64,000 bases of DNA, taken from positions 124,001 to 188,000 of the forward strand of contig CASFBL010000001.1 in NCBI GenBank assembly GCA_949292775.1, given 5' to 3'. A model generated the notes under the pieces. That model searched no databases and was not told the DNA's origin. It was given only the letters and a program-made list of their open reading frames with translations. This document shows positions 1-64,000 of the stretch, in pieces. The DNA comes from an uncultured Eubacteriales bacterium (GTDB lineage Bacteria > Bacillota > Clostridia > Oscillospirales > Acutalibacteraceae). The position numbers and the translations under genes were made by a program. Position 1 is the first letter of the stretch, and the number at the start of each line of letters is the position of its first letter.

Positions 1-2
1 TT

Positions 3-53
3 CAAATCATTGGCGCAGCTACCACCACCGCTTCCAATATCTATACTTTCTAA
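3..53 (+). CDS. Possible 3' tail of an upstream gene (partial)
   Basis: The third forward frame is open from the window edge to a TAA at 51-53 and would encode a short Thr/Ala-rich tail ending NIYTF. It is followed about 27 bases later by a strong intrinsic terminator, which is what the end of a plus-strand gene looks like. Only 16 codons are visible, so no family can be named and another frame cannot be excluded. Confidence 0.2.
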   Translation, partial: QIIGAATTTASNIYTF

Positions 54-79
54 AACCAATATCCCTTGAATCCCATAAT

Positions 80-120
80 AAGAAGCCTTTCCCTAATACG
101 GAAAGGCTTCTTCTGTTTTA
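80..120 (+). terminator. Intrinsic terminator
   Basis: A 12-base-pair stem (81-92 pairing with 100-111, AGAAGCCTTTCC and its complement) is followed by CTGTTTTA. It probably ends transcription entering the window from the left on the plus strand. Confidence 0.7.
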
Positions 121-140
121 TATAAAATGTAAGAAACAAG

Positions 141-176
141 AAAAAAGGAGCAGCCGCGGTTGGCTGCTCCTTAAAA
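141..176 (-). terminator. Intrinsic terminator of the hydroxyacid dehydrogenase gene
   Basis: A perfect 11-base-pair stem (145-155 with 162-172, AAGGAGCAGCC and its complement) lies 8 bases beyond the stop of the minus-strand dehydrogenase. Read on the minus strand it is followed by six T residues, so it is a good rho-independent terminator for that gene. Confidence 0.8.
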
Positions 177-182
177 ATAGAA

Positions 183-1139
183 TTAGTTTACAACATGAAT
201 CGGTTCGCCGCTGCAAAAGGCTTCAATGTTCTCTTCAAAAATCTTCAAAAGGCGCGCCCGTGTTTCATAAGCTGCCCAGGCAATATGTGGGGTAATCATG
301 CAGTTCTTTGCGCGTAAAAGCGGGTTGTCAGACTTCGGCGGCTCGACAGACAAAACATCCAGTCCGGCACCGGCGAGACGACCGCTGTTCAGCGCATCAG
401 CAAGCGCCTGATCATCCACAACCGGACCGCGAGAGGTATTGATGAGGTAGGCTGTCGGCTTGCAGTGTGCAAGGAAATCAGCGTTGACAAGGTTTTGTGT
501 CTGTTCCGTTAAAGGACAGTGCAGCGTGATAAAGTCTGCTTGCTCGGCAATTTCTTCAGCGGTTGCCCAGGCAAAGTTTTTGCGGTGACTTTGTTCCGTT
601 TTATGCCCGGAGCACGCAAGGACACGCATATCAAACGCTTCGGCGATGTCGGCAACTTTTTGCCCAATCTTTCCAAAGCCGATAATGCCGAGCGTTTTGC
701 CGGAAAGCTCCGCAAGCGGTGCTTCCCAAAAGCAGAAGTCCGCGCACGCGCTCCATGCCCCGTCTCGCACGGCGTCACTGTGCAGAGCAACACGGTTGCA
801 AAATGCTGTAAAAAAAGCAAAAACGAGCTGTGCCACGGCGCTTGTGGAATAAGCCGGTATGTTCGAAAGCGGAATCCCTTTTTCGCGCAGATAAGCACCG
901 TCCACGACATTATAGCCGGTGGAAAGTAACGCGACAAACTGCAATTTTGGCATTTGGTCAATTTCAGTTCGCGTCAGCGGCGTCTTGTTGGTGACAACGA
1001 TTTGCGCATCTTTACAGCGCGGAATGATTTCTTCGGGTTTTGTGCGGTCATACACTGTTACTTCACCGAAACGGTGCAGAAAATCCCAAGACAAATCGCC
1101 CGGGTTGGTCGTGTAGCCGTCCAAAATGACGATTTTCAT
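183..1139 (-). CDS. D-2-hydroxyacid dehydrogenase (glycerate/hydroxypyruvate reductase-like)
   Basis: The 318-residue product has the full D-isomer-specific 2-hydroxyacid dehydrogenase layout. A split N-terminal catalytic domain surrounds a Rossmann domain with the NAD-binding motif GIIGFGKIG near residue 152. The catalytic Arg lies in NTSRGPVVDD, the Glu in SVEPPKSDNPL, and the His in TPHIAWAAYE near the C-terminus. Such enzymes reduce 2-keto acids to D-2-hydroxy acids in the cytoplasm; the exact substrate (hydroxypyruvate, glyoxylate or another) cannot be read from the sequence. It is a single-gene unit, divergent from the VTT-domain gene, with its own promoter and terminator. Family assignment is firm, substrate is not. 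Confidence 0.9.
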   Translation of the reverse strand: MKIVILDGYTTNPGDLSWDFLHRFGEVTVYDRTKPEEIIPRCKDAQIVVTNKTPLTRTEIDQMPKLQFVALLSTGYNVVDGAYLREKGIPLSNIPAYSTSAVAQLVFAFFTAFCNRVALHSDAVRDGAWSACADFCFWEAPLAELSGKTLGIIGFGKIGQKVADIAEAFDMRVLACSGHKTEQSHRKNFAWATAEEIAEQADFITLHCPLTEQTQNLVNADFLAHCKPTAYLINTSRGPVVDDQALADALNSGRLAGAGLDVLSVEPPKSDNPLLRAKNCMITPHIAWAAYETRARLLKIFEENIEAFCSGEPIHVVN

Positions 1140-1185
1140 AAGTATGCTCCTTGTCAGTCAATTTCCGTTTCTTTGCTATGGGTAT

Positions 1186-1214
1186 ATTGTATCACAAAAA
1201 ATCATACCATAACA
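1186..1214 (-). promoter_or_regulatory. Probable sigma-A promoter of the dehydrogenase gene
   Basis: On the minus strand a TACAAT -10 box (1186-1191) is preceded by an extended TGN and, 17 bases upstream, by a weak TGTTAT -35 (1209-1214). The -10 lies about 47 bases before the dehydrogenase ATG. Confidence 0.5.
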
Positions 1215-1249
1215 GCGAAACGCAAAAATTTCTAAAAAGAATATTTTGT

Positions 1250-1278
1250 TTGACCTTATGCCGATTTTGTTATAGAAT
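1250..1278 (+). promoter_or_regulatory. Probable sigma-A promoter of the 1.3-9.0 kb operon
   Basis: TTGACC (1250-1255), a 17-base spacer and TAGAAT (1273-1278) fit a sigma-A promoter. It would start transcription near 1285, about 55 bases before the VTT-domain gene, and could serve the closely packed genes up to 9026. Confidence 0.5.
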
Positions 1279-1338
1279 TACAATAGGTTTCGTATGCAAT
1301 GCATGACTGTTATTTTACAGGAAAGGTGGTGACCGCGC

Positions 1339-2079
1339 TTGGCGCATGTGAAAGTGAACCGGCAAAAGCTTCTGAATGTTTTGGGCTTTATTTTGCTGAT
1401 TCTTGCCACCGTGCTGTTTTGCGTGGCTCTGCTGTTTCAAGACCCCACCTTTTTAGAGCATTATGATGACATCATGCAGCGCCTTGCGGAGTTTGAGTAT
1501 AAGGTTGCTACTATTCCATATAAAGAACTTGTCATTCTTGTAATTCTGCTGATTTATCTTTCCAAAGCGGTTTTGCCGCTGCCGATTTCCGCGATGTGCG
1601 TCATCGCCGGTATGGCGTTTCCAACGCCTTATGCCGTGCTTATCAATACCGTTGGTTTTTCTTTGCTGTCGTCTATAAAATATTTTTGGGGCAAGCACCT
1701 CGGCGGCGGCATCGTGCATAAATTTCTTGTGAAACATGAGGGCGTGCGCCGTGTGATGAACGCGGATATGAAAGCAAACAGCGTGTTGCTTTTGGCATTC
1801 CGTCTGGTGCCGAGCTTTCCCATTAATACAATCAGCCAGGTTTACGGCGCAATGCAGTTTGATTTCCGGAAATACCTCCTGTTGTCAGTATTAGGGTTTA
1901 TGCCAAAGCTCATCTCTTACAGTTTCATCGGTCGTAATGTTTACAATCCGTTTTCTATGGCGTTCATTATCCCGATTGTTATTTTGCTTTTGCTTTCAGG
2001 GCTTTCAGTGTTCGGTATCAACGCCATGATAGAGTTTTACAGTGAAAAATCCAAAAATAAGGATTCAGATAAAAAATAA
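1339..2079 (+). CDS. VTT-domain (TVP38/TMEM64, DedA-like) integral membrane protein
   Basis: The 246-residue protein has an N-terminal membrane helix (about residues 10-32), then the VTT domain with several hydrophobic helices and the conserved P-rich and FR..P segments (LPLPISAMCVIAGMAF; FRLVPSFPINTISQVYGA). Proteins of this superfamily are undecaprenyl-phosphate or phospholipid scramblase/transport candidates in the cytoplasmic membrane; the role here is inferred from that family. The best start is TTG at 1339, 9 bases after an AGGAAAGGTGG Shine-Dalgarno; an in-frame GTG at 1348 is the alternative, and an in-frame TGA at 1330 rules out anything longer. The galactokinase-family gene follows after 24 bases, probably in the same transcript. 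Confidence 0.85.
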   Translation: MAHVKVNRQKLLNVLGFILLILATVLFCVALLFQDPTFLEHYDDIMQRLAEFEYKVATIPYKELVILVILLIYLSKAVLPLPISAMCVIAGMAFPTPYAVLINTVGFSLLSSIKYFWGKHLGGGIVHKFLVKHEGVRRVMNADMKANSVLLLAFRLVPSFPINTISQVYGAMQFDFRKYLLLSVLGFMPKLISYSFIGRNVYNPFSMAFIIPIVILLLLSGLSVFGINAMIEFYSEKSKNKDSDKK

Positions 2080-2103
2080 GAGAGGAAAGGAAGTTCCAAA
2101 AAA

Positions 2104-3384
2104 ATGCCAGTTTTAAGTGAACTGAAACAAAAAATCACAGCGGGGGAATATGACGAAAGATTTCGCCGCGTTTATGTAACCGATTCTGAGGTCAAAGCAC
2201 AGCGTGAACGCTACGCGAAGCTTGCAGAAACATTTGCCGAGTTGTTCTCCGCGGAGCGTGACATCCGCCTGTTTTCCGCGCCCGGCAGAACCGAAGTCGG
2301 CGGCAATCACACCGACCATAACCACGGCAGAGTGCTCGCGGCAGGCATCGATTTGGATGCGATTGCCGCAGCTGCAAAAAATGATGAAAACATTGTCCGC
2401 GTAAAATCCGAAGGCTATAACATGGATGTTGTGGATATTGCAGATTTGTCGGTGCATGCAGAAGAAACCGGCCGCTCTCCGGCGTTGGTGCGCGGCGTGT
2501 GCAAGGGCTTTGTCAACGCAGGCTATCAGGTTGGCGGTTTCGATGCAGCGACCGCTTCGCGCGTGCTTTCCGGTTCCGGGCTTTCGTCTTCTGCGGCTTA
2601 TGAAGTGCTTGTCGGCACAATGCTCAACTATCTTTATAACGACGGCAAAGTGGATGCCGTTACCATTGCCAAAATCGCACAGTATGCGGAAAATGAATAT
2701 TTCGGCAAGCCCTGCGGTTTGATGGACCAGACTGCCTGCTCGGTCGGTTCGTTCGTAACCATCGATTTTAACGACCCTGCAAACCCTGAAATTGAGGAAG
2801 TCAAATTTGATTTTGCAGCCTGCGGTCATGCGCTTTGCATTGTAGACACCAAAGGCAGCCACTCTGACTTGACCGATGAATATGCTTATATCCGCGAGGA
2901 AATGGAAAGCGTTGCGCATTACTTTGGCAAAAATGTCCTGCGCGAAGTCAATCCTGAAGCTTTTAACGCCGAAATCCCGGCGCTTCGCAAGCAGGTCGGC
3001 GACCGTGCGGTGCTGCGTGCAATGCATTTCTATGCGGACAATGACCGTGTACTTAAAGAGGTTGCTGCACTTCGCAAGGGCGATTTTGAAACCTTTAAAA
3101 AATACATACTGCAAAGCGGTTTTTCTTCTTATATGTATAACCAGAATGTTTTTTCGGTGAAGAAGCCGCAGGAGCAGCCGGTTTCGCTGGCGCTGGCAAT
3201 TTCAGAGCAGATTTTGGAAGGCCGCGGCGCCTGGCGCGTCCATGGCGGCGGTTTTGCAGGCACTATTCAGGCATTTGTGCCGCTGGATTTGCTGGATGAT
3301 TACAAATCGGCCGTGGAAAGTGTGTTCGGAGAGGGCACTTGCTATGTCCTGTCCATCCGTCCCGTCGGCGGAACGGAAATCTAA
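2104..3384 (+). CDS. galK: Galactokinase-family GHMP kinase
   Basis: The 426-residue protein has the galactokinase signature region GRTEVGGNHTDHNHG (about residues 61-75), the GHMP ATP-binding loop GSGLSSSAAYE (about 157-167), the LMDQTAC segment and the C-terminal motif HGGGFAGTIQ. Galactokinase phosphorylates galactose to galactose-1-phosphate in the Leloir pathway. The signature differs from the classical GRVNLIGEHTDY by EVGGN, a variant I associate with clostridial homologues; a different sugar is therefore possible. No galT or galE is adjacent. The intracellular GH35 beta-galactosidase at 47.6 kb could supply substrate. Start is ATG after AGGAAAGGAAG. Confidence 0.85.
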   Translation: MPVLSELKQKITAGEYDERFRRVYVTDSEVKAQRERYAKLAETFAELFSAERDIRLFSAPGRTEVGGNHTDHNHGRVLAAGIDLDAIAAAAKNDENIVRVKSEGYNMDVVDIADLSVHAEETGRSPALVRGVCKGFVNAGYQVGGFDAATASRVLSGSGLSSSAAYEVLVGTMLNYLYNDGKVDAVTIAKIAQYAENEYFGKPCGLMDQTACSVGSFVTIDFNDPANPEIEEVKFDFAACGHALCIVDTKGSHSDLTDEYAYIREEMESVAHYFGKNVLREVNPEAFNAEIPALRKQVGDRAVLRAMHFYADNDRVLKEVAALRKGDFETFKKYILQSGFSSYMYNQNVFSVKKPQEQPVSLALAISEQILEGRGAWRVHGGGFAGTIQAFVPLDLLDDYKSAVESVFGEGTCYVLSIRPVGGTEI

Positions 3385-3409
3385 GTGTAACTAAAAGGAG
3401 CGATTTTCG

Positions 3410-4429
3410 GTGGAGCTTAACGCGGTTTTGCGGGAACTGACCGCCGCGCCCGGCGCTTCGGGCGATGAACAGCAAATACGGGAAACGGCGAAGCGGCTGC
3501 TTGCGCCGTATGGCGAGGTGTGTTTTGACGCGCTCGGCAATGTTGTCTGCAAAGTAAAAGGCAGCGGCAAACATCATGTGCTTTTAGACGCGCACATGGA
3601 CCAAATCGGGCTTGTGGTTTTGGAAATCACGCCCGAAGGATTTTTGCGCGCGGCGCCCTGCGGCGGTGCGGACAAGCGTGTGCTGACCGGTGAAGAGGTC
3701 GTCGTTTACGGGGCAGAAGCCCTTTACGGCGTAATCACAAGCACCCCGCCGCATTTGCTTTCCGATGCGGACAAAGGCAAAGTGCCGCAGTCGCTTTTCA
3801 TTGATATCGGGTTACCTGAGGAAAAAGCGAAAACGCTCGTAACCCCCGGTGACCGTGTTTTGCTGCGCCACCAGTTCCGGGAGATGCTCGGGAACGCCGT
3901 GAGTGCCCCGGCATTGGATGACCGCGCGGGACTTGCCGTGCTTTTGTATGCGCTGGAATTGCTGAAAAACGCAAACAGCACGACGGACCTCACCGTTGTA
4001 TTTTCCACCCGTGAAGAAACGACCGAGGGCGGCGCGAAAGCGGCTTCATTTGCGGCGGGTGCAGAGGAATGCATAGCGGTTGATGTCAGCTTTGCCTATA
4101 CGCCCGATGCGAAACGCGAGGAATGCGGCGTGCTCGGCAAAGGGCCGATGATTGGTTTTGCACCGGCTTTGACACGCGAAATCAGCGAACAGCTCGAAGC
4201 CGTGGCAAAGGAAAATCAAATCCCCAGCCAGCGTGAAATCATGAGCGGCGCGACGGGGACCAATGTCGATGTTATGACACCCCAGGCGGGCGGCATGCGC
4301 AGCGGGCTTTTGTCGATACCGCTTCGCTATATGCACACCGGCATAGAGGTCGTGGACACGACCGATATTGAAAACACCGGGCTTTTGCTCGCAAAATATA
4401 TTCTGCGTAAGGAGGAAGCGGCATGTTAA
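3410..4429 (+). CDS. M42-family aminopeptidase (first of a tandem pair)
   Basis: This 339-residue metallopeptidase has the M42 ligand set: His in LDAHMDQIG (about residue 62), the bridging Asp in ALDDRAG, the Glu pair in STREETTEGG, Asp in AVDVSFAYTPD and a C-terminal His in RYMHTGIEVV. M42 enzymes are cobalt- or zinc-dependent aminopeptidases, usually cytoplasmic dodecamers that trim peptides left by the proteasome or by peptide uptake. The start is GTG at 3410, 11 bases after AAAGGAG. Its end overlaps the start of the second M42 gene by 7 bases, so the two are almost certainly co-translated. Confidence 0.9.
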   Translation: MELNAVLRELTAAPGASGDEQQIRETAKRLLAPYGEVCFDALGNVVCKVKGSGKHHVLLDAHMDQIGLVVLEITPEGFLRAAPCGGADKRVLTGEEVVVYGAEALYGVITSTPPHLLSDADKGKVPQSLFIDIGLPEEKAKTLVTPGDRVLLRHQFREMLGNAVSAPALDDRAGLAVLLYALELLKNANSTTDLTVVFSTREETTEGGAKAASFAAGAEECIAVDVSFAYTPDAKREECGVLGKGPMIGFAPALTREISEQLEAVAKENQIPSQREIMSGATGTNVDVMTPQAGGMRSGLLSIPLRYMHTGIEVVDTTDIENTGLLLAKYILRKEEAAC

Positions 4430-5442
4430 AAGAACTTTGTGCTTTAAATGCGGCCTCCGGCAGAGAAGAGGCCGTGCGTAACTATCTGATTGCGCATCTG
4501 CCGAAAGATGCGGATTATTTTGTTGACCCGCTTGGCAGCCTGATTGTAGAAAAGAAAGGCGCCCGCCGTCCCAAGAACCGCGTGATGCTCGCATCGCACA
4601 TGGACGAAGTTGCGCTGATTATCACCTATATTACAGACGAAGGTTATTTGAAATTTGACCCGGTCGGCGGAATCGACTCGCGCGTGCTGTTCGGCAAGCG
4701 TGTAACGGTCGGTCCGTCCGCGCTGCCGGGCGTAATCGGTGGCAAAGCGGTTCATCAGCTGACGAAAGACGAGAAAGACAGCGTGCTCGAAGCGGAAAAT
4801 ATGTTTATCGACATCGGCGCGGCAGATAAAAAAGAAGCTGAGCGGCTCGTTTCACTTGGCGACAACGCCTGTTTTGATTCGGAATTCATCGAATTCGGTG
4901 ACGGCTTTATAAAAAGCAAGGCGCTTGATGACCGCGTGGGCAACCTTATCATGCTCGAAATGCTTCAGAAAGATTTGCCGTTTGATATGACATTCTGCTT
5001 TACTGTGCAGGAAGAAATCGGCACGCGCGGCGCTATGGCGGCGGCAGCGCGGATTGCGCCCGATTACGCCATAGTGATTGAAAGCACAACAGCGGCAGAT
5101 TTGCCGGATACGCCCGGTCACAAACAAGTCTGCAAACTGGGCGGGGGCGCAGTGGTCGGCTTTATGGATCACGGCACTGTCTATGACCGCGCGCTTTACA
5201 AAAAAGCGTTTCAGTTGGCAGAAGAAAATAAGATTGCCTGCCAACCCAAGACAATGATTGCCGGCGGCAATGATGCGGCCGCCATTCACAAGGCGGCAGG
5301 CGGCGTGCGCACCCTTGCGGTGTCCGTACCCTGTCGGTATATTCATTCGCCTGCCTGCGTGGCGAAAAAATCAGATATCGACTGCGTCGCGGCGCTGGTT
5401 GAGCTTTTGGCGGAGGCGTTTTGCGATGCTCCGAAGGATTGA
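4423..5442 (+). CDS. M42-family aminopeptidase (second of a tandem pair)
   Basis: Also 339 residues, this paralogue keeps all M42 metal and catalytic positions: ASHMDEVAL, ALDDRVG, TVQEEIGTRG, VIESTTAADLPDTPG and CRYIHSPACV near the end. It is clearly divergent from the preceding gene, so it is an old duplication rather than a recent one. A heteromeric M42 assembly or division of labour by substrate is plausible, because co-translated M42 paralogues with different specificities are known to co-assemble in other organisms; that is inference here. The ATG at 4423 lies inside the previous gene after AAGGAGG. Its own end overlaps the next gene. Confidence 0.9.
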   Translation: MLKELCALNAASGREEAVRNYLIAHLPKDADYFVDPLGSLIVEKKGARRPKNRVMLASHMDEVALIITYITDEGYLKFDPVGGIDSRVLFGKRVTVGPSALPGVIGGKAVHQLTKDEKDSVLEAENMFIDIGAADKKEAERLVSLGDNACFDSEFIEFGDGFIKSKALDDRVGNLIMLEMLQKDLPFDMTFCFTVQEEIGTRGAMAAAARIAPDYAIVIESTTAADLPDTPGHKQVCKLGGGAVVGFMDHGTVYDRALYKKAFQLAEENKIACQPKTMIAGGNDAAAIHKAAGGVRTLAVSVPCRYIHSPACVAKKSDIDCVAALVELLAEAFCDAPKD

Positions 5443-6229
5443 GAATATAAATGCGCAAACGGCAGAGCAGCTGTTAAGTGTTTTGCCGCAGGACTTTCTA
5501 ACCGCGTTCACGCTGTTTGCCCTTTTGGACTGGTGCGCGGTAGACGGCGCTTGGGTGCAAAGCGACGAAAAAGAACAGATTACGGCGCTGGTTGTGCAAA
5601 AGGATCAGACGAAGGCGTATGTAAGCGTCGGAGAAAACGCCGATTTTGAAGAGCTTGCGCTCTTTTTGCGGCATTTGGGCGGTCTTGTAATTTATTGCGC
5701 GCCGGAATTTACTGCGCGCCTTGGTGTAACGCCCTTTTCGCGCCATAGCTTTATGGTGTTGTCTGAAACGCCCGAACCCGGCAAAAAAGCAGTCAGCGTA
5801 ATCGACACAAATGACCTTCGGCCGGTGTTTGATTTGCTGATACAATCCGCACGTGCGGCGGCAGGTGACAGCATACAGTTTCAGAAACACAGTGAACGCG
5901 CGTTTCAGGAATGGCTCTCGCGCACAAGCCGCGGGATGCTCGGCGGCTACACGGCGGTAAAAGCGGTTTACGCTGCAAAAAACGCTCTGCTTTCTGCGGC
6001 AGTTGCCGATACGCTTGGAAAGTTTGTCTATATCCGCGATGTGGCGACCGACCGAGATTATCGCAAAATGGGCTATGGCTCTGATTGCGTGCGCGGGCTT
6101 TGCGCCGACTTGAAACAGGCAGACAATCAAATTTTTCTGCTTTGTGATGATTTGAAAACAGAGCGCTTTTATCAAAAAACGGGTTTTGTGCGACAAGGCT
6201 CGGTAGAATTGGGAATTGTAGAACTATGA
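5426..6229 (+). CDS. GNAT-family N-acetyltransferase
   Basis: The 267-residue protein carries a C-terminal GNAT domain with the acetyl-CoA loop RKMGYGS (about residue 213) and the closing motif FYQKTGFVRQG. The N-terminal half (about 1-140) is a second, poorly conserved GNAT-like region without a clear acetyl-CoA loop. These enzymes transfer an acyl group from acyl-CoA to an amine; the acceptor is unknown. The frame is open further upstream, but ATG 5426 is the start: GGAGG at 5412-5416 is 9 bases away and the start overlaps the M42 gene by only 17 bases. The next gene begins with a four-base ATGA overlap. Confidence 0.8.
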   Translation: MLRRIENINAQTAEQLLSVLPQDFLTAFTLFALLDWCAVDGAWVQSDEKEQITALVVQKDQTKAYVSVGENADFEELALFLRHLGGLVIYCAPEFTARLGVTPFSRHSFMVLSETPEPGKKAVSVIDTNDLRPVFDLLIQSARAAAGDSIQFQKHSERAFQEWLSRTSRGMLGGYTAVKAVYAAKNALLSAAVADTLGKFVYIRDVATDRDYRKMGYGSDCVRGLCADLKQADNQIFLLCDDLKTERFYQKTGFVRQGSVELGIVEL

Positions 6230-7503
6230 GTACATTTTTTTCTGTGTCGGAACAAGTAGAGCACGCTTCGAAAAACGCCCTGTGCAAAGCGCAAGCCGCT
6301 TTCCGGCAGATTGAGGACATCACGGAATATAACCAGCAAAAGGTGCTTGCGGCTTTCATTCGAAACCGTGTGGACGAAGCGGATTTCGGAACGACTACCG
6401 GCTACGGCTACAACGACCGCGGCCGGGAAAAGTTAGACGAACTTTGCGCCGATATTTTCGGTGCAGCGAAGGCGATTATCCGCGCGGGCATGCTCTCCTG
6501 CGGCACCCACACGCTGTCTGTTTGTTTATACGGTGTTCTGCGGCCGGGCGACACGCTTTTGTGCGTTAGCGGCACGCCTTATGACACCATTCATTCGACC
6601 ATCGGCATTGACCACGGCAAGAGTGAAGGCAAAGGCACGCTTTTGGATTTCGGCGTTTCTTACAGCCAAGTGGATTTGACTGCCGACGACCAGTTGGATT
6701 ATGACGCAATCGAGAAAGCGGCGGCAAAGCCGGAAGTGCGTATGGTGTATTTGCAGCGTTCGCGCGGTTACTCTTTGCGGCACAGCCTTTCGGTCGATGA
6801 AATCGGCCGTGTGTGCGAGGTGGTGCACCGTGTCAATCCCCGCGCAGTCGTCATGGTGGACAATTGCTACGGTGAATTTACCGAAAAGCGCGAACCGACC
6901 GAAGTCGGCGCAGACCTTATCGCCGGTTCTTTGATTAAAAACGCCGGCGGTGGCATTGCGGCTTCGGGCGGATACATAGCCGGTCGAGCCGATCTTGTGG
7001 AGCTTTGTGCCTGTCGTCTGACTACGCCCGGTTTGGGGCTTGAAGTCGGTGCGACCTTGGGGCAGAACCGCAGCCTTTACATGGGGCTTTTCCATGCGCC
7101 GCATGTGGTCGGCGAAGCGTTGAAAACCGCAGTGTATGCCGCTGCGCTGTTTTCCGAGCTTGGCTTTACGGTAACCCCGACCGCCCAAGAGACGCGGCAC
7201 GACATTATTCAGGCAATTTGCCTTGAAAATGCCGAGCGGCTCATAGCATTTTGCCAGGGTATGCAGAAAGGCGCGCCGGTGGATTCTTATGTGACGCCGG
7301 AGCCTTGGGATATGCCGGGCTATGACAACCAGGTGATTATGTCCGCCGGGGCGTTTACGGGCGGCTCGTCGATTGAGCTTTCCGGCGACGCACCGCTGCG
7401 TGAGCCATACGCGGTTTGGATGCAGGGCGGACTTAACTTTCACAGCGGCAAAGTCGGCGTTACGCTCGCCGCAGAAGAACTGCAAAGGAGAGGATTGTTA
7501 TGA
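6226..7503 (+). CDS. PLP-dependent methionine gamma-lyase / cystathionine beta-lyase family protein (YnbB-like)
   Basis: The 425-residue protein matches the family often labelled methionine gamma-lyase family or aluminium resistance protein. It has fold-type I PLP features: a cofactor-stacking region near SCGTHTLSV, the Asp in VMVDNCYGEF, and the PLP lysine in SLIKNAGGG (about residue 237). Members are thought to cleave C-S or C-C bonds of amino acids, but the physiological substrate is not established and cannot be read here. It overlaps both neighbours by the ATGA arrangement, so it is part of the same polycistron. In Bacillus the relative sits near hfq and glnR, a context not seen here. 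Confidence 0.85.
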   Translation: MSTFFSVSEQVEHASKNALCKAQAAFRQIEDITEYNQQKVLAAFIRNRVDEADFGTTTGYGYNDRGREKLDELCADIFGAAKAIIRAGMLSCGTHTLSVCLYGVLRPGDTLLCVSGTPYDTIHSTIGIDHGKSEGKGTLLDFGVSYSQVDLTADDQLDYDAIEKAAAKPEVRMVYLQRSRGYSLRHSLSVDEIGRVCEVVHRVNPRAVVMVDNCYGEFTEKREPTEVGADLIAGSLIKNAGGGIAASGGYIAGRADLVELCACRLTTPGLGLEVGATLGQNRSLYMGLFHAPHVVGEALKTAVYAAALFSELGFTVTPTAQETRHDIIQAICLENAERLIAFCQGMQKGAPVDSYVTPEPWDMPGYDNQVIMSAGAFTGGSSIELSGDAPLREPYAVWMQGGLNFHSGKVGVTLAAEELQRRGLL

Positions 7504-9026
7504 AGCTCAAGCATTTGAAAAGCGGAACCGATGTTCGCGGCACAGCAGTAAACGAAAAAGACCCCGCACAAATCGATTTGACCGACGAAGCGGTTCGCCG
7601 CATCACCGGTGCATTTGTCCGCTTTCTTGCCCGAAAGCAGGGCAAGGCTGTTTCTGCACTTTTGCTTTCGGTCGGGCATGATTCCCGCATTTCCGCCGAA
7701 CGCATCCGCCTGGCAGTTTTAACCGAGCTGACCGCTTCTGGCGTGCACACGCTTGACTGCGGGCTTTGTTCCACGCCCGCCATGTTCATGACAACACAAA
7801 CCGAAAATTGCGACGGCGCGGTGCAAATCACCGCGAGCCACCACCCCTGGGACAGAAACGGGCTGAAATTCTTCACCCCCGCAGGCGGTCTTTCCGGTGC
7901 GGATATTGCAGAAATTTTAGAAGATGCCGAGCAAACACCGCCGGCCGACTTTTCCGGGGAAATACAGGCAACGCCAATCGATTATCTTTCCATTTATTGC
8001 GCACATTTGCGGGATTTGATTTGCCGGGGCGTCAACAGCCCTGAGGATTATGACCACCCGCTAAAGGGCTTAAAAATCGTTGTGGATGCCGGCAACGGCG
8101 TCGGCGGCTTTTATGCCGACCGGGTACTTGCGCCGCTCGGCGCGGATACGACGGGCAGCCGGTTTTTAGAGCCGGACGGTATGTTCCCGAACCATATTCC
8201 GAACCCTGAAAACAAGCAGGCGATGGAGAGCATCCGTGAAGCGACCTTGCGTGCACATGCTGACCTTGGTGTTATTTTCGACACCGATGTGGACCGCGGC
8301 GGTGCGGTGACTGCGGACGGCGAAGAACTGAACCGCAACCGACTGGTCGCTGTGGCGGCTTCGATTGCGCTCGAAGAAAATCCCGGCGGGTGCGTGGTGA
8401 CAGATTCCGTGACTTGGGCAGGGCTCACCGATTTTATTGAACAGACGCTCGGCGGTCACCATATCCGCTTTAAACGCGGCTATAAAAATGTGATTGATGA
8501 AGCACAGCGCCGGCAGACGCTCGGGGAAAATGCACCCCTTGCGATTGAAACCTCCGGCCACGCGGCGTTCCGCGAAAATTATTATCTGGACGACGGCGCC
8601 TATCTTGTCACGCGCATCATTATTAAGCTGTGCCTCTTAAAACGCGAGGGCAAAACGCTTAGCGATTTAATCGCCGACCTGCGCGCTCCGGCTGAAGAAG
8701 CCGAAATACGCCTGCAAATTACCGACCCGGATTTCCGCACCCGCGGGGAACACTTAATCGGGTTTGTCGAGGAAAAGGCGCGCGACGAAAAAAATGTCCG
8801 TATTGCCACAGACAGTTATGAAGGCACAAAAATCATTTTTGACGCCGAAGATATAAAAGGCTTTTTCGTTTTCCGGCTGAGCGTCCATGACCCGGTCATT
8901 CCGGTAAACTTTGCATGCGACATTCCCGGCGGTCTTTCAAAAATCGCCCGGATGCTTCTCTCTTGGCTTCGCACCGCCGAAGGGCTTGATTTAGCGCCGC
9001 TGGAACAATTTTCCGGGGAATTTTGA
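7500..9026 (+). CDS. Phosphomannomutase/phosphoglucomutase (alpha-D-phosphohexomutase family)
   Basis: The 508-residue protein has four phosphohexomutase domains. The catalytic serine is in ITASHHPWDRNG (about residue 105), the magnesium loop is DTDVDRGG (about 261), and the sugar-binding loop is ETSGHAAF (about 350). The C-terminal phosphate-binding loop is not the usual RPSGTEP but TDSYEGTKI, a variant that occurs in part of the family. The enzyme should interconvert 1- and 6-phosphates of glucose, mannose or another hexose in the cytoplasm, which fits the galactokinase-family gene in the same operon. Start overlaps the previous stop (ATGA). It appears to be the last gene of the operon; a new promoter follows. 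Confidence 0.88.
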   Translation: MKLKHLKSGTDVRGTAVNEKDPAQIDLTDEAVRRITGAFVRFLARKQGKAVSALLLSVGHDSRISAERIRLAVLTELTASGVHTLDCGLCSTPAMFMTTQTENCDGAVQITASHHPWDRNGLKFFTPAGGLSGADIAEILEDAEQTPPADFSGEIQATPIDYLSIYCAHLRDLICRGVNSPEDYDHPLKGLKIVVDAGNGVGGFYADRVLAPLGADTTGSRFLEPDGMFPNHIPNPENKQAMESIREATLRAHADLGVIFDTDVDRGGAVTADGEELNRNRLVAVAASIALEENPGGCVVTDSVTWAGLTDFIEQTLGGHHIRFKRGYKNVIDEAQRRQTLGENAPLAIETSGHAAFRENYYLDDGAYLVTRIIIKLCLLKREGKTLSDLIADLRAPAEEAEIRLQITDPDFRTRGEHLIGFVEEKARDEKNVRIATDSYEGTKIIFDAEDIKGFFVFRLSVHDPVIPVNFACDIPGGLSKIARMLLSWLRTAEGLDLAPLEQFSGEF

Positions 9027-9034
9027 AAAGGATA

Positions 9035-9062
9035 TTGACAAAGGGAAATATTTTCATACAAT
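9035..9062 (+). promoter_or_regulatory. Probable sigma-A promoter of acpP-proS
   Basis: TTGACA (9035-9040), a 16-base spacer and TACAAT (9057-9062). It lies 9 bases past the phosphohexomutase stop and 40 bases before the acyl carrier protein ATG. Confidence 0.65.
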
Positions 9063-9101
9063 AATGTAGTATATAATTGTGACCGTTAAGGAGGTAGCCT
9101 T

Positions 9102-9326
9102 ATGATTTTTGAAAAAGTAAGAGATATTATTTGCGAACAGTTTGACCTGGAGCCGGATCAGATCACGGAAAACACCCTTCTTAAAGAGGATTTGGACGCT
9201 GACAGTCTGGACCTTGTGGATTTGGTCATGTCTTTTGAAGACGAATTCCAAATTGAAGTTCCCGAAGAGGAAGTCCGCAACATCAAAACCGTCGGCGATA
9301 TCGTAAACTATATCGAAGAACACTGA
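9102..9326 (+). CDS. acpP: Acyl carrier protein
   Basis: A 74-residue acidic helical protein with the phosphopantetheine site DADSLDLVDL, where Ser38 or nearby carries the 4'-phosphopantetheine arm. It shuttles acyl chains in fatty-acid synthesis. The length and the downstream acidic helix (SFEDEFQIEVPEEE) fit the FAS carrier protein rather than a carrier fused to a synthetase. The Shine-Dalgarno AAGGAGG is near-perfect. In many Firmicutes acpP sits beside plsX or rnc; here it is 48 kb away from them and followed by proS. No fatty-acid regulator site was recognised. Confidence 0.93.
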   Translation: MIFEKVRDIICEQFDLEPDQITENTLLKEDLDADSLDLVDLVMSFEDEFQIEVPEEEVRNIKTVGDIVNYIEEH

Positions 9327-9379
9327 CCCTTTCCAAGTCTTTTGGAAAGTGAACCGAATATAAGTGAAGGAAGTAAAAC

Positions 9380-10816
9380 ATGGCGCAACAGAAAAAAATG
9401 GTTGAAGAAATCACCTCTATGGAGGAAGATTTCGCAAAATGGTATACCGATGTTGTGAAAAAGGCGGAGCTGATTGAATACACCAGCGTAAAAGGCTGCA
9501 TGGTCATCCGCCCTTACGGTTATGCCATTTGGGAAAATATCCAGAAAGAGCTTGACCGGGAGTTTAAGGCACTCGGGCATGAAAATGTCTGCATGCCGAT
9601 GTTCATTCCGGAAAGCCTGCTCAATAAAGAAAAAGATCATGTCGAGGGTTTCGCACCCGAAGTCGCTTGGGTAACCTACGGCGGCAACGAAAAGCTGGAA
9701 GAACGCCTTTGCGTGCGCCCGACCTCCGAAACGCTGTTTTGCGAGCATTACAAAGCGATTGTGCAGTCCTACCGTGACCTGCCGAAGCTTTATAACCAGT
9801 GGGTCTCCGTGGTGCGCTGGGAAAAGACCACTCGCCCGTTCCTGCGCTCGCGTGAATTCCTGTGGCAGGAGGGGCACACCATCCACGCCACTGCCGAAGA
9901 GGCGCGCGAAGAGACTGTCCGCATGCTCAATGTATATGCGGATTTCTGCGAAAACTATCTTGCAATGCCGGTCGTTAAAGGCGTAAAGACCGAAAAAGAA
10001 CGCTTTGCCGGCGCAGAAGATACTTACACAATCGAAGCACTCATGCACGACGGCAAAGCACTTCAAAGCGCAACCTCCCACTATTTCGGCGACGGTTTCG
10101 CGCGTGCATTTGATATTCAGTTTACCGATAAAGACAACAAGCTGAAATATCCGTTCCAGACCTCCTGGGGCAGCACCACGCGCCTTATTGGCGCCATTAT
10201 TATGACCCACGGCGACAACAACGGTCTTGTTCTGCCGCCGAAAATTGCACCGACGCAGGTCGTGGTCATTCCGGTTGCCGCTCATAAAGCGGGCGTTCTG
10301 GAAAAAGCGCAGGAGCTTACAGACCGCATCAGCAAAGTCTGCCGCGTGAAGATTGACACCAGCGACAATTCCCCCGGCTGGAAATTCGCCGAATATGAAA
10401 TGAAAGGCGTGCCGCTGCGTTTGGAGATTGGTCCGAAAGACATCGAAAACAACCAGTGCGTTTTGGTTCGCCGCGACAACCGCGAAAAATATTTTGTGTC
10501 GCTCGACGACCTCGAGACCGAGATTCCGAAGCTGCTTGATACTGTTCAGAAAGGGCTTTATGAAGCGGCACTTGCACGCAGAGCGAATATGACCTATTCT
10601 GCTGCTTCCCTCGATGAACTCAAAGACATTGCCGACAATAAACCCGGCTTTATCAAAGCCATGTGGTGCGGCAGCCGCGAGTGCGAAGAGAAGCTCAAGG
10701 AATATGCCGGCGTGTCCTCGCGCTGCATTCCCTTCGAGCAGGAACATATCGCAGACACCTGCGTTTGCTGCGGCAAGCCTGCCGATAAAATGCTCTATTG
10801 GGGCAAAGCATATTAA
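9380..10816 (+). CDS. proS: Prolyl-tRNA synthetase, archaeal/eukaryal type (ProS type 3)
   Basis: The 478-residue enzyme charges tRNA-Pro with proline. It is the short type without the bacterial editing insertion: class II motif 2 is seen as [14 protein letters not shown] (about residues 148-161) directly after the RPTSET substrate loop. The anticodon-binding domain follows (from about 285), then a C-terminal zinc-type extension with Cys residues in CGSRECEE and CVCCGKP, ending in a tyrosine (GKAY) as is typical of this type. Clostridia often carry this form. It is 53 bases after acpP and followed by a terminator. ATG 9380 has an AAGGAAG Shine-Dalgarno. Confidence 0.93.
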
Positions 10817-10839
10817 TCCGCAAAAACAATTCGATGTTT

Positions 10840-10876
10840 CTCACAGCTTACCGGTTTCGGCAAGCTGTGATTTTTA
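10840..10876 (+). terminator. Intrinsic terminator of proS
   Basis: A stem with one mismatch (TCACAGCTTACCG at 10841-10853 with 10858-10870) and a GTTT loop is followed by TTTTTAT. Confidence 0.85.
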
Positions 10877-10910
10877 TAGGCGACACGCGGGACAAATTCG
10901 GGATTATAGA

Positions 10911-10939
10911 TTGACTTTTTTCTGCAAAAACTCTATAAT
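10911..10939 (+). promoter_or_regulatory. Sigma-A promoter of the lipoprotein gene
   Basis: TTGACT (10911-10916), exactly 17 bases, TATAAT (10934-10939). The -35 runs into a T-tract and the spacer ends AAAAACTC, features shared with other envelope-gene promoters in this window. Confidence 0.8.
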
Positions 10940-10992
10940 TTTTATAATTACCGAAAAACAGCCGGTTTTTTCCGGCGAACGGAGGAACCTAC

Positions 10993-11730
10993 ATGGAAAA
11001 AAAGATAATTGCAGTCGCCGCGTTGATGCTGGCACTTGTCTTGCTTTTTGTCGCGTGCGGCAAAGGTCCCACGATTACAACCAAAGAGGGCTATGAATAT
11101 CCGCTGGTGACAGATGAAGAGGGCAACACCGTTGTGAATGAGAACGGCGAGCTTGTTGTATATGTGACCGATGAAAACGGAAAATATGTGGAGGACGCAA
11201 ACGGAGAACGGCAGACAAATTCTGTAACATTTCCGGACAAAATTGTAGGCGAACGCTCACTGGAAACGCCGGAATATAAGATTACTTATCCGGACGGCTG
11301 GACCATTGATGAAATGAACCGCGCTTTCAAAGAAGGAAACGACAAGAGCTATGTGCAGATTACAGATCTTGGCGCTGCTCCGGCCATGGCTACCATTGAC
11401 AGCATTTTTGCCGAGAAAAAGCAGCAGGCTCAGGAAGTTGCGCAGCAGATGGAAAAGGCTTACGAAAACAGCACAGCTTCTTTTGAATATGCTGAAAAAA
11501 CATTAACCCAACAGTCGCTGGACTGCAGAATTATGACATTTTCTCTTACACAAAGCGACGGCACCCAGCTTTTCTATTCGCAGATATTCTATTATATTTA
11601 TCAGGGGCATGTATTTAAAATTGATTATATTTGCGGCGATGGCAAGCAGGACACCTCTTATGATATTTCAGCTATTATTGACGCGAATTTGATTATGAAA
11701 GATCTTCCCAAGGAAACCGAAGCCGAATAA
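10993..11730 (+). CDS. Secreted lipoprotein of unknown function
   Basis: The 245-residue protein starts with a charged N-terminus, a hydrophobic stretch and a lipobox-like LFVAC at about residues 18-22, so it should be lipid-anchored on the outer face of the membrane. A Gly/Glu/Asn-rich low-complexity region follows (about 27-78), with imperfect repeats of a DEEGN / NENGE type that may form a flexible stalk. The C-terminal domain (about 85-235) resembles the small alpha/beta PsbP/DUF-like lipoprotein fold only in general shape; I do not recognise its family. It is a monocistronic unit with its own promoter, AACGGAGG Shine-Dalgarno and terminator. Confidence 0.75.
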   Translation: MEKKIIAVAALMLALVLLFVACGKGPTITTKEGYEYPLVTDEEGNTVVNENGELVVYVTDENGKYVEDANGERQTNSVTFPDKIVGERSLETPEYKITYPDGWTIDEMNRAFKEGNDKSYVQITDLGAAPAMATIDSIFAEKKQQAQEVAQQMEKAYENSTASFEYAEKTLTQQSLDCRIMTFSLTQSDGTQLFYSQIFYYIYQGHVFKIDYICGDGKQDTSYDISAIIDANLIMKDLPKETEAE

Positions 11731-11751
11731 TGGCTCTGTGTTATAATGTTT

Positions 11752-11790
11752 TAACGGCAGGCAGCGTTGAAGCTGTCTGCCGTTTTCTAT
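11752..11790 (+). terminator. Intrinsic terminator of the lipoprotein gene
   Basis: AACGGCAG-G-CAGC (11753-11765) pairs with GCTG-T-CTGCCGTT (11772-11784) and is followed by TTCTAT. The rest of 11791-12016 is AT-rich, without a recognised gene. Confidence 0.8.
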
Positions 11791-12016
11791 ATTTTGCGGT
11801 TGGAAATTTAATAAAAACAAGATGTTGTATGGCGAAAAAACAGTGGTTTTATATGCCAAAAAAGAAAAATAGAGGCGAAAAATCCGGCCTCATCTAAGTT
11901 CATAATTTATTCATAACTTTAGAACAAAATCGCCAAAATTCTTTGCATAACTTGCCCAAAAAACACAAATTTATTTGTTCAAATTATAAAAACGAGAAGA
12001 AACCATGAATAATCTG

Positions 12017-12045
12017 TTGACTTTTTATTATAAAAATTCTATAAT
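12017..12045 (+). promoter_or_regulatory. Sigma-A promoter of the 1713-residue surface protein gene
   Basis: TTGACT (12017-12022), 17 bases, consensus TATAAT (12040-12045). The start point would be near 12052, leaving an untranslated leader of about 350 bases. Confidence 0.85.
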
Positions 12046-12051
12046 TTTCCT

Positions 12052-12402
12052 AACCATAGGAATGGTGTATTGGGGCGAAGTGTCTCTTTTTTTAGAAGAC
12101 TCCGTCCTCTAAAAAAACGGGGGGCGAGTTCCAACCCATTTTGATACACATCCTAAGGTTTACGCTCGGGTGTGTATCATCTGTCTTCCGCCGACTTTGC
12201 AAAGAAAGCGGAGCTTAGGTGGAGGACGCTCCGAGTAAAGACGAGCGCTTTTGCCAGTCCTTCTGCTGCAAAAAAAGCAGTGGTTGGTCAGAGGAGGAAG
12301 CAATCGGGCTCCCAACAAAGCTGGTTTCCCGCGCCGGCAAAGTGAAGGCGGGAGGATACATTGTTTTAAGCAGTGTAAATTTCAATAGGAGGAAAACACA
12401 AC
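12052..12402 (+). promoter_or_regulatory. Long structured 5' leader (candidate RNA regulator)
   Basis: No gene is seen between the promoter and the ATG at 12403, but the stretch is full of inverted repeats. A perfect 10-base-pair stem joins 12087-12096 to 12108-12117 (T7AGA with TCTA7). The segment 12143-12153 can pair over 11 positions with 12168-12178, or its 12144-12149 part can pair with 12065-12070; these two pairings exclude each other. Further short stems occur, for example 12327-12332 with 12348-12353. The true Shine-Dalgarno AGGAGG is at 12387-12392. It matches none of the riboswitch classes I can recall. A cis-regulatory leader is likely; the ligand or signal is unknown. Confidence 0.5.
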
Positions 12403-15400
12403 ATGAAAAAGTCAACCAAATTGTTGAGCGTCATCTTGGCAATTGTGATGCTTTTCTCGAGCATGACCGTGCTGGCTTCTGCGGCGAAAACAGAATATAA
12501 AACTGTTGAAGACCTGCAGGCACTGGAAGCTTACAGCCCATACGGCGCAGTCACCAGACTGTCTACAGAAGAGCGTGTATCCATCCTGTTCGATTATCTC
12601 GATCAGGTGCTTGGTGATGCCAACATCGTAATGGAACCCATCGATTTGAGCGTTCTTGGCACGCTGAACATTAACTTGACTTCAGTTAATGCATTGTGCG
12701 GAACGGTAGACAATGTGAAATCTGTTTTGGACAGTGGCTGGATTGCCGGTTTGAAATGGATGGTCGGTATTATCGGTGATGTTAATTTGGACAGCTGGCC
12801 GTCTGGCATGACGCGTGAAAATACCGCACAGCTGACGATTGTTTCTGAACTGCTTGAGGTTCTGAAAAACAATGCAGGTGTTGTCGGTAATGTTCTTCGC
12901 ACCGGCAGCCTGGATCTCGGCGTTGCAAACAGCTTTGTCGATCTTAGTGCTGTTAGCGGCTATATCGGCGATATACCCGGCCTGATCAAAGGCCTCATCT
13001 TCCCGCTTTTCGAAAGAAAAGATGACGACCTGACGCAGATGGGTGCTTTGACGAGCACGCAGGGCGACGGCGGTGTGCAGACGGTTTTGAACAGCTTCGT
13101 TAAGTCTTTGTTCACAAAGCCTCAAAGCACCACTTCTTATAAAGAGAATGCTGAAGGCGTATGCATCAGCAACCACACGCTTCCCACAACGGACGATTAT
13201 TATCGTTACGCGTATGAAAAGGGTCAGGATTCAACCGGCGAGTATTTCACCTGCTATGTGCTGGATCCTGTAACTTATGAATACACGGCTGAAGAAGCGA
13301 AATTCTATAAGACCGAAGAACCGAAAGGCAGCGGCGAATATGTCTATAAGACCATGGCCGGTGACAATCTGAAATACTATAAGAACGACAGCTATTGGCT
13401 TCCGTCTTTCGCAAACGATCTGAACACTGGCAGTGCAACTTTGGATCTTGAGACAGATTCTGCAGCTACTCTGCTTTACAAGTTTGCGCCTTATGTATTC
13501 CAGGAGATGGCTCCTGTCGTTCTGAACGGTTCTGTTAAGAAGGCTCTTGCACAGTGGTTCGGCGCTTCCTTTACATATGTCGGCGAAGTCGGCAGTGAAG
13601 AAGTTACAGCACTTCCGGATTCCGGCAACGCTTTCTTCACCCAGGAGCAGGGCGAATACCTTTGGGAGTGGTCTGATTACGCTGTAATCAACGGTAACCA
13701 TTATTATCGTTTCGAAGATCAGATTTTCTCTTCTGACCTTTCCAACACCAATCCTTATTTCGATATCATCGACTGGGATTATAAGATTACTGATGATTTC
13801 ATCAATGAATTTATCCCCGCATCTGCTGACGGTTCCACCGCTTCTGCGGCTGGTTACACTACCGTTCTGCAGGCTGCAAATGACTTCTTCGGTAAGGTAA
13901 TTGAAACCGTCTTCACCCCGGATGTTGTTTCTGCAATTGCTTGGGTTGACGGTGACAACTCCAAACTTCTTGAAAATGCGAAGAAAGCTGCTCGCTATGT
14001 TGTTAGCTACAGCCCCGAATCCATTTTCGGTGAAGACTATAACAACGGTTATTATCAGCTGATGATGAACGAAGGCTCCACCAATCAGGAAATCGTTTGC
14101 GGTATTGCTGCGAAACTGATTGAGCTGCTTATGCCGCAGCTGGTTCTTCCGTCGGCTGAAAACCTCAAAGGTCAGAATGTTGGCGCTCTGTTGGCTGCAA
14201 TTCTTCGTGAACTTGCAACACAGTTTGTCCCGACCTACAACTATGACGCTTTGATTTACTCAGATTACAACACCAAGACCTTCGTGGCCGGCAAAGACAA
14301 CGACTACTGGCTGGATGTCTGCCTGACCATCGGTGTGGACATTGGTATGTCTTATCTGAGAAACCTTGCTGACCTCGGTGAGGATACGGATGTCGGCTAT
14401 AAATTTGCTGAATCCAAGACCTATGACCTTGCAACATTCGAACAGAACCCGCAGAAGTGGGAAGAAACGATTGACTGGGTTGTTGACTGGGCACTTTGCA
14501 ATGATTATGAGTGGACTTGGAAGATGGAGAACTTTGTTGATACAAGTTCCTTCACCATCGACCTTGCAACCGCACAGGATCCGTGGGTGAAGCTGGATGC
14601 TATCTTCCGCAGCCTGCTTCCGGTTGAGCAGATCCTCAATGTTACACCTGCTGAAGGTAAGACCTGGCTTGAGACCGCGCTGAGAGACAACTTTGTTGGC
14701 GCTCTGCTTGATCTCGACATCGTAACGCCGGTTAGCATGCTCAACATTCCGCAGAACAGCGTTTTGAGAACGACCGGTGCATTCCCTGCAATCGTTCAGG
14801 TCGTCCGCGACCTGCTGAACGACCTGCTTTATAAGATGGCTGGTGGCAACCTGTTGGATCCTGCTACAATCACCAGCATTGACAGCGTGTTCAATCAGCA
14901 GAACATTGCAAACTTTGCACAAAACCTGGTTTCCAAGCTCCATACTGCTTATCAGAATGGCTTGCTTGATGTAGCTATGCCGTTCCTGAACTTCTTCGTT
15001 GGTTGGTCCACCAATGCGCAGACCATGGCAAATCCGTATGCCTATTTCAATAATGCGGAAGGCTATGACTACCTGTTCTCTGCGGACAGCGCAACGGTTA
15101 ACTCGACTTTGGTCATCCGTAACGACTCTGCAGGTTCCTTGCTTAAACATCGTCAGTCCGATGTTGTTGACCAGCCCTATAACATCTACATCACGGGCAT
15201 CACCTCCAGCGATGCGACGATGACTTCATCCGCGTCCTTCCCGATGGTGATTGCTCCTGGTGCATCCGGTTCTATTCCGATGAACTTCACCTATAGTGGT
15301 GATAAGGCTGTTACTATTGAAGTTACATACTATTATGTATTCAAAGACGGCTCTGCAATCGGTGGCGAACAGACGATGACTTCCTATCAGTATGTTTCTA

Positions 15401-17544
15401 ACGCTAGACCGGATACAGAACAGGTAACATCCTATGATGAACAAAATGTCCGAATCAACAATACCGCAGTATCCAAGGTTGACGCTATCCGCATTAAGCC
15501 GGACAATACAGATAAATACATTGTTGCAAGCTCCCTGAACGCTGTGACCAGTGTTATGTTCGGCTTCAACAACAACGCAGGTGAAAGCTATGCAACTTGG
15601 ATTAAGTCCGTAGAGGCAAGCGGCTATCCGGATTTCGTAATTGACCAGACTGCCAATTATGAACACGGTGACGATGAAAACCTTTCTCTCTATGAACAGA
15701 AGATTGGTTGGATGAACGGCGACAACAAATATTCGTCTATGGTGCCGTTTGCTTTCAACACCAATGTGGATCTTTCGGGCTATGAATATGGTTCGGTTAT
15801 CGACCTTGGCACCGTATCAGTTACCTGGCACAACAATAGAAAAGGCGGCAGTTGGGGCGTAGGCGAAACCGGCGGCAACAACAATGTTACCTTTACAATG
15901 GATGCCGGCGACCTTTACTACACCGACACCTCTGCTCTTAAGGCTGCTTTCGACAGCTATTCAAGCCTTAGAAGAAGCGACTATGCAGAAGATGCAAATG
16001 CTGAATGGAATGCATTGCAGAATGCATTGCTTGCAGCTGCAAGAACTCTGCTGATGCCGTTCAAGGCTGATTCCTTCGGCACCGAGTATTCGGCTGCTGC
16101 ACTGGATGCTTTGGTTGAAAACTTGAATACTGCATATGAAGCACTCGAGAAGAAACCGAGTTCCACCAACGCTTACACCGCGTTGCAGGAGGCACTTGAT
16201 AAAGCAGAACCCAACGAAAGAGATACTGACTATCAGGATTATGAGCTGTATGAGTACTGGGATTATGAAGAAGCCAGAAACAACGCTCGCAGCATTTTGA
16301 GCGGCTATCAGCTGCCCGAAGCACCTGATAAGTATATCGACGGTTGCGCTCTCTCTGAAGAAGAGATCAACGCGATTGCGGATGCTGCCGGCAATGCAAC
16401 ATTGACCGCAGCAATCAAGGCGACCATGTCTGAGCCGACTGAAGCTGATATGGACGCTTACGAAGAAGCACTTGCGAACTATGTAGCACCGGAATACTCC
16501 GCACTGAATCTTGACGATGCTGCTGCGAAGCTTGGCTTCTACAAGCAGTTCCTGATTGCTAAGACCACCGAAAAGCAGTTCCTTGCAAAAGAAATTGCTG
16601 CTGCTAACGCACAGGGCTATGTGGAAGACAACTACTCCACGGATTCCTGGGCAGCTTACAGTGCAGCGCTTGCAACTGCAATCGAAGTCAACAGTGACCC
16701 GAATGCATTGCAGTCCACTGTATTCGATGCAAAATATGGACTCATGATTGCGCGCAACAACCTGATGGCAAAAGCAGATTCTGCGAAAGATCAGGGCGCT
16801 TACATGCAGCTCGAAAGCCTCATTGCACAGGCTGATGTTATGTTCCAGAACACCGACCTTTACACTGTGAAGGAAGGCGAAGCTGCTGACGCATGGGCAA
16901 AACTCGTTGCAGTTCTCGGCTACGAATATGAAGACGAAAACGGCGCAACACAGAACCTCTATGCGAACTCCGCAAAAGCATTTGTTGCTGCGGACCGCGC
17001 AATGAGCACTACTACTCAGAACCAGATTGATGCCAAAGTTGCAGAACTTCAGGCAGCGATTAACCAGTTCACCTGCTCCATCACACTTGTTCCGGATGAA
17101 GATGTTCCCGGCAACGACACCAATGTTGAACAGAGCGAATTGGTCATCAACGGTCTTGTTCCGGCAACGATTAACTCCGAAGAAGACCTGCTTGCTCTGG
17201 TTGAAGCTTCCGCTCCGGCAGGCTACACCGCAACACTTGAATCAGTTGCTTCCGCTGCTGGTTATTACGGTACCGGCGCAACCGTGAAAGTTAATGTTGC
17301 TGAGCTCGATGGTCAGACAGTTGCCACCTACACCGTGGTTATCTACGGCGATGTGAACGGCGACGGCGCAGTCGATGCGTTCGACGCAGCTGTTCTTGAT
17401 CTTGACCTGACTGGCAAGACCGCACTCACCGGCGCATACAACCTTGCAGCAGATACAAACGCTGACGCAGAAGTTGCTGCAGCTGACTATGCTCTTGTTA
17501 AGGATGTACTCGCTGGCACCGGTGCAATCAATCAGGTAAGATAA
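12403..17544 (+). CDS. Giant secreted surface protein with FIVAR-like repeats and C-terminal dockerin
   Basis: A 1713-residue exported protein with a classical signal peptide (about residues 1-28, cleavage after ASA). Residues 30-890 are a large, mainly helical region I do not recognise. About 895-1030 looks like a beta-sandwich module. From about 1178 to 1570 there are several helical repeats rich in Ala, with W..A/L..AL patterns resembling FIVAR modules. About 1580-1645 is an X-module-like domain, and 1646-1705 a type I dockerin with two calcium loops (DVNGDGAVDAFD and DTNADAEVAAAD). There is no LPXTG anchor, so attachment would be through a dockerin-cohesin pair or carbohydrate binding. 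Single gene with its own promoter, leader and terminator. Confidence 0.8.
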   Translation: MKKSTKLLSVILAIVMLFSSMTVLASAAKTEYKTVEDLQALEAYSPYGAVTRLSTEERVSILFDYLDQVLGDANIVMEPIDLSVLGTLNINLTSVNALCGTVDNVKSVLDSGWIAGLKWMVGIIGDVNLDSWPSGMTRENTAQLTIVSELLEVLKNNAGVVGNVLRTGSLDLGVANSFVDLSAVSGYIGDIPGLIKGLIFPLFERKDDDLTQMGALTSTQGDGGVQTVLNSFVKSLFTKPQSTTSYKENAEGVCISNHTLPTTDDYYRYAYEKGQDSTGEYFTCYVLDPVTYEYTAEEAKFYKTEEPKGSGEYVYKTMAGDNLKYYKNDSYWLPSFANDLNTGSATLDLETDSAATLLYKFAPYVFQEMAPVVLNGSVKKALAQWFGASFTYVGEVGSEEVTALPDSGNAFFTQEQGEYLWEWSDYAVINGNHYYRFEDQIFSSDLSNTNPYFDIIDWDYKITDDFINEFIPASADGSTASAAGYTTVLQAANDFFGKVIETVFTPDVVSAIAWVDGDNSKLLENAKKAARYVVSYSPESIFGEDYNNGYYQLMMNEGSTNQEIVCGIAAKLIELLMPQLVLPSAENLKGQNVGALLAAILRELATQFVPTYNYDALIYSDYNTKTFVAGKDNDYWLDVCLTIGVDIGMSYLRNLADLGEDTDVGYKFAESKTYDLATFEQNPQKWEETIDWVVDWALCNDYEWTWKMENFVDTSSFTIDLATAQDPWVKLDAIFRSLLPVEQILNVTPAEGKTWLETALRDNFVGALLDLDIVTPVSMLNIPQNSVLRTTGAFPAIVQVVRDLLNDLLYKMAGGNLLDPATITSIDSVFNQQNIANFAQNLVSKLHTAYQNGLLDVAMPFLNFFVGWSTNAQTMANPYAYFNNAEGYDYLFSADSATVNSTLVIRNDSAGSLLKHRQSDVVDQPYNIYITGITSSDATMTSSASFPMVIAPGASGSIPMNFTYSGDKAVTIEVTYYYVFKDGSAIGGEQTMTSYQYVSNARPDTEQVTSYDEQNVRINNTAVSKVDAIRIKPDNTDKYIVASSLNAVTSVMFGFNNNAGESYATWIKSVEASGYPDFVIDQTANYEHGDDENLSLYEQKIGWMNGDNKYSSMVPFAFNTNVDLSGYEYGSVIDLGTVSVTWHNNRKGGSWGVGETGGNNNVTFTMDAGDLYYTDTSALKAAFDSYSSLRRSDYAEDANAEWNALQNALLAAARTLLMPFKADSFGTEYSAAALDALVENLNTAYEALEKKPSSTNAYTALQEALDKAEPNERDTDYQDYELYEYWDYEEARNNARSILSGYQLPEAPDKYIDGCALSEEEINAIADAAGNATLTAAIKATMSEPTEADMDAYEEALANYVAPEYSALNLDDAAAKLGFYKQFLIAKTTEKQFLAKEIAAANAQGYVEDNYSTDSWAAYSAALATAIEVNSDPNALQSTVFDAKYGLMIARNNLMAKADSAKDQGAYMQLESLIAQADVMFQNTDLYTVKEGEAADAWAKLVAVLGYEYEDENGATQNLYANSAKAFVAADRAMSTTTQNQIDAKVAELQAAINQFTCSITLVPDEDVPGNDTNVEQSELVINGLVPATINSEEDLLALVEASAPAGYTATLESVASAAGYYGTGATVKVNVAELDGQTVATYTVVIYGDVNGDGAVDAFDAAVLDLDLTGKTALTGAYNLAADTNADAEVAAADYALVKDVLAGTGAINQVR

Positions 17545-17579
17545 CCAAAGCAAAAGTTTTCGAAAAATCCCTTTAGAAT

Positions 17580-17620
17580 TTATGCCGCCGGTCAAAACCG
17601 GCCGGCGGCATAAAAAGTTT
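17580..17620 (+). terminator. Probable terminator of the giant surface protein gene
   Basis: An 11-base-pair GC-rich stem (17581-17591 with 17602-17612) follows the stop by 36 bases. The downstream tract is AAAAAGTTTT rather than a clean T run, so efficiency may be moderate. Between it and the next promoter (17621-17772) are two more small hairpins (GCAGGT/ACCTGC and TTGCCAG/CTGGCAA) and no gene. Confidence 0.6.
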
Positions 17621-17772
17621 TCCACAGCAGGTGCAAACCTGCCGAATGTAGTATCCAAAAACGGGAACGGAAAGCTTCTGTTTCACCACTTTTCGCGGGT
17701 CAACTGTTGCCAGAGTGATAGCTGGCAAATCTCCCTGCGGGCAGAAAGTTTTTTCCATGTTTAAGTTATTTA

Positions 17773-17801
17773 TTGACTTTTTCCCGTTTTGCAGGTATAT
17801 T
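17773..17801 (+). promoter_or_regulatory. Sigma-A promoter of the cohesin/dockerin/small-peptide operon
   Basis: TTGACT (17773-17778) with a following T-tract, 17 bases, TATATT (17796-17801). The leader to ATG 17831 would be only about 22 bases. Confidence 0.75.
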
Positions 17802-17830
17802 ATATGGGAAGAATATAAGGAGGAAAGATT

Positions 17831-19009
17831 ATGACAAAAGCAAAAAAAGCGATTAGCGTCGTTTTGGCTGTTGTTATGATTGCGGGATTGTTTGCGTTCG
17901 GCGCTTTTGCGGCGGATCAGAATGCAACAATCGCAGTTTCCGCCAGCGAGTCACAGGTCGATGTCGGTGCTACCGTTACAGTGACCGTTGCTGCTACAAC
18001 TGATTATTTTGCAGCGGCAGCTTCTGTCCCGGTTTATTACGATGCGGCTGCGTTTGAACTCGTTCCGGATTCTGTTACGCCCAGCACTGACCTTTACGGT
18101 GCGGGCTATACCGATACAGCAATCAACACAGCAGAAGCTGGTTGTGTAATGGTCGCTTTCATTCCGAAAGCAGACGGCACAGCAAAACAGCTGAGCAATA
18201 CGACTTTGTTCACCTTCCAGCTCAAGGCGAAAGCAGATGCAGCAGCTTCTGCAATCACCACCAAAGCGGAAGATCAGAAAACGGCTACCAACATCGGCGG
18301 CAAGCTGTATTTGGGCGCCTATTCTACTGAAGATGTCAATACTGCTGAAGTAACAACTGTCGGTCAGAAATTCACCCTGACCAATGCTACTGTTACAGTT
18401 GGCAGCGGTGCTGCTGAACCCAACACCCTTGCCATTAAAGATGCATTTGCAGGAAAAGAATCTGTGTATATTGATAAGGATATCATTGGCATGATTACCG
18501 CTGATGACTGGTATCCAGTTTTAGCTGATGCTGTTGATAGCACTGCTACAGGTCTGGTCTACGGTATTGACACCATTGGTTATGATGATGTTTTTGCGTC
18601 TGATTCCTATCCTACATTAGAAGATGCCCTGACAACAACTTTGGGCGATGAATATTTAAGAATTACTACTGTTGATGCAGCTGGTGGATATGCTTCAACT
18701 GGTGCAAAGATTGAAGTTTTAGATGCCAATAAATCAACCGTTCTTGAAACCTATTATTTTGTTTATTTTGGTGACATAAACGGTGATGCATATGTAGATG
18801 GCGTTGATGCTTCTGAAGTAGCAAAGTGGGACTATTATCAAGATAGCCTTTCAACAGTTGCTGCAGTTGTAGCATCTGATTACAACGGCGATTCTTATAT
18901 GGATGGTTTGGACTTTTCAGTGTTAGCTGAAGTAGACTACAATCAGGAAAATTATCCCACACAGGCAGAGCTCGCAGCTGGATTTCATGCTAGTGCACAC
19001 GGTATGTGA
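17831..19009 (+). CDS. Secreted cohesin-like plus X-module/dockerin protein
   Basis: The 392-residue protein has a signal peptide (about residues 1-28, ending AFAA). A cohesin-like beta domain follows (about 30-195), with the typical opening V.VGATVTVTV and the YYDAAAFE strand. About 205-310 is an X-module-like domain related to that of the giant protein upstream. The C-terminus (about 311-375) is dockerin-like, with loops DINGDAYVDGVD and DYNGDSYMDGLD. Having a cohesin-like and a dockerin-like domain in one chain would allow it to act as an adaptor. From about 18430 the base composition becomes more AT-rich than the first 600 bases. First gene of an operon with the next three. Confidence 0.75.
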   Translation: MTKAKKAISVVLAVVMIAGLFAFGAFAADQNATIAVSASESQVDVGATVTVTVAATTDYFAAAASVPVYYDAAAFELVPDSVTPSTDLYGAGYTDTAINTAEAGCVMVAFIPKADGTAKQLSNTTLFTFQLKAKADAAASAITTKAEDQKTATNIGGKLYLGAYSTEDVNTAEVTTVGQKFTLTNATVTVGSGAAEPNTLAIKDAFAGKESVYIDKDIIGMITADDWYPVLADAVDSTATGLVYGIDTIGYDDVFASDSYPTLEDALTTTLGDEYLRITTVDAAGGYASTGAKIEVLDANKSTVLETYYFVYFGDINGDAYVDGVDASEVAKWDYYQDSLSTVAAVVASDYNGDSYMDGLDFSVLAEVDYNQENYPTQAELAAGFHASAHGM

Positions 19010-19038
19010 TTTTATACATTAAAAGGAGATTACGAAAA

Positions 19039-20223
19039 ATGCGATTTTCTAAAAGATCAATTAGCTTTGTTCTTGCAGTCGTAATGCTCATTTCTGTTTT
19101 TTCCTTCGCAGTATCTGCAGGTGCTCCTGATTTAAGCACTTCAGAAACGGCGAGAGTTGGTGTTTCGTTTGAATATTTACATGAAGATGGCACTCCCGTT
19201 ACTTCGGTAAAACCGGGCGAAATTATCACTGTAAATATTTATGCTACTTCGAAAACAGATAATGATGCATTAACAAAAGCGGCTTTTTGTGTATTCTTTG
19301 ATAGTTCGGTTTATTCTTGGATTGAAGGTTCTAGAGAGTTTATCGGACCTAAAAACTATATTAGTACAGCATCGAATGTTAGTGTTATTCAAGCCGGCAC
19401 CACGGTTTACAATAATATGGCTGCCAAAATGACCGAAGAAGATAAAGCACATGGTTGGGACTCTGCGCTTTATATTCAAGCTTTAGTTGACGGTACTGTG
19501 CCGGATGAGTATTATGTTAAAGAAAACTCCGACAAGATTTTTTGCACGGCCAAATTAAAGGTTGCTGATGATGTCGAGCCGGGCACGAAAGCAGATTTAG
19601 GCGCACCTGAATGTTCAATTTACGCGTCCAAGCGCGGTGCGAACTATAATTATGTTCAAACTATTGCTGCAACTGCTCCCACCAACACTAATTTGGTTTT
19701 GGGTGAGTTTACCGTACCGCTTACCGTCGCTTCTGAGGAGCCCGCAGGTCCCGCAGTTACCAAGACTCAGGCTGAAGTTAAGATGGTTCTGAATGCTGAA
19801 AAGAACGCTGTTGATTTCTCGGCAGATAAAGCATTCCAGTTCCGTGTTATCTCCTCCATCTCTGAAGATGACTGGAACACTTACTTCAACGGCGACGGCT
19901 CCAACATTGAATCTGTTGGTTTCGTAGCTTACAAGGGCGACGGCGCGTTTGATATGGAAACCGCGAAATCTGTCGCAATGGGCAGTTCTGCTGCCGACTA
20001 TCAGGCTGCAAAGACCGACTACATCCAGAAGGTAGACGGCCAGCCCGCGAACTTCGGTGCTCGCATCGACTTCACAGCGCGTGAAAATGTCAAGGATGTT
20101 ACCTACATTGCATTTGTTCAGTATGACACTGATCAATTTGCATTCTACGACACTTCCTTTGATGCTGATCTCAATTCAAATTATGACATGCTTGTTTCGC
20201 AATACGCTGGTTTTATCGGCTGA
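19039..20223 (+). CDS. Secreted cohesin-like surface protein
   Basis: The 394-residue protein has a signal peptide (about residues 1-27, VLAVVMLISVFSFAVSAGA). A cohesin-like domain with V.PGEIITVNIYA and the FFDSSVYSW strand covers about 35-230. A second, unrecognised beta-rich domain is at about 245-390 (region beginning TKTQAEVKMVLNAE). No dockerin or wall anchor is seen. The frame is open upstream to 19006, but ATG 19039 with AAGGAG 12 bases before it begins an excellent signal peptide, so it is the start; it lies 29 bases after the previous stop. The first 690 bases are AT-rich and the last third returns to the GC-richer codon use of the giant protein. Partner unknown. Confidence 0.72.
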   Translation: MRFSKRSISFVLAVVMLISVFSFAVSAGAPDLSTSETARVGVSFEYLHEDGTPVTSVKPGEIITVNIYATSKTDNDALTKAAFCVFFDSSVYSWIEGSREFIGPKNYISTASNVSVIQAGTTVYNNMAAKMTEEDKAHGWDSALYIQALVDGTVPDEYYVKENSDKIFCTAKLKVADDVEPGTKADLGAPECSIYASKRGANYNYVQTIAATAPTNTNLVLGEFTVPLTVASEEPAGPAVTKTQAEVKMVLNAEKNAVDFSADKAFQFRVISSISEDDWNTYFNGDGSNIESVGFVAYKGDGAFDMETAKSVAMGSSAADYQAAKTDYIQKVDGQPANFGARIDFTARENVKDVTYIAFVQYDTDQFAFYDTSFDADLNSNYDMLVSQYAGFIG

Positions 20224-20241
20224 TTTCGAAACGGTTAAGAA

Positions 20242-20373
20242 ATGATTATGCAAAGCAAACAATATGCTGCACCTGATTTTGAGTTTACAGCATTTGAGCA
20301 AGTGGACACAGTAGCAATTAATGTTTCTGAACATCCGGTAACAGACGATGATGATGCAGTAATTGTTTGGTGA
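20242..20373 (+). CDS. Small peptide 1 of a related pair (candidate RiPP-like or surface peptide)
   Basis: A 43-codon frame 18 bases after the surface protein gene. The product begins MIMQSKQYAAPDFEF and ends in an acidic tail DDDDAVIVW. Its N-terminal half aligns with the next small frame: K-Q-Y..PDF followed by matching acidic, aliphatic and aromatic positions, a shared Asp and a shared Ile. The ribosome-binding site is weak (an in-frame ATG at 20248 is the alternative start), so translational coupling to the upstream gene is likely. No signal peptide or membrane helix. Conservation with the neighbour is the main evidence that it is real. Function unknown. Confidence 0.55.
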   Translation: MIMQSKQYAAPDFEFTAFEQVDTVAINVSEHPVTDDDDAVIVW

Positions 20374-20410
20374 CGCAATTTTGATATAATTTGAAAGGAG
20401 AACACTTCAG

Positions 20411-20536
20411 ATGAAACAAGTGTACACAACACCCGATTTTGATGTTTCACTCTATGATGTTGAAGATATTATCACAATTTCCATCGGCGGCGGCCCTGTT
20501 GAGGGCGGCGACGAGGGCTGGATGCCCATCGGCTAA
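20411..20536 (+). CDS. Small peptide 2 of a related pair (candidate RiPP-like or surface peptide)
   Basis: A 41-codon frame with a strong AAAGGAG Shine-Dalgarno 10 bases before its ATG, directly followed by an intrinsic terminator. The product begins MKQVYTTPDFDVSLYD, continues VEDIITIS and ends in a glycine-rich acidic tail with GGG, GGDEG and WMPIG. The pattern K.Y..P.F.V..(Y/F)..EDIIT.S recalls short, poorly annotated peptides I have seen in gut Clostridia; that is memory, not a search result. A conserved N-terminal half and variable C-terminal tail is the layout of a leader plus core in ribosomal peptides, but no modifying enzyme or exporter is adjacent. It is the last gene of the operon. 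Confidence 0.65.
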   Translation: MKQVYTTPDFDVSLYDVEDIITISIGGGPVEGGDEGWMPIG

Positions 20537-20587
20537 GTTGTGATAATTGCACATCGGTGCAGACACACTGGGTATATTAAAAACACG

Positions 20588-20622
20588 GCAAGGCAGAGTT
20601 TTACACTCTGCCTTGTTTTTTT
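20588..20622 (+). terminator. Intrinsic terminator of the surface/small-peptide operon
   Basis: A perfect 10-base-pair stem, CAAGGCAGAG (20589-20598) with CTCTGCCTTG (20606-20615), is followed by seven T residues. Confidence 0.9.
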
Positions 20623-20642
20623 GTGCCGCCGGGCACACCGAA
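20622..20642 (+). repeat. 21-base direct repeat, copy 1
   Basis: TGTGCCGCCGGGCACACCGA plus one A, identical to 24000-24020. It contains a small palindrome (GTGCC-GCCG-GGCAC). This copy is intergenic, directly after the terminator and about 270 bases before the response regulator gene. Confidence 0.8.
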
Positions 20643-20872
20643 CACGAGAAGACAGCGAGAGGGCGCAAACAGCATACAATCCTGACAAAAAACATATCGC
20701 AAGGTAAGGCGCAATCAGACTTGCTATGCGCATTCGCTGCACGCCGGCGTGTGCGCGCTGTTAGAAAATTGTAACTTTTTTGCGGCTTGTTTTGTTAGAA
20801 ATATTTGTTATACCTAAATACGGGAGAAAACGCAGTGAAAAGCAAGAAAGGCTTTTCGTTTGCCTGAAAATC

Positions 20873-20881
20873 TGTTATGAT
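20873..20881 (+). promoter_or_regulatory. Probable extended -10 promoter of the two-component operon
   Basis: TGT-TATGAT at 20873-20881 is an extended -10 element with no good -35 at the right distance. A GAAAAGC/GCTTTTC hairpin sits just upstream (about 20837-20857) and may be an operator. The wider gap 20643-20836 holds no recognisable gene. Confidence 0.5.
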
Positions 20882-20915
20882 AGAAAAAGAATATTCCAAA
20901 TAAAGAGGGGAAAGT

Positions 20916-21605
20916 ATGTATACCGTTTTAATTTGTGATGACGACAAAGCGATTTTGGATTCCTTGGAGATTTATCTCCATTTGGAAGGTTACGAAGTAA
21001 TCAAAGCGGAAAACGGCGAGCAGGCGCTGAAAGCTGCGCAAAGCAATGAAATCCATTGCATTGTTTTGGATATTATGATGCCCGGCATGGACGGCCTGAA
21101 TGCCACACTGAAACTGCGTGAAACCAAAAATATCCCGATCATTCTGCTTTCGGCAAAAAGTGAGGATACCGACAAAATCACCGGGCTTTCTTTCGGTGCA
21201 GATGATTATGTCACCAAACCGTTTAATCCGCTGGAATTGATGGCGCGCGTAAAATCGCAAATCCGCCGCTATGTTTCGCTCGGCAGCATGGAGATGCGCG
21301 AAAATGTGCTGACAACCGGCGGACTGACGCTTGACCCCGACTCTAAAGAGGTCACACTCGACGGCGAGCCTGTGCGCCTGACAGCAACGGAATACGGCAT
21401 TTTGGAGTTGCTGATGCGCAACATGGGTCGTGTGCTTTCCACCAATCAGATTTACGAAGCCGTGTGGAACGAGCCTGCGTTTTCCACCGAAAAGACCGTT
21501 ACGGTCCACATTCGCCGAATCCGCGAGAAAATCGAAATCAATCCGAAAGAGCCGAAATATTTGAAAGTGGTGTGGGGCATTGGATACAAAATTGAAAAGT
21601 ATTAA
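20916..21605 (+). CDS. OmpR/PhoB-family response regulator
   Basis: The 229-residue protein has a receiver domain (about 1-118) with acidic pocket CDDD (8-10), phospho-acceptor Asp52 in VLDIMMPGMDG and the conserved Lys in YVTKPFNP. A winged-helix DNA-binding domain follows (about 130-229, TVTVHIRRIREKIE recognition region). It should bind promoter DNA when phosphorylated by the sensor kinase encoded next, whose start overlaps its end by 26 bases. Shine-Dalgarno GAGGGGAAAG. Targets are not evident; the surface operon immediately upstream is the nearest candidate. Confidence 0.95.
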   Translation: MYTVLICDDDKAILDSLEIYLHLEGYEVIKAENGEQALKAAQSNEIHCIVLDIMMPGMDGLNATLKLRETKNIPIILLSAKSEDTDKITGLSFGADDYVTKPFNPLELMARVKSQIRRYVSLGSMEMRENVLTTGGLTLDPDSKEVTLDGEPVRLTATEYGILELLMRNMGRVLSTNQIYEAVWNEPAFSTEKTVTVHIRRIREKIEINPKEPKYLKVVWGIGYKIEKY

Positions 21606-24033
21606 ATACAGCTACGGTTTAAAAACAGTTGCGTTTATTTTGGCGGTTGTCTGTGTGTTTTCCGCGGCGTGGTATGCACAGCTCATCGTGCAGACGCTTG
21701 ACAGTTACGGCTGGCAGCAGGGCATCAGTGCCGATGATTTATCCTTTACAGACTCAACCTTGTTTGAGCAGCAGGCCACCTCAACTCTGCATGACCTGAG
21801 CACGGCTTTTATTGATAATGACTGGGAGCGCGACATCCTGCCGACATATGATTCGTTGGAAGAAGAACAGGCATATGTGCTCAAACAGTTCCACGAATTT
21901 CAAAAAGACATTTACGCGAGATATGGAACCATGAGCAGCGACTACACGGCGGAAGATTACGATTATCCGGAAGAAACGATAGTTTATGGGGATGAAACCA
22001 CCAGCAGCATTTATTCCGCAGATGAATTGGGCAGCTTTTCAGGGAGTTTCCACTTTAACAGTATGGATGCGGGCGAATTTGTGCTGTATTCAGACCAAAG
22101 CGACCAAGAAGTCCGTGAAATCGTGCAAGAATTATATACAAGCACGCTCGCAAGCTACAAACGACGGTTTGAATCTTCCGTTCTGCAAGCACAGCAGGCG
22201 CTCAGCAAGCTGAAAAATGTGCAATATTATTTATATAATACAAACACCGGCGAAGTCATTACCAATATGCCGGCAGAAGTCACGGCAGAAAACTTTAGAG
22301 AATATTTAAACAGCTCCGACTGGTATTTTGGCTACACCTGTGACAAAGGCTTGACGCTTTACTCCGACTCGCTGAACATCGACACATTTTATCAGGGGAA
22401 CTACGCGATTCCCTTTGCTGACTTGTTGAACAGCGGCTTCAGCGACAAAGGCTACGATGTTTATTTCAACATTCCCATGCCGCTTGAGCGCGGCGACAGC
22501 TTTGCCGACGCACAGGAGGCATTCCTGACCGGTGCTTCACAAATTCGGGCGCACTGCCTCGCCACGGTCGCCCTGTTGATCGCCGCCGCTCTGCTTTCGC
22601 TCTATCTTGTGCTGGTCACTGGTCATGTGCGCGGCAGAGAGGGCATTTGCCTCGCGCCCGGTGATAAAATGCCGAACGATCTGCATTTTGTGTTAAGCTG
22701 GGGCCTCGGCATTGCCGCGGGAACGGGGGCGGTTGCCGCCTGTGCCGATCAGATGTCGTCCGGCACGGATGAAATTTTCTTCCCGGCAATCGGCGCGCTG
22801 CTTTCAGCGGTCGTTTACATGCTCTTTATCGAGTGGATAAACTCGGTTGCCAAAGGCTATAAGGCGGGCAGGCCGTATTTCCGTTCCACCCTTATAGCAA
22901 AACTGTTTATGGCATGGCACCGGGGAAACAAAAAGTTTTTCGGGGCGCTTCGCCGGGTTTATTTGACGCGGCTTACCTCGCTTTCTAAAAAAGTACGGTG
23001 GTTTGCAATTTTCTATCTTGCCGTGAACGGCGTGCTTGCACTGTTTACATTTGAGCGAATCGGCATTGCGCTGTTCTTCTTGGTTTTGTTTAACGCGGTG
23101 TGTCTGATATTAGCTTGGCGCTATGTAATTGCGCTTGATAAAATCATCACCGCGGCCCAAAAGGAACGCGACGGGGAACCCGCACCGCTTTTATATGCGG
23201 AAAACATGCCGCAGCCTTTGCGCTCGCTTGCAGAAAACTTCTGCGCGACGCAGGAAACGAAAGAGGCGGCAATCGAAGAAGCACTCAAGGGCGAACGCAT
23301 GAAAACCGAGCTGATCACCAATGTTTCCCACGACCTGAAAACGCCACTGACCTCCATCATTTCTTATGTAGATTTGCTGGGAAAATGCGATATTCAGGAC
23401 GAGACCGCAAAAAATTACATTCGTGTATTAGACGAAAAATCCGGGCGTCTCAAACGGTTGATTGAAGATTTGGTCGAAGCCTCCAAGGTTTCCTCCGGCG
23501 CGGTAACGCTCAACAAAATGCGTGTGAACCTCTGCGAGCTTGCAACGCAGGCTGTCGGCGAAATGGAAGACAGTTTTTCGGCAAAACGGCTCGAAATTGT
23601 TTTGAGCATGCCCGAAAAGCCGCCGGTGATTTTTGCCGACAGTCAAAAGACCTGGCGCATCATTGACAATCTGCTGAACAATGCGCGCAAATATTCTTTA
23701 GAGGGCACGCGCGTCTATGTAGATGTGCGCGAAGAAAATGGTCAAGGCATTTTCTCTGTGAAAAATGTGTCTGCTGAAGCCCTGAATATTCCGCCCGAGG
23801 AACTGACACAGCGCTTCGTGCGCGGCGACCAGTCGCGAACCAACGAGGGCAGCGGGCTTGGGCTTTCCATTGCAAAAGACCTCTGCACATTGCAGGGCGG
23901 TGAGCTGGCATTGGAAATTGACGGTGACCTTTTCAAGGCAACGGTTAAACTGCCGAAGGCTTATGAGGGCGATTTCTCCAAAGAAACGCCGGTGCCGCCT
24001 GTGCCGCCGGGCACACCGAATGCGCGCAGTTAG
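21580..24033 (+). CDS. Membrane sensor histidine kinase with large extracytoplasmic domain
   Basis: An 817-residue histidine kinase. A first membrane helix (about 12-32) is followed by an extracytoplasmic region of roughly 290 residues. A block of about five membrane helices follows (starting about 324, 370, 405, 475 and 500). The catalytic core has the H-box NVSHDLKTPLTS (His about 584), N-box DNLLNNARKYS (about 695) and GSGLGLSIAK. The extended multi-helix membrane block is unusual for a simple EnvZ-type sensor. TTG 21580 or TTG 21592 are the only plausible starts and both lie inside the regulator gene, so translation is coupled. The last 12 codons contain one copy of the 21-base repeat. 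The signal is unknown. Confidence 0.9.
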   Translation: MDTKLKSIKYSYGLKTVAFILAVVCVFSAAWYAQLIVQTLDSYGWQQGISADDLSFTDSTLFEQQATSTLHDLSTAFIDNDWERDILPTYDSLEEEQAYVLKQFHEFQKDIYARYGTMSSDYTAEDYDYPEETIVYGDETTSSIYSADELGSFSGSFHFNSMDAGEFVLYSDQSDQEVREIVQELYTSTLASYKRRFESSVLQAQQALSKLKNVQYYLYNTNTGEVITNMPAEVTAENFREYLNSSDWYFGYTCDKGLTLYSDSLNIDTFYQGNYAIPFADLLNSGFSDKGYDVYFNIPMPLERGDSFADAQEAFLTGASQIRAHCLATVALLIAAALLSLYLVLVTGHVRGREGICLAPGDKMPNDLHFVLSWGLGIAAGTGAVAACADQMSSGTDEIFFPAIGALLSAVVYMLFIEWINSVAKGYKAGRPYFRSTLIAKLFMAWHRGNKKFFGALRRVYLTRLTSLSKKVRWFAIFYLAVNGVLALFTFERIGIALFFLVLFNAVCLILAWRYVIALDKIITAAQKERDGEPAPLLYAENMPQPLRSLAENFCATQETKEAAIEEALKGERMKTELITNVSHDLKTPLTSIISYVDLLGKCDIQDETAKNYIRVLDEKSGRLKRLIEDLVEASKVSSGAVTLNKMRVNLCELATQAVGEMEDSFSAKRLEIVLSMPEKPPVIFADSQKTWRIIDNLLNNARKYSLEGTRVYVDVREENGQGIFSVKNVSAEALNIPPEELTQRFVRGDQSRTNEGSGLGLSIAKDLCTLQGGELALEIDGDLFKATVKLPKAYEGDFSKETPVPPVPPGTPNARS
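24000..24020 (+). repeat. 21-base direct repeat, copy 2
   Basis: Identical to 20622-20642. This copy lies in the 3' end of the sensor kinase gene and encodes part of the PPGTPN tail, so the two copies bracket the two-component operon. Confidence 0.8.
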
Positions 24034-24178
24034 CGGGCGGAAGGCTTTCGCTATCTTGCCCGGTATCGTCTTTGTGCAAACAGCGAGCCGTTTGCTTGCC
24101 GCCGAACGCGTGAAGTTGGCTTGTGAAAACAATAAGTACAAAGCCCGACCGAAAACCCGCAAAAACAATATGATTAAA

Positions 24179-24339
24179 TGTAGGGGCGAGGTTCCACCCT
24201 CGCCCGTTTTTGTTTTACAACCAAACAGTTACCCACACGCCGTGAATCGCGCAGGCAGTGCGAGCATACCCAGACTTTCTTGTCCCGGAATCGACTGCGC
24301 GAATATCTTTGCGGGCGGCGGTGGAACGCCGCCCCTACA
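24179..24339. mobile_element. MITE-like element with hairpin-forming terminal inverted repeats
   Basis: A 161-base non-coding element with 28-base imperfect terminal inverted repeats (24179-24206 and 24312-24339); the outer 10 bases, TGTAGGGGCG and its complement, are perfect. Each repeat is itself a hairpin (GGGCGAG...CTCGCCC on the left, GGGCGGC...GCCGCCC on the right) with the same GTTCCACC loop. No transposase frame is present and no clear target duplication is seen. The surrounding gap 24034-24566 has no recognised gene; 24340-24566 is AT-rich toward the ribosomal promoter. Confidence 0.65.
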
Positions 24340-24566
24340 AAGCAGACTGTCGGTTGTGTGGTTTTGCGGACAGGGGAAGGCGAAAAGGGAAATGCAGCGT
24401 GCTGCACGCCGCGGATACACCTTTTGTCGGTAAAAATTTTCTGCTTCGACAAGCCGCGTAAACCACCATTTTTCACGCAAAAACACAATATCTTGTGCCG
24501 GGATTTTTCCACAAAACAAGTCGGAAAAATTTCGGCTTTTTTTACGAACTTTTTTTTCAAAAGTTG

Positions 24567-24595
24567 TTGCATTTTCATAAAGCATGTGGTAAAAT
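24567..24595 (+). promoter_or_regulatory. Probable promoter of the S10-spc-alpha operon
   Basis: TTGCAT (24567-24572), 17 bases, TAAAAT (24590-24595) with an extended TGN before the -10. It is the best promoter upstream of rpsJ and implies a leader of about 300 bases. Confidence 0.55.
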
Positions 24596-24601
24596 ACCAA
24601 A

Positions 24602-24904
24602 GCACGCGTGGAAAAGGGCGAGCCATGTCCTTTTTTAGGCGACTTGATATGCGATGATGCGGTAGGTGGCTGCACTCTGATGCAGGGAATTACCGCGGAG
24701 TATGTCCGATTACAAACCGGGCGACCCATACTGTTGAACTTTCCGGAAGCGTACCCCAACTGCGCGCCGAAGAGGGAAACTGTGCGCTTTTCTGTGCCGT
24801 CCGAAGAACTCCGGTTTTTCGGATTTTATAATCGAAAAGGTGGAAACACCCGGCAGGGTTGCAGAAAAGCATTTGCCCTAACTCAACAAGGAGGCAACAA
24901 AACA
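24602..24904 (+). promoter_or_regulatory. S10 operon leader
   Basis: About 300 untranslated bases precede rpsJ. A possible attenuator-like hairpin (TCCGAA at about 24800 with TTCGGA, then TTTTAT) lies in the middle. Ribosomal S10 operon leaders are often targets of feedback by L4 or another r-protein; whether this one is cannot be seen. The rpsJ frame is open through the leader without a stop but lacks protein-like character. Confidence 0.4.
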
Positions 24905-25222
24905 ATGGCAGCAGCAAAAGGCAAGAAGATTCGCATCAGACTCAAAGGCTATGATCACGACATCGTGGACAGAGCAGCGGAGAAAATCGTTGAAACCGCA
25001 AAGCGCACCGGCGCCCAGGTTTCCGGCCCCGTTCCGCTTCCCACAGAAAAAGAAGTCGTTACCATCCTTCGCGCTGTTCACAAGTACAAAGACAGCCGCG
25101 AGCAGTTTGAGCAGAGAACACACAAACGGCTCATCGACATTCTCAGACCTTCAAACAAGACCGTTGAAGCTCTGACCGGCCTTGAGCTTCCCGCAGGCGT
25201 AGACATCGAAATCAAGCTGTAA
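24905..25222 (+). CDS. rpsJ: 30S ribosomal protein S10
   Basis: The 105-residue protein begins [19 protein letters not shown] and has the S10 hallmarks GPVPLPT and [10 protein letters not shown]10 binds the 30S head and, in other bacteria, also pairs with NusB in antitermination. The frame continues upstream to 24608, but ATG 24905 follows AAGGAGGC at the right spacing and starts the conserved protein. First gene of the super-operon; neither tufA nor rpsG precedes it here. Confidence 0.97.
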
Positions 25223-25287
25223 TTTCGGTTTTGCGCTTACAGGTCATGTTGGCGAAAGCCAACCAATAACCAAAGGAGGAATAAAAA

Positions 25288-25920
25288 ATGCAAAAAGGTC
25301 TTATCGGTAAGAAAATCGGCATGACGCAGCTTTTCGACGAGAGCGGCAAAGTAATCCCCGTAACCGTCGTGGAAGCAGGCCCCTGTGTCGTCGTCCAGAA
25401 AAAGACGATGGAAAACGACGGCTATGAAGCGGTTCAGGTCGGTTTCGGTGATGTGAAAGTCACAAGAGTGAACAAGCCGCAGGCTGGTCACTTCAAGAAA
25501 GCGGATGTCGCTCCGAAGAAAGTGCTTCGCGAGTTCAGACTGGCTGACACTTCCGCGCTCTCCGTCGGCGACATTCTCAAAGCAGATGTCTTCGCAGTCG
25601 GCGACAGAGTCGATGTTGTCGGTACCAGCAAAGGTAAAGGCACCGCCGGTTCCATTAAAAGATGGAACTTCTCCCGCTTGAAGGAATCCCACGGTACAGG
25701 TCCTGTCGCAAGACATGCAGGCTCCCTGGGCGCGTGCTCCGATCCCTCCAGAGTTTACAAGGGAAAGAAACTCGCTGGTCACCTTGGTGCTGAGCGAGTC
25801 ACAATTCAGAATCTCGACATCGTTAAGGTTGACGCTGAAAACAACCTCATCGCCATTAAGGGCGCCATTCCGGGTCCCAAAGGCGGCATCGTTGTTCTCG
25901 CGGACACGGTGAAAAAATAA
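25288..25920 (+). CDS. rplC: 50S ribosomal protein L3
   Basis: A 210-residue protein starting [16 protein letters not shown], the L3 start typical of bacteria, with the central [10 protein letters not shown] loop that reaches into the peptidyl-transferase region. L3 is an early-assembly 23S rRNA binder. It lies 65 bases after rpsJ with AAAGGAGG, and 16 bases before rplD. Length and order are normal for Firmicutes. Confidence 0.97.
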
Positions 25921-25936
25921 GGAAGGAGTGGTTTAA

Positions 25937-26560
25937 ATGACAAAGCTTGCAGTACTCGATAAAACCGGCAAGAAAGTTTCCGATATCAAGCTCAACGACG
26001 AAGTTTTCGCAATCGAGCCCAGCAAATCGGCAATGCATCTGATGGTTGTCAACTACCTGGCAAATCAGCGCCAGGGCACGCAGTCGACACTCACTCGTTC
26101 CGAAGTGTCCGGCGGCGGCAAAAAACCGTGGCGGCAGAAGGGAACCGGCCGCGCAAGACAGGGTTCCACCAGAGCGCCCCAGTGGACGCACGGCGGTATC
26201 GCGCTCGGCCCGAAGCCCCGCGAATACGGCTTTGATGTAAACAAGAAGGTCAGAAGACTTGCTATGAAGTCCGCACTTTCTTCCAAGGTCGCGGCAAAAG
26301 AAATGATCGTGCTTGACGACTTCGGTCTCGACGCCATCAAGACAAAAGAGGTTGCCGATGTGCTCGCCGCTATCAAGGCCGGCAAAAAGACTCTGATCGT
26401 CCTTCCTGAGAAGAACGATGTAGTTTACAAGAGCGCGCGCAACATTGAAGGCGCAAATGTCACCCTCGTCAACACACTGAATGTGTACGACATTCTCAAC
26501 TGCAACACCATCGTGGTGCTCAAGGATGCCGTCGCAAAGATCGAGGAGGTTTATGCGTAA
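25937..26560 (+). CDS. rplD: 50S ribosomal protein L4
   Basis: A 207-residue protein with the L4 extended loop region [19 protein letters not shown] (about residues 55-75) that lines the exit tunnel. In several bacteria L4 also represses its own operon through the S10 leader; conservation of that here is not known. The stop and the next start overlap (TAATG), so rplW is translationally coupled. Confidence 0.97.
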
Positions 26561-26853
26561 TGAAACTGGCACAAGATATCATCCTTCGTCCTGTCATCAC
26601 AGAAGAAAGCATGATGGGTCAGGCGCTGAAGAAATACACCTTCAAGGTTGACAAAAAGGCGACCAAGCCTGAAATCAAAGCGGCAGTTGAAAAGCTGTTC
26701 GGCGTTAAGGTTCAGAAGGTCAATGTCATCAATGTCAAAGGCCACCTGAGAAGATACGGCAGATTTGAAGGCTACACCGCTTCCTGGAAAAAGGCTGTCG
26801 TCACCCTGACGGAAGATTCCAAGACCATCGAGTTCTTCGACGGCATGATGTAA
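26560..26853 (+). CDS. rplW: 50S ribosomal protein L23
   Basis: A 97-residue protein with the usual N-terminus [12 protein letters not shown] and the KYTFKVD strand. L23 surrounds the exit-tunnel mouth and is the docking site for trigger factor and the signal recognition particle. Starts one base inside the rplD stop. A 66-base gap to rplB contains only the Shine-Dalgarno. Confidence 0.97.
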
Positions 26854-26919
26854 AATCCCGACGATAATGTATGGAGCTTCGACATGCTCCGCTAAATCGT
26901 TTTAAGGAGAGTGAATGAA

Positions 26920-27753
26920 ATGTCGATTAAAGTCTACAAACCGACAACCAACGCAAGACGCAACATGTCGGTGACAGATTATTCCGAGCTTTCGAAGGTC
27001 GCTCCCGAAAGAAGCCTTCTCGCGCCGCTCAATAAAAAGGCCGGCCGTAACAGCTACGGAAGAATCACCGTTCGCCACAGAGGCGGCGGCAACCGCAGAA
27101 AATATCGTATCATCGATTTCAAGCGTGATAAGTTTGATATGCCTGCAACCGTGCTCACCTTAGAGTACGACCCCAACCGTTCCGCACACATCGCACTTGT
27201 GCAGTATGAGGACGGCGAAAAAAGATATATCCTCGCACCTGTCGGCCTGAAAGTCGGCGACAAAATCGAAGCCGGTGCTTCCGCGGACATCAAAGTGGGC
27301 AACGCCCTGCCGCTGAGCGCAATCCCGACCGGTACCATGGTGCACAATGTGGAGCTTTATCCCGGCCGCGGCGGCCAGTTGGCACGCGCTGCTGGCAACG
27401 CTGCACAGCTGATGGCAAAAGAAGGCGTTTATGCACTTCTCAGACTGCCGTCCGGCGAGCTGCGTAATGTCTCCGCTGCCTGCATGGCGACTGTCGGCAC
27501 TGTCGGCAACGCAGACCACGAAAATGTGAAGCTCGGTAAAGCCGGCCGCACCCGTCACCTCGGCGTTCGTCCGACTGTCCGCGGTTCTGTTATGAACCCG
27601 AATGACCACCCGCACGGCGGCGGCGAAGGCAAAGCGCCTGTCGGTCGTCCCGGTCCCTGCACCCCGTGGGGCAAACCCGCGCTTGGTTATAAGACCAGAG
27701 CTAAGAAGAACCGTTCCGATAAATTTATCGTGAGACGCCGTAACGCGAAATAA
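26920..27753 (+). CDS. rplB: 50S ribosomal protein L2
   Basis: The 277-residue protein carries the C-terminal segment [12 protein letters not shown] with the conserved His, and [12 protein letters not shown] in the N-terminal half. L2 bridges the subunits and supports peptidyl transfer. An in-frame GTG at 26911 is only one base after AAGGAG, so ATG 26920 (spacing 10) is the real start. The length is normal. Confidence 0.97.
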
Positions 27754-27772
27754 GTCGAAAGGAGTGTAGAGG

Positions 27773-28054
27773 ATGAGCAGAAGTATTAAAAAAGGACCTT
27801 ATGTTGCACCGAAACTGCTCCAGAAGGTTCAGGAAATGAATAAGAACGGCGAAAAGATCGTTCTGAAAACATGGAGTCGCAGCTCGACTATATTCCCCGA
27901 CTTTGTCGGCCACACATTTGCAGTCCACGACGGCCGCAAGCATGTGCCGGTTTATGTTACGGAGGATATGGTAGGCCACAAGCTCGGCGAATTCGCGCCG
28001 ACCAGAACATTCCGCGGCCATGCCGGTTCCAAAACTTCCAACAACGGTAAATAA
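27773..28054 (+). CDS. rpsS: 30S ribosomal protein S19
   Basis: A 93-residue basic protein beginning [11 protein letters not shown] with the [13 protein letters not shown] core and [12 protein letters not shown] near the end, all S19 signatures. S19 forms part of the 30S head with S13. It sits 19 bases after rplB with GAAAGGAG. Confidence 0.97.
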
Positions 28055-28076
28055 GCAGCAAAGGAGTGTATAACGA

Positions 28077-28409
28077 ATGGAAGCAACTGCAAAAGTGACC
28101 CATGTACGCATTGCGCCCCGTAAAGTGCAGATCGTGCTGGATCTCATCAGAAACAAGCCTTGCGACGAGGCGATGGCAATCCTTAAGTACACACCGAAGG
28201 CTGCGTGTGAACCGCTTGGAAAGCTGTTGAAATCCGCAATGGCAAACGCTGAATACAAAGATATGGACACTTCGAGACTGTATGTCGCCGAGTGCCGTGT
28301 CGACCAGGGCCCGACCTTAAAGCGCATCCGTCCGAGAGCGCAGGGCCGTGCTTACAGAATCAACAAAAAGACTTCGCACATCACGCTTGTGCTCAAAGAA
28401 GCAGAATAA
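28077..28409 (+). CDS. rplV: 50S ribosomal protein L22
   Basis: A 110-residue protein with [17 protein letters not shown] at the N-terminus and the conserved hairpin tip region [13 protein letters not shown] that forms part of the exit-tunnel constriction with L4. It lies 22 bases after rpsS. Length and order are standard. Confidence 0.97.
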
Positions 28410-28427
28410 GCGGGAGGAGGTAAAATT

Positions 28428-29099
28428 ATGGGACAAAAAGTAAATCCCACCGGTCTTCGTATCGGTGTCATTAAAGACTGGGATTCTCGTTGGTACGCCA
28501 ACAAAAAGGACTTCGGCGACACACTCGTCTCCGACAACAAGCTCCGTAACTATCTCCTGGAAACCCTCGCTCCGGCTGGTGTTCCGAAGGTAGAAATCGA
28601 AAGAGACGCAAAGCGCGTCCGCATCAATATCCACTGCGCAAAACCGGGTATGGTTATCGGTAAGGGCGGTTCTGAGATTGAAAAGCTCAAAGCGACCTGC
28701 AAAAAGATGCTCGGCGGCGAAAAGGATGTTTACATCAACATCGTTGAAATCAAACAGCCCGATTTAAACGCACAGCTCGTTGCTGAAAACATTGCTTCTC
28801 AGCTCGAAAGAAGAATTTCTTTCCGCCGCGCTCTGAAACAGAGCATCGGCAGAACCATGAAGCTTGGCGCAAAGGGTATCAAAACACAGGTAAGCGGCAG
28901 ACTTGGCGGCGCAGAAATCGCGCGTTCCGAGCATTACCATGAAGGCACTATTCCGCTGCAGACCATCCGCGCAGACATCGACTATGGCTTTGCTGAGGCA
29001 AAGACAACTTACGGCCGCATCGGCGTTAAGGTTTGGATCTACAAAGGCGAAGTGCTGCATGACAACCGCAAGCCTCAGAAGGAAGGAGGCACAAAATAA
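28428..29099 (+). CDS. rpsC: 30S ribosomal protein S3
   Basis: A 223-residue protein starting [13 protein letters not shown], with a KH domain [11 protein letters not shown] (about 77-87) and the C-terminal [14 protein letters not shown]3 lines the mRNA entry channel and contributes helicase activity. The stop overlaps the rplP start (TAATG). Confidence 0.97.
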
Positions 29100-29530
29100 T
29101 GTTACTGCCTAAGAGAGTGAAATACCGCAGAGTCCACAGAGGTCGTCTGACCGGTAAGGCTTCCAGAGGTACAAAGGTCACTTACGGTGATTTCGGTCTT
29201 GTGTCTCTTGAACCTGCATGGATCACATCCAACCAAATCGAAGCCGCCCGTATCGCGATGACGCGTTACATCAAGCGTGGCGGTCAGGTTTGGATTAAGA
29301 TTTTCCCGGATAAGCCGATTACCGAAAAACCGGCTGAAACCCGAATGGGTTCCGGTAAAGGTTCACCCGAATACTGGGTGGCCGTTGTCAAACCCGGCAG
29401 AGTTATGTTTGAAATTGCAGGCGTTCCGGAAGAGACCGCGCGCGAGGCTATGCGTCTTGCCGCCAACAAGCTCCCGGTCAAATGCAAGTTCGTTTCCAAA
29501 GCACAGCAGGAAGAGGATGGTGAGCAATAA
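29099..29530 (+). CDS. rplP: 50S ribosomal protein L16
   Basis: A 143-residue protein starting [16 protein letters not shown], with the [17 protein letters not shown] core that contacts tRNA and 5S/23S rRNA. It is overlapped by one base with both neighbours (TAATG at each end), so the rpsC-rplP-rpmC trio is translationally coupled. Confidence 0.97.
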
Positions 29531-29733
29531 TGAAAGCAAGTGAGATCAAGAAACTCTCTCCCTCGGAGCTGGATGCTAAGCTCCTTGAGTTGAAAGATGA
29601 GCTTTTCAAACTGCGCTTCCAGCAGGCCATCAACCAGCTCGACAATCCGATGCGGATCAGCGCCGTTAAAAAGGATATCGCTAGAGTCAAAACCGTCATG
29701 CGCGATATCGAGCTTCACGGCGCACAGTCCTAA
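29530..29733 (+). CDS. rpmC: 50S ribosomal protein L29
   Basis: A 67-residue helical protein with LKDELFKLRFQQAINQL and the closing VKKDIARVKTV, typical of L29, which sits beside L23 at the tunnel exit. It starts inside the rplP stop. Confidence 0.96.
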   Translation: MKASEIKKLSPSELDAKLLELKDELFKLRFQQAINQLDNPMRISAVKKDIARVKTVMRDIELHGAQS

Positions 29734-29753
29734 GGAAAGGGAGGGTCTAAACC

Positions 29754-30011
29754 ATGAGTGAAAGAAATCTCAGAAAAACACAGGTCGGTCTTGTAACAAG
29801 CGACAAAATGGACAAGACTGTCGTTGTTTCCATCAAAGACAGAGTTCAGCATCCGCTTTACAAAAAGATCGTTAACCGTACCGTTAAGATCAAAGCCCAT
29901 GATGAAAAGAACGAATGTGGCGTAGGCGACAAGGTTCTCATTATGGAAACCCGCCCTCTTTCCAAGGATAAGAGATGGCGCGTAGCCGAGATTATCGAGA
30001 AAGCGAAATAA
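29754..30011 (+). CDS. rpsQ: 30S ribosomal protein S17
   Basis: An 85-residue OB-fold protein beginning [20 protein letters not shown], with [11 protein letters not shown] and [13 protein letters not shown]17 is a primary binder of 16S rRNA helices 7 and 11. It is 20 bases after rpmC with AAAGGGAGG. Confidence 0.97.
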
Positions 30012-30032
30012 TTTCTAAGGAGGCTATTCACT

Positions 30033-30401
30033 GTGATACAGCAACAGACTTACCTCAAAGTAGCCGACAACACCGGCGCGAAGGAAATTATGTGCATTCG
30101 CGTTCTCGGCGGTTCCGGCAGAAGGTATGCAAATATCGGCGATGTCATTGTAGCTTCGGTCAAAAAGGCAGCACCCGGCGGCGTTGTCAAAAAGGGCGAT
30201 GTTGTAAAGGCAGTTGTCGTTAGATCGGCAAGCGGCGTTCGCAGAGACGACGGTACCTATATCCGTTTCGATGAAAACGCAGCCGTATTGATTAAAGAAG
30301 ATAAGAACCCCAGAGGCACCCGTATCTTTGGGCCGGTTGCAAGAGAGCTTCGCGACAAGGATTATATGAAAATCCTTTCTCTTGCTCCCGAAGTGCTTTA
30401 A
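30033..30401 (+). CDS. rplN: 50S ribosomal protein L14
   Basis: A 122-residue protein beginning [16 protein letters not shown] with the [16 protein letters not shown] segment, the L14 signatures. L14 forms intersubunit bridges and is the target of the silencing factor RsfS. The start is GTG, with AAGGAGG 13 bases upstream; no other start fits the conserved N-terminus. Confidence 0.97.
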
Positions 30402-30416
30402 TGGAGGTGCAGTAAG

Positions 30417-30737
30417 ATGAATAAAGTTCATGTGAAAACCGGCGATACCGTTGTTGTTCTGAACGGTAAAAACCGCGGCAAGCAGGGCAAAGTCATGCAG
30501 GTCGCTCCCGCAGAAGGCAAAGTCATCGTCGAAGGCGTTAATGTTGTCACCAAGCATGTCAAGCCCCGCAAGATGGGTGAAGCTGGCGGCCTCGTGAAGG
30601 CGGAAAGCGCTTTGTATGCAGATAAAGTTCAGCTTGTCTGCCCGAAGTGCAATAAGCCCACCCGTGTCGGCCACGCTGTTGGCGACGATAAGAAAAAGAA
30701 GCGCGTCTGCAAAAAATGCGGCGCACAGTTTGAATAA
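30417..30737 (+). CDS. rplX: 50S ribosomal protein L24
   Basis: A 106-residue KOW protein ([21 protein letters not shown]). It keeps a C-terminal four-Cys zinc-like motif, [11 protein letters not shown]...CKKCGAQ, at about 76-103. L24 is an assembly initiator of the 50S subunit. It is 15 bases after rplN. Confidence 0.97.
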
Positions 30738-30754
30738 GGGAGGGACATAACAAC

Positions 30755-31297
30755 ATGGCAGCAAGACTGAAAGAAATGTATACTGCACAGGTCGCTCCGG
30801 CACTGCAGAAGAAGTTCGGCTACAAGAGCGTTATGCAAATCCCGAAGCTCGATAAGATCGTCATCAATGTTGCCTGCGGCGAAGCCCGCGACAACTCCAA
30901 GGTTATTGACGCAATCACCAAGGATTTGATGCAGATCACCGGTCAGAAACCGGTTCCCTGCAAGGCGAAGAAATCCGTTGCAAACTTCAAGCTGCGTGAA
31001 GGCATGACCATCGGCGTTAAAGCAACGCTGCGCGGCGACAGAATGTATGAATTCTTAGACAGATTCTTCAACCTCGCACTTCCGCGTGTCCGCGACTTCC
31101 GCGGTATCAACCCCAACTCCTTTGACGGCAGAGGCAACTATTCCATGGGTATCAAGGAACAGCTGATCTTCCCGGAAATTGAGTATGATAAGATCGATGC
31201 CGTCCGCGGCATGGACATTTGCTTTGTTACAACTGCAAACACGGACGAAGAAGCAAGAGAGCTTCTGAGCCTCATGGGCGCACCGTTTGCGAGATAA
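30755..31297 (+). CDS. rplE: 50S ribosomal protein L5
   Basis: A 180-residue protein with the L5 motifs [16 protein letters not shown] and [16 protein letters not shown], and a C-terminal [14 protein letters not shown]5 binds 5S rRNA and contacts the P-site tRNA. Standard position between rplX and rpsN. Confidence 0.97.
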
Positions 31298-31309
31298 GGA
31301 GGGATTACA

Positions 31310-31495
31310 GTGGCCAAAACATCTATGAAAGTCAAGCAGGCAAGACCTGCTAAGTATTCTACAAGAGCTTACAACAGATGCAAGATCTGTGGCCGGCCGC
31401 ATGCCTATCTCCGCAAATACGGTGTCTGCCGTATCTGCTTCAGAGAGCTGGCACACAAAGGTCAGATCCCCGGCGTAAAGAAAGCAAGCTGGTAA
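31310..31495 (+). CDS. rpsN: 30S ribosomal protein S14, zinc-binding type (S14Z)
   Basis: A 61-residue short S14 with a zinc finger: Cys24, Cys27, Cys40 and Cys43 in CKICGRP and CRIC. The short C+ form is usual in Firmicutes, while a longer zinc-independent S14 replaces it under zinc limitation in some species; none is seen here. The start is GTG with AAGGAGGG. It is 12 bases after rplE. Confidence 0.96.
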
Positions 31496-31522
31496 GCGAG
31501 CAATTGCAAAGGAGGCAAAAGT

Positions 31523-31921
31523 ATGCAAATCTCGGATTCCATCGGTGATATGCTCACCAGAATTCGCAACGCGAGTTCCGCAAAGCATGACACGGTGAAG
31601 GTACCCGCGTCCAACATGAAGAAAGCAATTGCTCAGATTCTTGTGGATGAGGGCTATATCAAGAGCTTTAAAGTTGAAGACGACGGGAAACAGGGCGTCA
31701 TTGAAATCACGCTGAAATACGGCGAGAACAAGGCGGCTGTTATCACCGGTCTGCGCAGAGTTTCCAAGCCCGGTCTGCGCATCTACACGAACTGCGAAGA
31801 CATGCCGAAGGTTATGAAAGGCCTTGGCGTCGCAATTCTTTCCACATCCAAGGGCGTTATGACTGACAGAGAAGCACGCAAAGCCAATGTCGGCGGCGAG
31901 GTTCTCGCTTATATCTGGTAA
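31523..31921 (+). CDS. rpsH: 30S ribosomal protein S8
   Basis: A 132-residue protein starting [17 protein letters not shown], with the C-terminal [15 protein letters not shown] segment that binds 16S rRNA helix 21. In enterobacteria S8 regulates the spc operon; there is no evidence of a mimic site here. It lies 27 bases after rpsN. Confidence 0.97.
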
Positions 31922-31933
31922 GGAGGTTTCAGT

Positions 31934-32479
31934 ATGTCAAGAATCGGCAGACAGCCTATCGCTGTTCCCGCAGGCGTCGATGTTAAAATCGACGGCAGTA
32001 CTGTTACCGTGAAGGGCCCCAAGGGGGAACTTACCAGAACAGTACACAATAATATGCAGGTCGCGTTGGAAGACGGCGCTATTCTGGTTAGCCGTCCCGA
32101 TGACAGCAACCTGAACAAATCCCTGCACGGTCTTACCCGTACGCTTCTGCACAACATGGTTGTCGGCGTTACAGAAGGCTTTAAGAAAGAGCTCGAAGTT
32201 AACGGCGTTGGTTACCGTGTCGCAAAGCAGGGCAAAGATCTTGTTATGAACATCGGTTTCTCACATCAGGTGACCATGTCCGAAATCGACGGCATCACCA
32301 TTGATGTGCCCGCACCGAACAAAATCATTGTTTCCGGTCCCGACAAGCAGAAAGTCGGACAGTTCGCAGCAGAAATCCGCGAGAAGCGCCCGCCGGAGCC
32401 TTACAAGGGCAAGGGCATCAAATATGCTGATGAACACATCCGCCGCAAAGAGGGTAAAGCCGGTAAAGGCGGAAAGTAA
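31934..32479 (+). CDS. rplF: 50S ribosomal protein L6
   Basis: A 181-residue protein of two L6 domains beginning [17 protein letters not shown], with the C-terminal [13 protein letters not shown] signature. It sits near the factor-binding site of the 50S subunit. It is 12 bases after rpsH. Confidence 0.97.
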
Positions 32480-32494
32480 AAGGAGTGTATTTAA

Positions 32495-32854
32495 ATGGTT
32501 AACAGGACTGACAGCAATAAGGCTAGACAGAAACGCCACGCAAGAGTCCGCGCGAAAATCTCCGGCACCGCTGCGTGCCCCCGTCTTGATGTTTTCCGTT
32601 CACTCCAGCATATTTATGCACAGTTGATCGATGATGTCGCGGGTGTAACACTCGTTTCAGCATCGACCACCGAAAAAGATTTTAAAGAGTACGGCGGAAA
32701 CAAAGACGCAGCCCGTGCGGTCGGCAAGCTGCTCGCTGAAAGAGCCGCAGAGAAGAACATCAAAGATGTTGTGTTCGACAGAGGCGGTTATGTGTATCAC
32801 GGCAGAGTGCAGGCACTCGCCGAAGGTGCCCGTGAGGGCGGCCTGAACTTCTAA
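32495..32854 (+). CDS. rplR: 50S ribosomal protein L18
   Basis: A 119-residue protein with a basic N-terminal tail ([16 protein letters not shown]) and the [26 protein letters not shown] ending spread over about 90-117. L18 carries 5S rRNA into the 50S subunit. It is 15 bases after rplF with AAAAGGAG. Confidence 0.97.
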
Positions 32855-32870
32855 GAAAGGAGAAATGAAA

Positions 32871-33374
32871 ATGGCTTTAAAAATCGACGCATCCACTATG
32901 GAACTGCAGGAAAGAGTGGTTGCTATCAATCGTGTCTCCAAAACCGTTAAGGGCGGCCGTATCATGAAATTCTCCGCTTTGGTAGTTGTAGGCAACGGCG
33001 AAGGCATTGTCGGCTTCGGTCTCGGCAAATCCGGCGAAGTTCCGGACGCTATTCGCAAGGGCATTGAAAATGCTAAGAAAAACCTGATCCAGGTTGCGCT
33101 TAAGGGAACCACGATCCCGCATGAGATTATCGGTAAATACGGTGCAGGCGTTGTGCTCATGAAGCCCGCTGCCCCCGGTACCGGCGTTATCGCCGGCGGC
33201 CCGGTTCGTGCCGTTGTGGAAATGGTCGGCATCAAGGACATTCGTTCCAAGGCCCTTCGTTCCAACAATCCGTGCAATGTGGTTCGCGCCACCATCGACG
33301 GCCTCTCGAAGCTTCGTAACGCAGACGAGGTTGCCGCCATTCGCGGTAAATCCGTGAAAGAGATTTTAGATTAA
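32871..33374 (+). CDS. rpsE: 30S ribosomal protein S5
   Basis: A 167-residue protein with the S5 dsRNA-binding-like domain ([18 protein letters not shown]) and the [17 protein letters not shown] segment. S5 affects decoding accuracy at the 30S neck. ATG 32871 is chosen over the upstream ATG 32865 because AAGGAG at 32857-32862 is 8 bases from the former and only 2 from the latter. Confidence 0.96.
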
Positions 33375-33386
33375 GGAGGGGCAAAC

Positions 33387-33566
33387 ATGGCGAATGTAGT
33401 AGTAACACTGAAGAAAAGCCTGATCGGCAGCAAAAAAGATCAGATTGCCACAGCCCATGCACTTGGTCTTAAGAAAATTGGGGATAAGGCAACCCAGCCC
33501 GACAACCCGCAGACACAAGGTAAGATTAAGAAGATTTCTCATCTTATCGAGGTAACGAAAGCTTAA
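33387..33566 (+). CDS. rpmD: 50S ribosomal protein L30
   Basis: A 59-residue protein, too short for many gene callers, with the L30 pattern [22 protein letters not shown] and the closing KKISHLIEV. It stabilises 23S rRNA in the central protuberance. It has AAGGAGGGG before its ATG and lies 12 bases from each of rpsE and rplO. Confidence 0.95.
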
Positions 33567-33578
33567 GGAGGTGCGAAC

Positions 33579-34022
33579 ATGAAATTGCACGAACTTTCAC
33601 CGGCCGAAGGCTCCAAGAAGTCGGTCAAGAGAATCGGCCGCGGCGCCGCTTCCGGTCAGGGTAAAACGGCAGGCAAAGGTCACAAGGGTCAGAAGGCCCG
33701 TGCCGGCAGAGGCATGCGCCCCGGTTTTGAAGGCGGCCAGATGCCTTTGCAGAGACGCGTACCCAAGAGAGGTTTCAACAACATTTTCGCGAAAGAAATC
33801 GCGGCTGTTAATGTTTCCGCTCTGGACAAAGCATTCGAAGACGGCGCTACGGTTAGCGTAGAAGCTCTCATCGAAAAAGGTCTTATCAAAAAAGCGCTTG
33901 ACGGCGTTAAAATCTTAGGAAACGGGGAACTCAGCAAAAAGCTGACTGTTCAGGTCAATGCTTACTCCGAATCGGCTAAGCAGAAGATCGAGGCGGCCGG
34001 CGGAAAGGCTGAGGTGATCTGA
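33579..34022 (+). CDS. rplO: 50S ribosomal protein L15
   Basis: A 147-residue protein with the basic glycine-rich N-terminal arm ([20 protein letters not shown]) and [19 protein letters not shown]. It is a late-assembly 50S protein. The secY start follows 2 bases after its stop, so translation is tightly linked. Confidence 0.97.
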
Positions 34023-34024
34023 GC

Positions 34025-35356
34025 ATGTTTCAGACGATCATCAACGCTTGGAAGATTGCCGACCTGCGGAAGAAGCTGCTGTATACAGCGTTTGTGCTTC
34101 TGATTTTCCGCATCGGCGCTGCGCTTCCTGTTCCGTTCGTAGACATCGCCGAGGGCATTATCACCGACCCCAATGCCAATAACTTTATGACTTATCTGAG
34201 CATGATGACCGGTGATGCGTTCAACTACGGTACATTGTTTGCAATGTCGATTACACCGTACATCAACGCGTCCATCATCATCCAGCTCCTCACCGTCGCC
34301 ATTCCTCCGCTGGAGCGTCTGGCGAAAGAAGGCGAGGAAGGCCGCAAAAAGATTTCCGCAATCACCCGTTACACGGCAGTTGCGCTTGCGGCTTTGCAGA
34401 GCACCGCGTATTATTTCTATATCCGTTCCCAGGGCTATCTTACCTTGGATGCGAACGGTGCAAAATTCACCGGCTTCTTTGCAGTTTTCCAGGCTCTCGT
34501 AATCATCCTTTGCTACACCGCAGGTGCTGCGTTCTTAATGTGGCTGGGTGAGCAGATCAATGATAAGGGTATCGGCAACGGTATCTCCATCATCCTGTTC
34601 GCAGGCATCGTTTCCCGCATGCCCACCACCATGTACAGCCTTTACACCTACATCAACAAAGGCGGCGCTTATTTCGCGCTGATTCCGATTGCGTTTGTCT
34701 GCATGATTCTGATGATCGCGTACATCGTTTGGATGGACAACGCGGAAAGAAGAATCCCTGTGCAGTATGCCAAGCGTGTTGTCGGCCGTAAAATGTACGG
34801 CGGCCAGAGCACCCACATTCCGATTAAGGTCAATATGTGCGGCGTTCTCCCCGTTATCTTTGCGTCCTCCATTTTGTCGCTGCCCCCCACCATTCAGATG
34901 TTTGTTACGCTCGACCCCGAGAATAGCAGCTGGGATGCTTTCTGGCAGGGCTTCTTCAACATCTTCCAGACGACCCACTGGGCATACGGCATTATGTATT
35001 TTGTGCTGATTATCTTCTTTGCATATTTCTATGCAGCCATTCAGTACAATCCGATTGAAATGGCCAATAATATCCGCAGAAACAGCGGCGCTATCCCGGG
35101 TATTCGTCCCGGCAAGCCGACTTCTGATTACATCACCAAGATTTTGTCAAGAATCACATTGCTTGGTGCTTTGCTGATCTCGGTCATCGCGCTGTTCCCG
35201 ATTCTGTTCTCGCAGATCACGGGTGCTTTCGGCAAACAGGTCAACCTGACCTTGGGCGGCACTTCCATCATCATTATGGTCGGTGTTGCGCTGGAAACTG
35301 TGAAACAGCTCGAGAGCCAGATGATGATGCGGCATTACAAAGGCTTCTTAGACTAA
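34025..35356 (+). CDS. secY: Protein translocase subunit SecY
   Basis: The 443-residue integral membrane protein forms the protein-conducting channel for secreted and membrane proteins. About ten membrane helices can be traced, with the plug and signature segment ITPYINASIIIQLL (about 78-91) and the cytoplasmic loop NPIEMANNIRRNSGAIPGIRPG (about 343-364) that receives the ribosome or SecA. The secreted proteins at 11-20 kb and 46 kb would pass through it. Position between rplO and adk is standard. Confidence 0.97.
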   Translation: MFQTIINAWKIADLRKKLLYTAFVLLIFRIGAALPVPFVDIAEGIITDPNANNFMTYLSMMTGDAFNYGTLFAMSITPYINASIIIQLLTVAIPPLERLAKEGEEGRKKISAITRYTAVALAALQSTAYYFYIRSQGYLTLDANGAKFTGFFAVFQALVIILCYTAGAAFLMWLGEQINDKGIGNGISIILFAGIVSRMPTTMYSLYTYINKGGAYFALIPIAFVCMILMIAYIVWMDNAERRIPVQYAKRVVGRKMYGGQSTHIPIKVNMCGVLPVIFASSILSLPPTIQMFVTLDPENSSWDAFWQGFFNIFQTTHWAYGIMYFVLIIFFAYFYAAIQYNPIEMANNIRRNSGAIPGIRPGKPTSDYITKILSRITLLGALLISVIALFPILFSQITGAFGKQVNLTLGGTSIIIMVGVALETVKQLESQMMMRHYKGFLD

Positions 35357-35375
35357 CCAAAAAGGAGGAAACTTT

Positions 35376-36008
35376 ATGAACCTGATACTTCTCGGCGCTC
35401 CCGGCGCAGGCAAGGGCACGCAAGCGGAAAAGATTTGTGAAAAGCTTTCCATCCCGGCAATTTCCACGGGCAACATGCTGCGCGAAGCCATGGCAAACGG
35501 AACGGAGATGGGACTTAAAGCGAAATCCTTTATCGACGCAGGCAAGCTTGTTCCCGATGAAGTCGTTATCGGCATCATCAACGAAAGACTCAAAGCAGAT
35601 GATTGCAAAAACGGCTTCATTTTAGACGGCTTTCCGAGAACCATTCCGCAGGCGGAAGCGCTCGACAACATGGGCGTGCGCATCGACCGTGTCATCGACA
35701 TTGAAGTGCCGGATGAAAAAATTGCTGCCCGGCTTTCAGGCAGACGCGTCTGTCTGAAATGCGGCGCGACTTATCACACCGAGTACAAAAAGCCGAAACA
35801 GGAAGGCATTTGCGATGCCTGCGGCGAAAAGCTCGTCCAGAGAAAGGACGATATGCCCGAAACGGTCCTCGACCGGCTCAAGACCTATCATGAGCAGACC
35901 GAACCGTTGAAAGGGTTCTACGAGAAGAAAGGCATTCTTCGCGTAGTTGAAGGCCAGGAGGAAGTCGCGGATACTACCGCGCTGACATTCCGGGCACTGG
36001 AGGATTAA
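35376..36008 (+). CDS. adk: Adenylate kinase, zinc-containing lid
   Basis: The 210-residue enzyme converts ATP and AMP to two ADP. The P-loop is GAPGAGKGT (7-15), and FILDGFPRTIPQAE marks the AMP-binding core. The LID carries four Cys (126, 129, 146, 149), the structural zinc form common in Gram-positive bacteria. It overlaps no neighbour: secY ends 19 bases upstream, and map starts 2 bases after its stop. Confidence 0.96.
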   Translation: MNLILLGAPGAGKGTQAEKICEKLSIPAISTGNMLREAMANGTEMGLKAKSFIDAGKLVPDEVVIGIINERLKADDCKNGFILDGFPRTIPQAEALDNMGVRIDRVIDIEVPDEKIAARLSGRRVCLKCGATYHTEYKKPKQEGICDACGEKLVQRKDDMPETVLDRLKTYHEQTEPLKGFYEKKGILRVVEGQEEVADTTALTFRALED

Positions 36009-36010
36009 GC

Positions 36011-36763
36011 ATGATCGTGCTGAGAACCGCCCGAGAGATCGAGCTCATTCGAAAAGCTTGCATAATTTCGGCGGAAGCATTACAGCTGGCGGGTGAGGCG
36101 GTCAAACCGGGTGTCACCACCTATGAGATCGACAAAATCGCATATGATTTCATCAAGAAGCAAGGCGCTGAGCCGAACTTCCTGCATCTATACGGTTTTC
36201 CCGCCACGGCATGCATTTCCATAAATGACGAGGTCATTCACGGAATTCCGAGCAAAAAGCGCGTCATCCACGAAGGCGATATTGTCAGTATCGACCTCGG
36301 CGCCAAAGTGGACGGCTACAACGGCGACAATGCTGCTACTTTCGCCGCGGGAAAAATTTCCGAAGCGGCGAAGCGGCTGTGCGACACAACCCGCGAAAGC
36401 CTTTATAAAGGCATTGAGCAGGCGGTCGCGGGCGGCAGAATCGGCGACATCGCTTCTGCGGTGCAGCGTTACTGCGAGGAACGAGGCTACGGCGTTGTCC
36501 GGGAATACACCGGGCACGGCGTCGGCGCCCAACTCCACGAAGACCCCAGCGTACCGAATTTCGGCACACCAAAAAGAGGTGTGCGCCTGTTGCCGGGCAT
36601 GGTGATTGCCATTGAACCCATGATTACCGAGGGCGACAAGGCAATCCGACAAATGCCCGACGGTTGGACTGTAAAAACCAAAGACGGCAAGCTCGCTGCG
36701 CATTTTGAGCACACCGTTGCCATTACCGCAAACGGCCCGCAAATCCTCACGCAGTGCAGGTAA
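36011..36763 (+). CDS. map: Methionine aminopeptidase, type I
   Basis: A 250-residue enzyme that removes the initiator methionine from new proteins. The metal ligands are in SIDLGAKVDGYNGDNA (two Asp), TGHGVGAQLHEDP (His), IEPMITEG (Glu) and the C-terminal FEHTVAI (Glu). There is no N-terminal SH3-like or zinc extension, so it is the short bacterial form. Standard place between adk and the KOW gene. Confidence 0.96.
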   Translation: MIVLRTAREIELIRKACIISAEALQLAGEAVKPGVTTYEIDKIAYDFIKKQGAEPNFLHLYGFPATACISINDEVIHGIPSKKRVIHEGDIVSIDLGAKVDGYNGDNAATFAAGKISEAAKRLCDTTRESLYKGIEQAVAGGRIGDIASAVQRYCEERGYGVVREYTGHGVGAQLHEDPSVPNFGTPKRGVRLLPGMVIAIEPMITEGDKAIRQMPDGWTVKTKDGKLAAHFEHTVAITANGPQILTQCR

Positions 36764-36774
36764 AGGCGGACTTT

Positions 36775-37002
36775 ATGGAATGGAAAAACGGAATGGTCGT
36801 GCGTTCGCTTCGCGGACGCGACAAAGACCGGCTTTTATGTGTCTGCGGTGAAGAAAAAGACCGTGTGTTGGTCTGCGACGGAAAGGAACGGCCAAAAAGT
36901 CGACCGAAACGAAAAAATCCGAAGCATCTCGCACCGACACAGCAAAGTTTGCTGCCTGAACAAATGCGGTCAAACCGGGCAATAAAACAAGCGTTAAAGT
37001 GA
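36775..37002 (+). CDS. KOW-domain RNA-binding protein (L14e-like)
   Basis: A 75-residue basic protein with an N-terminal KOW-like segment ([16 protein letters not shown]) and a Lys/Arg-rich tail. Such a gene often lies between map and infA in Clostridia and is labelled KOW-domain RNA-binding or L14e/L6e-like; its role on the ribosome is not established. ATG 36775 follows AAAGGCGG with good spacing. The end overlaps the upstream region of infA, whose ATG is 20 bases later. Confidence 0.8.
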
Positions 37003-37022
37003 TTCTTTGGAGGCTTAATTTT

Positions 37023-37241
37023 ATGTCAAAACAGGATATGATTGAAATTGAAGGTACAGTCGTTGAGGCGCTCCCGAACGCACAGTTCCAGGTGGAGCTC
37101 GAAAACGGACACCAAATTTTAGCCCATATTTCCGGCAAGCTTCGGATGAACTTCATCCGCATTCTGCCGGGCGACAAAGTGACGGTCGAAATGTCGCCAT
37201 ATGACCTCACGCGCGGGCGCATTACATGGCGTTCAAAATAA
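37023..37241 (+). CDS. infA: Translation initiation factor IF-1
   Basis: A 72-residue OB-fold protein beginning [19 protein letters not shown] and ending [12 protein letters not shown]. It binds the A site of the 30S subunit during initiation. ATG 37023 after TTTGGAGG matches the family start; a longer in-frame start at 36999 overlaps the KOW gene and lacks a ribosome-binding site. Confidence 0.97.
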
Positions 37242-37278
37242 GCAGAAAAGCTCTTTATTTCAAGAAGGAGGTATTCCA

Positions 37279-37392
37279 ATGAAAGTCAGACCTTCTGTCA
37301 AAAAGATTTGCGAAAAGTGCAAGATTATTAAGCGCAAGGGTAAAGTCATGGTTATCTGTGAAAACCCGAAGCACAAGCAGCGCCAGGGCTAA
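37279..37392 (+). CDS. rpmJ: 50S ribosomal protein L36, zinc-binding type
   Basis: A 37-residue protein with zinc ligands Cys11, Cys14, Cys27 and His32 (the C+ form), in CEKCKII and VICENPKHK. It starts with [10 protein letters not shown] after AAGGAGG. It is the smallest gene of the operon and lies before a 108-base gap that holds a possible internal promoter. Confidence 0.97.
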
Positions 37393-37439
37393 TCCCGCGC
37401 TGTGATCGTTGTTAAAGATCTAAACAACGATCCGTGCAC

Positions 37440-37470
37440 TTGCGAAAATCTCAATTTCAACTGGTAAAAT
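37440..37470 (+). promoter_or_regulatory. Possible internal promoter ahead of rpsM-rpoA
   Basis: The rpmJ-rpsM gap contains a perfect 9-base-pair hairpin (GATCGTTGT with ACAACGATC, about 37404-37432), without a T run. It is followed by TTGCGA (37440) and an extended -10 TGG-TAAAAT (37462-37470). The 19-base spacer is long, so only the extended -10 is convincing. It could give separate control of S13, S11, S4, alpha and L17. Confidence 0.35.
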
Positions 37471-37500
37471 TTACCGCATCAAATGGAGGTGCAACTGTAA

Positions 37501-37869
37501 ATGGCTCGTATTTCAGGTGTTGACTTACCGAGAGACAAGAGAGTCGAAATCGGCCTCACATACATCTACGGTATCGGCAGAAAGACGGCAAGCGACATTA
37601 TTGCTGCAACAGGTGTGAATCCTGACACTCGTGTCAAGGATTTGACCGAAGAAGATGTTGCGAAACTTCGTGAATACATCGAACACAATGTCAAAGTGGA
37701 AGGCGATCTGCGCCGTGATGTTGCATTTGACATCAAACGGCTTATCGAGATCGGCAGCTACCGCGGAACCCGCCATCGCAAAGGGCTTCCCGTGCGCGGC
37801 CAAACTTCCAAAAACAACGCGCGTACCCGCAAAGGTCCGAAGAAGACCATCGCGAACAAGAAGAAATAA
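37501..37869 (+). CDS. rpsM: 30S ribosomal protein S13
   Basis: A 122-residue protein with [21 protein letters not shown] at the N-terminus and the C-terminal tail [15 protein letters not shown] reaching toward the P site. It shapes the head-to-50S bridge. It has TGGAGGTG as Shine-Dalgarno. It starts the alpha-operon part of the super-operon. Confidence 0.97.
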
Positions 37870-37884
37870 GGGAGGGTTTTGTAA

Positions 37885-38286
37885 ATGGCTACCGCAACAA
37901 AAAAAGGCGCGGCTACCCGTCGTCGCCGTGAACGCAAGAACATTGAAAAAGGTGCAGCTCATATTCAATCCACCTTCAACAACACAATCGTAACCATCAC
38001 CGATGTGCAGGGCAATGCTGTTTCGTGGGCTTCCGCCGGCGAAATGGGCTTCCGTGGTTCCAAAAAGTCCACACCCTTTGCTGCACAGACTGCTGCTGAG
38101 ACCGCTGCGCAAATCGCAATCGACCACGGCATGAAAACGGTTGAGGTTTATGTCAAGGGCCCGGGTTCAGGCCGTGAAGCCGCTATCCGCGCTTTGCAGA
38201 CTGCCGGTTTGGAAGTAACAATGATTAAAGATGTTACGCCGATCCCGCACAATGGCTGCCGCCCGCCCAAGAGAAGAAGAGTTTAA
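37885..38286 (+). CDS. rpsK: 30S ribosomal protein S11
   Basis: A 133-residue protein with the S11 signatures [15 protein letters not shown] and [14 protein letters not shown], ending in [12 protein letters not shown]. It sits in the 30S platform near the mRNA exit. It is 15 bases after rpsM and followed by rpsD. Confidence 0.97.
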
Positions 38287-38305
38287 GGTTTTGGAGGTGT
38301 AATTT

Positions 38306-38932
38306 ATGGCAAGATATACAGGTGCGGTTTGCAAACTTTGCCGTCGTGAAGGCAAAAAGCTTTTCTTAAAAGGCGAACGCTGCTATACCGGCAAATGCGC
38401 TTTTGAACGCCGCAGCTATGCGCCCGGCCAGCATGGCCAGAGCCGCAAAAAGACTTCCGAATACGGCATGCAGCTTCGTGCAAAGCAGCAGGCTCGCCGT
38501 TATTACGGTATCCAGGAAGGTCAGTTCCACAAGTATTTCCTGATGGCTGAGCGCCGCCAGGGCATGACCGGTGAAAACCTTCTGAAAATTTGCGAAAGCC
38601 GCTTGGACAATGTCGCATACCTGCTGGGGTGGGCTTCCTCCAGAGCAGAGGCAAGACAGCTCACCACACACGGGCATTTTCTCGTAAACGGCAAGAAAGT
38701 GGATATTCCCTCTTACCTTCTGAAAGAAGGCGATGTGGTTTCCCTTCGCCAGAAGAGCCTGGACAGCGAAAAGATTAAGGCTGTCCTGGAAGCGAACGGC
38801 TCCCGTCCCGTTCCGGAATGGCTGGATAAGAACAGCGAAAACATGACCGCTAAGGTTGTTAAGCTGCCCGACAGAGAGCAGATCGAAGTTCCTGTTGAAG
38901 AACATCTTATCGTTGAGTTCTATTCTAAATAA
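38306..38932 (+). CDS. rpsD: 30S ribosomal protein S4, zinc-binding type
   Basis: The 208-residue primary 16S rRNA binder has an S4 RNA-binding domain at about 98-160 ([20 protein letters not shown]). It has an N-terminal zinc site of Cys9, Cys12, Cys26 and Cys31 (C+ form). In enterobacteria S4 represses the alpha operon; in Bacillus it is monocistronic, whereas here it is inside the operon. An 81-base gap with a small GGGC/GCCC hairpin leads to rpoA. Confidence 0.97.
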
Positions 38933-39013
38933 TAGACTCGTTCCCGGAATTAAGGTACGAATATATGTAAGCATTCGGGCTTTTTGCCCGATCCCACGAT
39001 AGGAGGGTTTTGA

Positions 39014-39964
39014 ATGATAGGAATTGATAAGCCCAGCATTGAAGCACTCGATTTGGCTGCGGACGGAACCTACGGCAAATTCGTCATGGAACCCCTGGAA
39101 AGAGGCTACGGCACCACGCTCGGCAACTCCCTGCGCCGCGTGCTTTTGTCTTCACTTCCCGGCTATGCCATTACTTCGGTGAAAATCGACGGCGTTCTGC
39201 ACGAGTTTTCCACCATTGAAGGTGTGAAAGAAGATGTCACCGAAATTGTCCTGAATCTGAAAGGCGTTATCCTGAAAATCCAGGGCGACGGTCCGAAAAC
39301 GCTGTATGTGGAAGCCAGCGGCAAATGTGAAGTCACCGCGGGCGACATCAAAACAGATTCCGAGGTTGAAATTCTCAATCCCGACCACCTGATCGCTACG
39401 CTTTCCGAAGGCGCTACGCTCAATATGGAGCTGACCGCCGACAGAGGCCGCGGCTATGTTTCTGCTGAACGCAATAAACAGATGATGCAGCCCGCCATTG
39501 GCGTGATTGCGATCGACTCTATCTATACACCCGTATTGAAAGTGAACTATACGGTTGAAAACACCCGTGTAGGACAGATCACCGACTTCGACAAACTGAC
39601 GCTCGAAGCTTGGACGAACGGCACCATCTCTGCCAAAGAGGCGGTCTCGCTCGGCGCCAAGATCCTCACTGAACACCTCAACCTCTTTGTTGACCTTTCC
39701 GACGAGGCGGGCAACACCGAGGTCATGGTCGTGAAAGATGACGACGGAAAAGAAAAAGCACTCGAGATGACCATTGAGGAGCTTGACCTGTCCGTGCGTT
39801 CCTTCAACTGCCTGAAGAGAGCAGGCATCAATACGGTTGAAGACCTTATCAGCAAATCAGAGGAAGACATGATGAAGGTGCGCAACCTTGGCAGAAAGTC
39901 TTTGGAAGAAGTCATTGCCAAGCTTGAGTCCCTGAACTTCACTCTCCGTAAGGAAGACGAATAA
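39014..39964 (+). CDS. rpoA: RNA polymerase alpha subunit
   Basis: The 316-residue protein has the N-terminal dimerisation domain, with [20 protein letters not shown] at about 35-54, and the C-terminal UP-element and activator-binding domain (about 245-316, with [18 protein letters not shown] and [10 protein letters not shown]). It nucleates assembly of RNA polymerase. It lies between rpsD and rplQ as in most bacteria. Shine-Dalgarno AGGAGGG. Confidence 0.97.
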
Positions 39965-39979
39965 GAAGGAGTGATTTAG

Positions 39980-40348
39980 ATGCCCGGAACCAGAAAACTC
40001 GGCAGAGCTACGGACCACCGTAAGGCAATGCTCAGAGGCATGGTAACTTACCTGCTGGAAAACGGTAAGGTGGAAACCACCGTTACCAGAGCGAAAGAAG
40101 TCCGCTCCATGGCAGAAAAAATGATTACCATCGCGAAAGACAATACCCTGCACGCAAAGCGTCAGGTTTTCGCTTATGTGACCAAGGACGATGTTGTGAA
40201 GAAGCTGTTTGACGAAATTGCACCGAAATATGCAGATGTCAAAGGCGGCTACACCCGCATCATCAAGACCGGCACACGCCGCGGTGATGCTGCGGAAATG
40301 TGCATCATTGAACTTGTGGAGCCGAAGACAACAGAAGCGGCAAAATAA
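39980..40348 (+). CDS. rplQ: 50S ribosomal protein L17
   Basis: A 122-residue protein beginning [20 protein letters not shown] and ending in a [18 protein letters not shown] segment, typical L17 of the tunnel-exit rim. It is the last gene of the super-operon, followed at once by a strong terminator. Confidence 0.97.
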
Positions 40349-40363
40349 GTTTAAACACAAAAG

Positions 40364-40396
40364 AAACCCGCACAGAGTTTACTCTGTGCGGGTTTT
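40364..40396. terminator. Bidirectional terminator at the end of the ribosomal super-operon
   Basis: A perfect 11-base-pair stem (CCCGCACAGAG 40367-40377 with 40382-40392) and TTTA loop has TTTT after it and AAA before it. It can end rplQ on the plus strand and, with weaker T-run, the zinc-ribbon genes converging on the minus strand. Confidence 0.9.
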
Positions 40397-40411
40397 ATGT
40401 TGTTATGTTGT

Positions 40412-40804
40412 TTATGCAGTGGCAAAAACGCCGACTCCGAAAATCAGAAGCACAGCAAACAGCCAAATCAGAAACGGAACAGCAACCCAAGTTATAATGC
40501 CGACAATGCCCATTTTTAAGCAGGCCTTTGCCGAGACAGGTTTTTTGTCGCGATCCAGTGCATACAAAATAATCCCGACTATCGGAATAAAGAACGAAGC
40601 AACTTTTAGAAGTGTGTCCGCATCTTCATAAGAGACGGGAGGCACCGGAGGCGGCGGAGGATAGCCATATTGTCCGTTTGGAGGCACATATGGCGACACA
40701 GGCGGCATTCCGGATTCGCCTGCATGCTGCCGGACTGCCGTCCCACAGTTCGGGCAAAATCCTGCATCGGCAGGAATCTCATGCCCACAGGTATTACAAA
40801 ACAT
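40412..40804 (-). CDS. Zinc-ribbon membrane protein, paralogue A
   Basis: A 130-residue protein. An N-terminal zinc ribbon with two CXXC pairs (CNTCGHEIPADAGFCPNC) is followed by a Pro/Gly/Tyr-rich linker (about 40-60) and two hydrophobic helices around a basic-charged loop (LDRDKKPVSAKACLKMG). The ribbon should face the cytoplasm as there is no signal peptide. ATG 40804 aligns with the starts of the two paralogues; a GTG 9 bases upstream is the alternative. Related clostridial proteins are annotated only as zinc ribbon domain-containing. Third gene of a three-gene operon. Confidence 0.75.
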   Translation of the reverse strand: MFCNTCGHEIPADAGFCPNCGTAVRQHAGESGMPPVSPYVPPNGQYGYPPPPPVPPVSYEDADTLLKVASFFIPIVGIILYALDRDKKPVSAKACLKMGIVGIITWVAVPFLIWLFAVLLIFGVGVFATA

Positions 40805-40816
40805 TTTAATCACCAG

Positions 40817-41266
40817 TTACAGATTAGAATATACATACGGCGAAGAAGATGCGCTGCCGAGAAGGAATAAAAGCACCAGAAAAACAACAGCCATCAGGAA
40901 CAGCACCAGACTGATGATTCCAAGCGCTTTGCAGGTTCTTGTCTTGCTTTCCGCATCCTTATAATCTCCATGATTATAAGCAGATTGCCCGAGCGCTCCG
41001 AAAACAACGCCGACAATTGCCAAAATATTGGAAAAGCCGGAGAAGACCATCAAAACGATGTTGAAAACCAACCAGCCGGCCGAGGGCTTCCGCGGCGCGG
41101 AATATACCTGTCCGTAAGGCGGCTGTTCCGGCCGGTAAGGCTGACCGTAGTAAGGCGGTGGCGGTGTGGTTTGTACGGGTGTCACATCTGCAAAGACAGC
41201 GGTGCCGCAGTTTGAGCAAAATCCCGCGTCGGCAGGAATCTCATGCCCGCAGGTTTTACAAAACAT
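40817..41266 (-). CDS. Zinc-ribbon membrane protein, paralogue B
   Basis: A 149-residue protein with the same N-terminal ribbon (CKTCGHEIPADAGFCSNC), a Pro/Tyr-rich linker and two membrane helices. The loop between the helices (FGALGQSAYNHGDYKDAESKTR) resembles the CD225/dispanin-like or DUF4190-type pattern in which small molecules or lipids may be organised. The function is not known. It lies between paralogues A and C with 13-base gaps, so the three are one transcript. The helical half differs from A and C, which share a more similar pair. Confidence 0.75.
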   Translation of the reverse strand: MFCKTCGHEIPADAGFCSNCGTAVFADVTPVQTTPPPPYYGQPYRPEQPPYGQVYSAPRKPSAGWLVFNIVLMVFSGFSNILAIVGVVFGALGQSAYNHGDYKDAESKTRTCKALGIISLVLFLMAVVFLVLLFLLGSASSSPYVYSNL

Positions 41267-41279
41267 ATAGCGTTACCTC

Positions 41280-41705
41280 TTAATAATAGTAATAGGAGGA
41301 GGCGCTGCCAAGGAAAGCCGCGATTACAACGAAATAAATAATGTAAAACACGACTGCCATAATAATGCCGACAAGCGCTGCTACACCACATTGCTTCGCA
41401 TAAACCGGTTTCTCATCTTTTTTCACAAAATAAAGGATAATGCCGACAAGCGGAATCAGCCAGCAAAGGAAGCGAAGGCCGCCGGAAGCGGTCTCCTGAG
41501 AGACCTGCGGTGCGCCGTAACCAGGATATTGCTGATAAGGCTGCTGCGGCTGGCCATAGGGCGGCGTGTAAGGCTGCTGACCTGCAGGCTGCTGATAGGT
41601 TGCCTGCTGCTGCGGCTGTTCCGCGGCGGGTGCGACCGTTGCACCACAGTTCGGGCAGAAAGCTGCGCCTTCCGCTATTTCCTGACCACAATTTTTACAA
41701 AACAT
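41280..41705 (-). CDS. Zinc-ribbon membrane protein, paralogue C
   Basis: A 141-residue protein with ribbon CKNCGQEIAEGAAFCPNC, a Gln/Pro/Tyr-rich linker (about 30-68, repeats of QQPY/GQPQQ type) and two membrane helices. The helices flank a basic loop with VKKDEKPVYAKQCG, which closely matches the loop of paralogue A (DRDKKPVSAKACLK). The chain ends in SYYYY. It is the first gene of the minus-strand operon and follows a good promoter. Function unknown. Confidence 0.75.
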   Translation of the reverse strand: MFCKNCGQEIAEGAAFCPNCGATVAPAAEQPQQQATYQQPAGQQPYTPPYGQPQQPYQQYPGYGAPQVSQETASGGLRFLCWLIPLVGIILYFVKKDEKPVYAKQCGVAALVGIIMAVVFYIIYFVVIAAFLGSASSYYYY

Positions 41706-41738
41706 AATAAACCCCCATATCTTAAATTTGGTAGTATC

Positions 41739-41767
41739 AGAATACCATAATTTTAGATAAAAATCAA
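41739..41767 (-). promoter_or_regulatory. Probable sigma-A promoter of the zinc-ribbon operon
   Basis: On the minus strand TTGATT (41762-41767), 17 bases and TATTCT (41739-41744). It directs transcription of the three zinc-ribbon genes and is divergent from the NodB-fold gene at 41884. Confidence 0.5.
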
Positions 41768-41883
41768 CAAAAAGCCGAAAAATATTGCGTTGGATTTAGT
41801 GGTTTTTAATCGCTCGCCCTTCCGTGCACTGCCGTCTTTTTTTCTTCCTTTTCCCATATATATATAACCAAGGAGGGGAGAGT

Positions 41884-42654
41884 ATGCGATATTTGCTTCT
41901 GACAAAACGCAGTCTTTTTATAGCTTTGTTGTTAGCCTTGTCTGCCATTTTAGTAACGGCGGGGGTCAGCCGACAATACAGGACGCAGTCTGCCGCCAAC
42001 ACAAGCGAGCGAAAAATTCCGATATATTGTGTCGAGACCGACGAAAAAAAAGTAGCGATTACTTTTGACGCAGCCTGGGGCGCTGAGGATACAGATGAAC
42101 TGTTAGAGATATTGGCGGCGTATCAAGCAAAAGCTACGGTGTTTGTCGTTGGCGATTGGGTGCGTCAAAACCCGGATGCGGTGAAGGCTTTTGCAGAGGC
42201 CGGGCACAGCATTGCCAACCATTCCGACACACATACGACATACAGCAAGCTATCTTATGAAGAAATCAAAGCAGACATACAGCGGTGCAACGCAGAGATT
42301 GAAAAATGCATCGGAAAAGCGCCGACGCTTGTGCGCGTGCCGTCCGGGGATTATACCAATGACGCAATCAACGCTGCGGAAAGTCTTTCCATGCAGACCA
42401 TACAGTGGTCGGTAGATAGTTTAGACTGGCAGGGTGTCTCCGTAGAGGAAATGGTAGAACGCGTGACCGGGGCTGTCGAAAACGGTTCGATTTTGTTGTT
42501 TCATAACGATGTGAAAAATACGCCGGAAGCACTGCGGCAGATATTGCAGATTCTTTCTGAACGCGGGTATCAGTTCGTTACGGTAGATGAACTCATCTAT
42601 ACAGAGGATTTCCGCATTGACGCCACTGGCAAACAACATAAAAACGCCGCATAA
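41884..42654 (+). CDS. NodB-fold polysaccharide deacetylase family protein (PdaB-like)
   Basis: A 256-residue protein with an N-terminal membrane anchor (about 8-28) and a NodB-homology domain facing outside. The metal and catalytic motifs are TFDAAWG (about 60-66), HSDTH (about 114-118), RVPSG (about 152-156) and LLFHND near 208. The second Asp of the usual TFDDG is replaced by Ala, so metal binding is altered; PdaB-type spore-associated relatives also deviate at this position. It would act on peptidoglycan or another N-acetylated glycan, if active. ATG 41884 with AAGGAGGGGAG is the start; the frame is open further upstream without a site. Confidence 0.82.
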   Translation: MRYLLLTKRSLFIALLLALSAILVTAGVSRQYRTQSAANTSERKIPIYCVETDEKKVAITFDAAWGAEDTDELLEILAAYQAKATVFVVGDWVRQNPDAVKAFAEAGHSIANHSDTHTTYSKLSYEEIKADIQRCNAEIEKCIGKAPTLVRVPSGDYTNDAINAAESLSMQTIQWSVDSLDWQGVSVEEMVERVTGAVENGSILLFHNDVKNTPEALRQILQILSERGYQFVTVDELIYTEDFRIDATGKQHKNAA

Positions 42655-42657
42655 AAA

Positions 42658-42696
42658 GAAAACGCAGGAAGCACCTTTTGTGTTCCCTGCGTTTTT
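42658..42696. terminator. Bidirectional terminator between the NodB-fold and fucosidase genes
   Basis: AACGCAGG-AA..CAC (from 42661) pairs with GTG..TT-CCCTGCGTT (to 42692), with small bulges and a CTTTTG loop. T runs are present on both sides, which suits two converging genes. Confidence 0.75.
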
Positions 42697-42714
42697 AAAT
42701 TATAAACGAAACTG

Positions 42715-44070
42715 TTAAAATGGGCGGTAAGCGCCGGTTTTGCAGACCTCGATTTTTTGCATGTAAGGTTCGTTGCGGCATTCCTCAATGACAAAACGAA
42801 GTTTATCAGTCACAACAGGACGGTCGAAAATGGCAATCCGCGAAAAGCCGATGATTGTGCCGCGGAACACGCATTCTTCCCCTGCGTAGACAGAAAACTT
42901 TTCGACACGCTGCGATTTGGTTGTGTCTTCGGCAAGCCGTAACCGGTCCACAGACTGCTTCGGGAAAGTGATTTCTGCTTCTCTGCCGTCAGCAGAAAAG
43001 ACACAGCTGCTTTCCAGCACACATTCCTCTTCGCGCCGTAGCCATTTGCCCATTTCCCGAAGCCGCCGGACATCGCTTTTGGCAAACTGTCCCTTGCGGT
43101 TTGGCGGAATGTTCAAAAGCATCAAGCTGTTATTTCCCACGGAATTGTAGTAAATGGTCATCAAACGCTTTAAAGATTTCAGCGTCAGCCGCTGTGCAGG
43201 GTGATAAAACCAGCCCAGCCGGATAGAGACATCCACTTCGGCGGGGTACCACATAAATTTGTCGTAATTCGCTAAGAATTTACGCGACCCCATGTCCGGC
43301 AGCATAACATCCTGACAGCGTTTCTGGAATTTTTTCAAATCATCATCCTGCTGGCAGTTGGCGGCAAAATTTTGTTGGTCATATTGAAACTGCGGCACAA
43401 CATTCCATTCACTCTCACGCGTTTTGCCGCTCTCGTTGCCAATCCAGCGCACATCCGGCGCGCAGCCGGACATAACGATATTCGGCTGCAGTTCTACGGC
43501 GGTTTTCCAAATACGCTCGAAATCATATTTCTGCACCGGTTGCCCGTCTGCTTTGGCGCCGCACGCACCGTCAAGCCACAGCATGAAGATTTCCCCGTAG
43601 TTTGTGAGCAGCTCTGTCATCTGTTCAATATAAAAATCATTGTAAGCGGGCGTACCGTACAGTTTGCTGTTGCGGTCCCAGGGGGAAAGATAGACCCCGA
43701 ATTTTAAGCCGTATTTTTTACAGGAGTCTGCCACCTCGCGCACAACATCGCCCTTGCCGTTTTTATATGGGCTGTTTTTGATGGAGTGTTCCGTTGTTTT
43801 GGTCGGCCAAAGGCAAAATCCGTCGTGATGTTTACAGGTCAAAATAACGCCTTTCATGCCGGCGTCGCGAATGGCGGCGCACCACTGGTCCGTGTTTTGG
43901 TCGGTGGGGTTAAACACCTGCTCCGACTCTTTGCCGTTTCCCCATTCCTTGTTGGTGAAAGTGTTGACCGTGTAGTGCACAAAGGCATAGTATTTCATTT
44001 CCTGAATCAAAAGCTGCCGGCGGTTGGGCACAATGCTCGTGTAGAGGTCCAGTCTTTCCTGCTCTGTCAT
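42715..44070 (-). CDS. Alpha-L-fucosidase (GH29)
   Basis: A 451-residue retaining exo-fucosidase. The HHDGFCLWPT segment (about 82-91) and the nucleophile Asp in FMLWLDGACG (about residue 170) are GH29 hallmarks. A C-terminal beta-sandwich follows. GH29 enzymes remove terminal alpha-linked fucose from glycans such as mucin or milk oligosaccharides. No signal peptide is present, so it acts on imported oligosaccharides. Its strong AAAGGAG site lies directly after a terminator hairpin that belongs to the upstream lipoprotein gene, so its expression depends on read-through or attenuation. The linkage specificity is not deducible. Confidence 0.9.
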   Translation of the reverse strand: MTEQERLDLYTSIVPNRRQLLIQEMKYYAFVHYTVNTFTNKEWGNGKESEQVFNPTDQNTDQWCAAIRDAGMKGVILTCKHHDGFCLWPTKTTEHSIKNSPYKNGKGDVVREVADSCKKYGLKFGVYLSPWDRNSKLYGTPAYNDFYIEQMTELLTNYGEIFMLWLDGACGAKADGQPVQKYDFERIWKTAVELQPNIVMSGCAPDVRWIGNESGKTRESEWNVVPQFQYDQQNFAANCQQDDDLKKFQKRCQDVMLPDMGSRKFLANYDKFMWYPAEVDVSIRLGWFYHPAQRLTLKSLKRLMTIYYNSVGNNSLMLLNIPPNRKGQFAKSDVRRLREMGKWLRREEECVLESSCVFSADGREAEITFPKQSVDRLRLAEDTTKSQRVEKFSVYAGEECVFRGTIIGFSRIAIFDRPVVTDKLRFVIEECRNEPYMQKIEVCKTGAYRPF

Positions 44071-44084
44071 GATGCTCTCCTTTA

Positions 44085-44116
44085 AAAAAGCCCCATAGGT
44101 TCTCTATGGGGCTTCG
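44085..44116 (-). terminator. Terminator/attenuator between the lipoprotein and fucosidase genes
   Basis: A perfect 11-base-pair stem (AAGCCCCATAG 44088-44098 with 44104-44114), read on the minus strand, is followed by TTTTTTAAAGGAG. The T run thus runs into the fucosidase Shine-Dalgarno, 17 bases before its ATG. Confidence 0.85.
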
Positions 44117-44141
44117 CGTATGATAAGGTTAGATAAAAGGG

Positions 44142-45227
44142 TTATTCGGCTTCAGATTCCCAGCCAAATTGATAGAACATATTGCTGCCGCAGTTGAATT
44201 GCAGCGTCTGATTGCCGAGGGATTCCAAAGAGCCCTCGCCGGTAACAGAAGCGGTTACCTGCATGTTCTTATCATAGGAAAGAGACAAAAGCTCATCGGT
44301 TACTGCGTTGAAGGTTGCCGTAATCACGCAGCCTTCGCAGGTGAAGTCGTAATTATCCACGGTAAACGAATTCTGCGGCTGGTTGATTTTGGAAAGAATA
44401 TCGGCTTTGTCGCGGAAGGTAATGGCTTTTTCCACAGAAGCCTTGTCCGATTTCAGGTGGATTTCTACGGTGCGGGTAAGCTCTGTAACAACCGGCTCCT
44501 CTTTAGAGTTGAGCTCTGTGGTGGGGGTAACGGAGGAATACAACACTTCAATATCGTCCATAGTGAGGGCGGAAACGGTGTCGGAGCCTTTCAGATACAA
44601 AATGTTCGTCAGGTCATCGCCCGCGTCGGTCTTGTTGTTTTCGCTGTTGGGAAGAAGCTTTTCTACACCCTGCATGGAGAAATCTTTAAACAGTTTCGCC
44701 GCTTTTGCAATGGTGCTGTCGGATTCGGAAACAACGCCGTCTTTGGTGAATTGAATGGTGCCGTCATCAACCCAGAAGTTCTCGGAATATACCGTAGCGG
44801 GTTTTTGCTGTTTGATTTGATTCGCGATCTGATTATAATAGGCAAGCACTTCTGCTTGATTTGCCGCGAGTGCCTCGCGGTCGCTTTCCGTCAGAAGCCC
44901 AAGCACCTTTTGGAACAGTTCCTCATCGCCGGAATAGCGGGACTTGAGATCGTTGTAGTTGAGTTCGATGGTCACATCATCGGTTTTTTCATCATAATTT
45001 TCAAACAGTGTGGCCAAAAGGTCAGCGGGCAGAACTTCCTTTAACTGCCCATATGTAAAGGTGAATTTCGCGTCTTTCAAATCAGTTTTTAAAGAAACAG
45101 CAACCGGTTCGGGACCTGTATCCTGATTAAACAGTGATTCCAGAGAGAAATCACAGGAGGTCAGCGAAACGGTGAGCAGTGCCAACGCGGCAATAACACA
45201 GATAAGTTTGCTCCATTTTGTGTGCAT
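44142..45227 (-). CDS. Secreted lipoprotein of unknown function
   Basis: A 361-residue protein with a hydrophobic leader and lipobox LTSC at about residues 22-25, so it should be anchored to the outer membrane face by lipid. The mature part contains repeats of Asp/Glu/Ser-rich helices and a C-terminal beta-rich region. Two Cys (in DFTCEGC) could form a disulfide. I do not recognise the family. It begins 25 bases after the membrane peptidase gene in the same direction and so is probably its operon partner. Confidence 0.7.
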   Translation of the reverse strand: MHTKWSKLICVIAALALLTVSLTSCDFSLESLFNQDTGPEPVAVSLKTDLKDAKFTFTYGQLKEVLPADLLATLFENYDEKTDDVTIELNYNDLKSRYSGDEELFQKVLGLLTESDREALAANQAEVLAYYNQIANQIKQQKPATVYSENFWVDDGTIQFTKDGVVSESDSTIAKAAKLFKDFSMQGVEKLLPNSENNKTDAGDDLTNILYLKGSDTVSALTMDDIEVLYSSVTPTTELNSKEEPVVTELTRTVEIHLKSDKASVEKAITFRDKADILSKINQPQNSFTVDNYDFTCEGCVITATFNAVTDELLSLSYDKNMQVTASVTGEGSLESLGNQTLQFNCGSNMFYQFGWESEAE

Positions 45228-45252
45228 AAGAAAAACCCCTTTATTTTGAATT

Positions 45253-46524
45253 TTATTGCTTTACAGAATACTGGTCTTTAAGCCCTTGCTCGTCAAACAG
45301 AAATGCAGTCTCGAGCAAGATGTCGATACCCGCTTCAATCGTTTTCGGGTCAAGGTTGTCAGCGGTATCCCCGCGGGTGTGATAATACCGGGCGGGCGCC
45401 GGGTCCATAGCCGCGAGCGCTACAGCTTTCATGCCGCCCTGCTGAATGGCGGCGGCGTCGGAAGAGCCGAAAAATACATTGGCATAGTCCAGATTATACC
45501 CGGCAATTTCCGTAGCGGTCTTCAGCATAACAGCCGCCTGGCTGTCGAGCTTTACCGTGCCGGACATGTCTTTGTTGTAAACGCCCATATAATCGAAATC
45601 GCGCAGGGTGTCGGTGGCGACGAAAACAGTTTCCACATTGTCTTCCCCCGCGTGTTTCTTTGCAAACGCTTTTGCACCGCGCAAGCCTGCTTCTTCACAA
45701 GCCATAGAGACGGCAACGACCTCTGTGTTTTCAAAGCGAATGTCGTTGGCGGCAAGATAGCGGAGCACCGCCATCGAAGCGAAAACGCCGGTCAGATTGT
45801 CGTTTGCGCCGGGCACGACCAGCTTCCAGTTGACAAAGAATGCACCGAGAAAAATGGGAATCAGCGTAACAAATGCGATTACAATCACGGTGATGTTCAG
45901 CCAGTTCGGAATGTTGAAGAAAGAAAGAATGTCTAAAACAACATGAACGAAAATAGAGCCGAACGCCAATGCAATCACGGTTGTGAGCAGCTTGCCGCCG
46001 CCGAGGTGCGTGTAGGTCCACTCGTAAGCGGAGTCGATATGTCCGCTGAAAATGATGCGGCGTTTGGTTTCGCCGGCGGCTTTTCTGCGGCAGACCACAT
46101 TACACGAGCGCCGTTTCGGGAAAAGCGGGTCCAAAAGCTGTTTGTAGAATAAAAATTCAAACACCATGAACAATAAGGAAAGAACAGAAAGCACCAGCGC
46201 CGCCGCGGTAAAGGCTGTTTGAGCGCCGTCGACGACATTAAATCGGCCGAGCAGCAGCAAAACGGCAGAAATGAACATGAGCACGACATCTAAAAGGACC
46301 CAGCCCATAAAGGCTTTGGGATGCAGCTCAAAATCTTCCACTTCCACAGAATCCGCAACATTTTTCATGGATTCTGCAACATAGGCCTGCGCTTTGCGCT
46401 CGCTTTCCTCGCCGGACTCACGCGGACCGATCTCCTTACAGACTTTCTTGATTTCACGAATCGTATAGTTTGTCATTTCCCGTCTGCGGGAAGGGTAGTT
46501 CGCATTGCTTTCTTTTGCAAGCAC
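45253..46524 (-). CDS. Membrane-embedded M28-family metallopeptidase
   Basis: A 423-residue M28 aminopeptidase-like protein. Zinc ligands and catalytic residues are in SGHIDSAYEW (His), PGANDNLTG (Asp), MACEEAGLRG (Glu pair), VATDTLRDF (Asp) and YYHTRGDTADN (His). Unusually, about four hydrophobic helices are present: two before the first ligand and about two between the first His and the second Asp. The metal site is thus assembled around a membrane insertion. GTG 46524 is 8 bases after GGAG and is the preferred start; ATG 46476 is an alternative. The topology and substrate are unknown. It heads the operon with the lipoprotein gene. Confidence 0.78.
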   Translation of the reverse strand: MLAKESNANYPSRRREMTNYTIREIKKVCKEIGPRESGEESERKAQAYVAESMKNVADSVEVEDFELHPKAFMGWVLLDVVLMFISAVLLLLGRFNVVDGAQTAFTAAALVLSVLSLLFMVFEFLFYKQLLDPLFPKRRSCNVVCRRKAAGETKRRIIFSGHIDSAYEWTYTHLGGGKLLTTVIALAFGSIFVHVVLDILSFFNIPNWLNITVIVIAFVTLIPIFLGAFFVNWKLVVPGANDNLTGVFASMAVLRYLAANDIRFENTEVVAVSMACEEAGLRGAKAFAKKHAGEDNVETVFVATDTLRDFDYMGVYNKDMSGTVKLDSQAAVMLKTATEIAGYNLDYANVFFGSSDAAAIQQGGMKAVALAAMDPAPARYYHTRGDTADNLDPKTIEAGIDILLETAFLFDEQGLKDQYSVKQ

Positions 46525-46654
46525 AAATATCACTCCGTTCGGGAAGCACCCGTTTCTTTATTAGTTATTTATTTTACCATAAAACACCTGTAAAGTCGAT
46601 AGAAATTTTATATCTTTTTTCACGGCTTTTTCCGAATGCCGAGCCGGAATACAG

Positions 46655-46683
46655 TTGACAAGTTTCCCCAAAAACTCTACAAT
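46655..46683 (+). promoter_or_regulatory. Sigma-A promoter of the VanY-type gene
   Basis: TTGACA (46655-46660), 17 bases, TACAAT (46678-46683). The spacer ends AAAAACTC directly before the -10, as in the promoter at 10911. Confidence 0.8.
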
Positions 46684-46725
46684 ATGAATCGGCGCAAAAA
46701 GCCGTACAGAAAGGATCTTATTTAC

Positions 46726-47577
46726 ATGCAGATAAAGATAAATCGAAGGACAATAAAAGCCAAAAGCATTCTGCTGGTGGTTTTGATTTTTCTGTTGGCG
46801 GTGCCGGCGGTCGGCTACGCGATAACAGAGAAAAAACAGCAGGACAAGCCTGCGGAATCGGTTACGGAAGAAGCGGTGCAAACCGAGCCCGAAACCGAAT
46901 CCCAAACACAGGCGGAAACCGAAACGCAGACCGAGCCTGCAACCGAAGCGGCACCGGTCACCTTGCCTGCGGCATCCACAGACGGCAGCCCGGTAATCGT
47001 TTCGCCGACCGGCGACAACTGGGAACTGACGCTTGTAAACCTGCAATACTGCCTGCCCGAGGGCTATGCGCCGGAGCTTGCCGCCGCGGTCGAGGGCAGC
47101 TCGGTGCAGTTAGACGCGCGCGTTGCCCCGGCCTATCAGAAAATGTATGACGCCGCAAAACAGGACGGCTGCACGCTGACGCCGTATTCCGGCTACCGTA
47201 CCTATGAACGGCAGGAGGATAATTTTAACCGCCGGGTCGAATCCTATGTCAAGCAGGGGTTTTCCGAAGCGGACGCCAAGAAAAAAACGCAGGAACGCAT
47301 TTTGCCTGCGGGCTGTTCCGAGCACAACATGGGCTTTGCCATGGATATCGTGAGCGCAAGCGCGGATTTTGTGAACACGAAAGAATTCACATGGCTTTGC
47401 GAGCACGCCTATGAATACGGGTTTATTCTGCGCTATCCGGAAAACAAGACCGAAATCACCGGCGTGATGTATGAGCCGTGGCACTGGCGCTATGTCGGCG
47501 AAAAAGCTGCCAAAGAGATACACGAGAGCGGCCAGTGCTTAGAAGAATATCTTGCGGCAAAAAGTGCCGAACAATAA
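46726..47577 (+). CDS. D-alanyl-D-alanine carboxypeptidase, VanY/M15B family
   Basis: A 283-residue protein with an N-terminal membrane anchor (about 14-34), a Glu/Thr/Pro/Gln-rich stalk (about 40-80) and an extracellular M15B domain. The motifs are SGYRTYERQ (about 157), the zinc-binding SEHNMGFAMD (about 204-213) and EPWHWRYVG (about 254-262). It should trim D-Ala from the peptide stems of peptidoglycan. ATG 46726 with AAAGGA is the start. The GH35 gene follows 23 bases later. It is probably housekeeping cell-wall maturation rather than vancomycin resistance, as no van genes are present. Confidence 0.9.
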   Translation: MQIKINRRTIKAKSILLVVLIFLLAVPAVGYAITEKKQQDKPAESVTEEAVQTEPETESQTQAETETQTEPATEAAPVTLPAASTDGSPVIVSPTGDNWELTLVNLQYCLPEGYAPELAAAVEGSSVQLDARVAPAYQKMYDAAKQDGCTLTPYSGYRTYERQEDNFNRRVESYVKQGFSEADAKKKTQERILPAGCSEHNMGFAMDIVSASADFVNTKEFTWLCEHAYEYGFILRYPENKTEITGVMYEPWHWRYVGEKAAKEIHESGQCLEEYLAAKSAEQ

Positions 47578-47600
47578 ATGGAACCCAGCGGGAGGCAATT

Positions 47601-49385
47601 ATGTTTACCATTGAAAACGGACAATTTTCTTTAGACGGCAAGCCAATTCACATTTATTCAGGCGCGATGCACTATTTCCGTGTGCCGCGCGAATATTGGG
47701 AAGACCGGCTTTTAAAGCTCAAAGCGGCGGGTTTTAACACCGTTGAAACCTATGTCTGCTGGAATCTTCACGAGCCAAAGCCCGGCGAGTTCCACTTTGA
47801 CGGCATGCTGGATATTTCGGAATATCTGCGTTTGGCCCAGAAAGTCGGGCTGTATGCGATTGTCCGTCCCGGCCCGTACATATGCGCCGAGTGGGATTTC
47901 GGCGGCTTCCCGGCATGGCTTTTGCAAGATAAAAACATGCAGCTGCGCTGCAACTATGCACCCTATCTCGCCTGTGTGCGCCGGTATTATGAGGCGCTTT
48001 CGAAAGAACTGCAGCCGCATTTAGAGAAAAACGGCGGGAACATCATCGCCATGCAGGTTGAAAATGAATACGGCAGCTATGGCGACGACAAGGCTTATCT
48101 TTCTGCGGTGCGCGATATCATGGAAGAAGTCGGCATGGACGCGCTTCTGTTCACTTCCGACGGTGATTGCGACTGGATGCTGTCCGGCGGCGGACTTCCC
48201 GATGTGTTTAAGGTCATGAATTTCGGCAGCCGCGCAAAATGGCTTTTGCCGAAACTTGATAAATACCAGAAAAACATGCCCTATATGTGCGGCGAATTTT
48301 GGTGCGGCTGGTTTGACCACTGGGGCGACCGACACCACACCCGCAAGGCGTCAGAAGTGGTCTCCGAGATTGAAAGCTTCTTGAAAATGGACGCCAGCTT
48401 CAACATGTATATGTTCCACGGCGGCACCAACTTCGGGTTTACCGCGGGCGCAAATTACGGCAAACAGTTTGAGCCGACCGTCACAAGCTATGATTACAGC
48501 GCGCTTCTCAATGAGTGGGGCGGTTATACAGACACCTACCATGCTGTTCGAAAGCTGCTTTGCGAAAAACAGGGCATCACACCGCCGTCGCTTCCCGCTG
48601 AGCCGAAGTGGCAGAATATCGGTGAAGTGAAGCTCACAGAAAAAGCGAGCCTTTTCGACAATTTAGACACGATTGCAGAAAAGCACAGTATTGCAGCGCC
48701 CGAAAGCATGGAATATTTCGGGCAGAATTTCGGCTGTATTTTATATTCTGTTACCATGAAAGGCACTTATGAGCCGGGCAAGCTCTGTGTGGAGGGCGTG
48801 CACGACAACGCCTATCTGTTTATTGACGGAAAGCTCAAAAAGACCTATTACCGCCACGAAAACCCGCAAATGAAAGACAACGACGGGTTTACCGTTTTGC
48901 TGCCGGGCTTTAAAGGCGAACGAAAAATCGACATTTTGGTAAGCGGCATGGGGCGTGTGAATTACGGCAAACACCTCTATGACCGAAAGGGTCTTGCGCG
49001 CGTTACCTTCGGCAATCAGATTTTGTTTGGTTTCGATGTCTACACAATACCGCTTGACAATATCGAAAAGGTTCGCTATCAAGCAACAAATGCGAAAACC
49101 GGGCCGATGTTTTACAAGGGCACTTTCCGCGCGTCGACCGATGCAGATTGCTTTGTGGATACCACAGGCTTCAAAAAAGGCTGTGTTTATATCAACGGCT
49201 TTAATCTCGGGCGCTATTGGGAGATAGGCCCCCAGGTCACGCTTTATGTGCCGAAAGGCATTTTGAAGGAAGAAAACGAAATCGTGGTGTTTGAAGAAGA
49301 AGGCGCCGCTTGCAGCAGCGTGCAGATCATCGATGCCCCGAAACTGGAAAAAGAGAAAAAGCGTTTTTGCTTTTTCAAAAAATAA
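47601..49385 (+). CDS. Beta-galactosidase (GH35)
   Basis: A 594-residue retaining beta-galactosidase of family GH35. The N-terminal TIM barrel has YSGAMHYFRVPREYW and RPGPYICAEWDFGGFPAWL (about 81-99). The acid/base Glu is in VENEYGSYG (about 156) and the nucleophile Glu in CGEFWCGWFDHWG (about 234). C-terminal jelly-roll domains follow from about 390. No signal peptide, so it works on imported galactosides such as fragments of mucin or milk glycans, feeding the galactokinase-family enzyme. ATG 47601 follows GGGAGG. The sialidase-like gene is 25 bases downstream. Confidence 0.93.
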   Translation: MFTIENGQFSLDGKPIHIYSGAMHYFRVPREYWEDRLLKLKAAGFNTVETYVCWNLHEPKPGEFHFDGMLDISEYLRLAQKVGLYAIVRPGPYICAEWDFGGFPAWLLQDKNMQLRCNYAPYLACVRRYYEALSKELQPHLEKNGGNIIAMQVENEYGSYGDDKAYLSAVRDIMEEVGMDALLFTSDGDCDWMLSGGGLPDVFKVMNFGSRAKWLLPKLDKYQKNMPYMCGEFWCGWFDHWGDRHHTRKASEVVSEIESFLKMDASFNMYMFHGGTNFGFTAGANYGKQFEPTVTSYDYSALLNEWGGYTDTYHAVRKLLCEKQGITPPSLPAEPKWQNIGEVKLTEKASLFDNLDTIAEKHSIAAPESMEYFGQNFGCILYSVTMKGTYEPGKLCVEGVHDNAYLFIDGKLKKTYYRHENPQMKDNDGFTVLLPGFKGERKIDILVSGMGRVNYGKHLYDRKGLARVTFGNQILFGFDVYTIPLDNIEKVRYQATNAKTGPMFYKGTFRASTDADCFVDTTGFKKGCVYINGFNLGRYWEIGPQVTLYVPKGILKEENEIVVFEEEGAACSSVQIIDAPKLEKEKKRFCFFKK

Positions 49386-49410
49386 GCCTTACAGAGCGGA
49401 GGTCACAACT

Positions 49411-50718
49411 ATGTTTCTGAAAAGCAAATATAAAACCCCCGGCAAAGATTATACCATTCCCCAAATCGATTTGAGCCAAAAGCCTGATGCACTTCCCGCA
49501 GAACTTGACTATCTGTTCCAGAACACGGTGGTGGATGACAGCAAAGGTTATCTCGGGCACCCCGACTCGATTCTTTTGCGGGATGGCAGGCTCCTGACCT
49601 TTTACCCCGAGGGGCACGGCAAGGGAAAGACTCTTTCTAAAATCAGCACAGACGGCGGCAAAAGTTATTCGGAAACCATTCAGAATCCGCCGAAAAGCTG
49701 GGAAAAATCCCGCGAGACCCCGACGGTTTACCGTTTGGAATTCTCCGAACATACTTGGCCGGATAAGCTGATTCTCATCTGCGGCAATCCGAAATGGCCG
49801 GGCGCGCCGACGACGGGCGGGTTTAACTGCTCGGTTTCATCTGACGAGGGGAAAACCTGGAGCGAATACCAACTGTTTTATGGAAAAGACGACCCGGAAT
49901 ACACCTGTGTTCCGGTGGTGTCTATGAGCACGCTCGTGCGCTTAAAAGAAAACGGCCGCTTTGTAGATAAATGGATGGGCTTGTTCCATGAGCGTAATTT
50001 TGTCAATTACAAAACCATCCTTACCTTTGACGAAGCGGGAAACATGCACTGGTCAAAGCCGCAGCCGTATTTTTCGGCATATCGGAAAATGGAAAAGCGC
50101 TCCAACATGTGCGAAGTGGCGTGCGTGCGTTCTAACGGCGGGACCGGCGATGAGCTGATGCTCATTACCCGCAGCAATTCTAAAAAAATCAATTCGCTTT
50201 TAAGCTTTTCTCAAGATGAGGGCAAAACTTGGTCCGAGCCCCAAGAAGCGCCCGCCGCGCTCAACGGTGAACGCCACAAAGCGGTGTATCTTCCCGACGG
50301 CCGGCTGTTCATCACTTTCCGCTCTATTGAGCGTGACCGTGAAAAGCTGAAGAAAAATTATGAAAAAAAGTCGATGAAATGGTATTCTGAGGGCTGGATT
50401 GCGTGGGTCGGCACTTACGACGACTTGAAAAACGGCAGAGAAGGGCAATACCGCATTAAAATTGCACACACTTATTTAGACAACCAAAACGAACCCACCG
50501 TCACTGCCAACGCCGACACCGGGTATTGCGGTAATGTCGTGCTGCCCGACGGTACGGTCGTCACCGCCTCTTACGGTATTTTCAGCACAGAAAAGAAAGC
50601 ATCCGGGGTCTATTTGACCGACAAGGGGCTGCAGGCTCGCAAGACCAGCATCGTCTCTAAGCGCCTGCGCCTTTCCGATGTGGAACAGCTTCTGCCGCCC
50701 GCCAAAAATAAGGCTTGA
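49411..50718 (+). CDS. Sialidase-like six-bladed beta-propeller (exo-alpha-sialidase/BNR family)
   Basis: A 435-residue protein with at least three Asp-box repeats (STDGGKSYS, SSDEGKTWS and SQDEGKTWS) and sialidase-type arginine segments (RDGRLLTF, RHKAVYLPDGRLFITFRS). It belongs to the sialidase superfamily. The full set of active-site residues (FRIP arginine triad) is not clear, so activity on sialic acid is uncertain; relatives may act on other glycans. No signal peptide. It is preceded by GCGGAGG and probably co-transcribed with the GH35 gene. The infC promoter -35 overlaps its stop codon. Confidence 0.78.
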   Translation: MFLKSKYKTPGKDYTIPQIDLSQKPDALPAELDYLFQNTVVDDSKGYLGHPDSILLRDGRLLTFYPEGHGKGKTLSKISTDGGKSYSETIQNPPKSWEKSRETPTVYRLEFSEHTWPDKLILICGNPKWPGAPTTGGFNCSVSSDEGKTWSEYQLFYGKDDPEYTCVPVVSMSTLVRLKENGRFVDKWMGLFHERNFVNYKTILTFDEAGNMHWSKPQPYFSAYRKMEKRSNMCEVACVRSNGGTGDELMLITRSNSKKINSLLSFSQDEGKTWSEPQEAPAALNGERHKAVYLPDGRLFITFRSIERDREKLKKNYEKKSMKWYSEGWIAWVGTYDDLKNGREGQYRIKIAHTYLDNQNEPTVTANADTGYCGNVVLPDGTVVTASYGIFSTEKKASGVYLTDKGLQARKTSIVSKRLRLSDVEQLLPPAKNKA

Positions 50719-50743
50719 CATTTAGGCACGAAAGTAGTATCAT
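50715..50743 (+). promoter_or_regulatory. Sigma-A promoter of infC-rpmI-rplT
   Basis: TTGACA (50715-50720), 17 bases and TATCAT (50738-50743). The -35 overlaps the TGA stop of the preceding gene. Confidence 0.8.
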
Positions 50744-50744
50744 A

Positions 50745-50892
50745 TCAGCACAATAAAGAAGAACGGCCCGTTCTCACCTGTGATTGTCTATGAAACAGGT
50801 CAATACAAATTCTCTTATGGGGAAAGTGTGTATTGCAGCGTGAACGGTCTTCGTTCACGCTTTTTGAATTTTAAGGAGTGATTGCGACCAGT
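50745..50892 (+). promoter_or_regulatory. infC leader with transcription attenuator
   Basis: The 5' leader contains an intrinsic terminator, AGCGTGAACG (50837-50846) pairing with CGTTCACGCT (50852-50861), then TTTTT, just before the infC Shine-Dalgarno. In Bacillus subtilis a leader of this layout is controlled by binding of L20, which stabilises the terminator; the product of rplT in the same operon makes the same control likely here. An upstream anti-terminator pairing (around CCTGTG/CACAGG-like segments near 50778-50800) is only suggested. Confidence 0.65.
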
Positions 50893-51399
50893 ATGAAAGA
50901 AATGCAGATCAATGAACAAATCCGCGACCGTGAAGTCCGTGTGATCAGCAGCACGGGAGAGCAGCTCGGCATCATGTCCGCCAAGGACGCGCTCAAAAAG
51001 GCGGAGGAAAAGAACCTCGACCTTGTGAAAATCGCGCCCACTGCGAAACCGCCCGTCTGCAAAATCATGGATTACGGGAAATACCGCTTTGAACAGGCCA
51101 AGCGCGAAAAAGAAGCGCGCAAAAACCAGAAAGTGGTCGAAATTAAAGAGATCCGTCTTTCTCTCAACATTGATACGCATGACTTTCAGACGAAGGTCAA
51201 TCACGCTGAGAAATTTTTGAAAGCCGGCAACAAGGTCAAGGTCTCCATCCGCTTCCGCGGCCGTGAAATGGCGCACCCCGAGCTGGGGCTCACTTCTATG
51301 GAGAAATTTGCCGAGGCGTGCCAGGAGTTTTCCAGCGTTGAAAAGCCCGCAAAGCTTGAGGGCAGACAGATGCTGATGTTCTTAGCACCCGCGAAATAA
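50893..51399 (+). CDS. infC: Translation initiation factor IF-3
   Basis: A roughly 168-residue two-domain protein: MQINEQIRDREVRVI at the N-terminus and IRLSLNIDTHDFQTKVNHAEKF in the C-domain. It prevents 50S joining and checks the start codon on the 30S subunit. The true start is uncertain. AAGGAG ends at 50878; ATG 50893 is 14 bases away, whereas in-frame ATT 50881 is very close, and infC is famous for using a rare ATT start. GTG 50878 overlaps the ribosome-binding site. ATG 50893 is given as a conservative choice. Confidence 0.92.
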   Translation: MKEMQINEQIRDREVRVISSTGEQLGIMSAKDALKKAEEKNLDLVKIAPTAKPPVCKIMDYGKYRFEQAKREKEARKNQKVVEIKEIRLSLNIDTHDFQTKVNHAEKFLKAGNKVKVSIRFRGREMAHPELGLTSMEKFAEACQEFSSVEKPAKLEGRQMLMFLAPAK

Positions 51400-51426
51400 G
51401 TATTTATATTTTCAGGAGGAATTGAA

Positions 51427-51624
51427 ATGCCTAAGATCAAAACCCATTCCGGAGCAAAAAAACGCTTCAAATTGTCCAAAAACGGCAAGCCCATCCGTGC
51501 GCATGCCAATAAGTCCCACATCCTGACGAAGAAGAGCACCAAGCGCAAAAGAAATCTTCGTAAGACAGCTGTTGCGGATACAACCAACCAGAAACAGATT
51601 AAGCGTCTTGTTCCTTATAAATAA
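51427..51624 (+). CDS. rpmI: 50S ribosomal protein L35
   Basis: A 65-residue highly basic protein, [20 protein letters not shown] at the start with [17 protein letters not shown] in the middle, typical L35. It is 27 bases after infC with CAGGAGG. Confidence 0.97.
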
Positions 51625-51672
51625 TCGAGGCGGTTTTCCCGCACAGACAGAATAAATCGGAGGTAACTTACA

Positions 51673-52029
51673 ATGGCACGAATCAAAGGTGCGATGATGA
51701 CTCGCAAAAGAAGAAATAAAACCCTGAAGCTGGCAAAGGGCTACTACGGCTCCAAGAGCAGACTTTTCAAAACCGCAAAGCAGGCGGTCATGAAGTCCGG
51801 CCAGTATGCATATATCGGCAGAAAACAGAAGAAGAGAGATTTCAGAAGACTTTGGATCACCCGCATTTCTGCGGCGTGCAAGATGAACGGCATGAATTAT
51901 TCCACCTTCATCAACGGTCTTAAAAAAGCCGGCATTGACTTAAACCGCAAAATGCTTTCCGAAATTGCAATTGCGGATCCCGCCGCTTTTACCGCTCTTA
52001 CCGAGCAGGCAAAAGCTGCACTTAAATAA
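51673..52029 (+). CDS. rplT: 50S ribosomal protein L20
   Basis: A 118-residue protein, [20 protein letters not shown] at the start, with [18 protein letters not shown] and [20 protein letters not shown]20 is essential for early 50S assembly and in Bacillus represses its own operon through the leader. A terminator follows. Confidence 0.97.
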
Positions 52030-52032
52030 GCT

Positions 52033-52074
52033 AAAACCACGCCTTGCAACACCGGGGCGTGGTTTCCGTTTTCT
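52033..52074 (+). terminator. Intrinsic terminator of infC-rpmI-rplT
   Basis: AAACCACGCC (52034-52043) pairs with GGCGTGGTTT (52056-52065), followed by CCGTTTTCTT. The tract is imperfect, so some read-through into the methyltransferase gene is possible. Confidence 0.7.
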
Positions 52075-52110
52075 TGAAAACCTGCAAAAATTGTCGGGTC
52101 GGGGGCGTCT

Positions 52111-52893
52111 ATGGAACTTGTCCGCATTCAAAGCCGAAACAATGAAGCCGTAAAAGCATTTTGTAAATTGTCCGAAAGCCGAAAAGCGCGCCGCGAAAGC
52201 GGGCTGTTTACGCTGGAGGGCTTGCGTTTGTGCGCCGATTGCGCACAAAGTGGCTTTTCCGTGGAAGCCTTGTTTATTACCGAAGCGGTGCTCGAAAAGG
52301 GCGGTGACCGCGTAGAAAAACTGCTTTCTTCGGCAAAGACGGCATATTGCATTTCTGAAAGCGTTGCCGAAAAACTTTCCGATACCGTGACCACACAAGG
52401 CGTTTTTTGCACCGTGCAAATGCCGGAAAGCACCACATTTACTGTCGAAAAAGGTGGGCGCTATCTCGCGCTTGAGCAAGTGCAAAACCCGCAAAATCTC
52501 GGCGCGGCAGCTCGAACGGCGGAAGCACTCGGCATTACGGGGCTTGTCGTCAGCGGCGGCTGTGACCGTTTTAACCCGAAAGCCCTGCGCGCGTCTATGG
52601 GCTCGCTTCTGCGCCTTCCCGTCATGCAGGTCGAAGACATGGCTTCTTGGTTAAAAGCGCAAAACGAAACCGTGCTGACCCTCGCCACTGTGCCCGATAT
52701 GACGGCGACAAGCATTTGTACGCTGGACTTTTCCGGCGGCGCGATTGCCGTCATTGGCAACGAGGGCAACGGCGTTTCCGACGCGGTGCTTGCCGCGGTG
52801 CGCGAGCGCGTCACCATTCCGATGCGCGGCGCGGCGGAGTCTTTGAACGCATCTGCGGCGGCGACCATAACCATGTGGGAAATGATGCGATGA
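52111..52893 (+). CDS. TrmH/SpoU-family RNA 2'-O-methyltransferase
   Basis: A 260-residue SPOUT methyltransferase. The N-terminal substrate-binding part (about 1-100) precedes a knotted AdoMet domain with motif 1 NPQNLGAAARTAEALG (about 127-142), motif 2 AVIGNEGNGVSDAV and motif 3 IPMRGAAESLNASAAATI near the end. Members methylate the 2'-OH of rRNA or tRNA; the exact target is not predictable. A gene like this often follows rplT in Firmicutes. The last bases overlap dprA. Confidence 0.88.
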   Translation: MELVRIQSRNNEAVKAFCKLSESRKARRESGLFTLEGLRLCADCAQSGFSVEALFITEAVLEKGGDRVEKLLSSAKTAYCISESVAEKLSDTVTTQGVFCTVQMPESTTFTVEKGGRYLALEQVQNPQNLGAAARTAEALGITGLVVSGGCDRFNPKALRASMGSLLRLPVMQVEDMASWLKAQNETVLTLATVPDMTATSICTLDFSGGAIAVIGNEGNGVSDAVLAAVRERVTIPMRGAAESLNASAAATITMWEMMR

Positions 52894-54128
52894 ACGATAC
52901 AGCTTTTTGGATTTGGCTGCTGCGCACGCTCGGTCCTGCGGCGGCGATTGCAGATATCATAAACTATTTCGGCTCCCCGCGTGCTCTTTACGAAGCGGGA
53001 AGCGCTCAGTGGCGGCTTTCCGGGCTTTTGACCGCGAAACAAATCGCCGCGCTTTCGAAATTCTCTCCGTCCGAGTCGGGCGGGGTGATGAAAACCTGCG
53101 CCGAAAACGGCTGGCAGATTGTAACGCCGGACGATATCGCCTACCCGCAGAAACTTTTGGAACTGCGCAATTACCCGCCGGTTTTGTTCGTGTGGGGAAA
53201 TGCACAGGTGCTTTTGCAGGATGTAAAAATCGCCATGGTCGGCACGCGCAAAGCTTCCAATTACGGGCTTCGCGTGGCAAACCTGCTTGCCGGGGCATTG
53301 GCGCAAAGCGGCGCTGTGGTCGTGTCCGGCGGTGCGCTGGGCGTGGATTCCGAAGCCCACCGCGGTGCGCTTCGCACCCATGGCAAAACGATTGCTGTGC
53401 TCGGCTGTGGACTGGGCACGCCGTATCTTTTGGAAAACGCACCCCTGCGCCGGGAAATCGTGCGGCAGGGCGGCGCTGTTATCAGTGAGTTTTTGCCGTT
53501 TTGTGCGGCGTCCAGAACGACTTTTCCTCTGCGCAACCGGATTATTTCCGCGTTGTCTCTCGGCACGGTCGTTGTGGAGGCCGGTGAACGAAGCGGCTCG
53601 CTGATCACCGCACGCTGCGCGCTCGAACAAGGGCGCGATGTGTTTGCCGTCCCCGGGGACATCATTTCTTCGGCGTTTACCGGGGCAAATAAACTCATCC
53701 ATGACGGGGCAAAGCCGGTCTTTACCCCAATGGATATTTTGGAAGAATATGCATATATTTATCCCGACGAGCTGCGGCTCGAAAATGCGCAGAAAACGCT
53801 CGGCGAAATGCTCAGAGAAGCGGGCGTGCCAAAGGTAGAGCCGGTTTCAGTAAAAAAGCCGCAGCCGCGCAAAACGCGCGAAAAGGCAAAGGCGCAAGAG
53901 ATGTTAACTCCGAGCGAACCGAAAAATCCCGCGCAAAGCACACTGCCTGCGGGCGCGTCCGACGCGGCGAAAAAGGTGTTCGCGGTGTTATGCGAAACCC
54001 CCGCGCAGATTGATGAAATCAGCGAAGCGGCGGCCCTGCCCGTGCAGGCGTGCCTTGCCGCGCTGACCGAACTCGAGCTTTACGGCTGCGCCGCGCTCAT
54101 TCAAGGAAAAAAATACAGAAAAGTATAG
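52890..54128 (+). CDS. dprA: DNA-processing protein DprA
   Basis: A 412-residue protein. The Rossmann core has KIAMVGTRKASNYG (about 112-125), VVVSGGALGVDSEAHRGAL (about 143-161), RNRIISALSLG and VFAVPGDI. A lysine-rich linker (about 320-350) joins it to a C-terminal winged-helix-like DML1 domain. DprA loads RecA on single-stranded DNA in natural transformation; it is retained in many non-competent Firmicutes. ATG 52890 starts in the ATGATGCGATGA overlap with the methyltransferase gene. topA is 12 bases downstream. Confidence 0.93.
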   Translation: MNDTAFWIWLLRTLGPAAAIADIINYFGSPRALYEAGSAQWRLSGLLTAKQIAALSKFSPSESGGVMKTCAENGWQIVTPDDIAYPQKLLELRNYPPVLFVWGNAQVLLQDVKIAMVGTRKASNYGLRVANLLAGALAQSGAVVVSGGALGVDSEAHRGALRTHGKTIAVLGCGLGTPYLLENAPLRREIVRQGGAVISEFLPFCAASRTTFPLRNRIISALSLGTVVVEAGERSGSLITARCALEQGRDVFAVPGDIISSAFTGANKLIHDGAKPVFTPMDILEEYAYIYPDELRLENAQKTLGEMLREAGVPKVEPVSVKKPQPRKTREKAKAQEMLTPSEPKNPAQSTLPAGASDAAKKVFAVLCETPAQIDEISEAAALPVQACLAALTELELYGCAALIQGKKYRKV

Positions 54129-54140
54129 GATGGTTGCCAA

Positions 54141-56270
54141 ATGTCAAAACTGGTAATTGTGGAATCGCCTTCCAAGGCGAAAACGATTCAAAAATATTTG
54201 GGCAAGGGCTATAAGGTCACCGCGTCCATCGGTCATATCCGCGACCTGCCCGCTGCGAAACTCAGCGTCGATGTCAAAAATGACTTTGCGCCGAAATATG
54301 CCATTGTCAAAGGCAAAGAAAAGCTCGTCAAAGAACTGCGCGAAATGGTCAGCGAGTCTGACAAAGTCTATCTCGCAACCGACCCGGACCGCGAAGGCGA
54401 AGCGATTTCCTGGCACCTTGCCACGGTGCTCGATTTAGACTTAAACGACAAGAACCGTGTGAAATTCAACGAAATCAATAAAACGAGCGTCGAAAACGGT
54501 ATGGCGCACCCGGAAAAAATCGACATGGATTTGGTCGATGCCCAGCAGGCGCGCCGGATTCTCGACCGCTTGGTCGGCTATAAATTAAGTCCGTTTGTGT
54601 CGCAAAAAATCCGCCGCGGGCTTTCCGCCGGTCGTGTGCAGTCAGTCGCACTGCGCCTGATTGTGGACCGCGAAGAGGAAATCCGTGCGTTCAAGCCGGA
54701 AGAATATTGGTCCCTTGATGCAAAATTCATCGCGCCGTCGTCGAAGCGCGCGTTTGCCGCCGCATTTGTCGGCGACGAAACCGGCAAGGTGAAAATCACC
54801 AACGGCGATCAGGCGAACGAGATTCTCGCTCGTTTGGAGGGCGCTTCCTACGCCGTGACGAGCGTAAAAAAAGGCACCCGCCGCAAACAGCCCGCGCCGC
54901 CGTTTACCACCTCTACCTTACAGCAGGAAGGCTCGCGCAAGCTCGGCTTCCAGGGCAAGCGCACGATGAAAGTCGCGCAGGAGCTTTACGAAGGCGTCGA
55001 TGTAAAAGGCTACGGCGCAATGGGTCTTATCACCTATATGCGTACCGACTCGCTTCGTATTTCCGAAGAAGCGCGCGCCCAAGGCAATGAATTCATCGCC
55101 GAAGCTTACGGCAAAGAATATCTGCCCGAAAAACCGCGTTATTATAAAACCAAGGCAAATGCGCAGGACGGTCACGAGGCGATTCGCCCGACCATGCCGT
55201 CGCTTTCTCCCGATAAGGTCAAAGAGAGCCTGACAAGCGACCAGTATAAGCTCTATACCCTCATTTGGAAGCGCTTTATCGCGAGCTTAATGGCAAACTG
55301 CGTGCAGGATACCGTTAAGGTTGAAATCCAGGGCGCAAACGAAGCCGCCCGCGCAAACGAACGCTATTGCGTGTTCGCCGCAAGCGGCTACACCGTGCGT
55401 TTTGACGGCTACACAAAGCTTTATGAAGCGGGTACCGATGAGGAAGAGGAGGACGCCTCCAAAATCCCCGAAATCAAAACCGGTGATGTGCTCAAATTAA
55501 AAGAACTTGGCGGCAACCAGCACTTCACCCAGCCGCCCGCGCGTTACACCGAAGCGTCGCTTGTCAAAAAGCTGGAAGAAACCGGCGTCGGCAGACCGAG
55601 CACCTATGTTTCGATTGTTTCGACAATTACCGGGCGCGAATATGTCGTCCGCGAGCAGAAACAGTTAAAGCCCACGGAGCTCGGCGAAGCGGTCACAAAG
55701 CTTTTGAAAGAACAGTTCCCGAATATCGTCAATGTGAAATTCACCGCCAATATGGAAAGCGACCTCGACAAAGTCGAGCACGGCGAGGTGGATTATATCG
55801 CCATGCTCCACACCTTCTATGACGGTTTTGAAGAAACGCTCCAGACGGCGAAAGAAAAGACCGAGGGCGTCAAAATCAAGCTTAAAGAGGATGAGACCGA
55901 CATTCCCTGCGAAAAATGCGGCAGAATGATGGTTGTGAAAACCGGTCGGTTCGGCAAATTCCTTGCCTGCCCCGGCTACCCCGAATGTAAGAACACAAAG
56001 CCTTTGGTGGTCGAGACCACGGCGACCTGCCCGAAATGCGGCGGCAAGGTCATTCAGAAAAAGAGCAAGCGCGGCTATGTGTTCTTTGGCTGTGACAATT
56101 ACCCGGAATGCAACTTTATGACCTGGGATAAGCCCACCGACGAAAAATGCCCGAAATGCGGCAAATCCCTGTTTAAGCGCAAGGGTGGTTTGTTGGTCTG
56201 CCTTGACGAAGCTTGCGGCTTTGAGAAAAAGGCGGAACGCAAATCCCGCGCAAAGAAGACAGAAGAATGA
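54141..56270 (+). CDS. topA: DNA topoisomerase I
   Basis: A 709-residue type IA enzyme that relaxes negative supercoils. It has an N-terminal TOPRIM domain (LVIVESPSKAKTIQKYLG; ATDPDREGEAISWHL) and the active-site Tyr in GLITYMRTDSLRIS (about residue 298). Three C-terminal four-Cys zinc ribbons start at about 590 (CEKCGRM, CPKCGGK and CPKCGKS). It overlaps trmFO by ATGA. The dprA-topA-trmFO order is usual in Firmicutes. Confidence 0.97.
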   Translation: MSKLVIVESPSKAKTIQKYLGKGYKVTASIGHIRDLPAAKLSVDVKNDFAPKYAIVKGKEKLVKELREMVSESDKVYLATDPDREGEAISWHLATVLDLDLNDKNRVKFNEINKTSVENGMAHPEKIDMDLVDAQQARRILDRLVGYKLSPFVSQKIRRGLSAGRVQSVALRLIVDREEEIRAFKPEEYWSLDAKFIAPSSKRAFAAAFVGDETGKVKITNGDQANEILARLEGASYAVTSVKKGTRRKQPAPPFTTSTLQQEGSRKLGFQGKRTMKVAQELYEGVDVKGYGAMGLITYMRTDSLRISEEARAQGNEFIAEAYGKEYLPEKPRYYKTKANAQDGHEAIRPTMPSLSPDKVKESLTSDQYKLYTLIWKRFIASLMANCVQDTVKVEIQGANEAARANERYCVFAASGYTVRFDGYTKLYEAGTDEEEEDASKIPEIKTGDVLKLKELGGNQHFTQPPARYTEASLVKKLEETGVGRPSTYVSIVSTITGREYVVREQKQLKPTELGEAVTKLLKEQFPNIVNVKFTANMESDLDKVEHGEVDYIAMLHTFYDGFEETLQTAKEKTEGVKIKLKEDETDIPCEKCGRMMVVKTGRFGKFLACPGYPECKNTKPLVVETTATCPKCGGKVIQKKSKRGYVFFGCDNYPECNFMTWDKPTDEKCPKCGKSLFKRKGGLLVCLDEACGFEKKAERKSRAKKTEE

Positions 56271-57595
56271 GCGCGCAAAGACAAAAAGCGGCGGTCATCG
56301 GCGCCGGGCTTGCCGGGTGCGAAGCGGCGTGGCAGTTGAGCCGCGCGGGTGTCGCCGTTGATTTATATGAAATGAAGCCCGAAAAGCGCTCACCCGCCCA
56401 TAAGGCGGACACCTTCGCGGAGCTTGTCTGCTCGAACTCATTAAAAGCGGAGCGCTTAAATTCCGCCGCCGGGCTTTTAAAGGCGGAAATGGAGACTTTT
56501 TCGTCGATTTGTGTCGAAAGTGCAAAGCAAACGCGTGTGCCTGCGGGCGGCGCGCTCGCCGTTGACCGGAACGCATTTTCCGAAAAAATAACCGAAGCGG
56601 TTACAAGCGCCCCGGGCGTGCGCGTCATACACAAAGAAGTGACCGAACTGCCCTCCGACGCGGATGTTGTTATTTTGGCGGTCGGTCCGCTTGCAAGCGA
56701 CGGCATTGCGCCTGCCATTCGTGCCCTTGCCGGTGACGGACTTTCGTTTTATGACGCTGCCGCCCCAATCGTCACGGCTGAAAGCGTGGATATGAGCGAG
56801 GCGTTTATCCAGTCGCGCTATGACCGCGGCGGAGAGGCGGATTATATCAACTGCCCGATGAACAAAGCGCAGTATGAGGCGTTTTATGAGGCAATCATCA
56901 CCGCCGAAAGCGCACCCTTACATTCGTTTGACAAGCGCAAAGATGTTTATGAGGGCTGCATGCCTATTGAAGTGCTCGCGTCGCGCGGCAAAGATACGAT
57001 GCGTTACGGTCCCTTAAAACCCGTGGGGCTTGTGGACCCGAAAACCGGGCACCGCCCGTGGGCGAATTTACAGCTTCGGAAAGAAAACAACGCCGGCACG
57101 CTTTACAATCTGGTCGGGTTTCAGACCAATCTGAAATTCGGCGAGCAGAAACGCGTGTTTTCGATGTTCCCGGCGCTTAAAAATGCGGAATTCGTCCGCT
57201 ACGGCGTGATGCACCGCAATACATTTATCGCTTCCCCGCGGCTTTTGCGGGCGGATTTCAGTTTACGAAAAGACCCCCATATTTATTTCGCAGGGCAGAT
57301 TACCGGCGTGGAGGGCTATATGGAGTCCGCCACATCCGGCATTTTGGCAGGGCTTAACGCGGCAAGAGCTTTAAACGGACAAGAACCGGTCGTTTTGCCG
57401 CAAACAACGATGATGGGCGCGCTTTCCCGCTATATCAGCGACGAAAGCGTCACGCACTTTCAGCCGATGGGCGCTAACTTCGGCGTGCTGCCGCCGAATC
57501 CTCAAAAAATCCGCGACAAGTCCGAGCGCTATATGGCGCTTGCAACACGCGCAATGGCGGATCTCACCGCTTATAAGGAGGCTATGAAGCTATGA
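56267..57595 (+). CDS. trmFO: Folate-dependent tRNA (uracil-54-C5)-methyltransferase TrmFO
   Basis: A 442-residue flavoprotein with the FAD-binding GAGLAGCEAAWQLS at the N-terminus, ERLNSAAGLLK and the C-terminal segment GALSRYISDESV. It makes ribothymidine-54 in tRNA using methylene-tetrahydrofolate, the Gram-positive alternative to TrmA. It overlaps topA and plsX by four bases each, so the three are co-translated. Confidence 0.96.
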   Translation: MSAQRQKAAVIGAGLAGCEAAWQLSRAGVAVDLYEMKPEKRSPAHKADTFAELVCSNSLKAERLNSAAGLLKAEMETFSSICVESAKQTRVPAGGALAVDRNAFSEKITEAVTSAPGVRVIHKEVTELPSDADVVILAVGPLASDGIAPAIRALAGDGLSFYDAAAPIVTAESVDMSEAFIQSRYDRGGEADYINCPMNKAQYEAFYEAIITAESAPLHSFDKRKDVYEGCMPIEVLASRGKDTMRYGPLKPVGLVDPKTGHRPWANLQLRKENNAGTLYNLVGFQTNLKFGEQKRVFSMFPALKNAEFVRYGVMHRNTFIASPRLLRADFSLRKDPHIYFAGQITGVEGYMESATSGILAGLNAARALNGQEPVVLPQTTMMGALSRYISDESVTHFQPMGANFGVLPPNPQKIRDKSERYMALATRAMADLTAYKEAMKL

Positions 57596-58608
57596 AAATA
57601 ATCGCAGACGCATTCGGCGGCGATAACGCGCCGCTTGAAATCATAAAGGGCTGTTTAGACGCCCAAAAGGCCTACGGCGTGGAAGTCCTGCTGGTCGGCG
57701 ACACCAAAAAGATTCAGGACTGCGCCGCAGAAAACGGGCTGGATATTGCCAAGTTTGAACTTTTGCAGGCAGACGATGTGTTTTCTATGGAAACCCAGCC
57801 GACTGAAATTTTGAAAGCCGGGAAAAATACTTCTATGGCAGTCGGTCTGCAGGCGCTCGCCGACGGCAAAGGGGACGCCTTTGTTTCAGCGGGCAGCACC
57901 GGCGCGCTGCTGGTCGGCGCAACCTTCATCGTCAAGCGAATCAAAGGCGTGAAACGCCCGGCACTCGGCGCGGTGATGCCCTCTGCGGAAGGTCCGTTTA
58001 TTTTGGTGGATACCGGCGCGAATGTGGAGTGCACCGTGCCCATGCTCTGCCAGTTTGCAAGACTCGGCGATATTTACATGAAAAAAATTCTCGGCATGAA
58101 AAACCCCCGCGTGGCGCTTGCCAACATCGGCGCGGAAGAAACCAAAGGCACGCCGCTGCAGGTTGAAGCCTATCAGGCGCTTTCAAAACTTCCCGATTTG
58201 CAGTTCACCGGCAATATCGAAGTGCGCGACATCGCGTTCGGCAAAGCCGATGTCGTGGTTGCCGACGGCTTTACCGGCAATGTGATTGTCAAAATGTATG
58301 AGGGCGTCGCCAAAATGATTACAAACTCGTTAAAAGCGATGTTCATGAAAAATCTCGCGTCCAAGCTTTCTTACCTCGGCGTGAAGAACGGCATGGACGA
58401 GTTTAAAAAGAAAATGGATTACAAGCAATACGGCGGCGCGCCGATCATCGGCGTGCAAAAGCCCGTAATCAAAGCGCACGGCTCGTCTGACGCACGCGCG
58501 TTCTGCAATGCAATCAAACAGGCAATCGACTGCGCGCAGAACGATGTCTGCGGGGCTGTTGCCGAAGCGCTGAAAGGCGGTGAAGCGCATGGAACAGCTT
58601 CAGAATAA
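57592..58608 (+). CDS. plsX: Phosphate acyltransferase PlsX
   Basis: A 338-residue enzyme that turns acyl-ACP into acyl-phosphate for PlsY. It has AFGGDNAPLEIIKGC at the N-terminus and the conserved SAGSTGALLVGA (about 100-111) and FTGNVIVKMYEG segments. No fapR gene or FapR site is seen. It overlaps rnc by 20 bases. It starts the lipid-RNase III-SMC-FtsY cluster typical of Gram-positive bacteria. Confidence 0.95.
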   Translation: MKIIADAFGGDNAPLEIIKGCLDAQKAYGVEVLLVGDTKKIQDCAAENGLDIAKFELLQADDVFSMETQPTEILKAGKNTSMAVGLQALADGKGDAFVSAGSTGALLVGATFIVKRIKGVKRPALGAVMPSAEGPFILVDTGANVECTVPMLCQFARLGDIYMKKILGMKNPRVALANIGAEETKGTPLQVEAYQALSKLPDLQFTGNIEVRDIAFGKADVVVADGFTGNVIVKMYEGVAKMITNSLKAMFMKNLASKLSYLGVKNGMDEFKKKMDYKQYGGAPIIGVQKPVIKAHGSSDARAFCNAIKQAIDCAQNDVCGAVAEALKGGEAHGTASE

Positions 58609-59257
58609 TTTAGGCTATCAGTTTAAAAACCCGGCGCTGCTTTCCCGCGCGCTGACCCATTCTTCTTACGCGAACGAACGCCATGTCGATACCGGCGACA
58701 ACGAGCGGCTGGAATTTTTGGGCGATAGTGTTTTGGGTTTTATTACCGCAGAATATCTTTTCGCAAACCACCGCGATTTTCCCGAAGGCGAGCTTACAAA
58801 ACTGCGCGCCTACGCAGTTTGTGAAAAATCGTTGTTCGCCTATGCGGAAGAAATCGGCCTTGGCAATTACCTGAAGCTCGGCAAAGGGGAGGAGCGCACC
58901 GGCGGCCGGACGCGCCCGTCTGTGCTTTCCGACGCGTTTGAAGCGGTCATTGCCGCGATTTATCTCGATGGCGGCATGGACGAAGCCAAAAAGTTCGTTC
59001 TGCGCTTTGTCGTGCCTTATGTCGAGGCAAAGCCGACTTTTAAAGACTACAAAACGATGCTGCAGGAAGTCGTGCAGAAAAATCAGGGCGAAACGCTCGA
59101 ATATGTGCTCGTTTCCGAAACCGGCCCCGACCACGATAAGTGCTTTACCGTGGAAGTGCATTTAAACAGCAATGTCCTCGGCCGAGGCGTCGGCGGCAGT
59201 AAGAAAAAGGCGGAACAAAACGCCGCCAAAGAAGCGCTGGAGCTGATGGGGATTTGA
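58589..59257 (+). CDS. rnc: Ribonuclease III
   Basis: A 222-residue enzyme with an N-terminal RNase III domain (signature NERLEFLGDSVLG, about 38-50; second Glu/Asp cluster LSDAFEAVIAAIYLDGG) and a C-terminal double-stranded RNA-binding domain (about 153-222, GGSKKKAEQNAAKEALELM). It processes rRNA precursors and cleaves structured mRNA. ATG 58589 is 8 bases after AAAGGCGG; GTG 58580 lies on top of that site. The next gene starts with TTG inside its stop. Confidence 0.96.
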   Translation: MEQLQNNLGYQFKNPALLSRALTHSSYANERHVDTGDNERLEFLGDSVLGFITAEYLFANHRDFPEGELTKLRAYAVCEKSLFAYAEEIGLGNYLKLGKGEERTGGRTRPSVLSDAFEAVIAAIYLDGGMDEAKKFVLRFVVPYVEAKPTFKDYKTMLQEVVQKNQGETLEYVLVSETGPDHDKCFTVEVHLNSNVLGRGVGGSKKKAEQNAAKEALELMGI

Positions 59258-60291
59258 AGCATGTTAATGTCGCGCTGTTTGTGCCGCACATCGGCTGTAA
59301 ACAGCAGTGCAGCTTTTGTAATCAAAGGACCATTTCCGGCGCGCAAGCAGCACCCGCGGCAGACGATGTGCGCCGTGCCTGTGAAATTGCCATAGAAAGC
59401 GGAAAAACCGATTCGGCTTCGTCTGAAATCGCGTTTTTCGGCGGGAGTTTTACCGCAATCAAAAGGGATTACATGTTGTCTCTTTTGACTGCGGCAAAAC
59501 CATATATAGACGAAGGTTTTTTTCACGGTATTCGCATATCCACGCGCCCGGATTGCGTCAGTGACGAGGTGCTCAAAACGCTCAAAGCTTACAGAGTAAC
59601 TTCCATTGAACTCGGCGCGCAAAGCATGAGCGATGAGGTTTTACGGCTTAACCGGCGCGGGCACACAGCGGATGATGTGCGCGAAGCCGCGGCGCGAATC
59701 AAAGCGCAGGGCTTTTCCTTGGGGCTTCAAATGATGACCGGGCTTTTCGGAAGTTCAGACGAATTAGACCTTGCCACCGGTCGTGAACTCGCCGCCCTCG
59801 CGCCTGACACAATGCGCATTTACCCGACTGTTGTGCTCGAAAACACCGAACTTGCAAAGAAAATGCGCGAAGGGGATTATAAACCCCAAACGCTCGACGC
59901 TGCCGTGAAATTATGCGCCGAACTTTTGCTTTTGTTTCACGAAAAGCATATTCCCGTCATTCGCTTGGGACTTCACAGCGGCGGAAATGTCGAAGAAGGC
60001 TACCTTGCGGGGGCTTATCACCCGGCGTTTCGCGAGCTTTGCGAGGGCGAAATTTACCTTCAAAAAATGCTTGCGGCGTTTGAAAATTTACCCCGTGCGC
60101 GCGCCTATGAAGTTTTTGTCCCGGCGCGGTCGCTTTCCAAGGCGAAAGGGCAGGGAAAAAGAAACGAAAAAGCATTGCGCAATCAGTCGATTCAGTGTAA
60201 AATAAAGGGTAACGAATTTTTAAAGGATTACGAAATTCTGATAAAGGAATTGGAAGATGATTTTAAAGTCACTGGAAATGCAGGGGTTTAA
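59254..60291 (+). CDS. Radical SAM protein of the Elp3-like family
   Basis: A 345-residue radical SAM protein with the [4Fe-4S] cluster motif CKQQCSFCNQ (Cys14, 18, 21 or nearby) and TRPDCVSDEVL, GAQSMSDEVL and GLQMMTGL segments. It lacks the HAT domain of true Elp3. Proteins of this kind sit between rnc and smc in many Clostridia and are annotated only as radical SAM, Elp3/MiaA/NifB-like; the reaction is unknown. The start is TTG at 59254, overlapping the rnc stop. The end overlaps smc by 35 bases. Confidence 0.85.
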   Translation: MKHVNVALFVPHIGCKQQCSFCNQRTISGAQAAPAADDVRRACEIAIESGKTDSASSEIAFFGGSFTAIKRDYMLSLLTAAKPYIDEGFFHGIRISTRPDCVSDEVLKTLKAYRVTSIELGAQSMSDEVLRLNRRGHTADDVREAAARIKAQGFSLGLQMMTGLFGSSDELDLATGRELAALAPDTMRIYPTVVLENTELAKKMREGDYKPQTLDAAVKLCAELLLLFHEKHIPVIRLGLHSGGNVEEGYLAGAYHPAFRELCEGEIYLQKMLAAFENLPRARAYEVFVPARSLSKAKGQGKRNEKALRNQSIQCKIKGNEFLKDYEILIKELEDDFKVTGNAGV

Positions 60292-63200
60292 ATCCTTTCC
60301 GGATAAAACCGTCCTGGAATTCAACAAAGGCATCACCGCGGTCGTCGGTCCGAACGGCAGCGGCAAGAGCAACATTTCCGACGCCGTCCGCTGGGTGCTC
60401 GGCGAGCAGTCCACGAAAAATCTGCGCGGCTCGAAAATGGAAGATGTCGTTTTCATGGGGACCGATCTTCGTAAAGCAAAGGGCTTTGCCGAGGTCACGC
60501 TCCGTTTTGACAACCGCGACCGCTCACTTTCAAAAGATACCGACGAAGTTTCCGTAACCCGGCGGTATTACCGCTCAGGCGAAAGTGAATATCTCATCAA
60601 CGGCGAAAATTCGCGCCTGCGCGATATTAACGAGCTGTTTATGGACACGGGTCTCGGCCGCGACGGCTATTCGATTGTCGGGCAGGGCAAAATCGCCGAA
60701 ATGGTTTCTTCCAAAACCGGCGAGCGCCGTGATATGCTGGAAGAAGCCGCGGGGATTTCCCATTTCCGCTATCGCCGCAACGATGCCAACAAGCGCCTTG
60801 CCGCCGCCGAAGAAAATTTGCTTCGCCTGCGCGACATTTTGGCGGAGTTGGAAGGGCGCGTCGGGCCGTTGAAAGCGCAAAGCGAAAAGGCGCAGAAATT
60901 TTTAGTTTTGGCCGAAGAGAAAAAGCGGCTTGAAATCGGGACATGGCTTAACACGATTGATAAAACAAACGACCGCCTGCGTGAGCAGGAGCATAAAATC
61001 GCCACCGCGCAGGCACAGCATAAAGCGGCCGCAGATGCGCTCGATGAAATCGGTGTGCAGATTGACCGCGCAACCGAGGAAACGCAAAACCTCCATGTGC
61101 AAATTGAAGAGGTGCGCCGTTCCTCGTCGCAATATGAGGAACAGGCCGCCGCGCTGGACGCGCAGGCGCAGGTCGAGGAAAACTCCATCGCCCACAACAA
61201 CGAGGCGATTGCGCGCTTGGAGCGCGACAAGCTTTCCGAAAACGAAACGGAACAGCACTTGGAAGAACGCATTTTGGAAGCGCAGAAAAGCGTGGAAGAA
61301 AATGCCGCCGCGCGCGACAAACTGAAAACCGAGCTTGACGCTCTGGCGGCGGAACAGGAAACTAAGCTTTCCGACAGCACGCGTTTTTCCGAACAGGCTT
61401 CGGCGCTTTCGGCGGAAGTTTCGGCGCTGTCCGTGGAAATTGCGGACAACCGCGTGACTGCGGAAACCGCCAATTCCTCTGTTGAAGAAATCCGCACGCG
61501 CGTTGCGGCGATTGACGCTTCGCTCGGCGGCAGACAAGATACATATTCCAAATTCAAATCGGATTTGGACGCGGCGCAGGCGGCGCTCGATAAATGCCTG
61601 CAGGAAATCGAAAGCGCACAAAACGCCATGGACGGTTATTCGATGCGTTTTGAAAGCCGGTCGAAAAAAGCCGAAACGATTCGCGAAAATATCGAGGCAA
61701 AAACGCGCGAGCTCCACAGCAAGCAAGACCGCATTCGCCTGCTTTCCGACTTGGAAAAGAATATGGAGGGCTATCAGGGCGCGGTCAAAGCGGTGATGAA
61801 AGAGGCCGGGCGTGGTGCGCTCAAAGGCATTCACGGTCCGCTCTCGCAGCTTATCTCCGTGAAGCCGAAATACGCCGTTGCGATTGAAACCGCTCTCGGC
61901 GCAGCCATTCAAAACATCGTCACCGACAACGAAAACGACGCGAAACGCGCGATTGCCTTTTTGAAAGAGAACCGCGCCGGCCGTGCAACTTTCCTCCCCA
62001 TTTCCGCTATCCGTTCGCGCGAGCTGCGCGAAACCGGGCTTGACGACCAATACGGCTTTGTCAGTATTGCTGCGGACCTTGTCGGGGCGGACAAGCAATA
62101 TACCGAAATTATCCGTGCCCAGCTTGCGCGTACGGTTGTCGCAGAAGATATGGATACCGCCATCGCCATGGCGAAAAAATATGGGTACCGCTTCCGCATC
62201 GTGACGCTCGACGGGCAGGTGATTAACACCGGCGGTTCAATGACCGGCGGCTCCCGCACACAAAACGCCGGTATTTTAAGCCGCGGCAACGAAATTGACA
62301 AGCTGACTGCCGAAGTAAAAGCGGTTGAAACCGAGCTTGCCGGCATGCAGTCGGATTATAAAATGTTCACTGAAGACTTGGCGGCGGCGCGTGCCGAATT
62401 AGAGGGCGCGCAAGGCGACCTGCTTTGCGCGAACGAAGAAAAAATCCGCCGCGAGGGCGAACTCAAGCTGGCAGAAGAACAGCTTTCTACCGTTTCCGGC
62501 TCGGTGCGCGAGTTGATGGAAGAAAAAGAAACCTTAAACACCCGCGCAGAAACGATTTTGCAAAATGCCGCGACGGCGCGTGAAAAGTTGGAAACGCTCG
62601 GCAAGACTTTAGCGGAAAAAGAAGCCGCACTCGAAAAACTGACCGGCGACCGGCAGGCGCTTTCCGAAGCGCGTGAAGAGCTTTCCCGCCGTGCATCAGA
62701 ATTGAGTTTGCAGATTATGGCGCTCGAAAAAGACATCGAGACTGCAAACGACGAGCTTGTCCATTTGCAGAACCGCAAAACCAGCCACACCGACAAGCAG
62801 TCCACGCTGGATGCGGAAATCGAAGAATACAAGGCGAAAAACGAACAGCTCGCGAAAAATATCGAAAACCTGCAAGCGAACGCAAAAGCGCTTCGTGACA
62901 ACACGACCGGCGCCCGTGCGCAGATTGATGAGTTGATTCAAAAGCGCGACGAGCTGACCAAAAAGGCGAACGACCTGCGCACTTTGGAGCGCGCGAAATC
63001 TGTCGAACGCGAAAATTTAAGCGCCGAGCTTGTGCGCCTGGAAGAACGCAAAATCGCCATGCGCAAGGAATACGACGATTTGAGCGCGAAGCTCTATGAA
63101 GAATATCAGCTGACCCGCCGCGAAGCGGCTGCGCTCGAAATCGTGATTGACGATTTCCAGGCGGCTTCAAAAAGACTTACAGAGTTAAAAGGGCAAATCC

Positions 63201-63826
63201 GTGCGCTCGGCTCTGTGAATGTGTCGGCGATTGAAGAATATAAAGAGGTTTCCGAACGCTATACCTTTATGGCGGAGCAGATTTCCGATGTGGAAAAATC
63301 CCGCGAGGAACTCAATAAACTGATTGCCGAGCTGACTGCTAAAATGGCAGAGCAGTTCCGCGAAAAATTCCAGCAGATCAACACCGCGTTCGGCGAGACC
63401 TTCTGCGAATTGTTCGGCGGCGGCCGTGCACAGCTTCTGCTTTCCGATGAACACGACATTTTGGAAAGCGATATTGAAATCAAAGTGCAGCCGCCCGGCA
63501 AAAACTTAAAGAGCATTGAGCCGCTGTCCGGCGGTGAAAAAGGGCTTGCCGCAATTTCCCTGCTGTTTGCAATTCTCAAAGTCACGCCCGCCCCGTTCTG
63601 TATTTTTGACGAGGTCGAAGCGGCGCTTGACGATGTCAATGTTTCACGATATGCCCAATATGTCCGCCGCATGACGAAAAACACCCAGTTTATTTTGATT
63701 ACGCACCGTCGCGGCACAATGGAAGAAGCCGATGTGCTTTACGGCGTGACCATGCAGGAAAGCGGCGTGTCGAAGCTCTTGGAGCTGAAAACGGCGGAAA
63801 TGGCAAAACAGCTCGGACTCGCCTAA
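60257..63826 (+). CDS. smc: Chromosome segregation protein SMC
   Basis: A 1189-residue SMC ATPase. The head has Walker A GPNGSGKSNISDAV (about 32-45). Long coiled coils (about 170-500 and 670-1010) flank a hinge at about 510-665 (GIHGPLSQLISV to NTGGSMTGG). The C-terminal head has the ABC signature LSGGEKGLAAISLLF (about 1092-1106) and Walker B FCIFDEVEAALDDVN. With ScpA and ScpB it compacts and separates chromosomes. ATG 60257 lies in the radical SAM gene. Confidence 0.97.
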   Translation: MILKSLEMQGFKSFPDKTVLEFNKGITAVVGPNGSGKSNISDAVRWVLGEQSTKNLRGSKMEDVVFMGTDLRKAKGFAEVTLRFDNRDRSLSKDTDEVSVTRRYYRSGESEYLINGENSRLRDINELFMDTGLGRDGYSIVGQGKIAEMVSSKTGERRDMLEEAAGISHFRYRRNDANKRLAAAEENLLRLRDILAELEGRVGPLKAQSEKAQKFLVLAEEKKRLEIGTWLNTIDKTNDRLREQEHKIATAQAQHKAAADALDEIGVQIDRATEETQNLHVQIEEVRRSSSQYEEQAAALDAQAQVEENSIAHNNEAIARLERDKLSENETEQHLEERILEAQKSVEENAAARDKLKTELDALAAEQETKLSDSTRFSEQASALSAEVSALSVEIADNRVTAETANSSVEEIRTRVAAIDASLGGRQDTYSKFKSDLDAAQAALDKCLQEIESAQNAMDGYSMRFESRSKKAETIRENIEAKTRELHSKQDRIRLLSDLEKNMEGYQGAVKAVMKEAGRGALKGIHGPLSQLISVKPKYAVAIETALGAAIQNIVTDNENDAKRAIAFLKENRAGRATFLPISAIRSRELRETGLDDQYGFVSIAADLVGADKQYTEIIRAQLARTVVAEDMDTAIAMAKKYGYRFRIVTLDGQVINTGGSMTGGSRTQNAGILSRGNEIDKLTAEVKAVETELAGMQSDYKMFTEDLAAARAELEGAQGDLLCANEEKIRREGELKLAEEQLSTVSGSVRELMEEKETLNTRAETILQNAATAREKLETLGKTLAEKEAALEKLTGDRQALSEAREELSRRASELSLQIMALEKDIETANDELVHLQNRKTSHTDKQSTLDAEIEEYKAKNEQLAKNIENLQANAKALRDNTTGARAQIDELIQKRDELTKKANDLRTLERAKSVERENLSAELVRLEERKIAMRKEYDDLSAKLYEEYQLTRREAAALEIVIDDFQAASKRLTELKGQIRALGSVNVSAIEEYKEVSERYTFMAEQISDVEKSREELNKLIAELTAKMAEQFREKFQQINTAFGETFCELFGGGRAQLLLSDEHDILESDIEIKVQPPGKNLKSIEPLSGGEKGLAAISLLFAILKVTPAPFCIFDEVEAALDDVNVSRYAQYVRRMTKNTQFILITHRRGTMEEADVLYGVTMQESGVSKLLELKTAEMAKQLGLA

Positions 63827-63870
63827 GGAGAACCCCGTCCACCTTCGGGCGGTTACGAAAGGATAACACC

Positions 63871-64000
63871 ATGGGTATTTTCAGTAAAATCAATTTTGGC
63901 CTTACCAAGACCCGCAACAAAATGGCGGGGGCGATTGACGATTTGTTCGGCGACGCCGAGGAAATCACCGAGGACCTCTACGCGCAGTTGGAAGAAATTT
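63871..64000 (+). CDS. ftsY: Signal recognition particle receptor FtsY (5' end only)
   Basis: The window ends 43 codons into this gene. The visible N-terminus, MGIFSKINFGLTKTR followed by GAIDDLFG and EITEDLYAQLEEI, matches the N-domain start of FtsY, the receptor for SRP-bound ribosomes. The short, non-acidic N-terminus is typical of Gram-positive FtsY. A GAAAGGAT Shine-Dalgarno precedes it, 44 bases after smc, and the smc-ftsY order supports the call. Confidence 0.85.
   Translation, partial: MGIFSKINFGLTKTRNKMAGAIDDLFGDAEEITEDLYAQLEEI

What the first reader, a model, noticed from the sequence alone, without database searches (positions are those of the whole stretch)
20242..20536. Two tiny tandem peptide genes with a conserved N-terminal half, in operon with surface proteins
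Seen: two frames of 43 and 41 codons, 37 bases apart, at the end of the surface-protein operon and just before a strong terminator. Their first 25 residues align (K-Q-Y..PDF, then matched acidic, aliphatic and aromatic positions, a shared Asp, then Ile and Ser/Asn), while the tails differ: Asp-rich in one, Gly-rich and acidic in the other. This is the layout of a peptide family with leader and variable core. No maturation enzyme or exporter is adjacent, so a trans-acting partner or a role as a ligand of the secreted cohesin-like proteins is possible. Such genes are usually missed in annotation.
Basis: partly seen in the sequence, partly recalled or inferred. Interest (0 to 1): 0.72.

Follow-up and report, generated by a model that had tools for sequence, protein, structure and literature searches.

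The report
Small peptide precursors beside surface proteins
Two overlooked tiny genes in a clostridial genome look like precursors of small exported, probably phosphorylated, peptides that are made by enzymes encoded elsewhere in the genome and are inherited together with one particular surface protein, which offers a genetic clue to what this newly described peptide class might do.

Summary
The two frames are real genes under purifying selection (dN/dS 0.08-0.32 where measurable), members of a large clostridial peptide family with leader Y-x-x-P-[DE]-[FIL]...[DE]-[IV]-I-T-x-S. A maturation system exists in trans: the genome carries one cassette of HprK-fold kinase, PqqD-type recognition element, signal-peptidase-like protease and ABC exporter on another contig and an NTP transferase on a third. 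In four congeners the cassette directly follows the peptide gene. Of 66 peptide-bearing genomes among 295, 61 have the kinase. This is the gene set of linear polyphosphorylated peptides (LPPs), published May 2026 (PMC13381572), but 0 of 91 leaders match the LPP precursor motif, so I call it LPP-like. New here: precursors lie away from the cassette, just downstream of secreted proteins with a shared C-terminal domain lacking a Pfam family (40 of 47 such domains in the genus; one in this genome). That the exported peptide works with this domain is inferred.

The parts
20242..20373 (+). Precursor peptide A (43 aa): leader motif Y8-A-A-P11-D-F13; acidic tail. The end [DE]AVI[IV]W is kept in 7 of 7 sequences aligned (G029, not in that set, ends DAIIDWR)
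20411..20536 (+). Precursor peptide B (41 aa): leader motif Y5-T-T-P8-D-F10, then VEDIIT22-I-S24; Gly/acidic tail with Trp. Predicted cleavage/phosphorylation region around T22-x-S24 (inferred)
19039..20223 (+). Secreted protein (394 aa, signal-peptide-like N-terminus) whose stop lies 18 bases before peptide A
19726..20220 (+). C-terminal domain (CTD, 165 aa) shared by secreted proteins found upstream of peptide genes; the only match in this genome; no Pfam family; AlphaFold2 pLDDT 93, beta-rich
17831..19009 (+). Secreted protein, 392 aa, dockerin match below the cut-off near the C-terminus; second gene of the conserved surface-protein group
12403..17544 (+). Secreted 1713-aa protein with a C-terminal dockerin type I domain; first gene of the conserved group
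20587..20617 (+). Rho-independent terminator after peptide B

Best explanation
The two genes encode precursor peptides of an LPP-like RiPP system that works in trans. Proposed steps. (1) The precursors are made from the end of the surface-protein operon. (2) A PqqD-type recognition element encoded on another contig (G000:C17) grips the leader through Y-x-x-P-x-F. (3) An HprK-fold kinase from the same cassette phosphorylates a Ser near the leader-core junction (T-x-S in peptide B). (4) A signal-peptidase-like protease of the cassette, with conserved Ser and His, removes the leader near that site. (5) An MsbA-type ABC transporter exports the acidic core of about 15-20 residues; an unlinked NTP transferase may add a further group. 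(6) Outside the cell the peptide acts on, or together with, the secreted protein encoded just upstream, most likely through its C-terminal domain, for instance as a dedicated ligand or assembly factor. Shown by computation: the gene family and its selection, the cassette and its family or fold assignments, co-occurrence, adjacency in four congeners, and the peptide-CTD gene pairing. Inferred from the published LPP system: steps 2-5. Inferred from gene pairing only: step 6. My sub-estimates: precursors served by this cassette 0.85; core phosphorylated 0.6; peptide acts with the CTD protein 0.5.
For: Family: 40 of 59 genomes, E<=1; 66 of 295 order genomes, E<=0.01. Selection: peptide B dN/dS 0.08-0.30 against 10 of 10 relatives; peptide A 0.10-0.32 against the 3 of 6 relatives where synonymous sites were not saturated. 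Cassette in own genome: kinase G000:C17:51147-51881, PqqD 51878-52144, protease 52151-52600, exporter to 54270; PqqD Pfam E 5.5e-21. Kinase model pLDDT 94; best solved matches are HprK/P at Foldseek E 1e-6, probability 1.00, though with TM-scores of only about 0.3-0.5. Protease: S33 and H72 invariant in 12 of 12, spacing 39 residues as between S29 and H68 of LppS. Recognition element: the four PDB relatives found are lasso B1 proteins and LppB; the Asp aligned with LppB D70, which hydrogen-bonds the leader Tyr, is invariant in 11 of 11 (the mapping of D70 onto the PDB chain is mine, from the residues named in the paper). NTP transferase PF14907 in own genome; presence agrees with the kinase in 34 of 36 genomes. 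Co-occurrence: 61 of 66 peptide genomes have the kinase versus 34 of 229 others. Adjacency: cassette within 1.1 kb of the peptide in 4 of 30 congeners that have both; peptide on the same strand upstream of the kinase in 17 of 80 named-record loci (two of the 17, L126 and L145, are the contigs of G022 and G026, and distances run up to 3.5 kb). CTD pairing: 40 of 47 CTD matches in the genus have a peptide 21-402 bases downstream; 46 of 59 peptide rows follow a CTD.
Against: None of 91 distinct leaders carries the published LPP motif Px9Fx[T/A]. Peptide A lacks the T-x-S of peptide B (A-I-N at the aligned place). By profile score the recognition element is closer to the lasso protein TbiB1 (1.9e-11) than to LppB (6.2e-7). 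34 of 95 kinase genomes show no peptide at the threshold used, and 5 peptide genomes lack the kinase, among them G258 with 10 peptide matches (81% complete). 13 of 59 peptide rows in the genus do not follow a CTD, and 7 of 47 CTD matches have no peptide: five full domains, one near a contig end, one weak partial match. Outside the genus the CTD similarity is remote, and with a genus-only model two frames that are not next to a peptide (L146, L170) score better (9e-4, 6e-3) than the peptide-linked ones (0.04-0.2). Co-occurrence is not corrected for phylogeny. No transcript, peptide or binding data.
Confidence: 0.75

Rival explanations
1. The exported peptides are signals (pheromones) read by a two-component system, as in agr-type circuits; the surface proteins are targets of that circuit.
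For: In the window and in G024 an OmpR-type regulator and a histidine kinase follow the peptides. In G001 and G002 LytTR regulators and GHKL kinases, the agr type (label recalled), lie beside the CTD-protein and peptide loci.
Against: Only 5 of 64 peptide loci have such a gene within 6 kb by models built from those same few genes, and the L082 hit is doubtful (flanks vary). The peptide pairs with a CTD protein far more often.
Confidence: 0.12
2. The peptides are lasso peptide precursors.
For: Leader Y-x-x-P-x-[FL], a Thr near the junction, an acidic residue eight positions into the putative core of many B-type peptides (by eye), and a PqqD-type protein with a lasso B1 protein as closest solved relative.
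Against: No lasso leader protease (PF13471) in the own genome and none over the cut-off in 23 genus genomes. No Asn_synthase match on the cassette or peptide contig; no cyclase recognised by eye among the 28 largest neighbour groups of 80 kinase loci (these groups were not all scanned with Pfam). The cassette has a signal-peptidase-like protease instead.
Confidence: 0.03
3. The peptides are unprocessed intracellular or secreted helpers of the surface protein (for example a chaperone or a stabiliser) and the co-occurrence with the kinase cassette is ecological.
For: Tight gene pairing with CTD proteins; 5 of 66 peptide genomes lack the kinase at the threshold.
Against: Cassette directly behind the peptide gene in four congeners and near it in more distant Clostridia; leader motif of the kind bound by discrete recognition elements.
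Confidence: 0.1
4. The frames are not genes, or are decaying or regulatory frames.
For: Very short; not named by the family libraries tried; weak ribosome-binding site of the first.
Against: dN/dS well below 1 where measurable and conservation over many species and contexts.
Confidence: 0.01

Closest known systems
Linear polyphosphorylated peptides (LPP; lppA-K-B-S-D-N of Paenibacillus alginolyticus), PMC13381572 (outline with abstract, sections 6, 7, 8, 11, 12, 16 and find passages seen; sections 9 and 10 and the supplements not seen)
   Same: Discrete PqqD-type recognition element, HprK-like kinase, signal-peptidase-I-like leader protease with Ser and His at the same spacing, MsbA-like exporter, NTP transferase, Y-x-x-P leader; polysaccharide-type genes near the NTP transferase (by eye)
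   Different: Leader consensus differs (0 of 91 match Px9Fx[T/A]); precursors are mostly unlinked from the cassette and the NTP transferase is unlinked as well; precursors are paired with CTD surface proteins. A find in the paper's main text for Clostridi, dispersed, secreted protein and orphan gave none; whether clostridial loci are in its supplementary data was not seen
Paeninodin-type lasso peptides
   Same: [Y/W]xxPx[L/V/I/F/A] leader logic, discrete recognition element, HprK-like kinase, NTP transferase, exporter (passages and sections)
   Different: No B2 protease over the cut-off in the genus and no Asn_synthase match on the cassette or peptide contig
NCBIfam HprK/PqqD cassettes (SynChlorMet ScmC/ScmD, HPr-rel-A system)
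   Same: Kinase and PqqD partners match these models weakly (ScmC E 2.8e-12)
   Different: All below the curated cut-offs (46.6 versus 125 bits for ScmC)

Membership tests
LPP (PMC13381572) | Precursor with N-terminal YxxP motif | tested here: met
   Y in 95% of 91 distinct leaders aligned on [YFWH]xxP; 2 of 95 peptides had no anchor and were left out. The anchor pattern demands P, so only the Y share and the positions after it are informative
LPP (PMC13381572) | Precursor consensus YxxPxVLxHQxIxFETxxS / Px9Fx[T/A] | tested here: not met
   0 of 91 for Px9Fx[T/A]
LPP (PMC13381572) | Discrete recognition element (LppB) with the Tyr-binding Asp | tested here: met
   PqqD Pfam E 5.5e-21 in own genome; aligned Asp invariant in 11 of 11
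LPP (PMC13381572) | HprK-like kinase (LppK) | tested here: met
   Model pLDDT 94, HprK/P best Foldseek match E 1e-6 with low TM-scores; Pfam Hpr_kinase_C only sub-threshold in relatives and absent at 0.01 for the own protein
LPP (PMC13381572) | Signal-peptidase-I-like leader protease (LppS) | tested here: met
   Family-level match weak (PDB signal peptidase I E 0.01; the own protein has no Pfam match at 0.01), but S and H invariant in 12 of 12 with the spacing of LppS; the third residue (D93 of LppS) was not mapped
LPP (PMC13381572) | MsbA-like exporter (LppD) | tested here: met
   MsbA_rel and MsbA are the top NCBIfam models for the L041 homologue, below cut-off; ABC_membrane and ABC_tran Pfam matches in own genome
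LPP (PMC13381572) | NTP transferase (LppN) | tested here: met
   PF14907 at G000:C2, E 9.8e-51, not linked to the cassette
LPP (PMC13381572) | Precursor encoded in the cluster | tested here: not met
   In the window's genome: other contig. In the genus 4 of 30 within 1.1 kb (drafts, so distances across contigs are unknown)
LPP (PMC13381572) | No macrolactam cyclase | tested here: inconclusive
   Own genome has four PF00733 matches: a full one on C7 and weak partial ones on C2, C8 and C3, the C2 one about 15 kb from the NTP transferase; none on C17 or C1. A cyclase was not told apart from asparagine synthetase
LPP (PMC13381572) | Ser phosphorylation and leader cleavage after Thr | not testable with these tools
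   T or A at P+14 in 77 and S at P+16 in 65 of 91; chemistry not tested
LPP (PMC13381572) | Recognition element falls in the LPP clade | not tested
   No tree built; profile scores rank TbiB1 above PbaB1 and LppB
Lasso peptide | Leader protease B2 (PF13471) | tested here: not met
   0 in own genome, 0 of 23 genus genomes over cut-off; weak sub-threshold matches in 9 of them
Lasso peptide | Macrolactam cyclase (PF00733) linked to precursor or cassette | tested here: not met
   In the own genome no match on the cassette contig C17 or the peptide contig C1; for other genomes judged by eye only

The most novel reading that the evidence does not exclude
A central, single-copy RiPP maturation and export machine serves precursor genes that are scattered through the genome, each riding behind a secreted protein; the exported phosphorylated peptide is the dedicated partner of that protein's C-terminal domain, so the RiPP is a structural or assembly component of the cell surface and not a free antibiotic or signal.
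Probability: 0.4. Interest if true: 0.85.

Novelty: new variant of a known kind. Interest (0 to 1): 0.66.

Why it matters
The role of LPPs and of paeninodin lasso peptides is stated as unknown in the paper that defined LPPs. The clostridial branch found here ties the precursor gene to one defined partner, a 165-residue surface domain with a high-confidence model, in a genome in which the searches found one such domain, one cassette and two precursors. That makes the function directly testable by a binding experiment and a few deletions. It also means that searches for precursors only inside biosynthetic clusters will miss most precursors of this kind in this genus: in 26 of 30 congeners with both, they are elsewhere.

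Tried and rejected
Searching the peptides by family libraries gave nothing useful (Pfam with the two window peptides; NCBIfam with the two and with 38 members). A profile search of the PDB with the peptide family gave only chance matches, and with the CTD none. Foldseek of the CTD model gave no match at E<=0.001 and only weak Ig-like ones, so no fold name is claimed.

Two-component-system signalling was tested by neighbourhood and is not general (5 of 64 loci). Lasso peptide was tested by B2 and by PF00733 and found unlikely. Partial matches of the peptide query inside long frames were looked at for two genomes: the G020 one (L263) matches the profile only at E 0.02 over 15 residues inside a 417-aa frame, which I take as chance, and the G009 one (L264) showed none.

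An iterated CTD model includes its own members and so overstates E-values. I therefore repeated the search with a model of 25 genus sequences against 1437 frames from loci left out of the model. Two hits, L126 and L145, are contigs already in the model (G022, G026) and do not count. Of the other 11 matches with E up to 0.2, 9 lie directly upstream of peptides and end at the C-terminus (6 from other genera or unplaced records: L047 twice, L133, L226, L227, L233; 3 divergent ones from the same genus: L048, L051 twice), and 2 (L146, L170) do not, although these two score best; two more at E about 1 do not either.

Co-occurrence uses 295 genomes drawn from the order with completeness of at least 80%, assumes that searches drew the same genomes, and is not corrected for phylogeny; a few of the 66 peptide matches may be chance (G281 lies in a 441-aa frame). 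One search uses peptide rows (59 genus rows in short frames; rows in long frames, rows of other genera and some weaker rows, such as peptide A of the window, were left out).

Full report
The observation. The window is part of a 2.16-Mb genome in 44 contigs (G000); relatives by kinase are clostridial, many from rumen and gut. At 20242-20373 and 20411-20536 lie frames of 43 and 41 codons, 37 bases apart. They follow three genes for secreted proteins (12403-17544, 17831-19009, 19039-20223) and precede a strong terminator at 20587-20617. Pfam sees a dockerin in the first of the three, a dockerin below the cut-off in the second and no cohesin in any.

A real peptide family. A search with the second peptide finds matches in 40 of 59 genomes at E<=1, most of them in short frames. 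In congeners the same tandem of an A-type and a B-type peptide recurs. Compared with the window, peptide B has dN/dS 0.08-0.30 in 10 of 10 relatives; peptide A has 0.10-0.32 in the 3 of 6 relatives where synonymous sites are not saturated. Within each type the tail is constrained: pooled pN/pS is 0.33 (tail) versus 0.21 (leader) for B, and 0.39 versus 0.48 for A. The tails therefore differ between the paralogues but are not hypervariable.

Consensus. Of 95 distinct peptides, 93 could be anchored on [YFWH]xxP and 91 distinct leaders remained. Counted from the Pro: Y at -3 in 95%, D or E at +1 in 89%, F, I or L at +2 in 88%, F or Y at +7 in 97%, D or E at +11 in 96%, T at +14 in 75%, S at +16 in 72% (of the leaders long enough). 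The part after +16 has a net negative charge in 90 of 91 and no Cys in any. No NCBIfam model names the family (38 members), nor Pfam the two window peptides.

The partner cassette. In L041 (G034), L043 (G022), L050 (G033) and L093 (G026) the same surface-protein genes are followed, after the peptide, by four genes: an HprK-like kinase, a PqqD-type protein, a signal-peptidase-like protease and an ABC exporter (Pfam and NCBIfam). In the window's genome this cassette is on contig 17 at 51147-54270. Kinase and PqqD profiles each match in 42 of 59 genomes, the same ones. The kinase model (pLDDT 94) has HprK/P as best solved match (E 1e-6, TM-scores only 0.3-0.5). The protease keeps Ser33 and His72 in 12 of 12 sequences. 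The PqqD-type protein has four PDB relatives in the search: TbiB1, PbaB1 (9x90), LppB (9x8z) and TfuB1.

Co-occurrence and linkage. In 295 genomes of the order (completeness 80% or more) the peptide profile matches 66, the kinase 95, both 61 (57 of 62 peptide genomes when the own genus is left out; no correction for phylogeny). In the genus, 30 genomes have both: the cassette is within 1.1 kb of a peptide in 4, farther away on the same contig (37-176 kb) in 4 and on another contig in 22. Of these 80 loci, 17 have a peptide on the same strand upstream of the kinase, at up to 3.5 kb, among them Herbivorax, Acetivibrio alkalicellulosi, Clostridiales VE202-01 and a Desulfotomaculaceae bacterium; many loci end at contig edges. 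The commonest gene groups within 7 kb are the kinase (76 loci), PqqD (45), protease (37), exporter (28), a 397-aa protein (18) and a Wzz/BY-kinase-like protein (15). The 397-aa representative is an NTP_transf_5 nucleotidyltransferase. That family is also in the window's genome, on contig 2, and its presence agrees with that of the kinase in 34 of 36 genomes. In G003 it directly follows a protease that looks like that of the cassette, away from the kinase, beside polysaccharide-type genes (L268, by eye).

The literature match. PMC13381572 (Nat Commun, 20 May 2026; outline with abstract, sections 6, 7, 8, 11, 12, 16 and find passages seen) describes linear polyphosphorylated peptides. They use a discrete recognition element, an HprK-like kinase that phosphorylates Ser3 of the core, a signal-peptidase-like leader protease, an MsbA-like exporter and an NTP transferase, and their role is called unknown. 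All five protein types are in the window's genome. The leader motif is not the same: none of 91 leaders fits Px9Fx[T/A]. I therefore describe the system as LPP-like and do not file it as LPP. PMC12710340 (passages) reports groups of recognition elements that bind W/Y/LxxP/L/I motifs, and PMC5067487 (passages) that a B1 protein binds its leader with nanomolar affinity. PMC7533575 (passages) reports HPr kinase, PqqD and nucleotidyltransferase genes in rumen genomes studied for lasso clusters. Eight library searches were run (two searches returned nothing). None of the listed titles or starts of abstracts describes precursors paired with surface proteins, and 'linear polyphosphorylated peptide' occurs in that one paper only. 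The library lacks most subscription papers.

The new element: pairing with a surface domain. Peptide genes follow genes of large secreted proteins closely. Of 60 distinct upstream proteins (100 aa or more, gap up to 350 bases), 50 have a signal-like N-terminus by a simple rule. Of 57 upstream proteins of 200 aa or more, 42 share a C-terminal domain that ends 0-24 residues from the end (iterated model). In the genus the pairing is tight: 40 of 47 CTD matches have a peptide 21-402 bases downstream, and 46 of 59 peptide rows follow a CTD. Five full CTDs have no recognisable peptide and one lies near a contig end; the seventh unpaired match is weak and partial. The window's CTD is the only match in its genome. 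The domain is joined to different N-terminal parts, for example leucine-rich repeats, a subtilase with leucine-rich repeats, or GLUG repeats. It has no Pfam family. Its model is confident (pLDDT 93) but has no clear solved relative. Outside the genus the similarity is remote. With a model of 25 genus sequences, 11 independent frames among 1437 match with E up to 0.2; 9 are the genes directly upstream of peptides (6 from other genera or unplaced records, 3 divergent ones from the genus), but the two best-scoring of the 11 are not.

How it most likely works. By analogy with LPP: the recognition element binds Y-x-x-P-x-F; the kinase phosphorylates a Ser near T-x-S; the protease removes the leader; the exporter releases an acidic core. 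By gene pairing: the peptide then acts with the surface protein whose gene precedes it. The first part rests on matching parts, linkage and co-occurrence; the second only on linkage. Signalling through a two-component system is possible in single species but not general (5 of 64 loci).

Verdict. The finding is confirmed and its interpretation supported: an overlooked precursor family with a trans-acting maturation machine. It is a new variant of a kind published in 2026, with a candidate partner domain that makes the unknown role testable.

Noticed in passing
window 20916-24033: OmpR-type response regulator and an 817-aa histidine kinase directly after the peptide unit, also in the same place in G024 (L033); not found near most peptide loci.
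   Followed up: partly
L048:6050-8090, L051:67-1918 and 6694-10082: LytTR regulators and GHKL kinases directly beside the CTD-protein/peptide genes in G002 and G001.
   Followed up: partly
L087:7616-10004 (G016:C53): A different cassette: PqqD-type protein, radical SAM enzyme, a 90-aa frame beginning MKKEYVPPK and an HprK-like kinase, with several similar secreted proteins of about 150 aa farther on. Possibly another RiPP variant in the same genus.
   Followed up: no
L034:8236-11890 (G011) and L036:8777-12820 (G018): The module of surface protein, peptide A and peptide B is duplicated in tandem 3.4-3.8 kb apart; the two peptide A copies are identical within each genome.
   Followed up: no
L206, L216, L219, L220: In four congeners (G011, G019, G018, G025) an orphan peptide follows a small protein frame of 94-135 aa with a similar end (for example AYAYDHPQ) and not a CTD protein.
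   Followed up: no
L251, L252, L253, L254, L255: Five CTD proteins in the genus without a recognisable peptide gene downstream.
   Followed up: partly
L045:7347-8471 (G028): The LRR-CTD surface-protein frame upstream of the peptide carries an in-frame stop (real or assembly error).
   Followed up: no
L265:7435-8583 (G000:C2): The NTP transferase of the own genome lies at the edge of a locus that looks like polysaccharide biosynthesis (by eye), as LPP genes do in the published work.
   Followed up: partly
G051 (f17), 15 places: Fifteen weak CTD matches (E 7e-9 to 6e-5) in one genome of another family; in the four stretches fetched no peptide was recognised next to them.
   Followed up: partly
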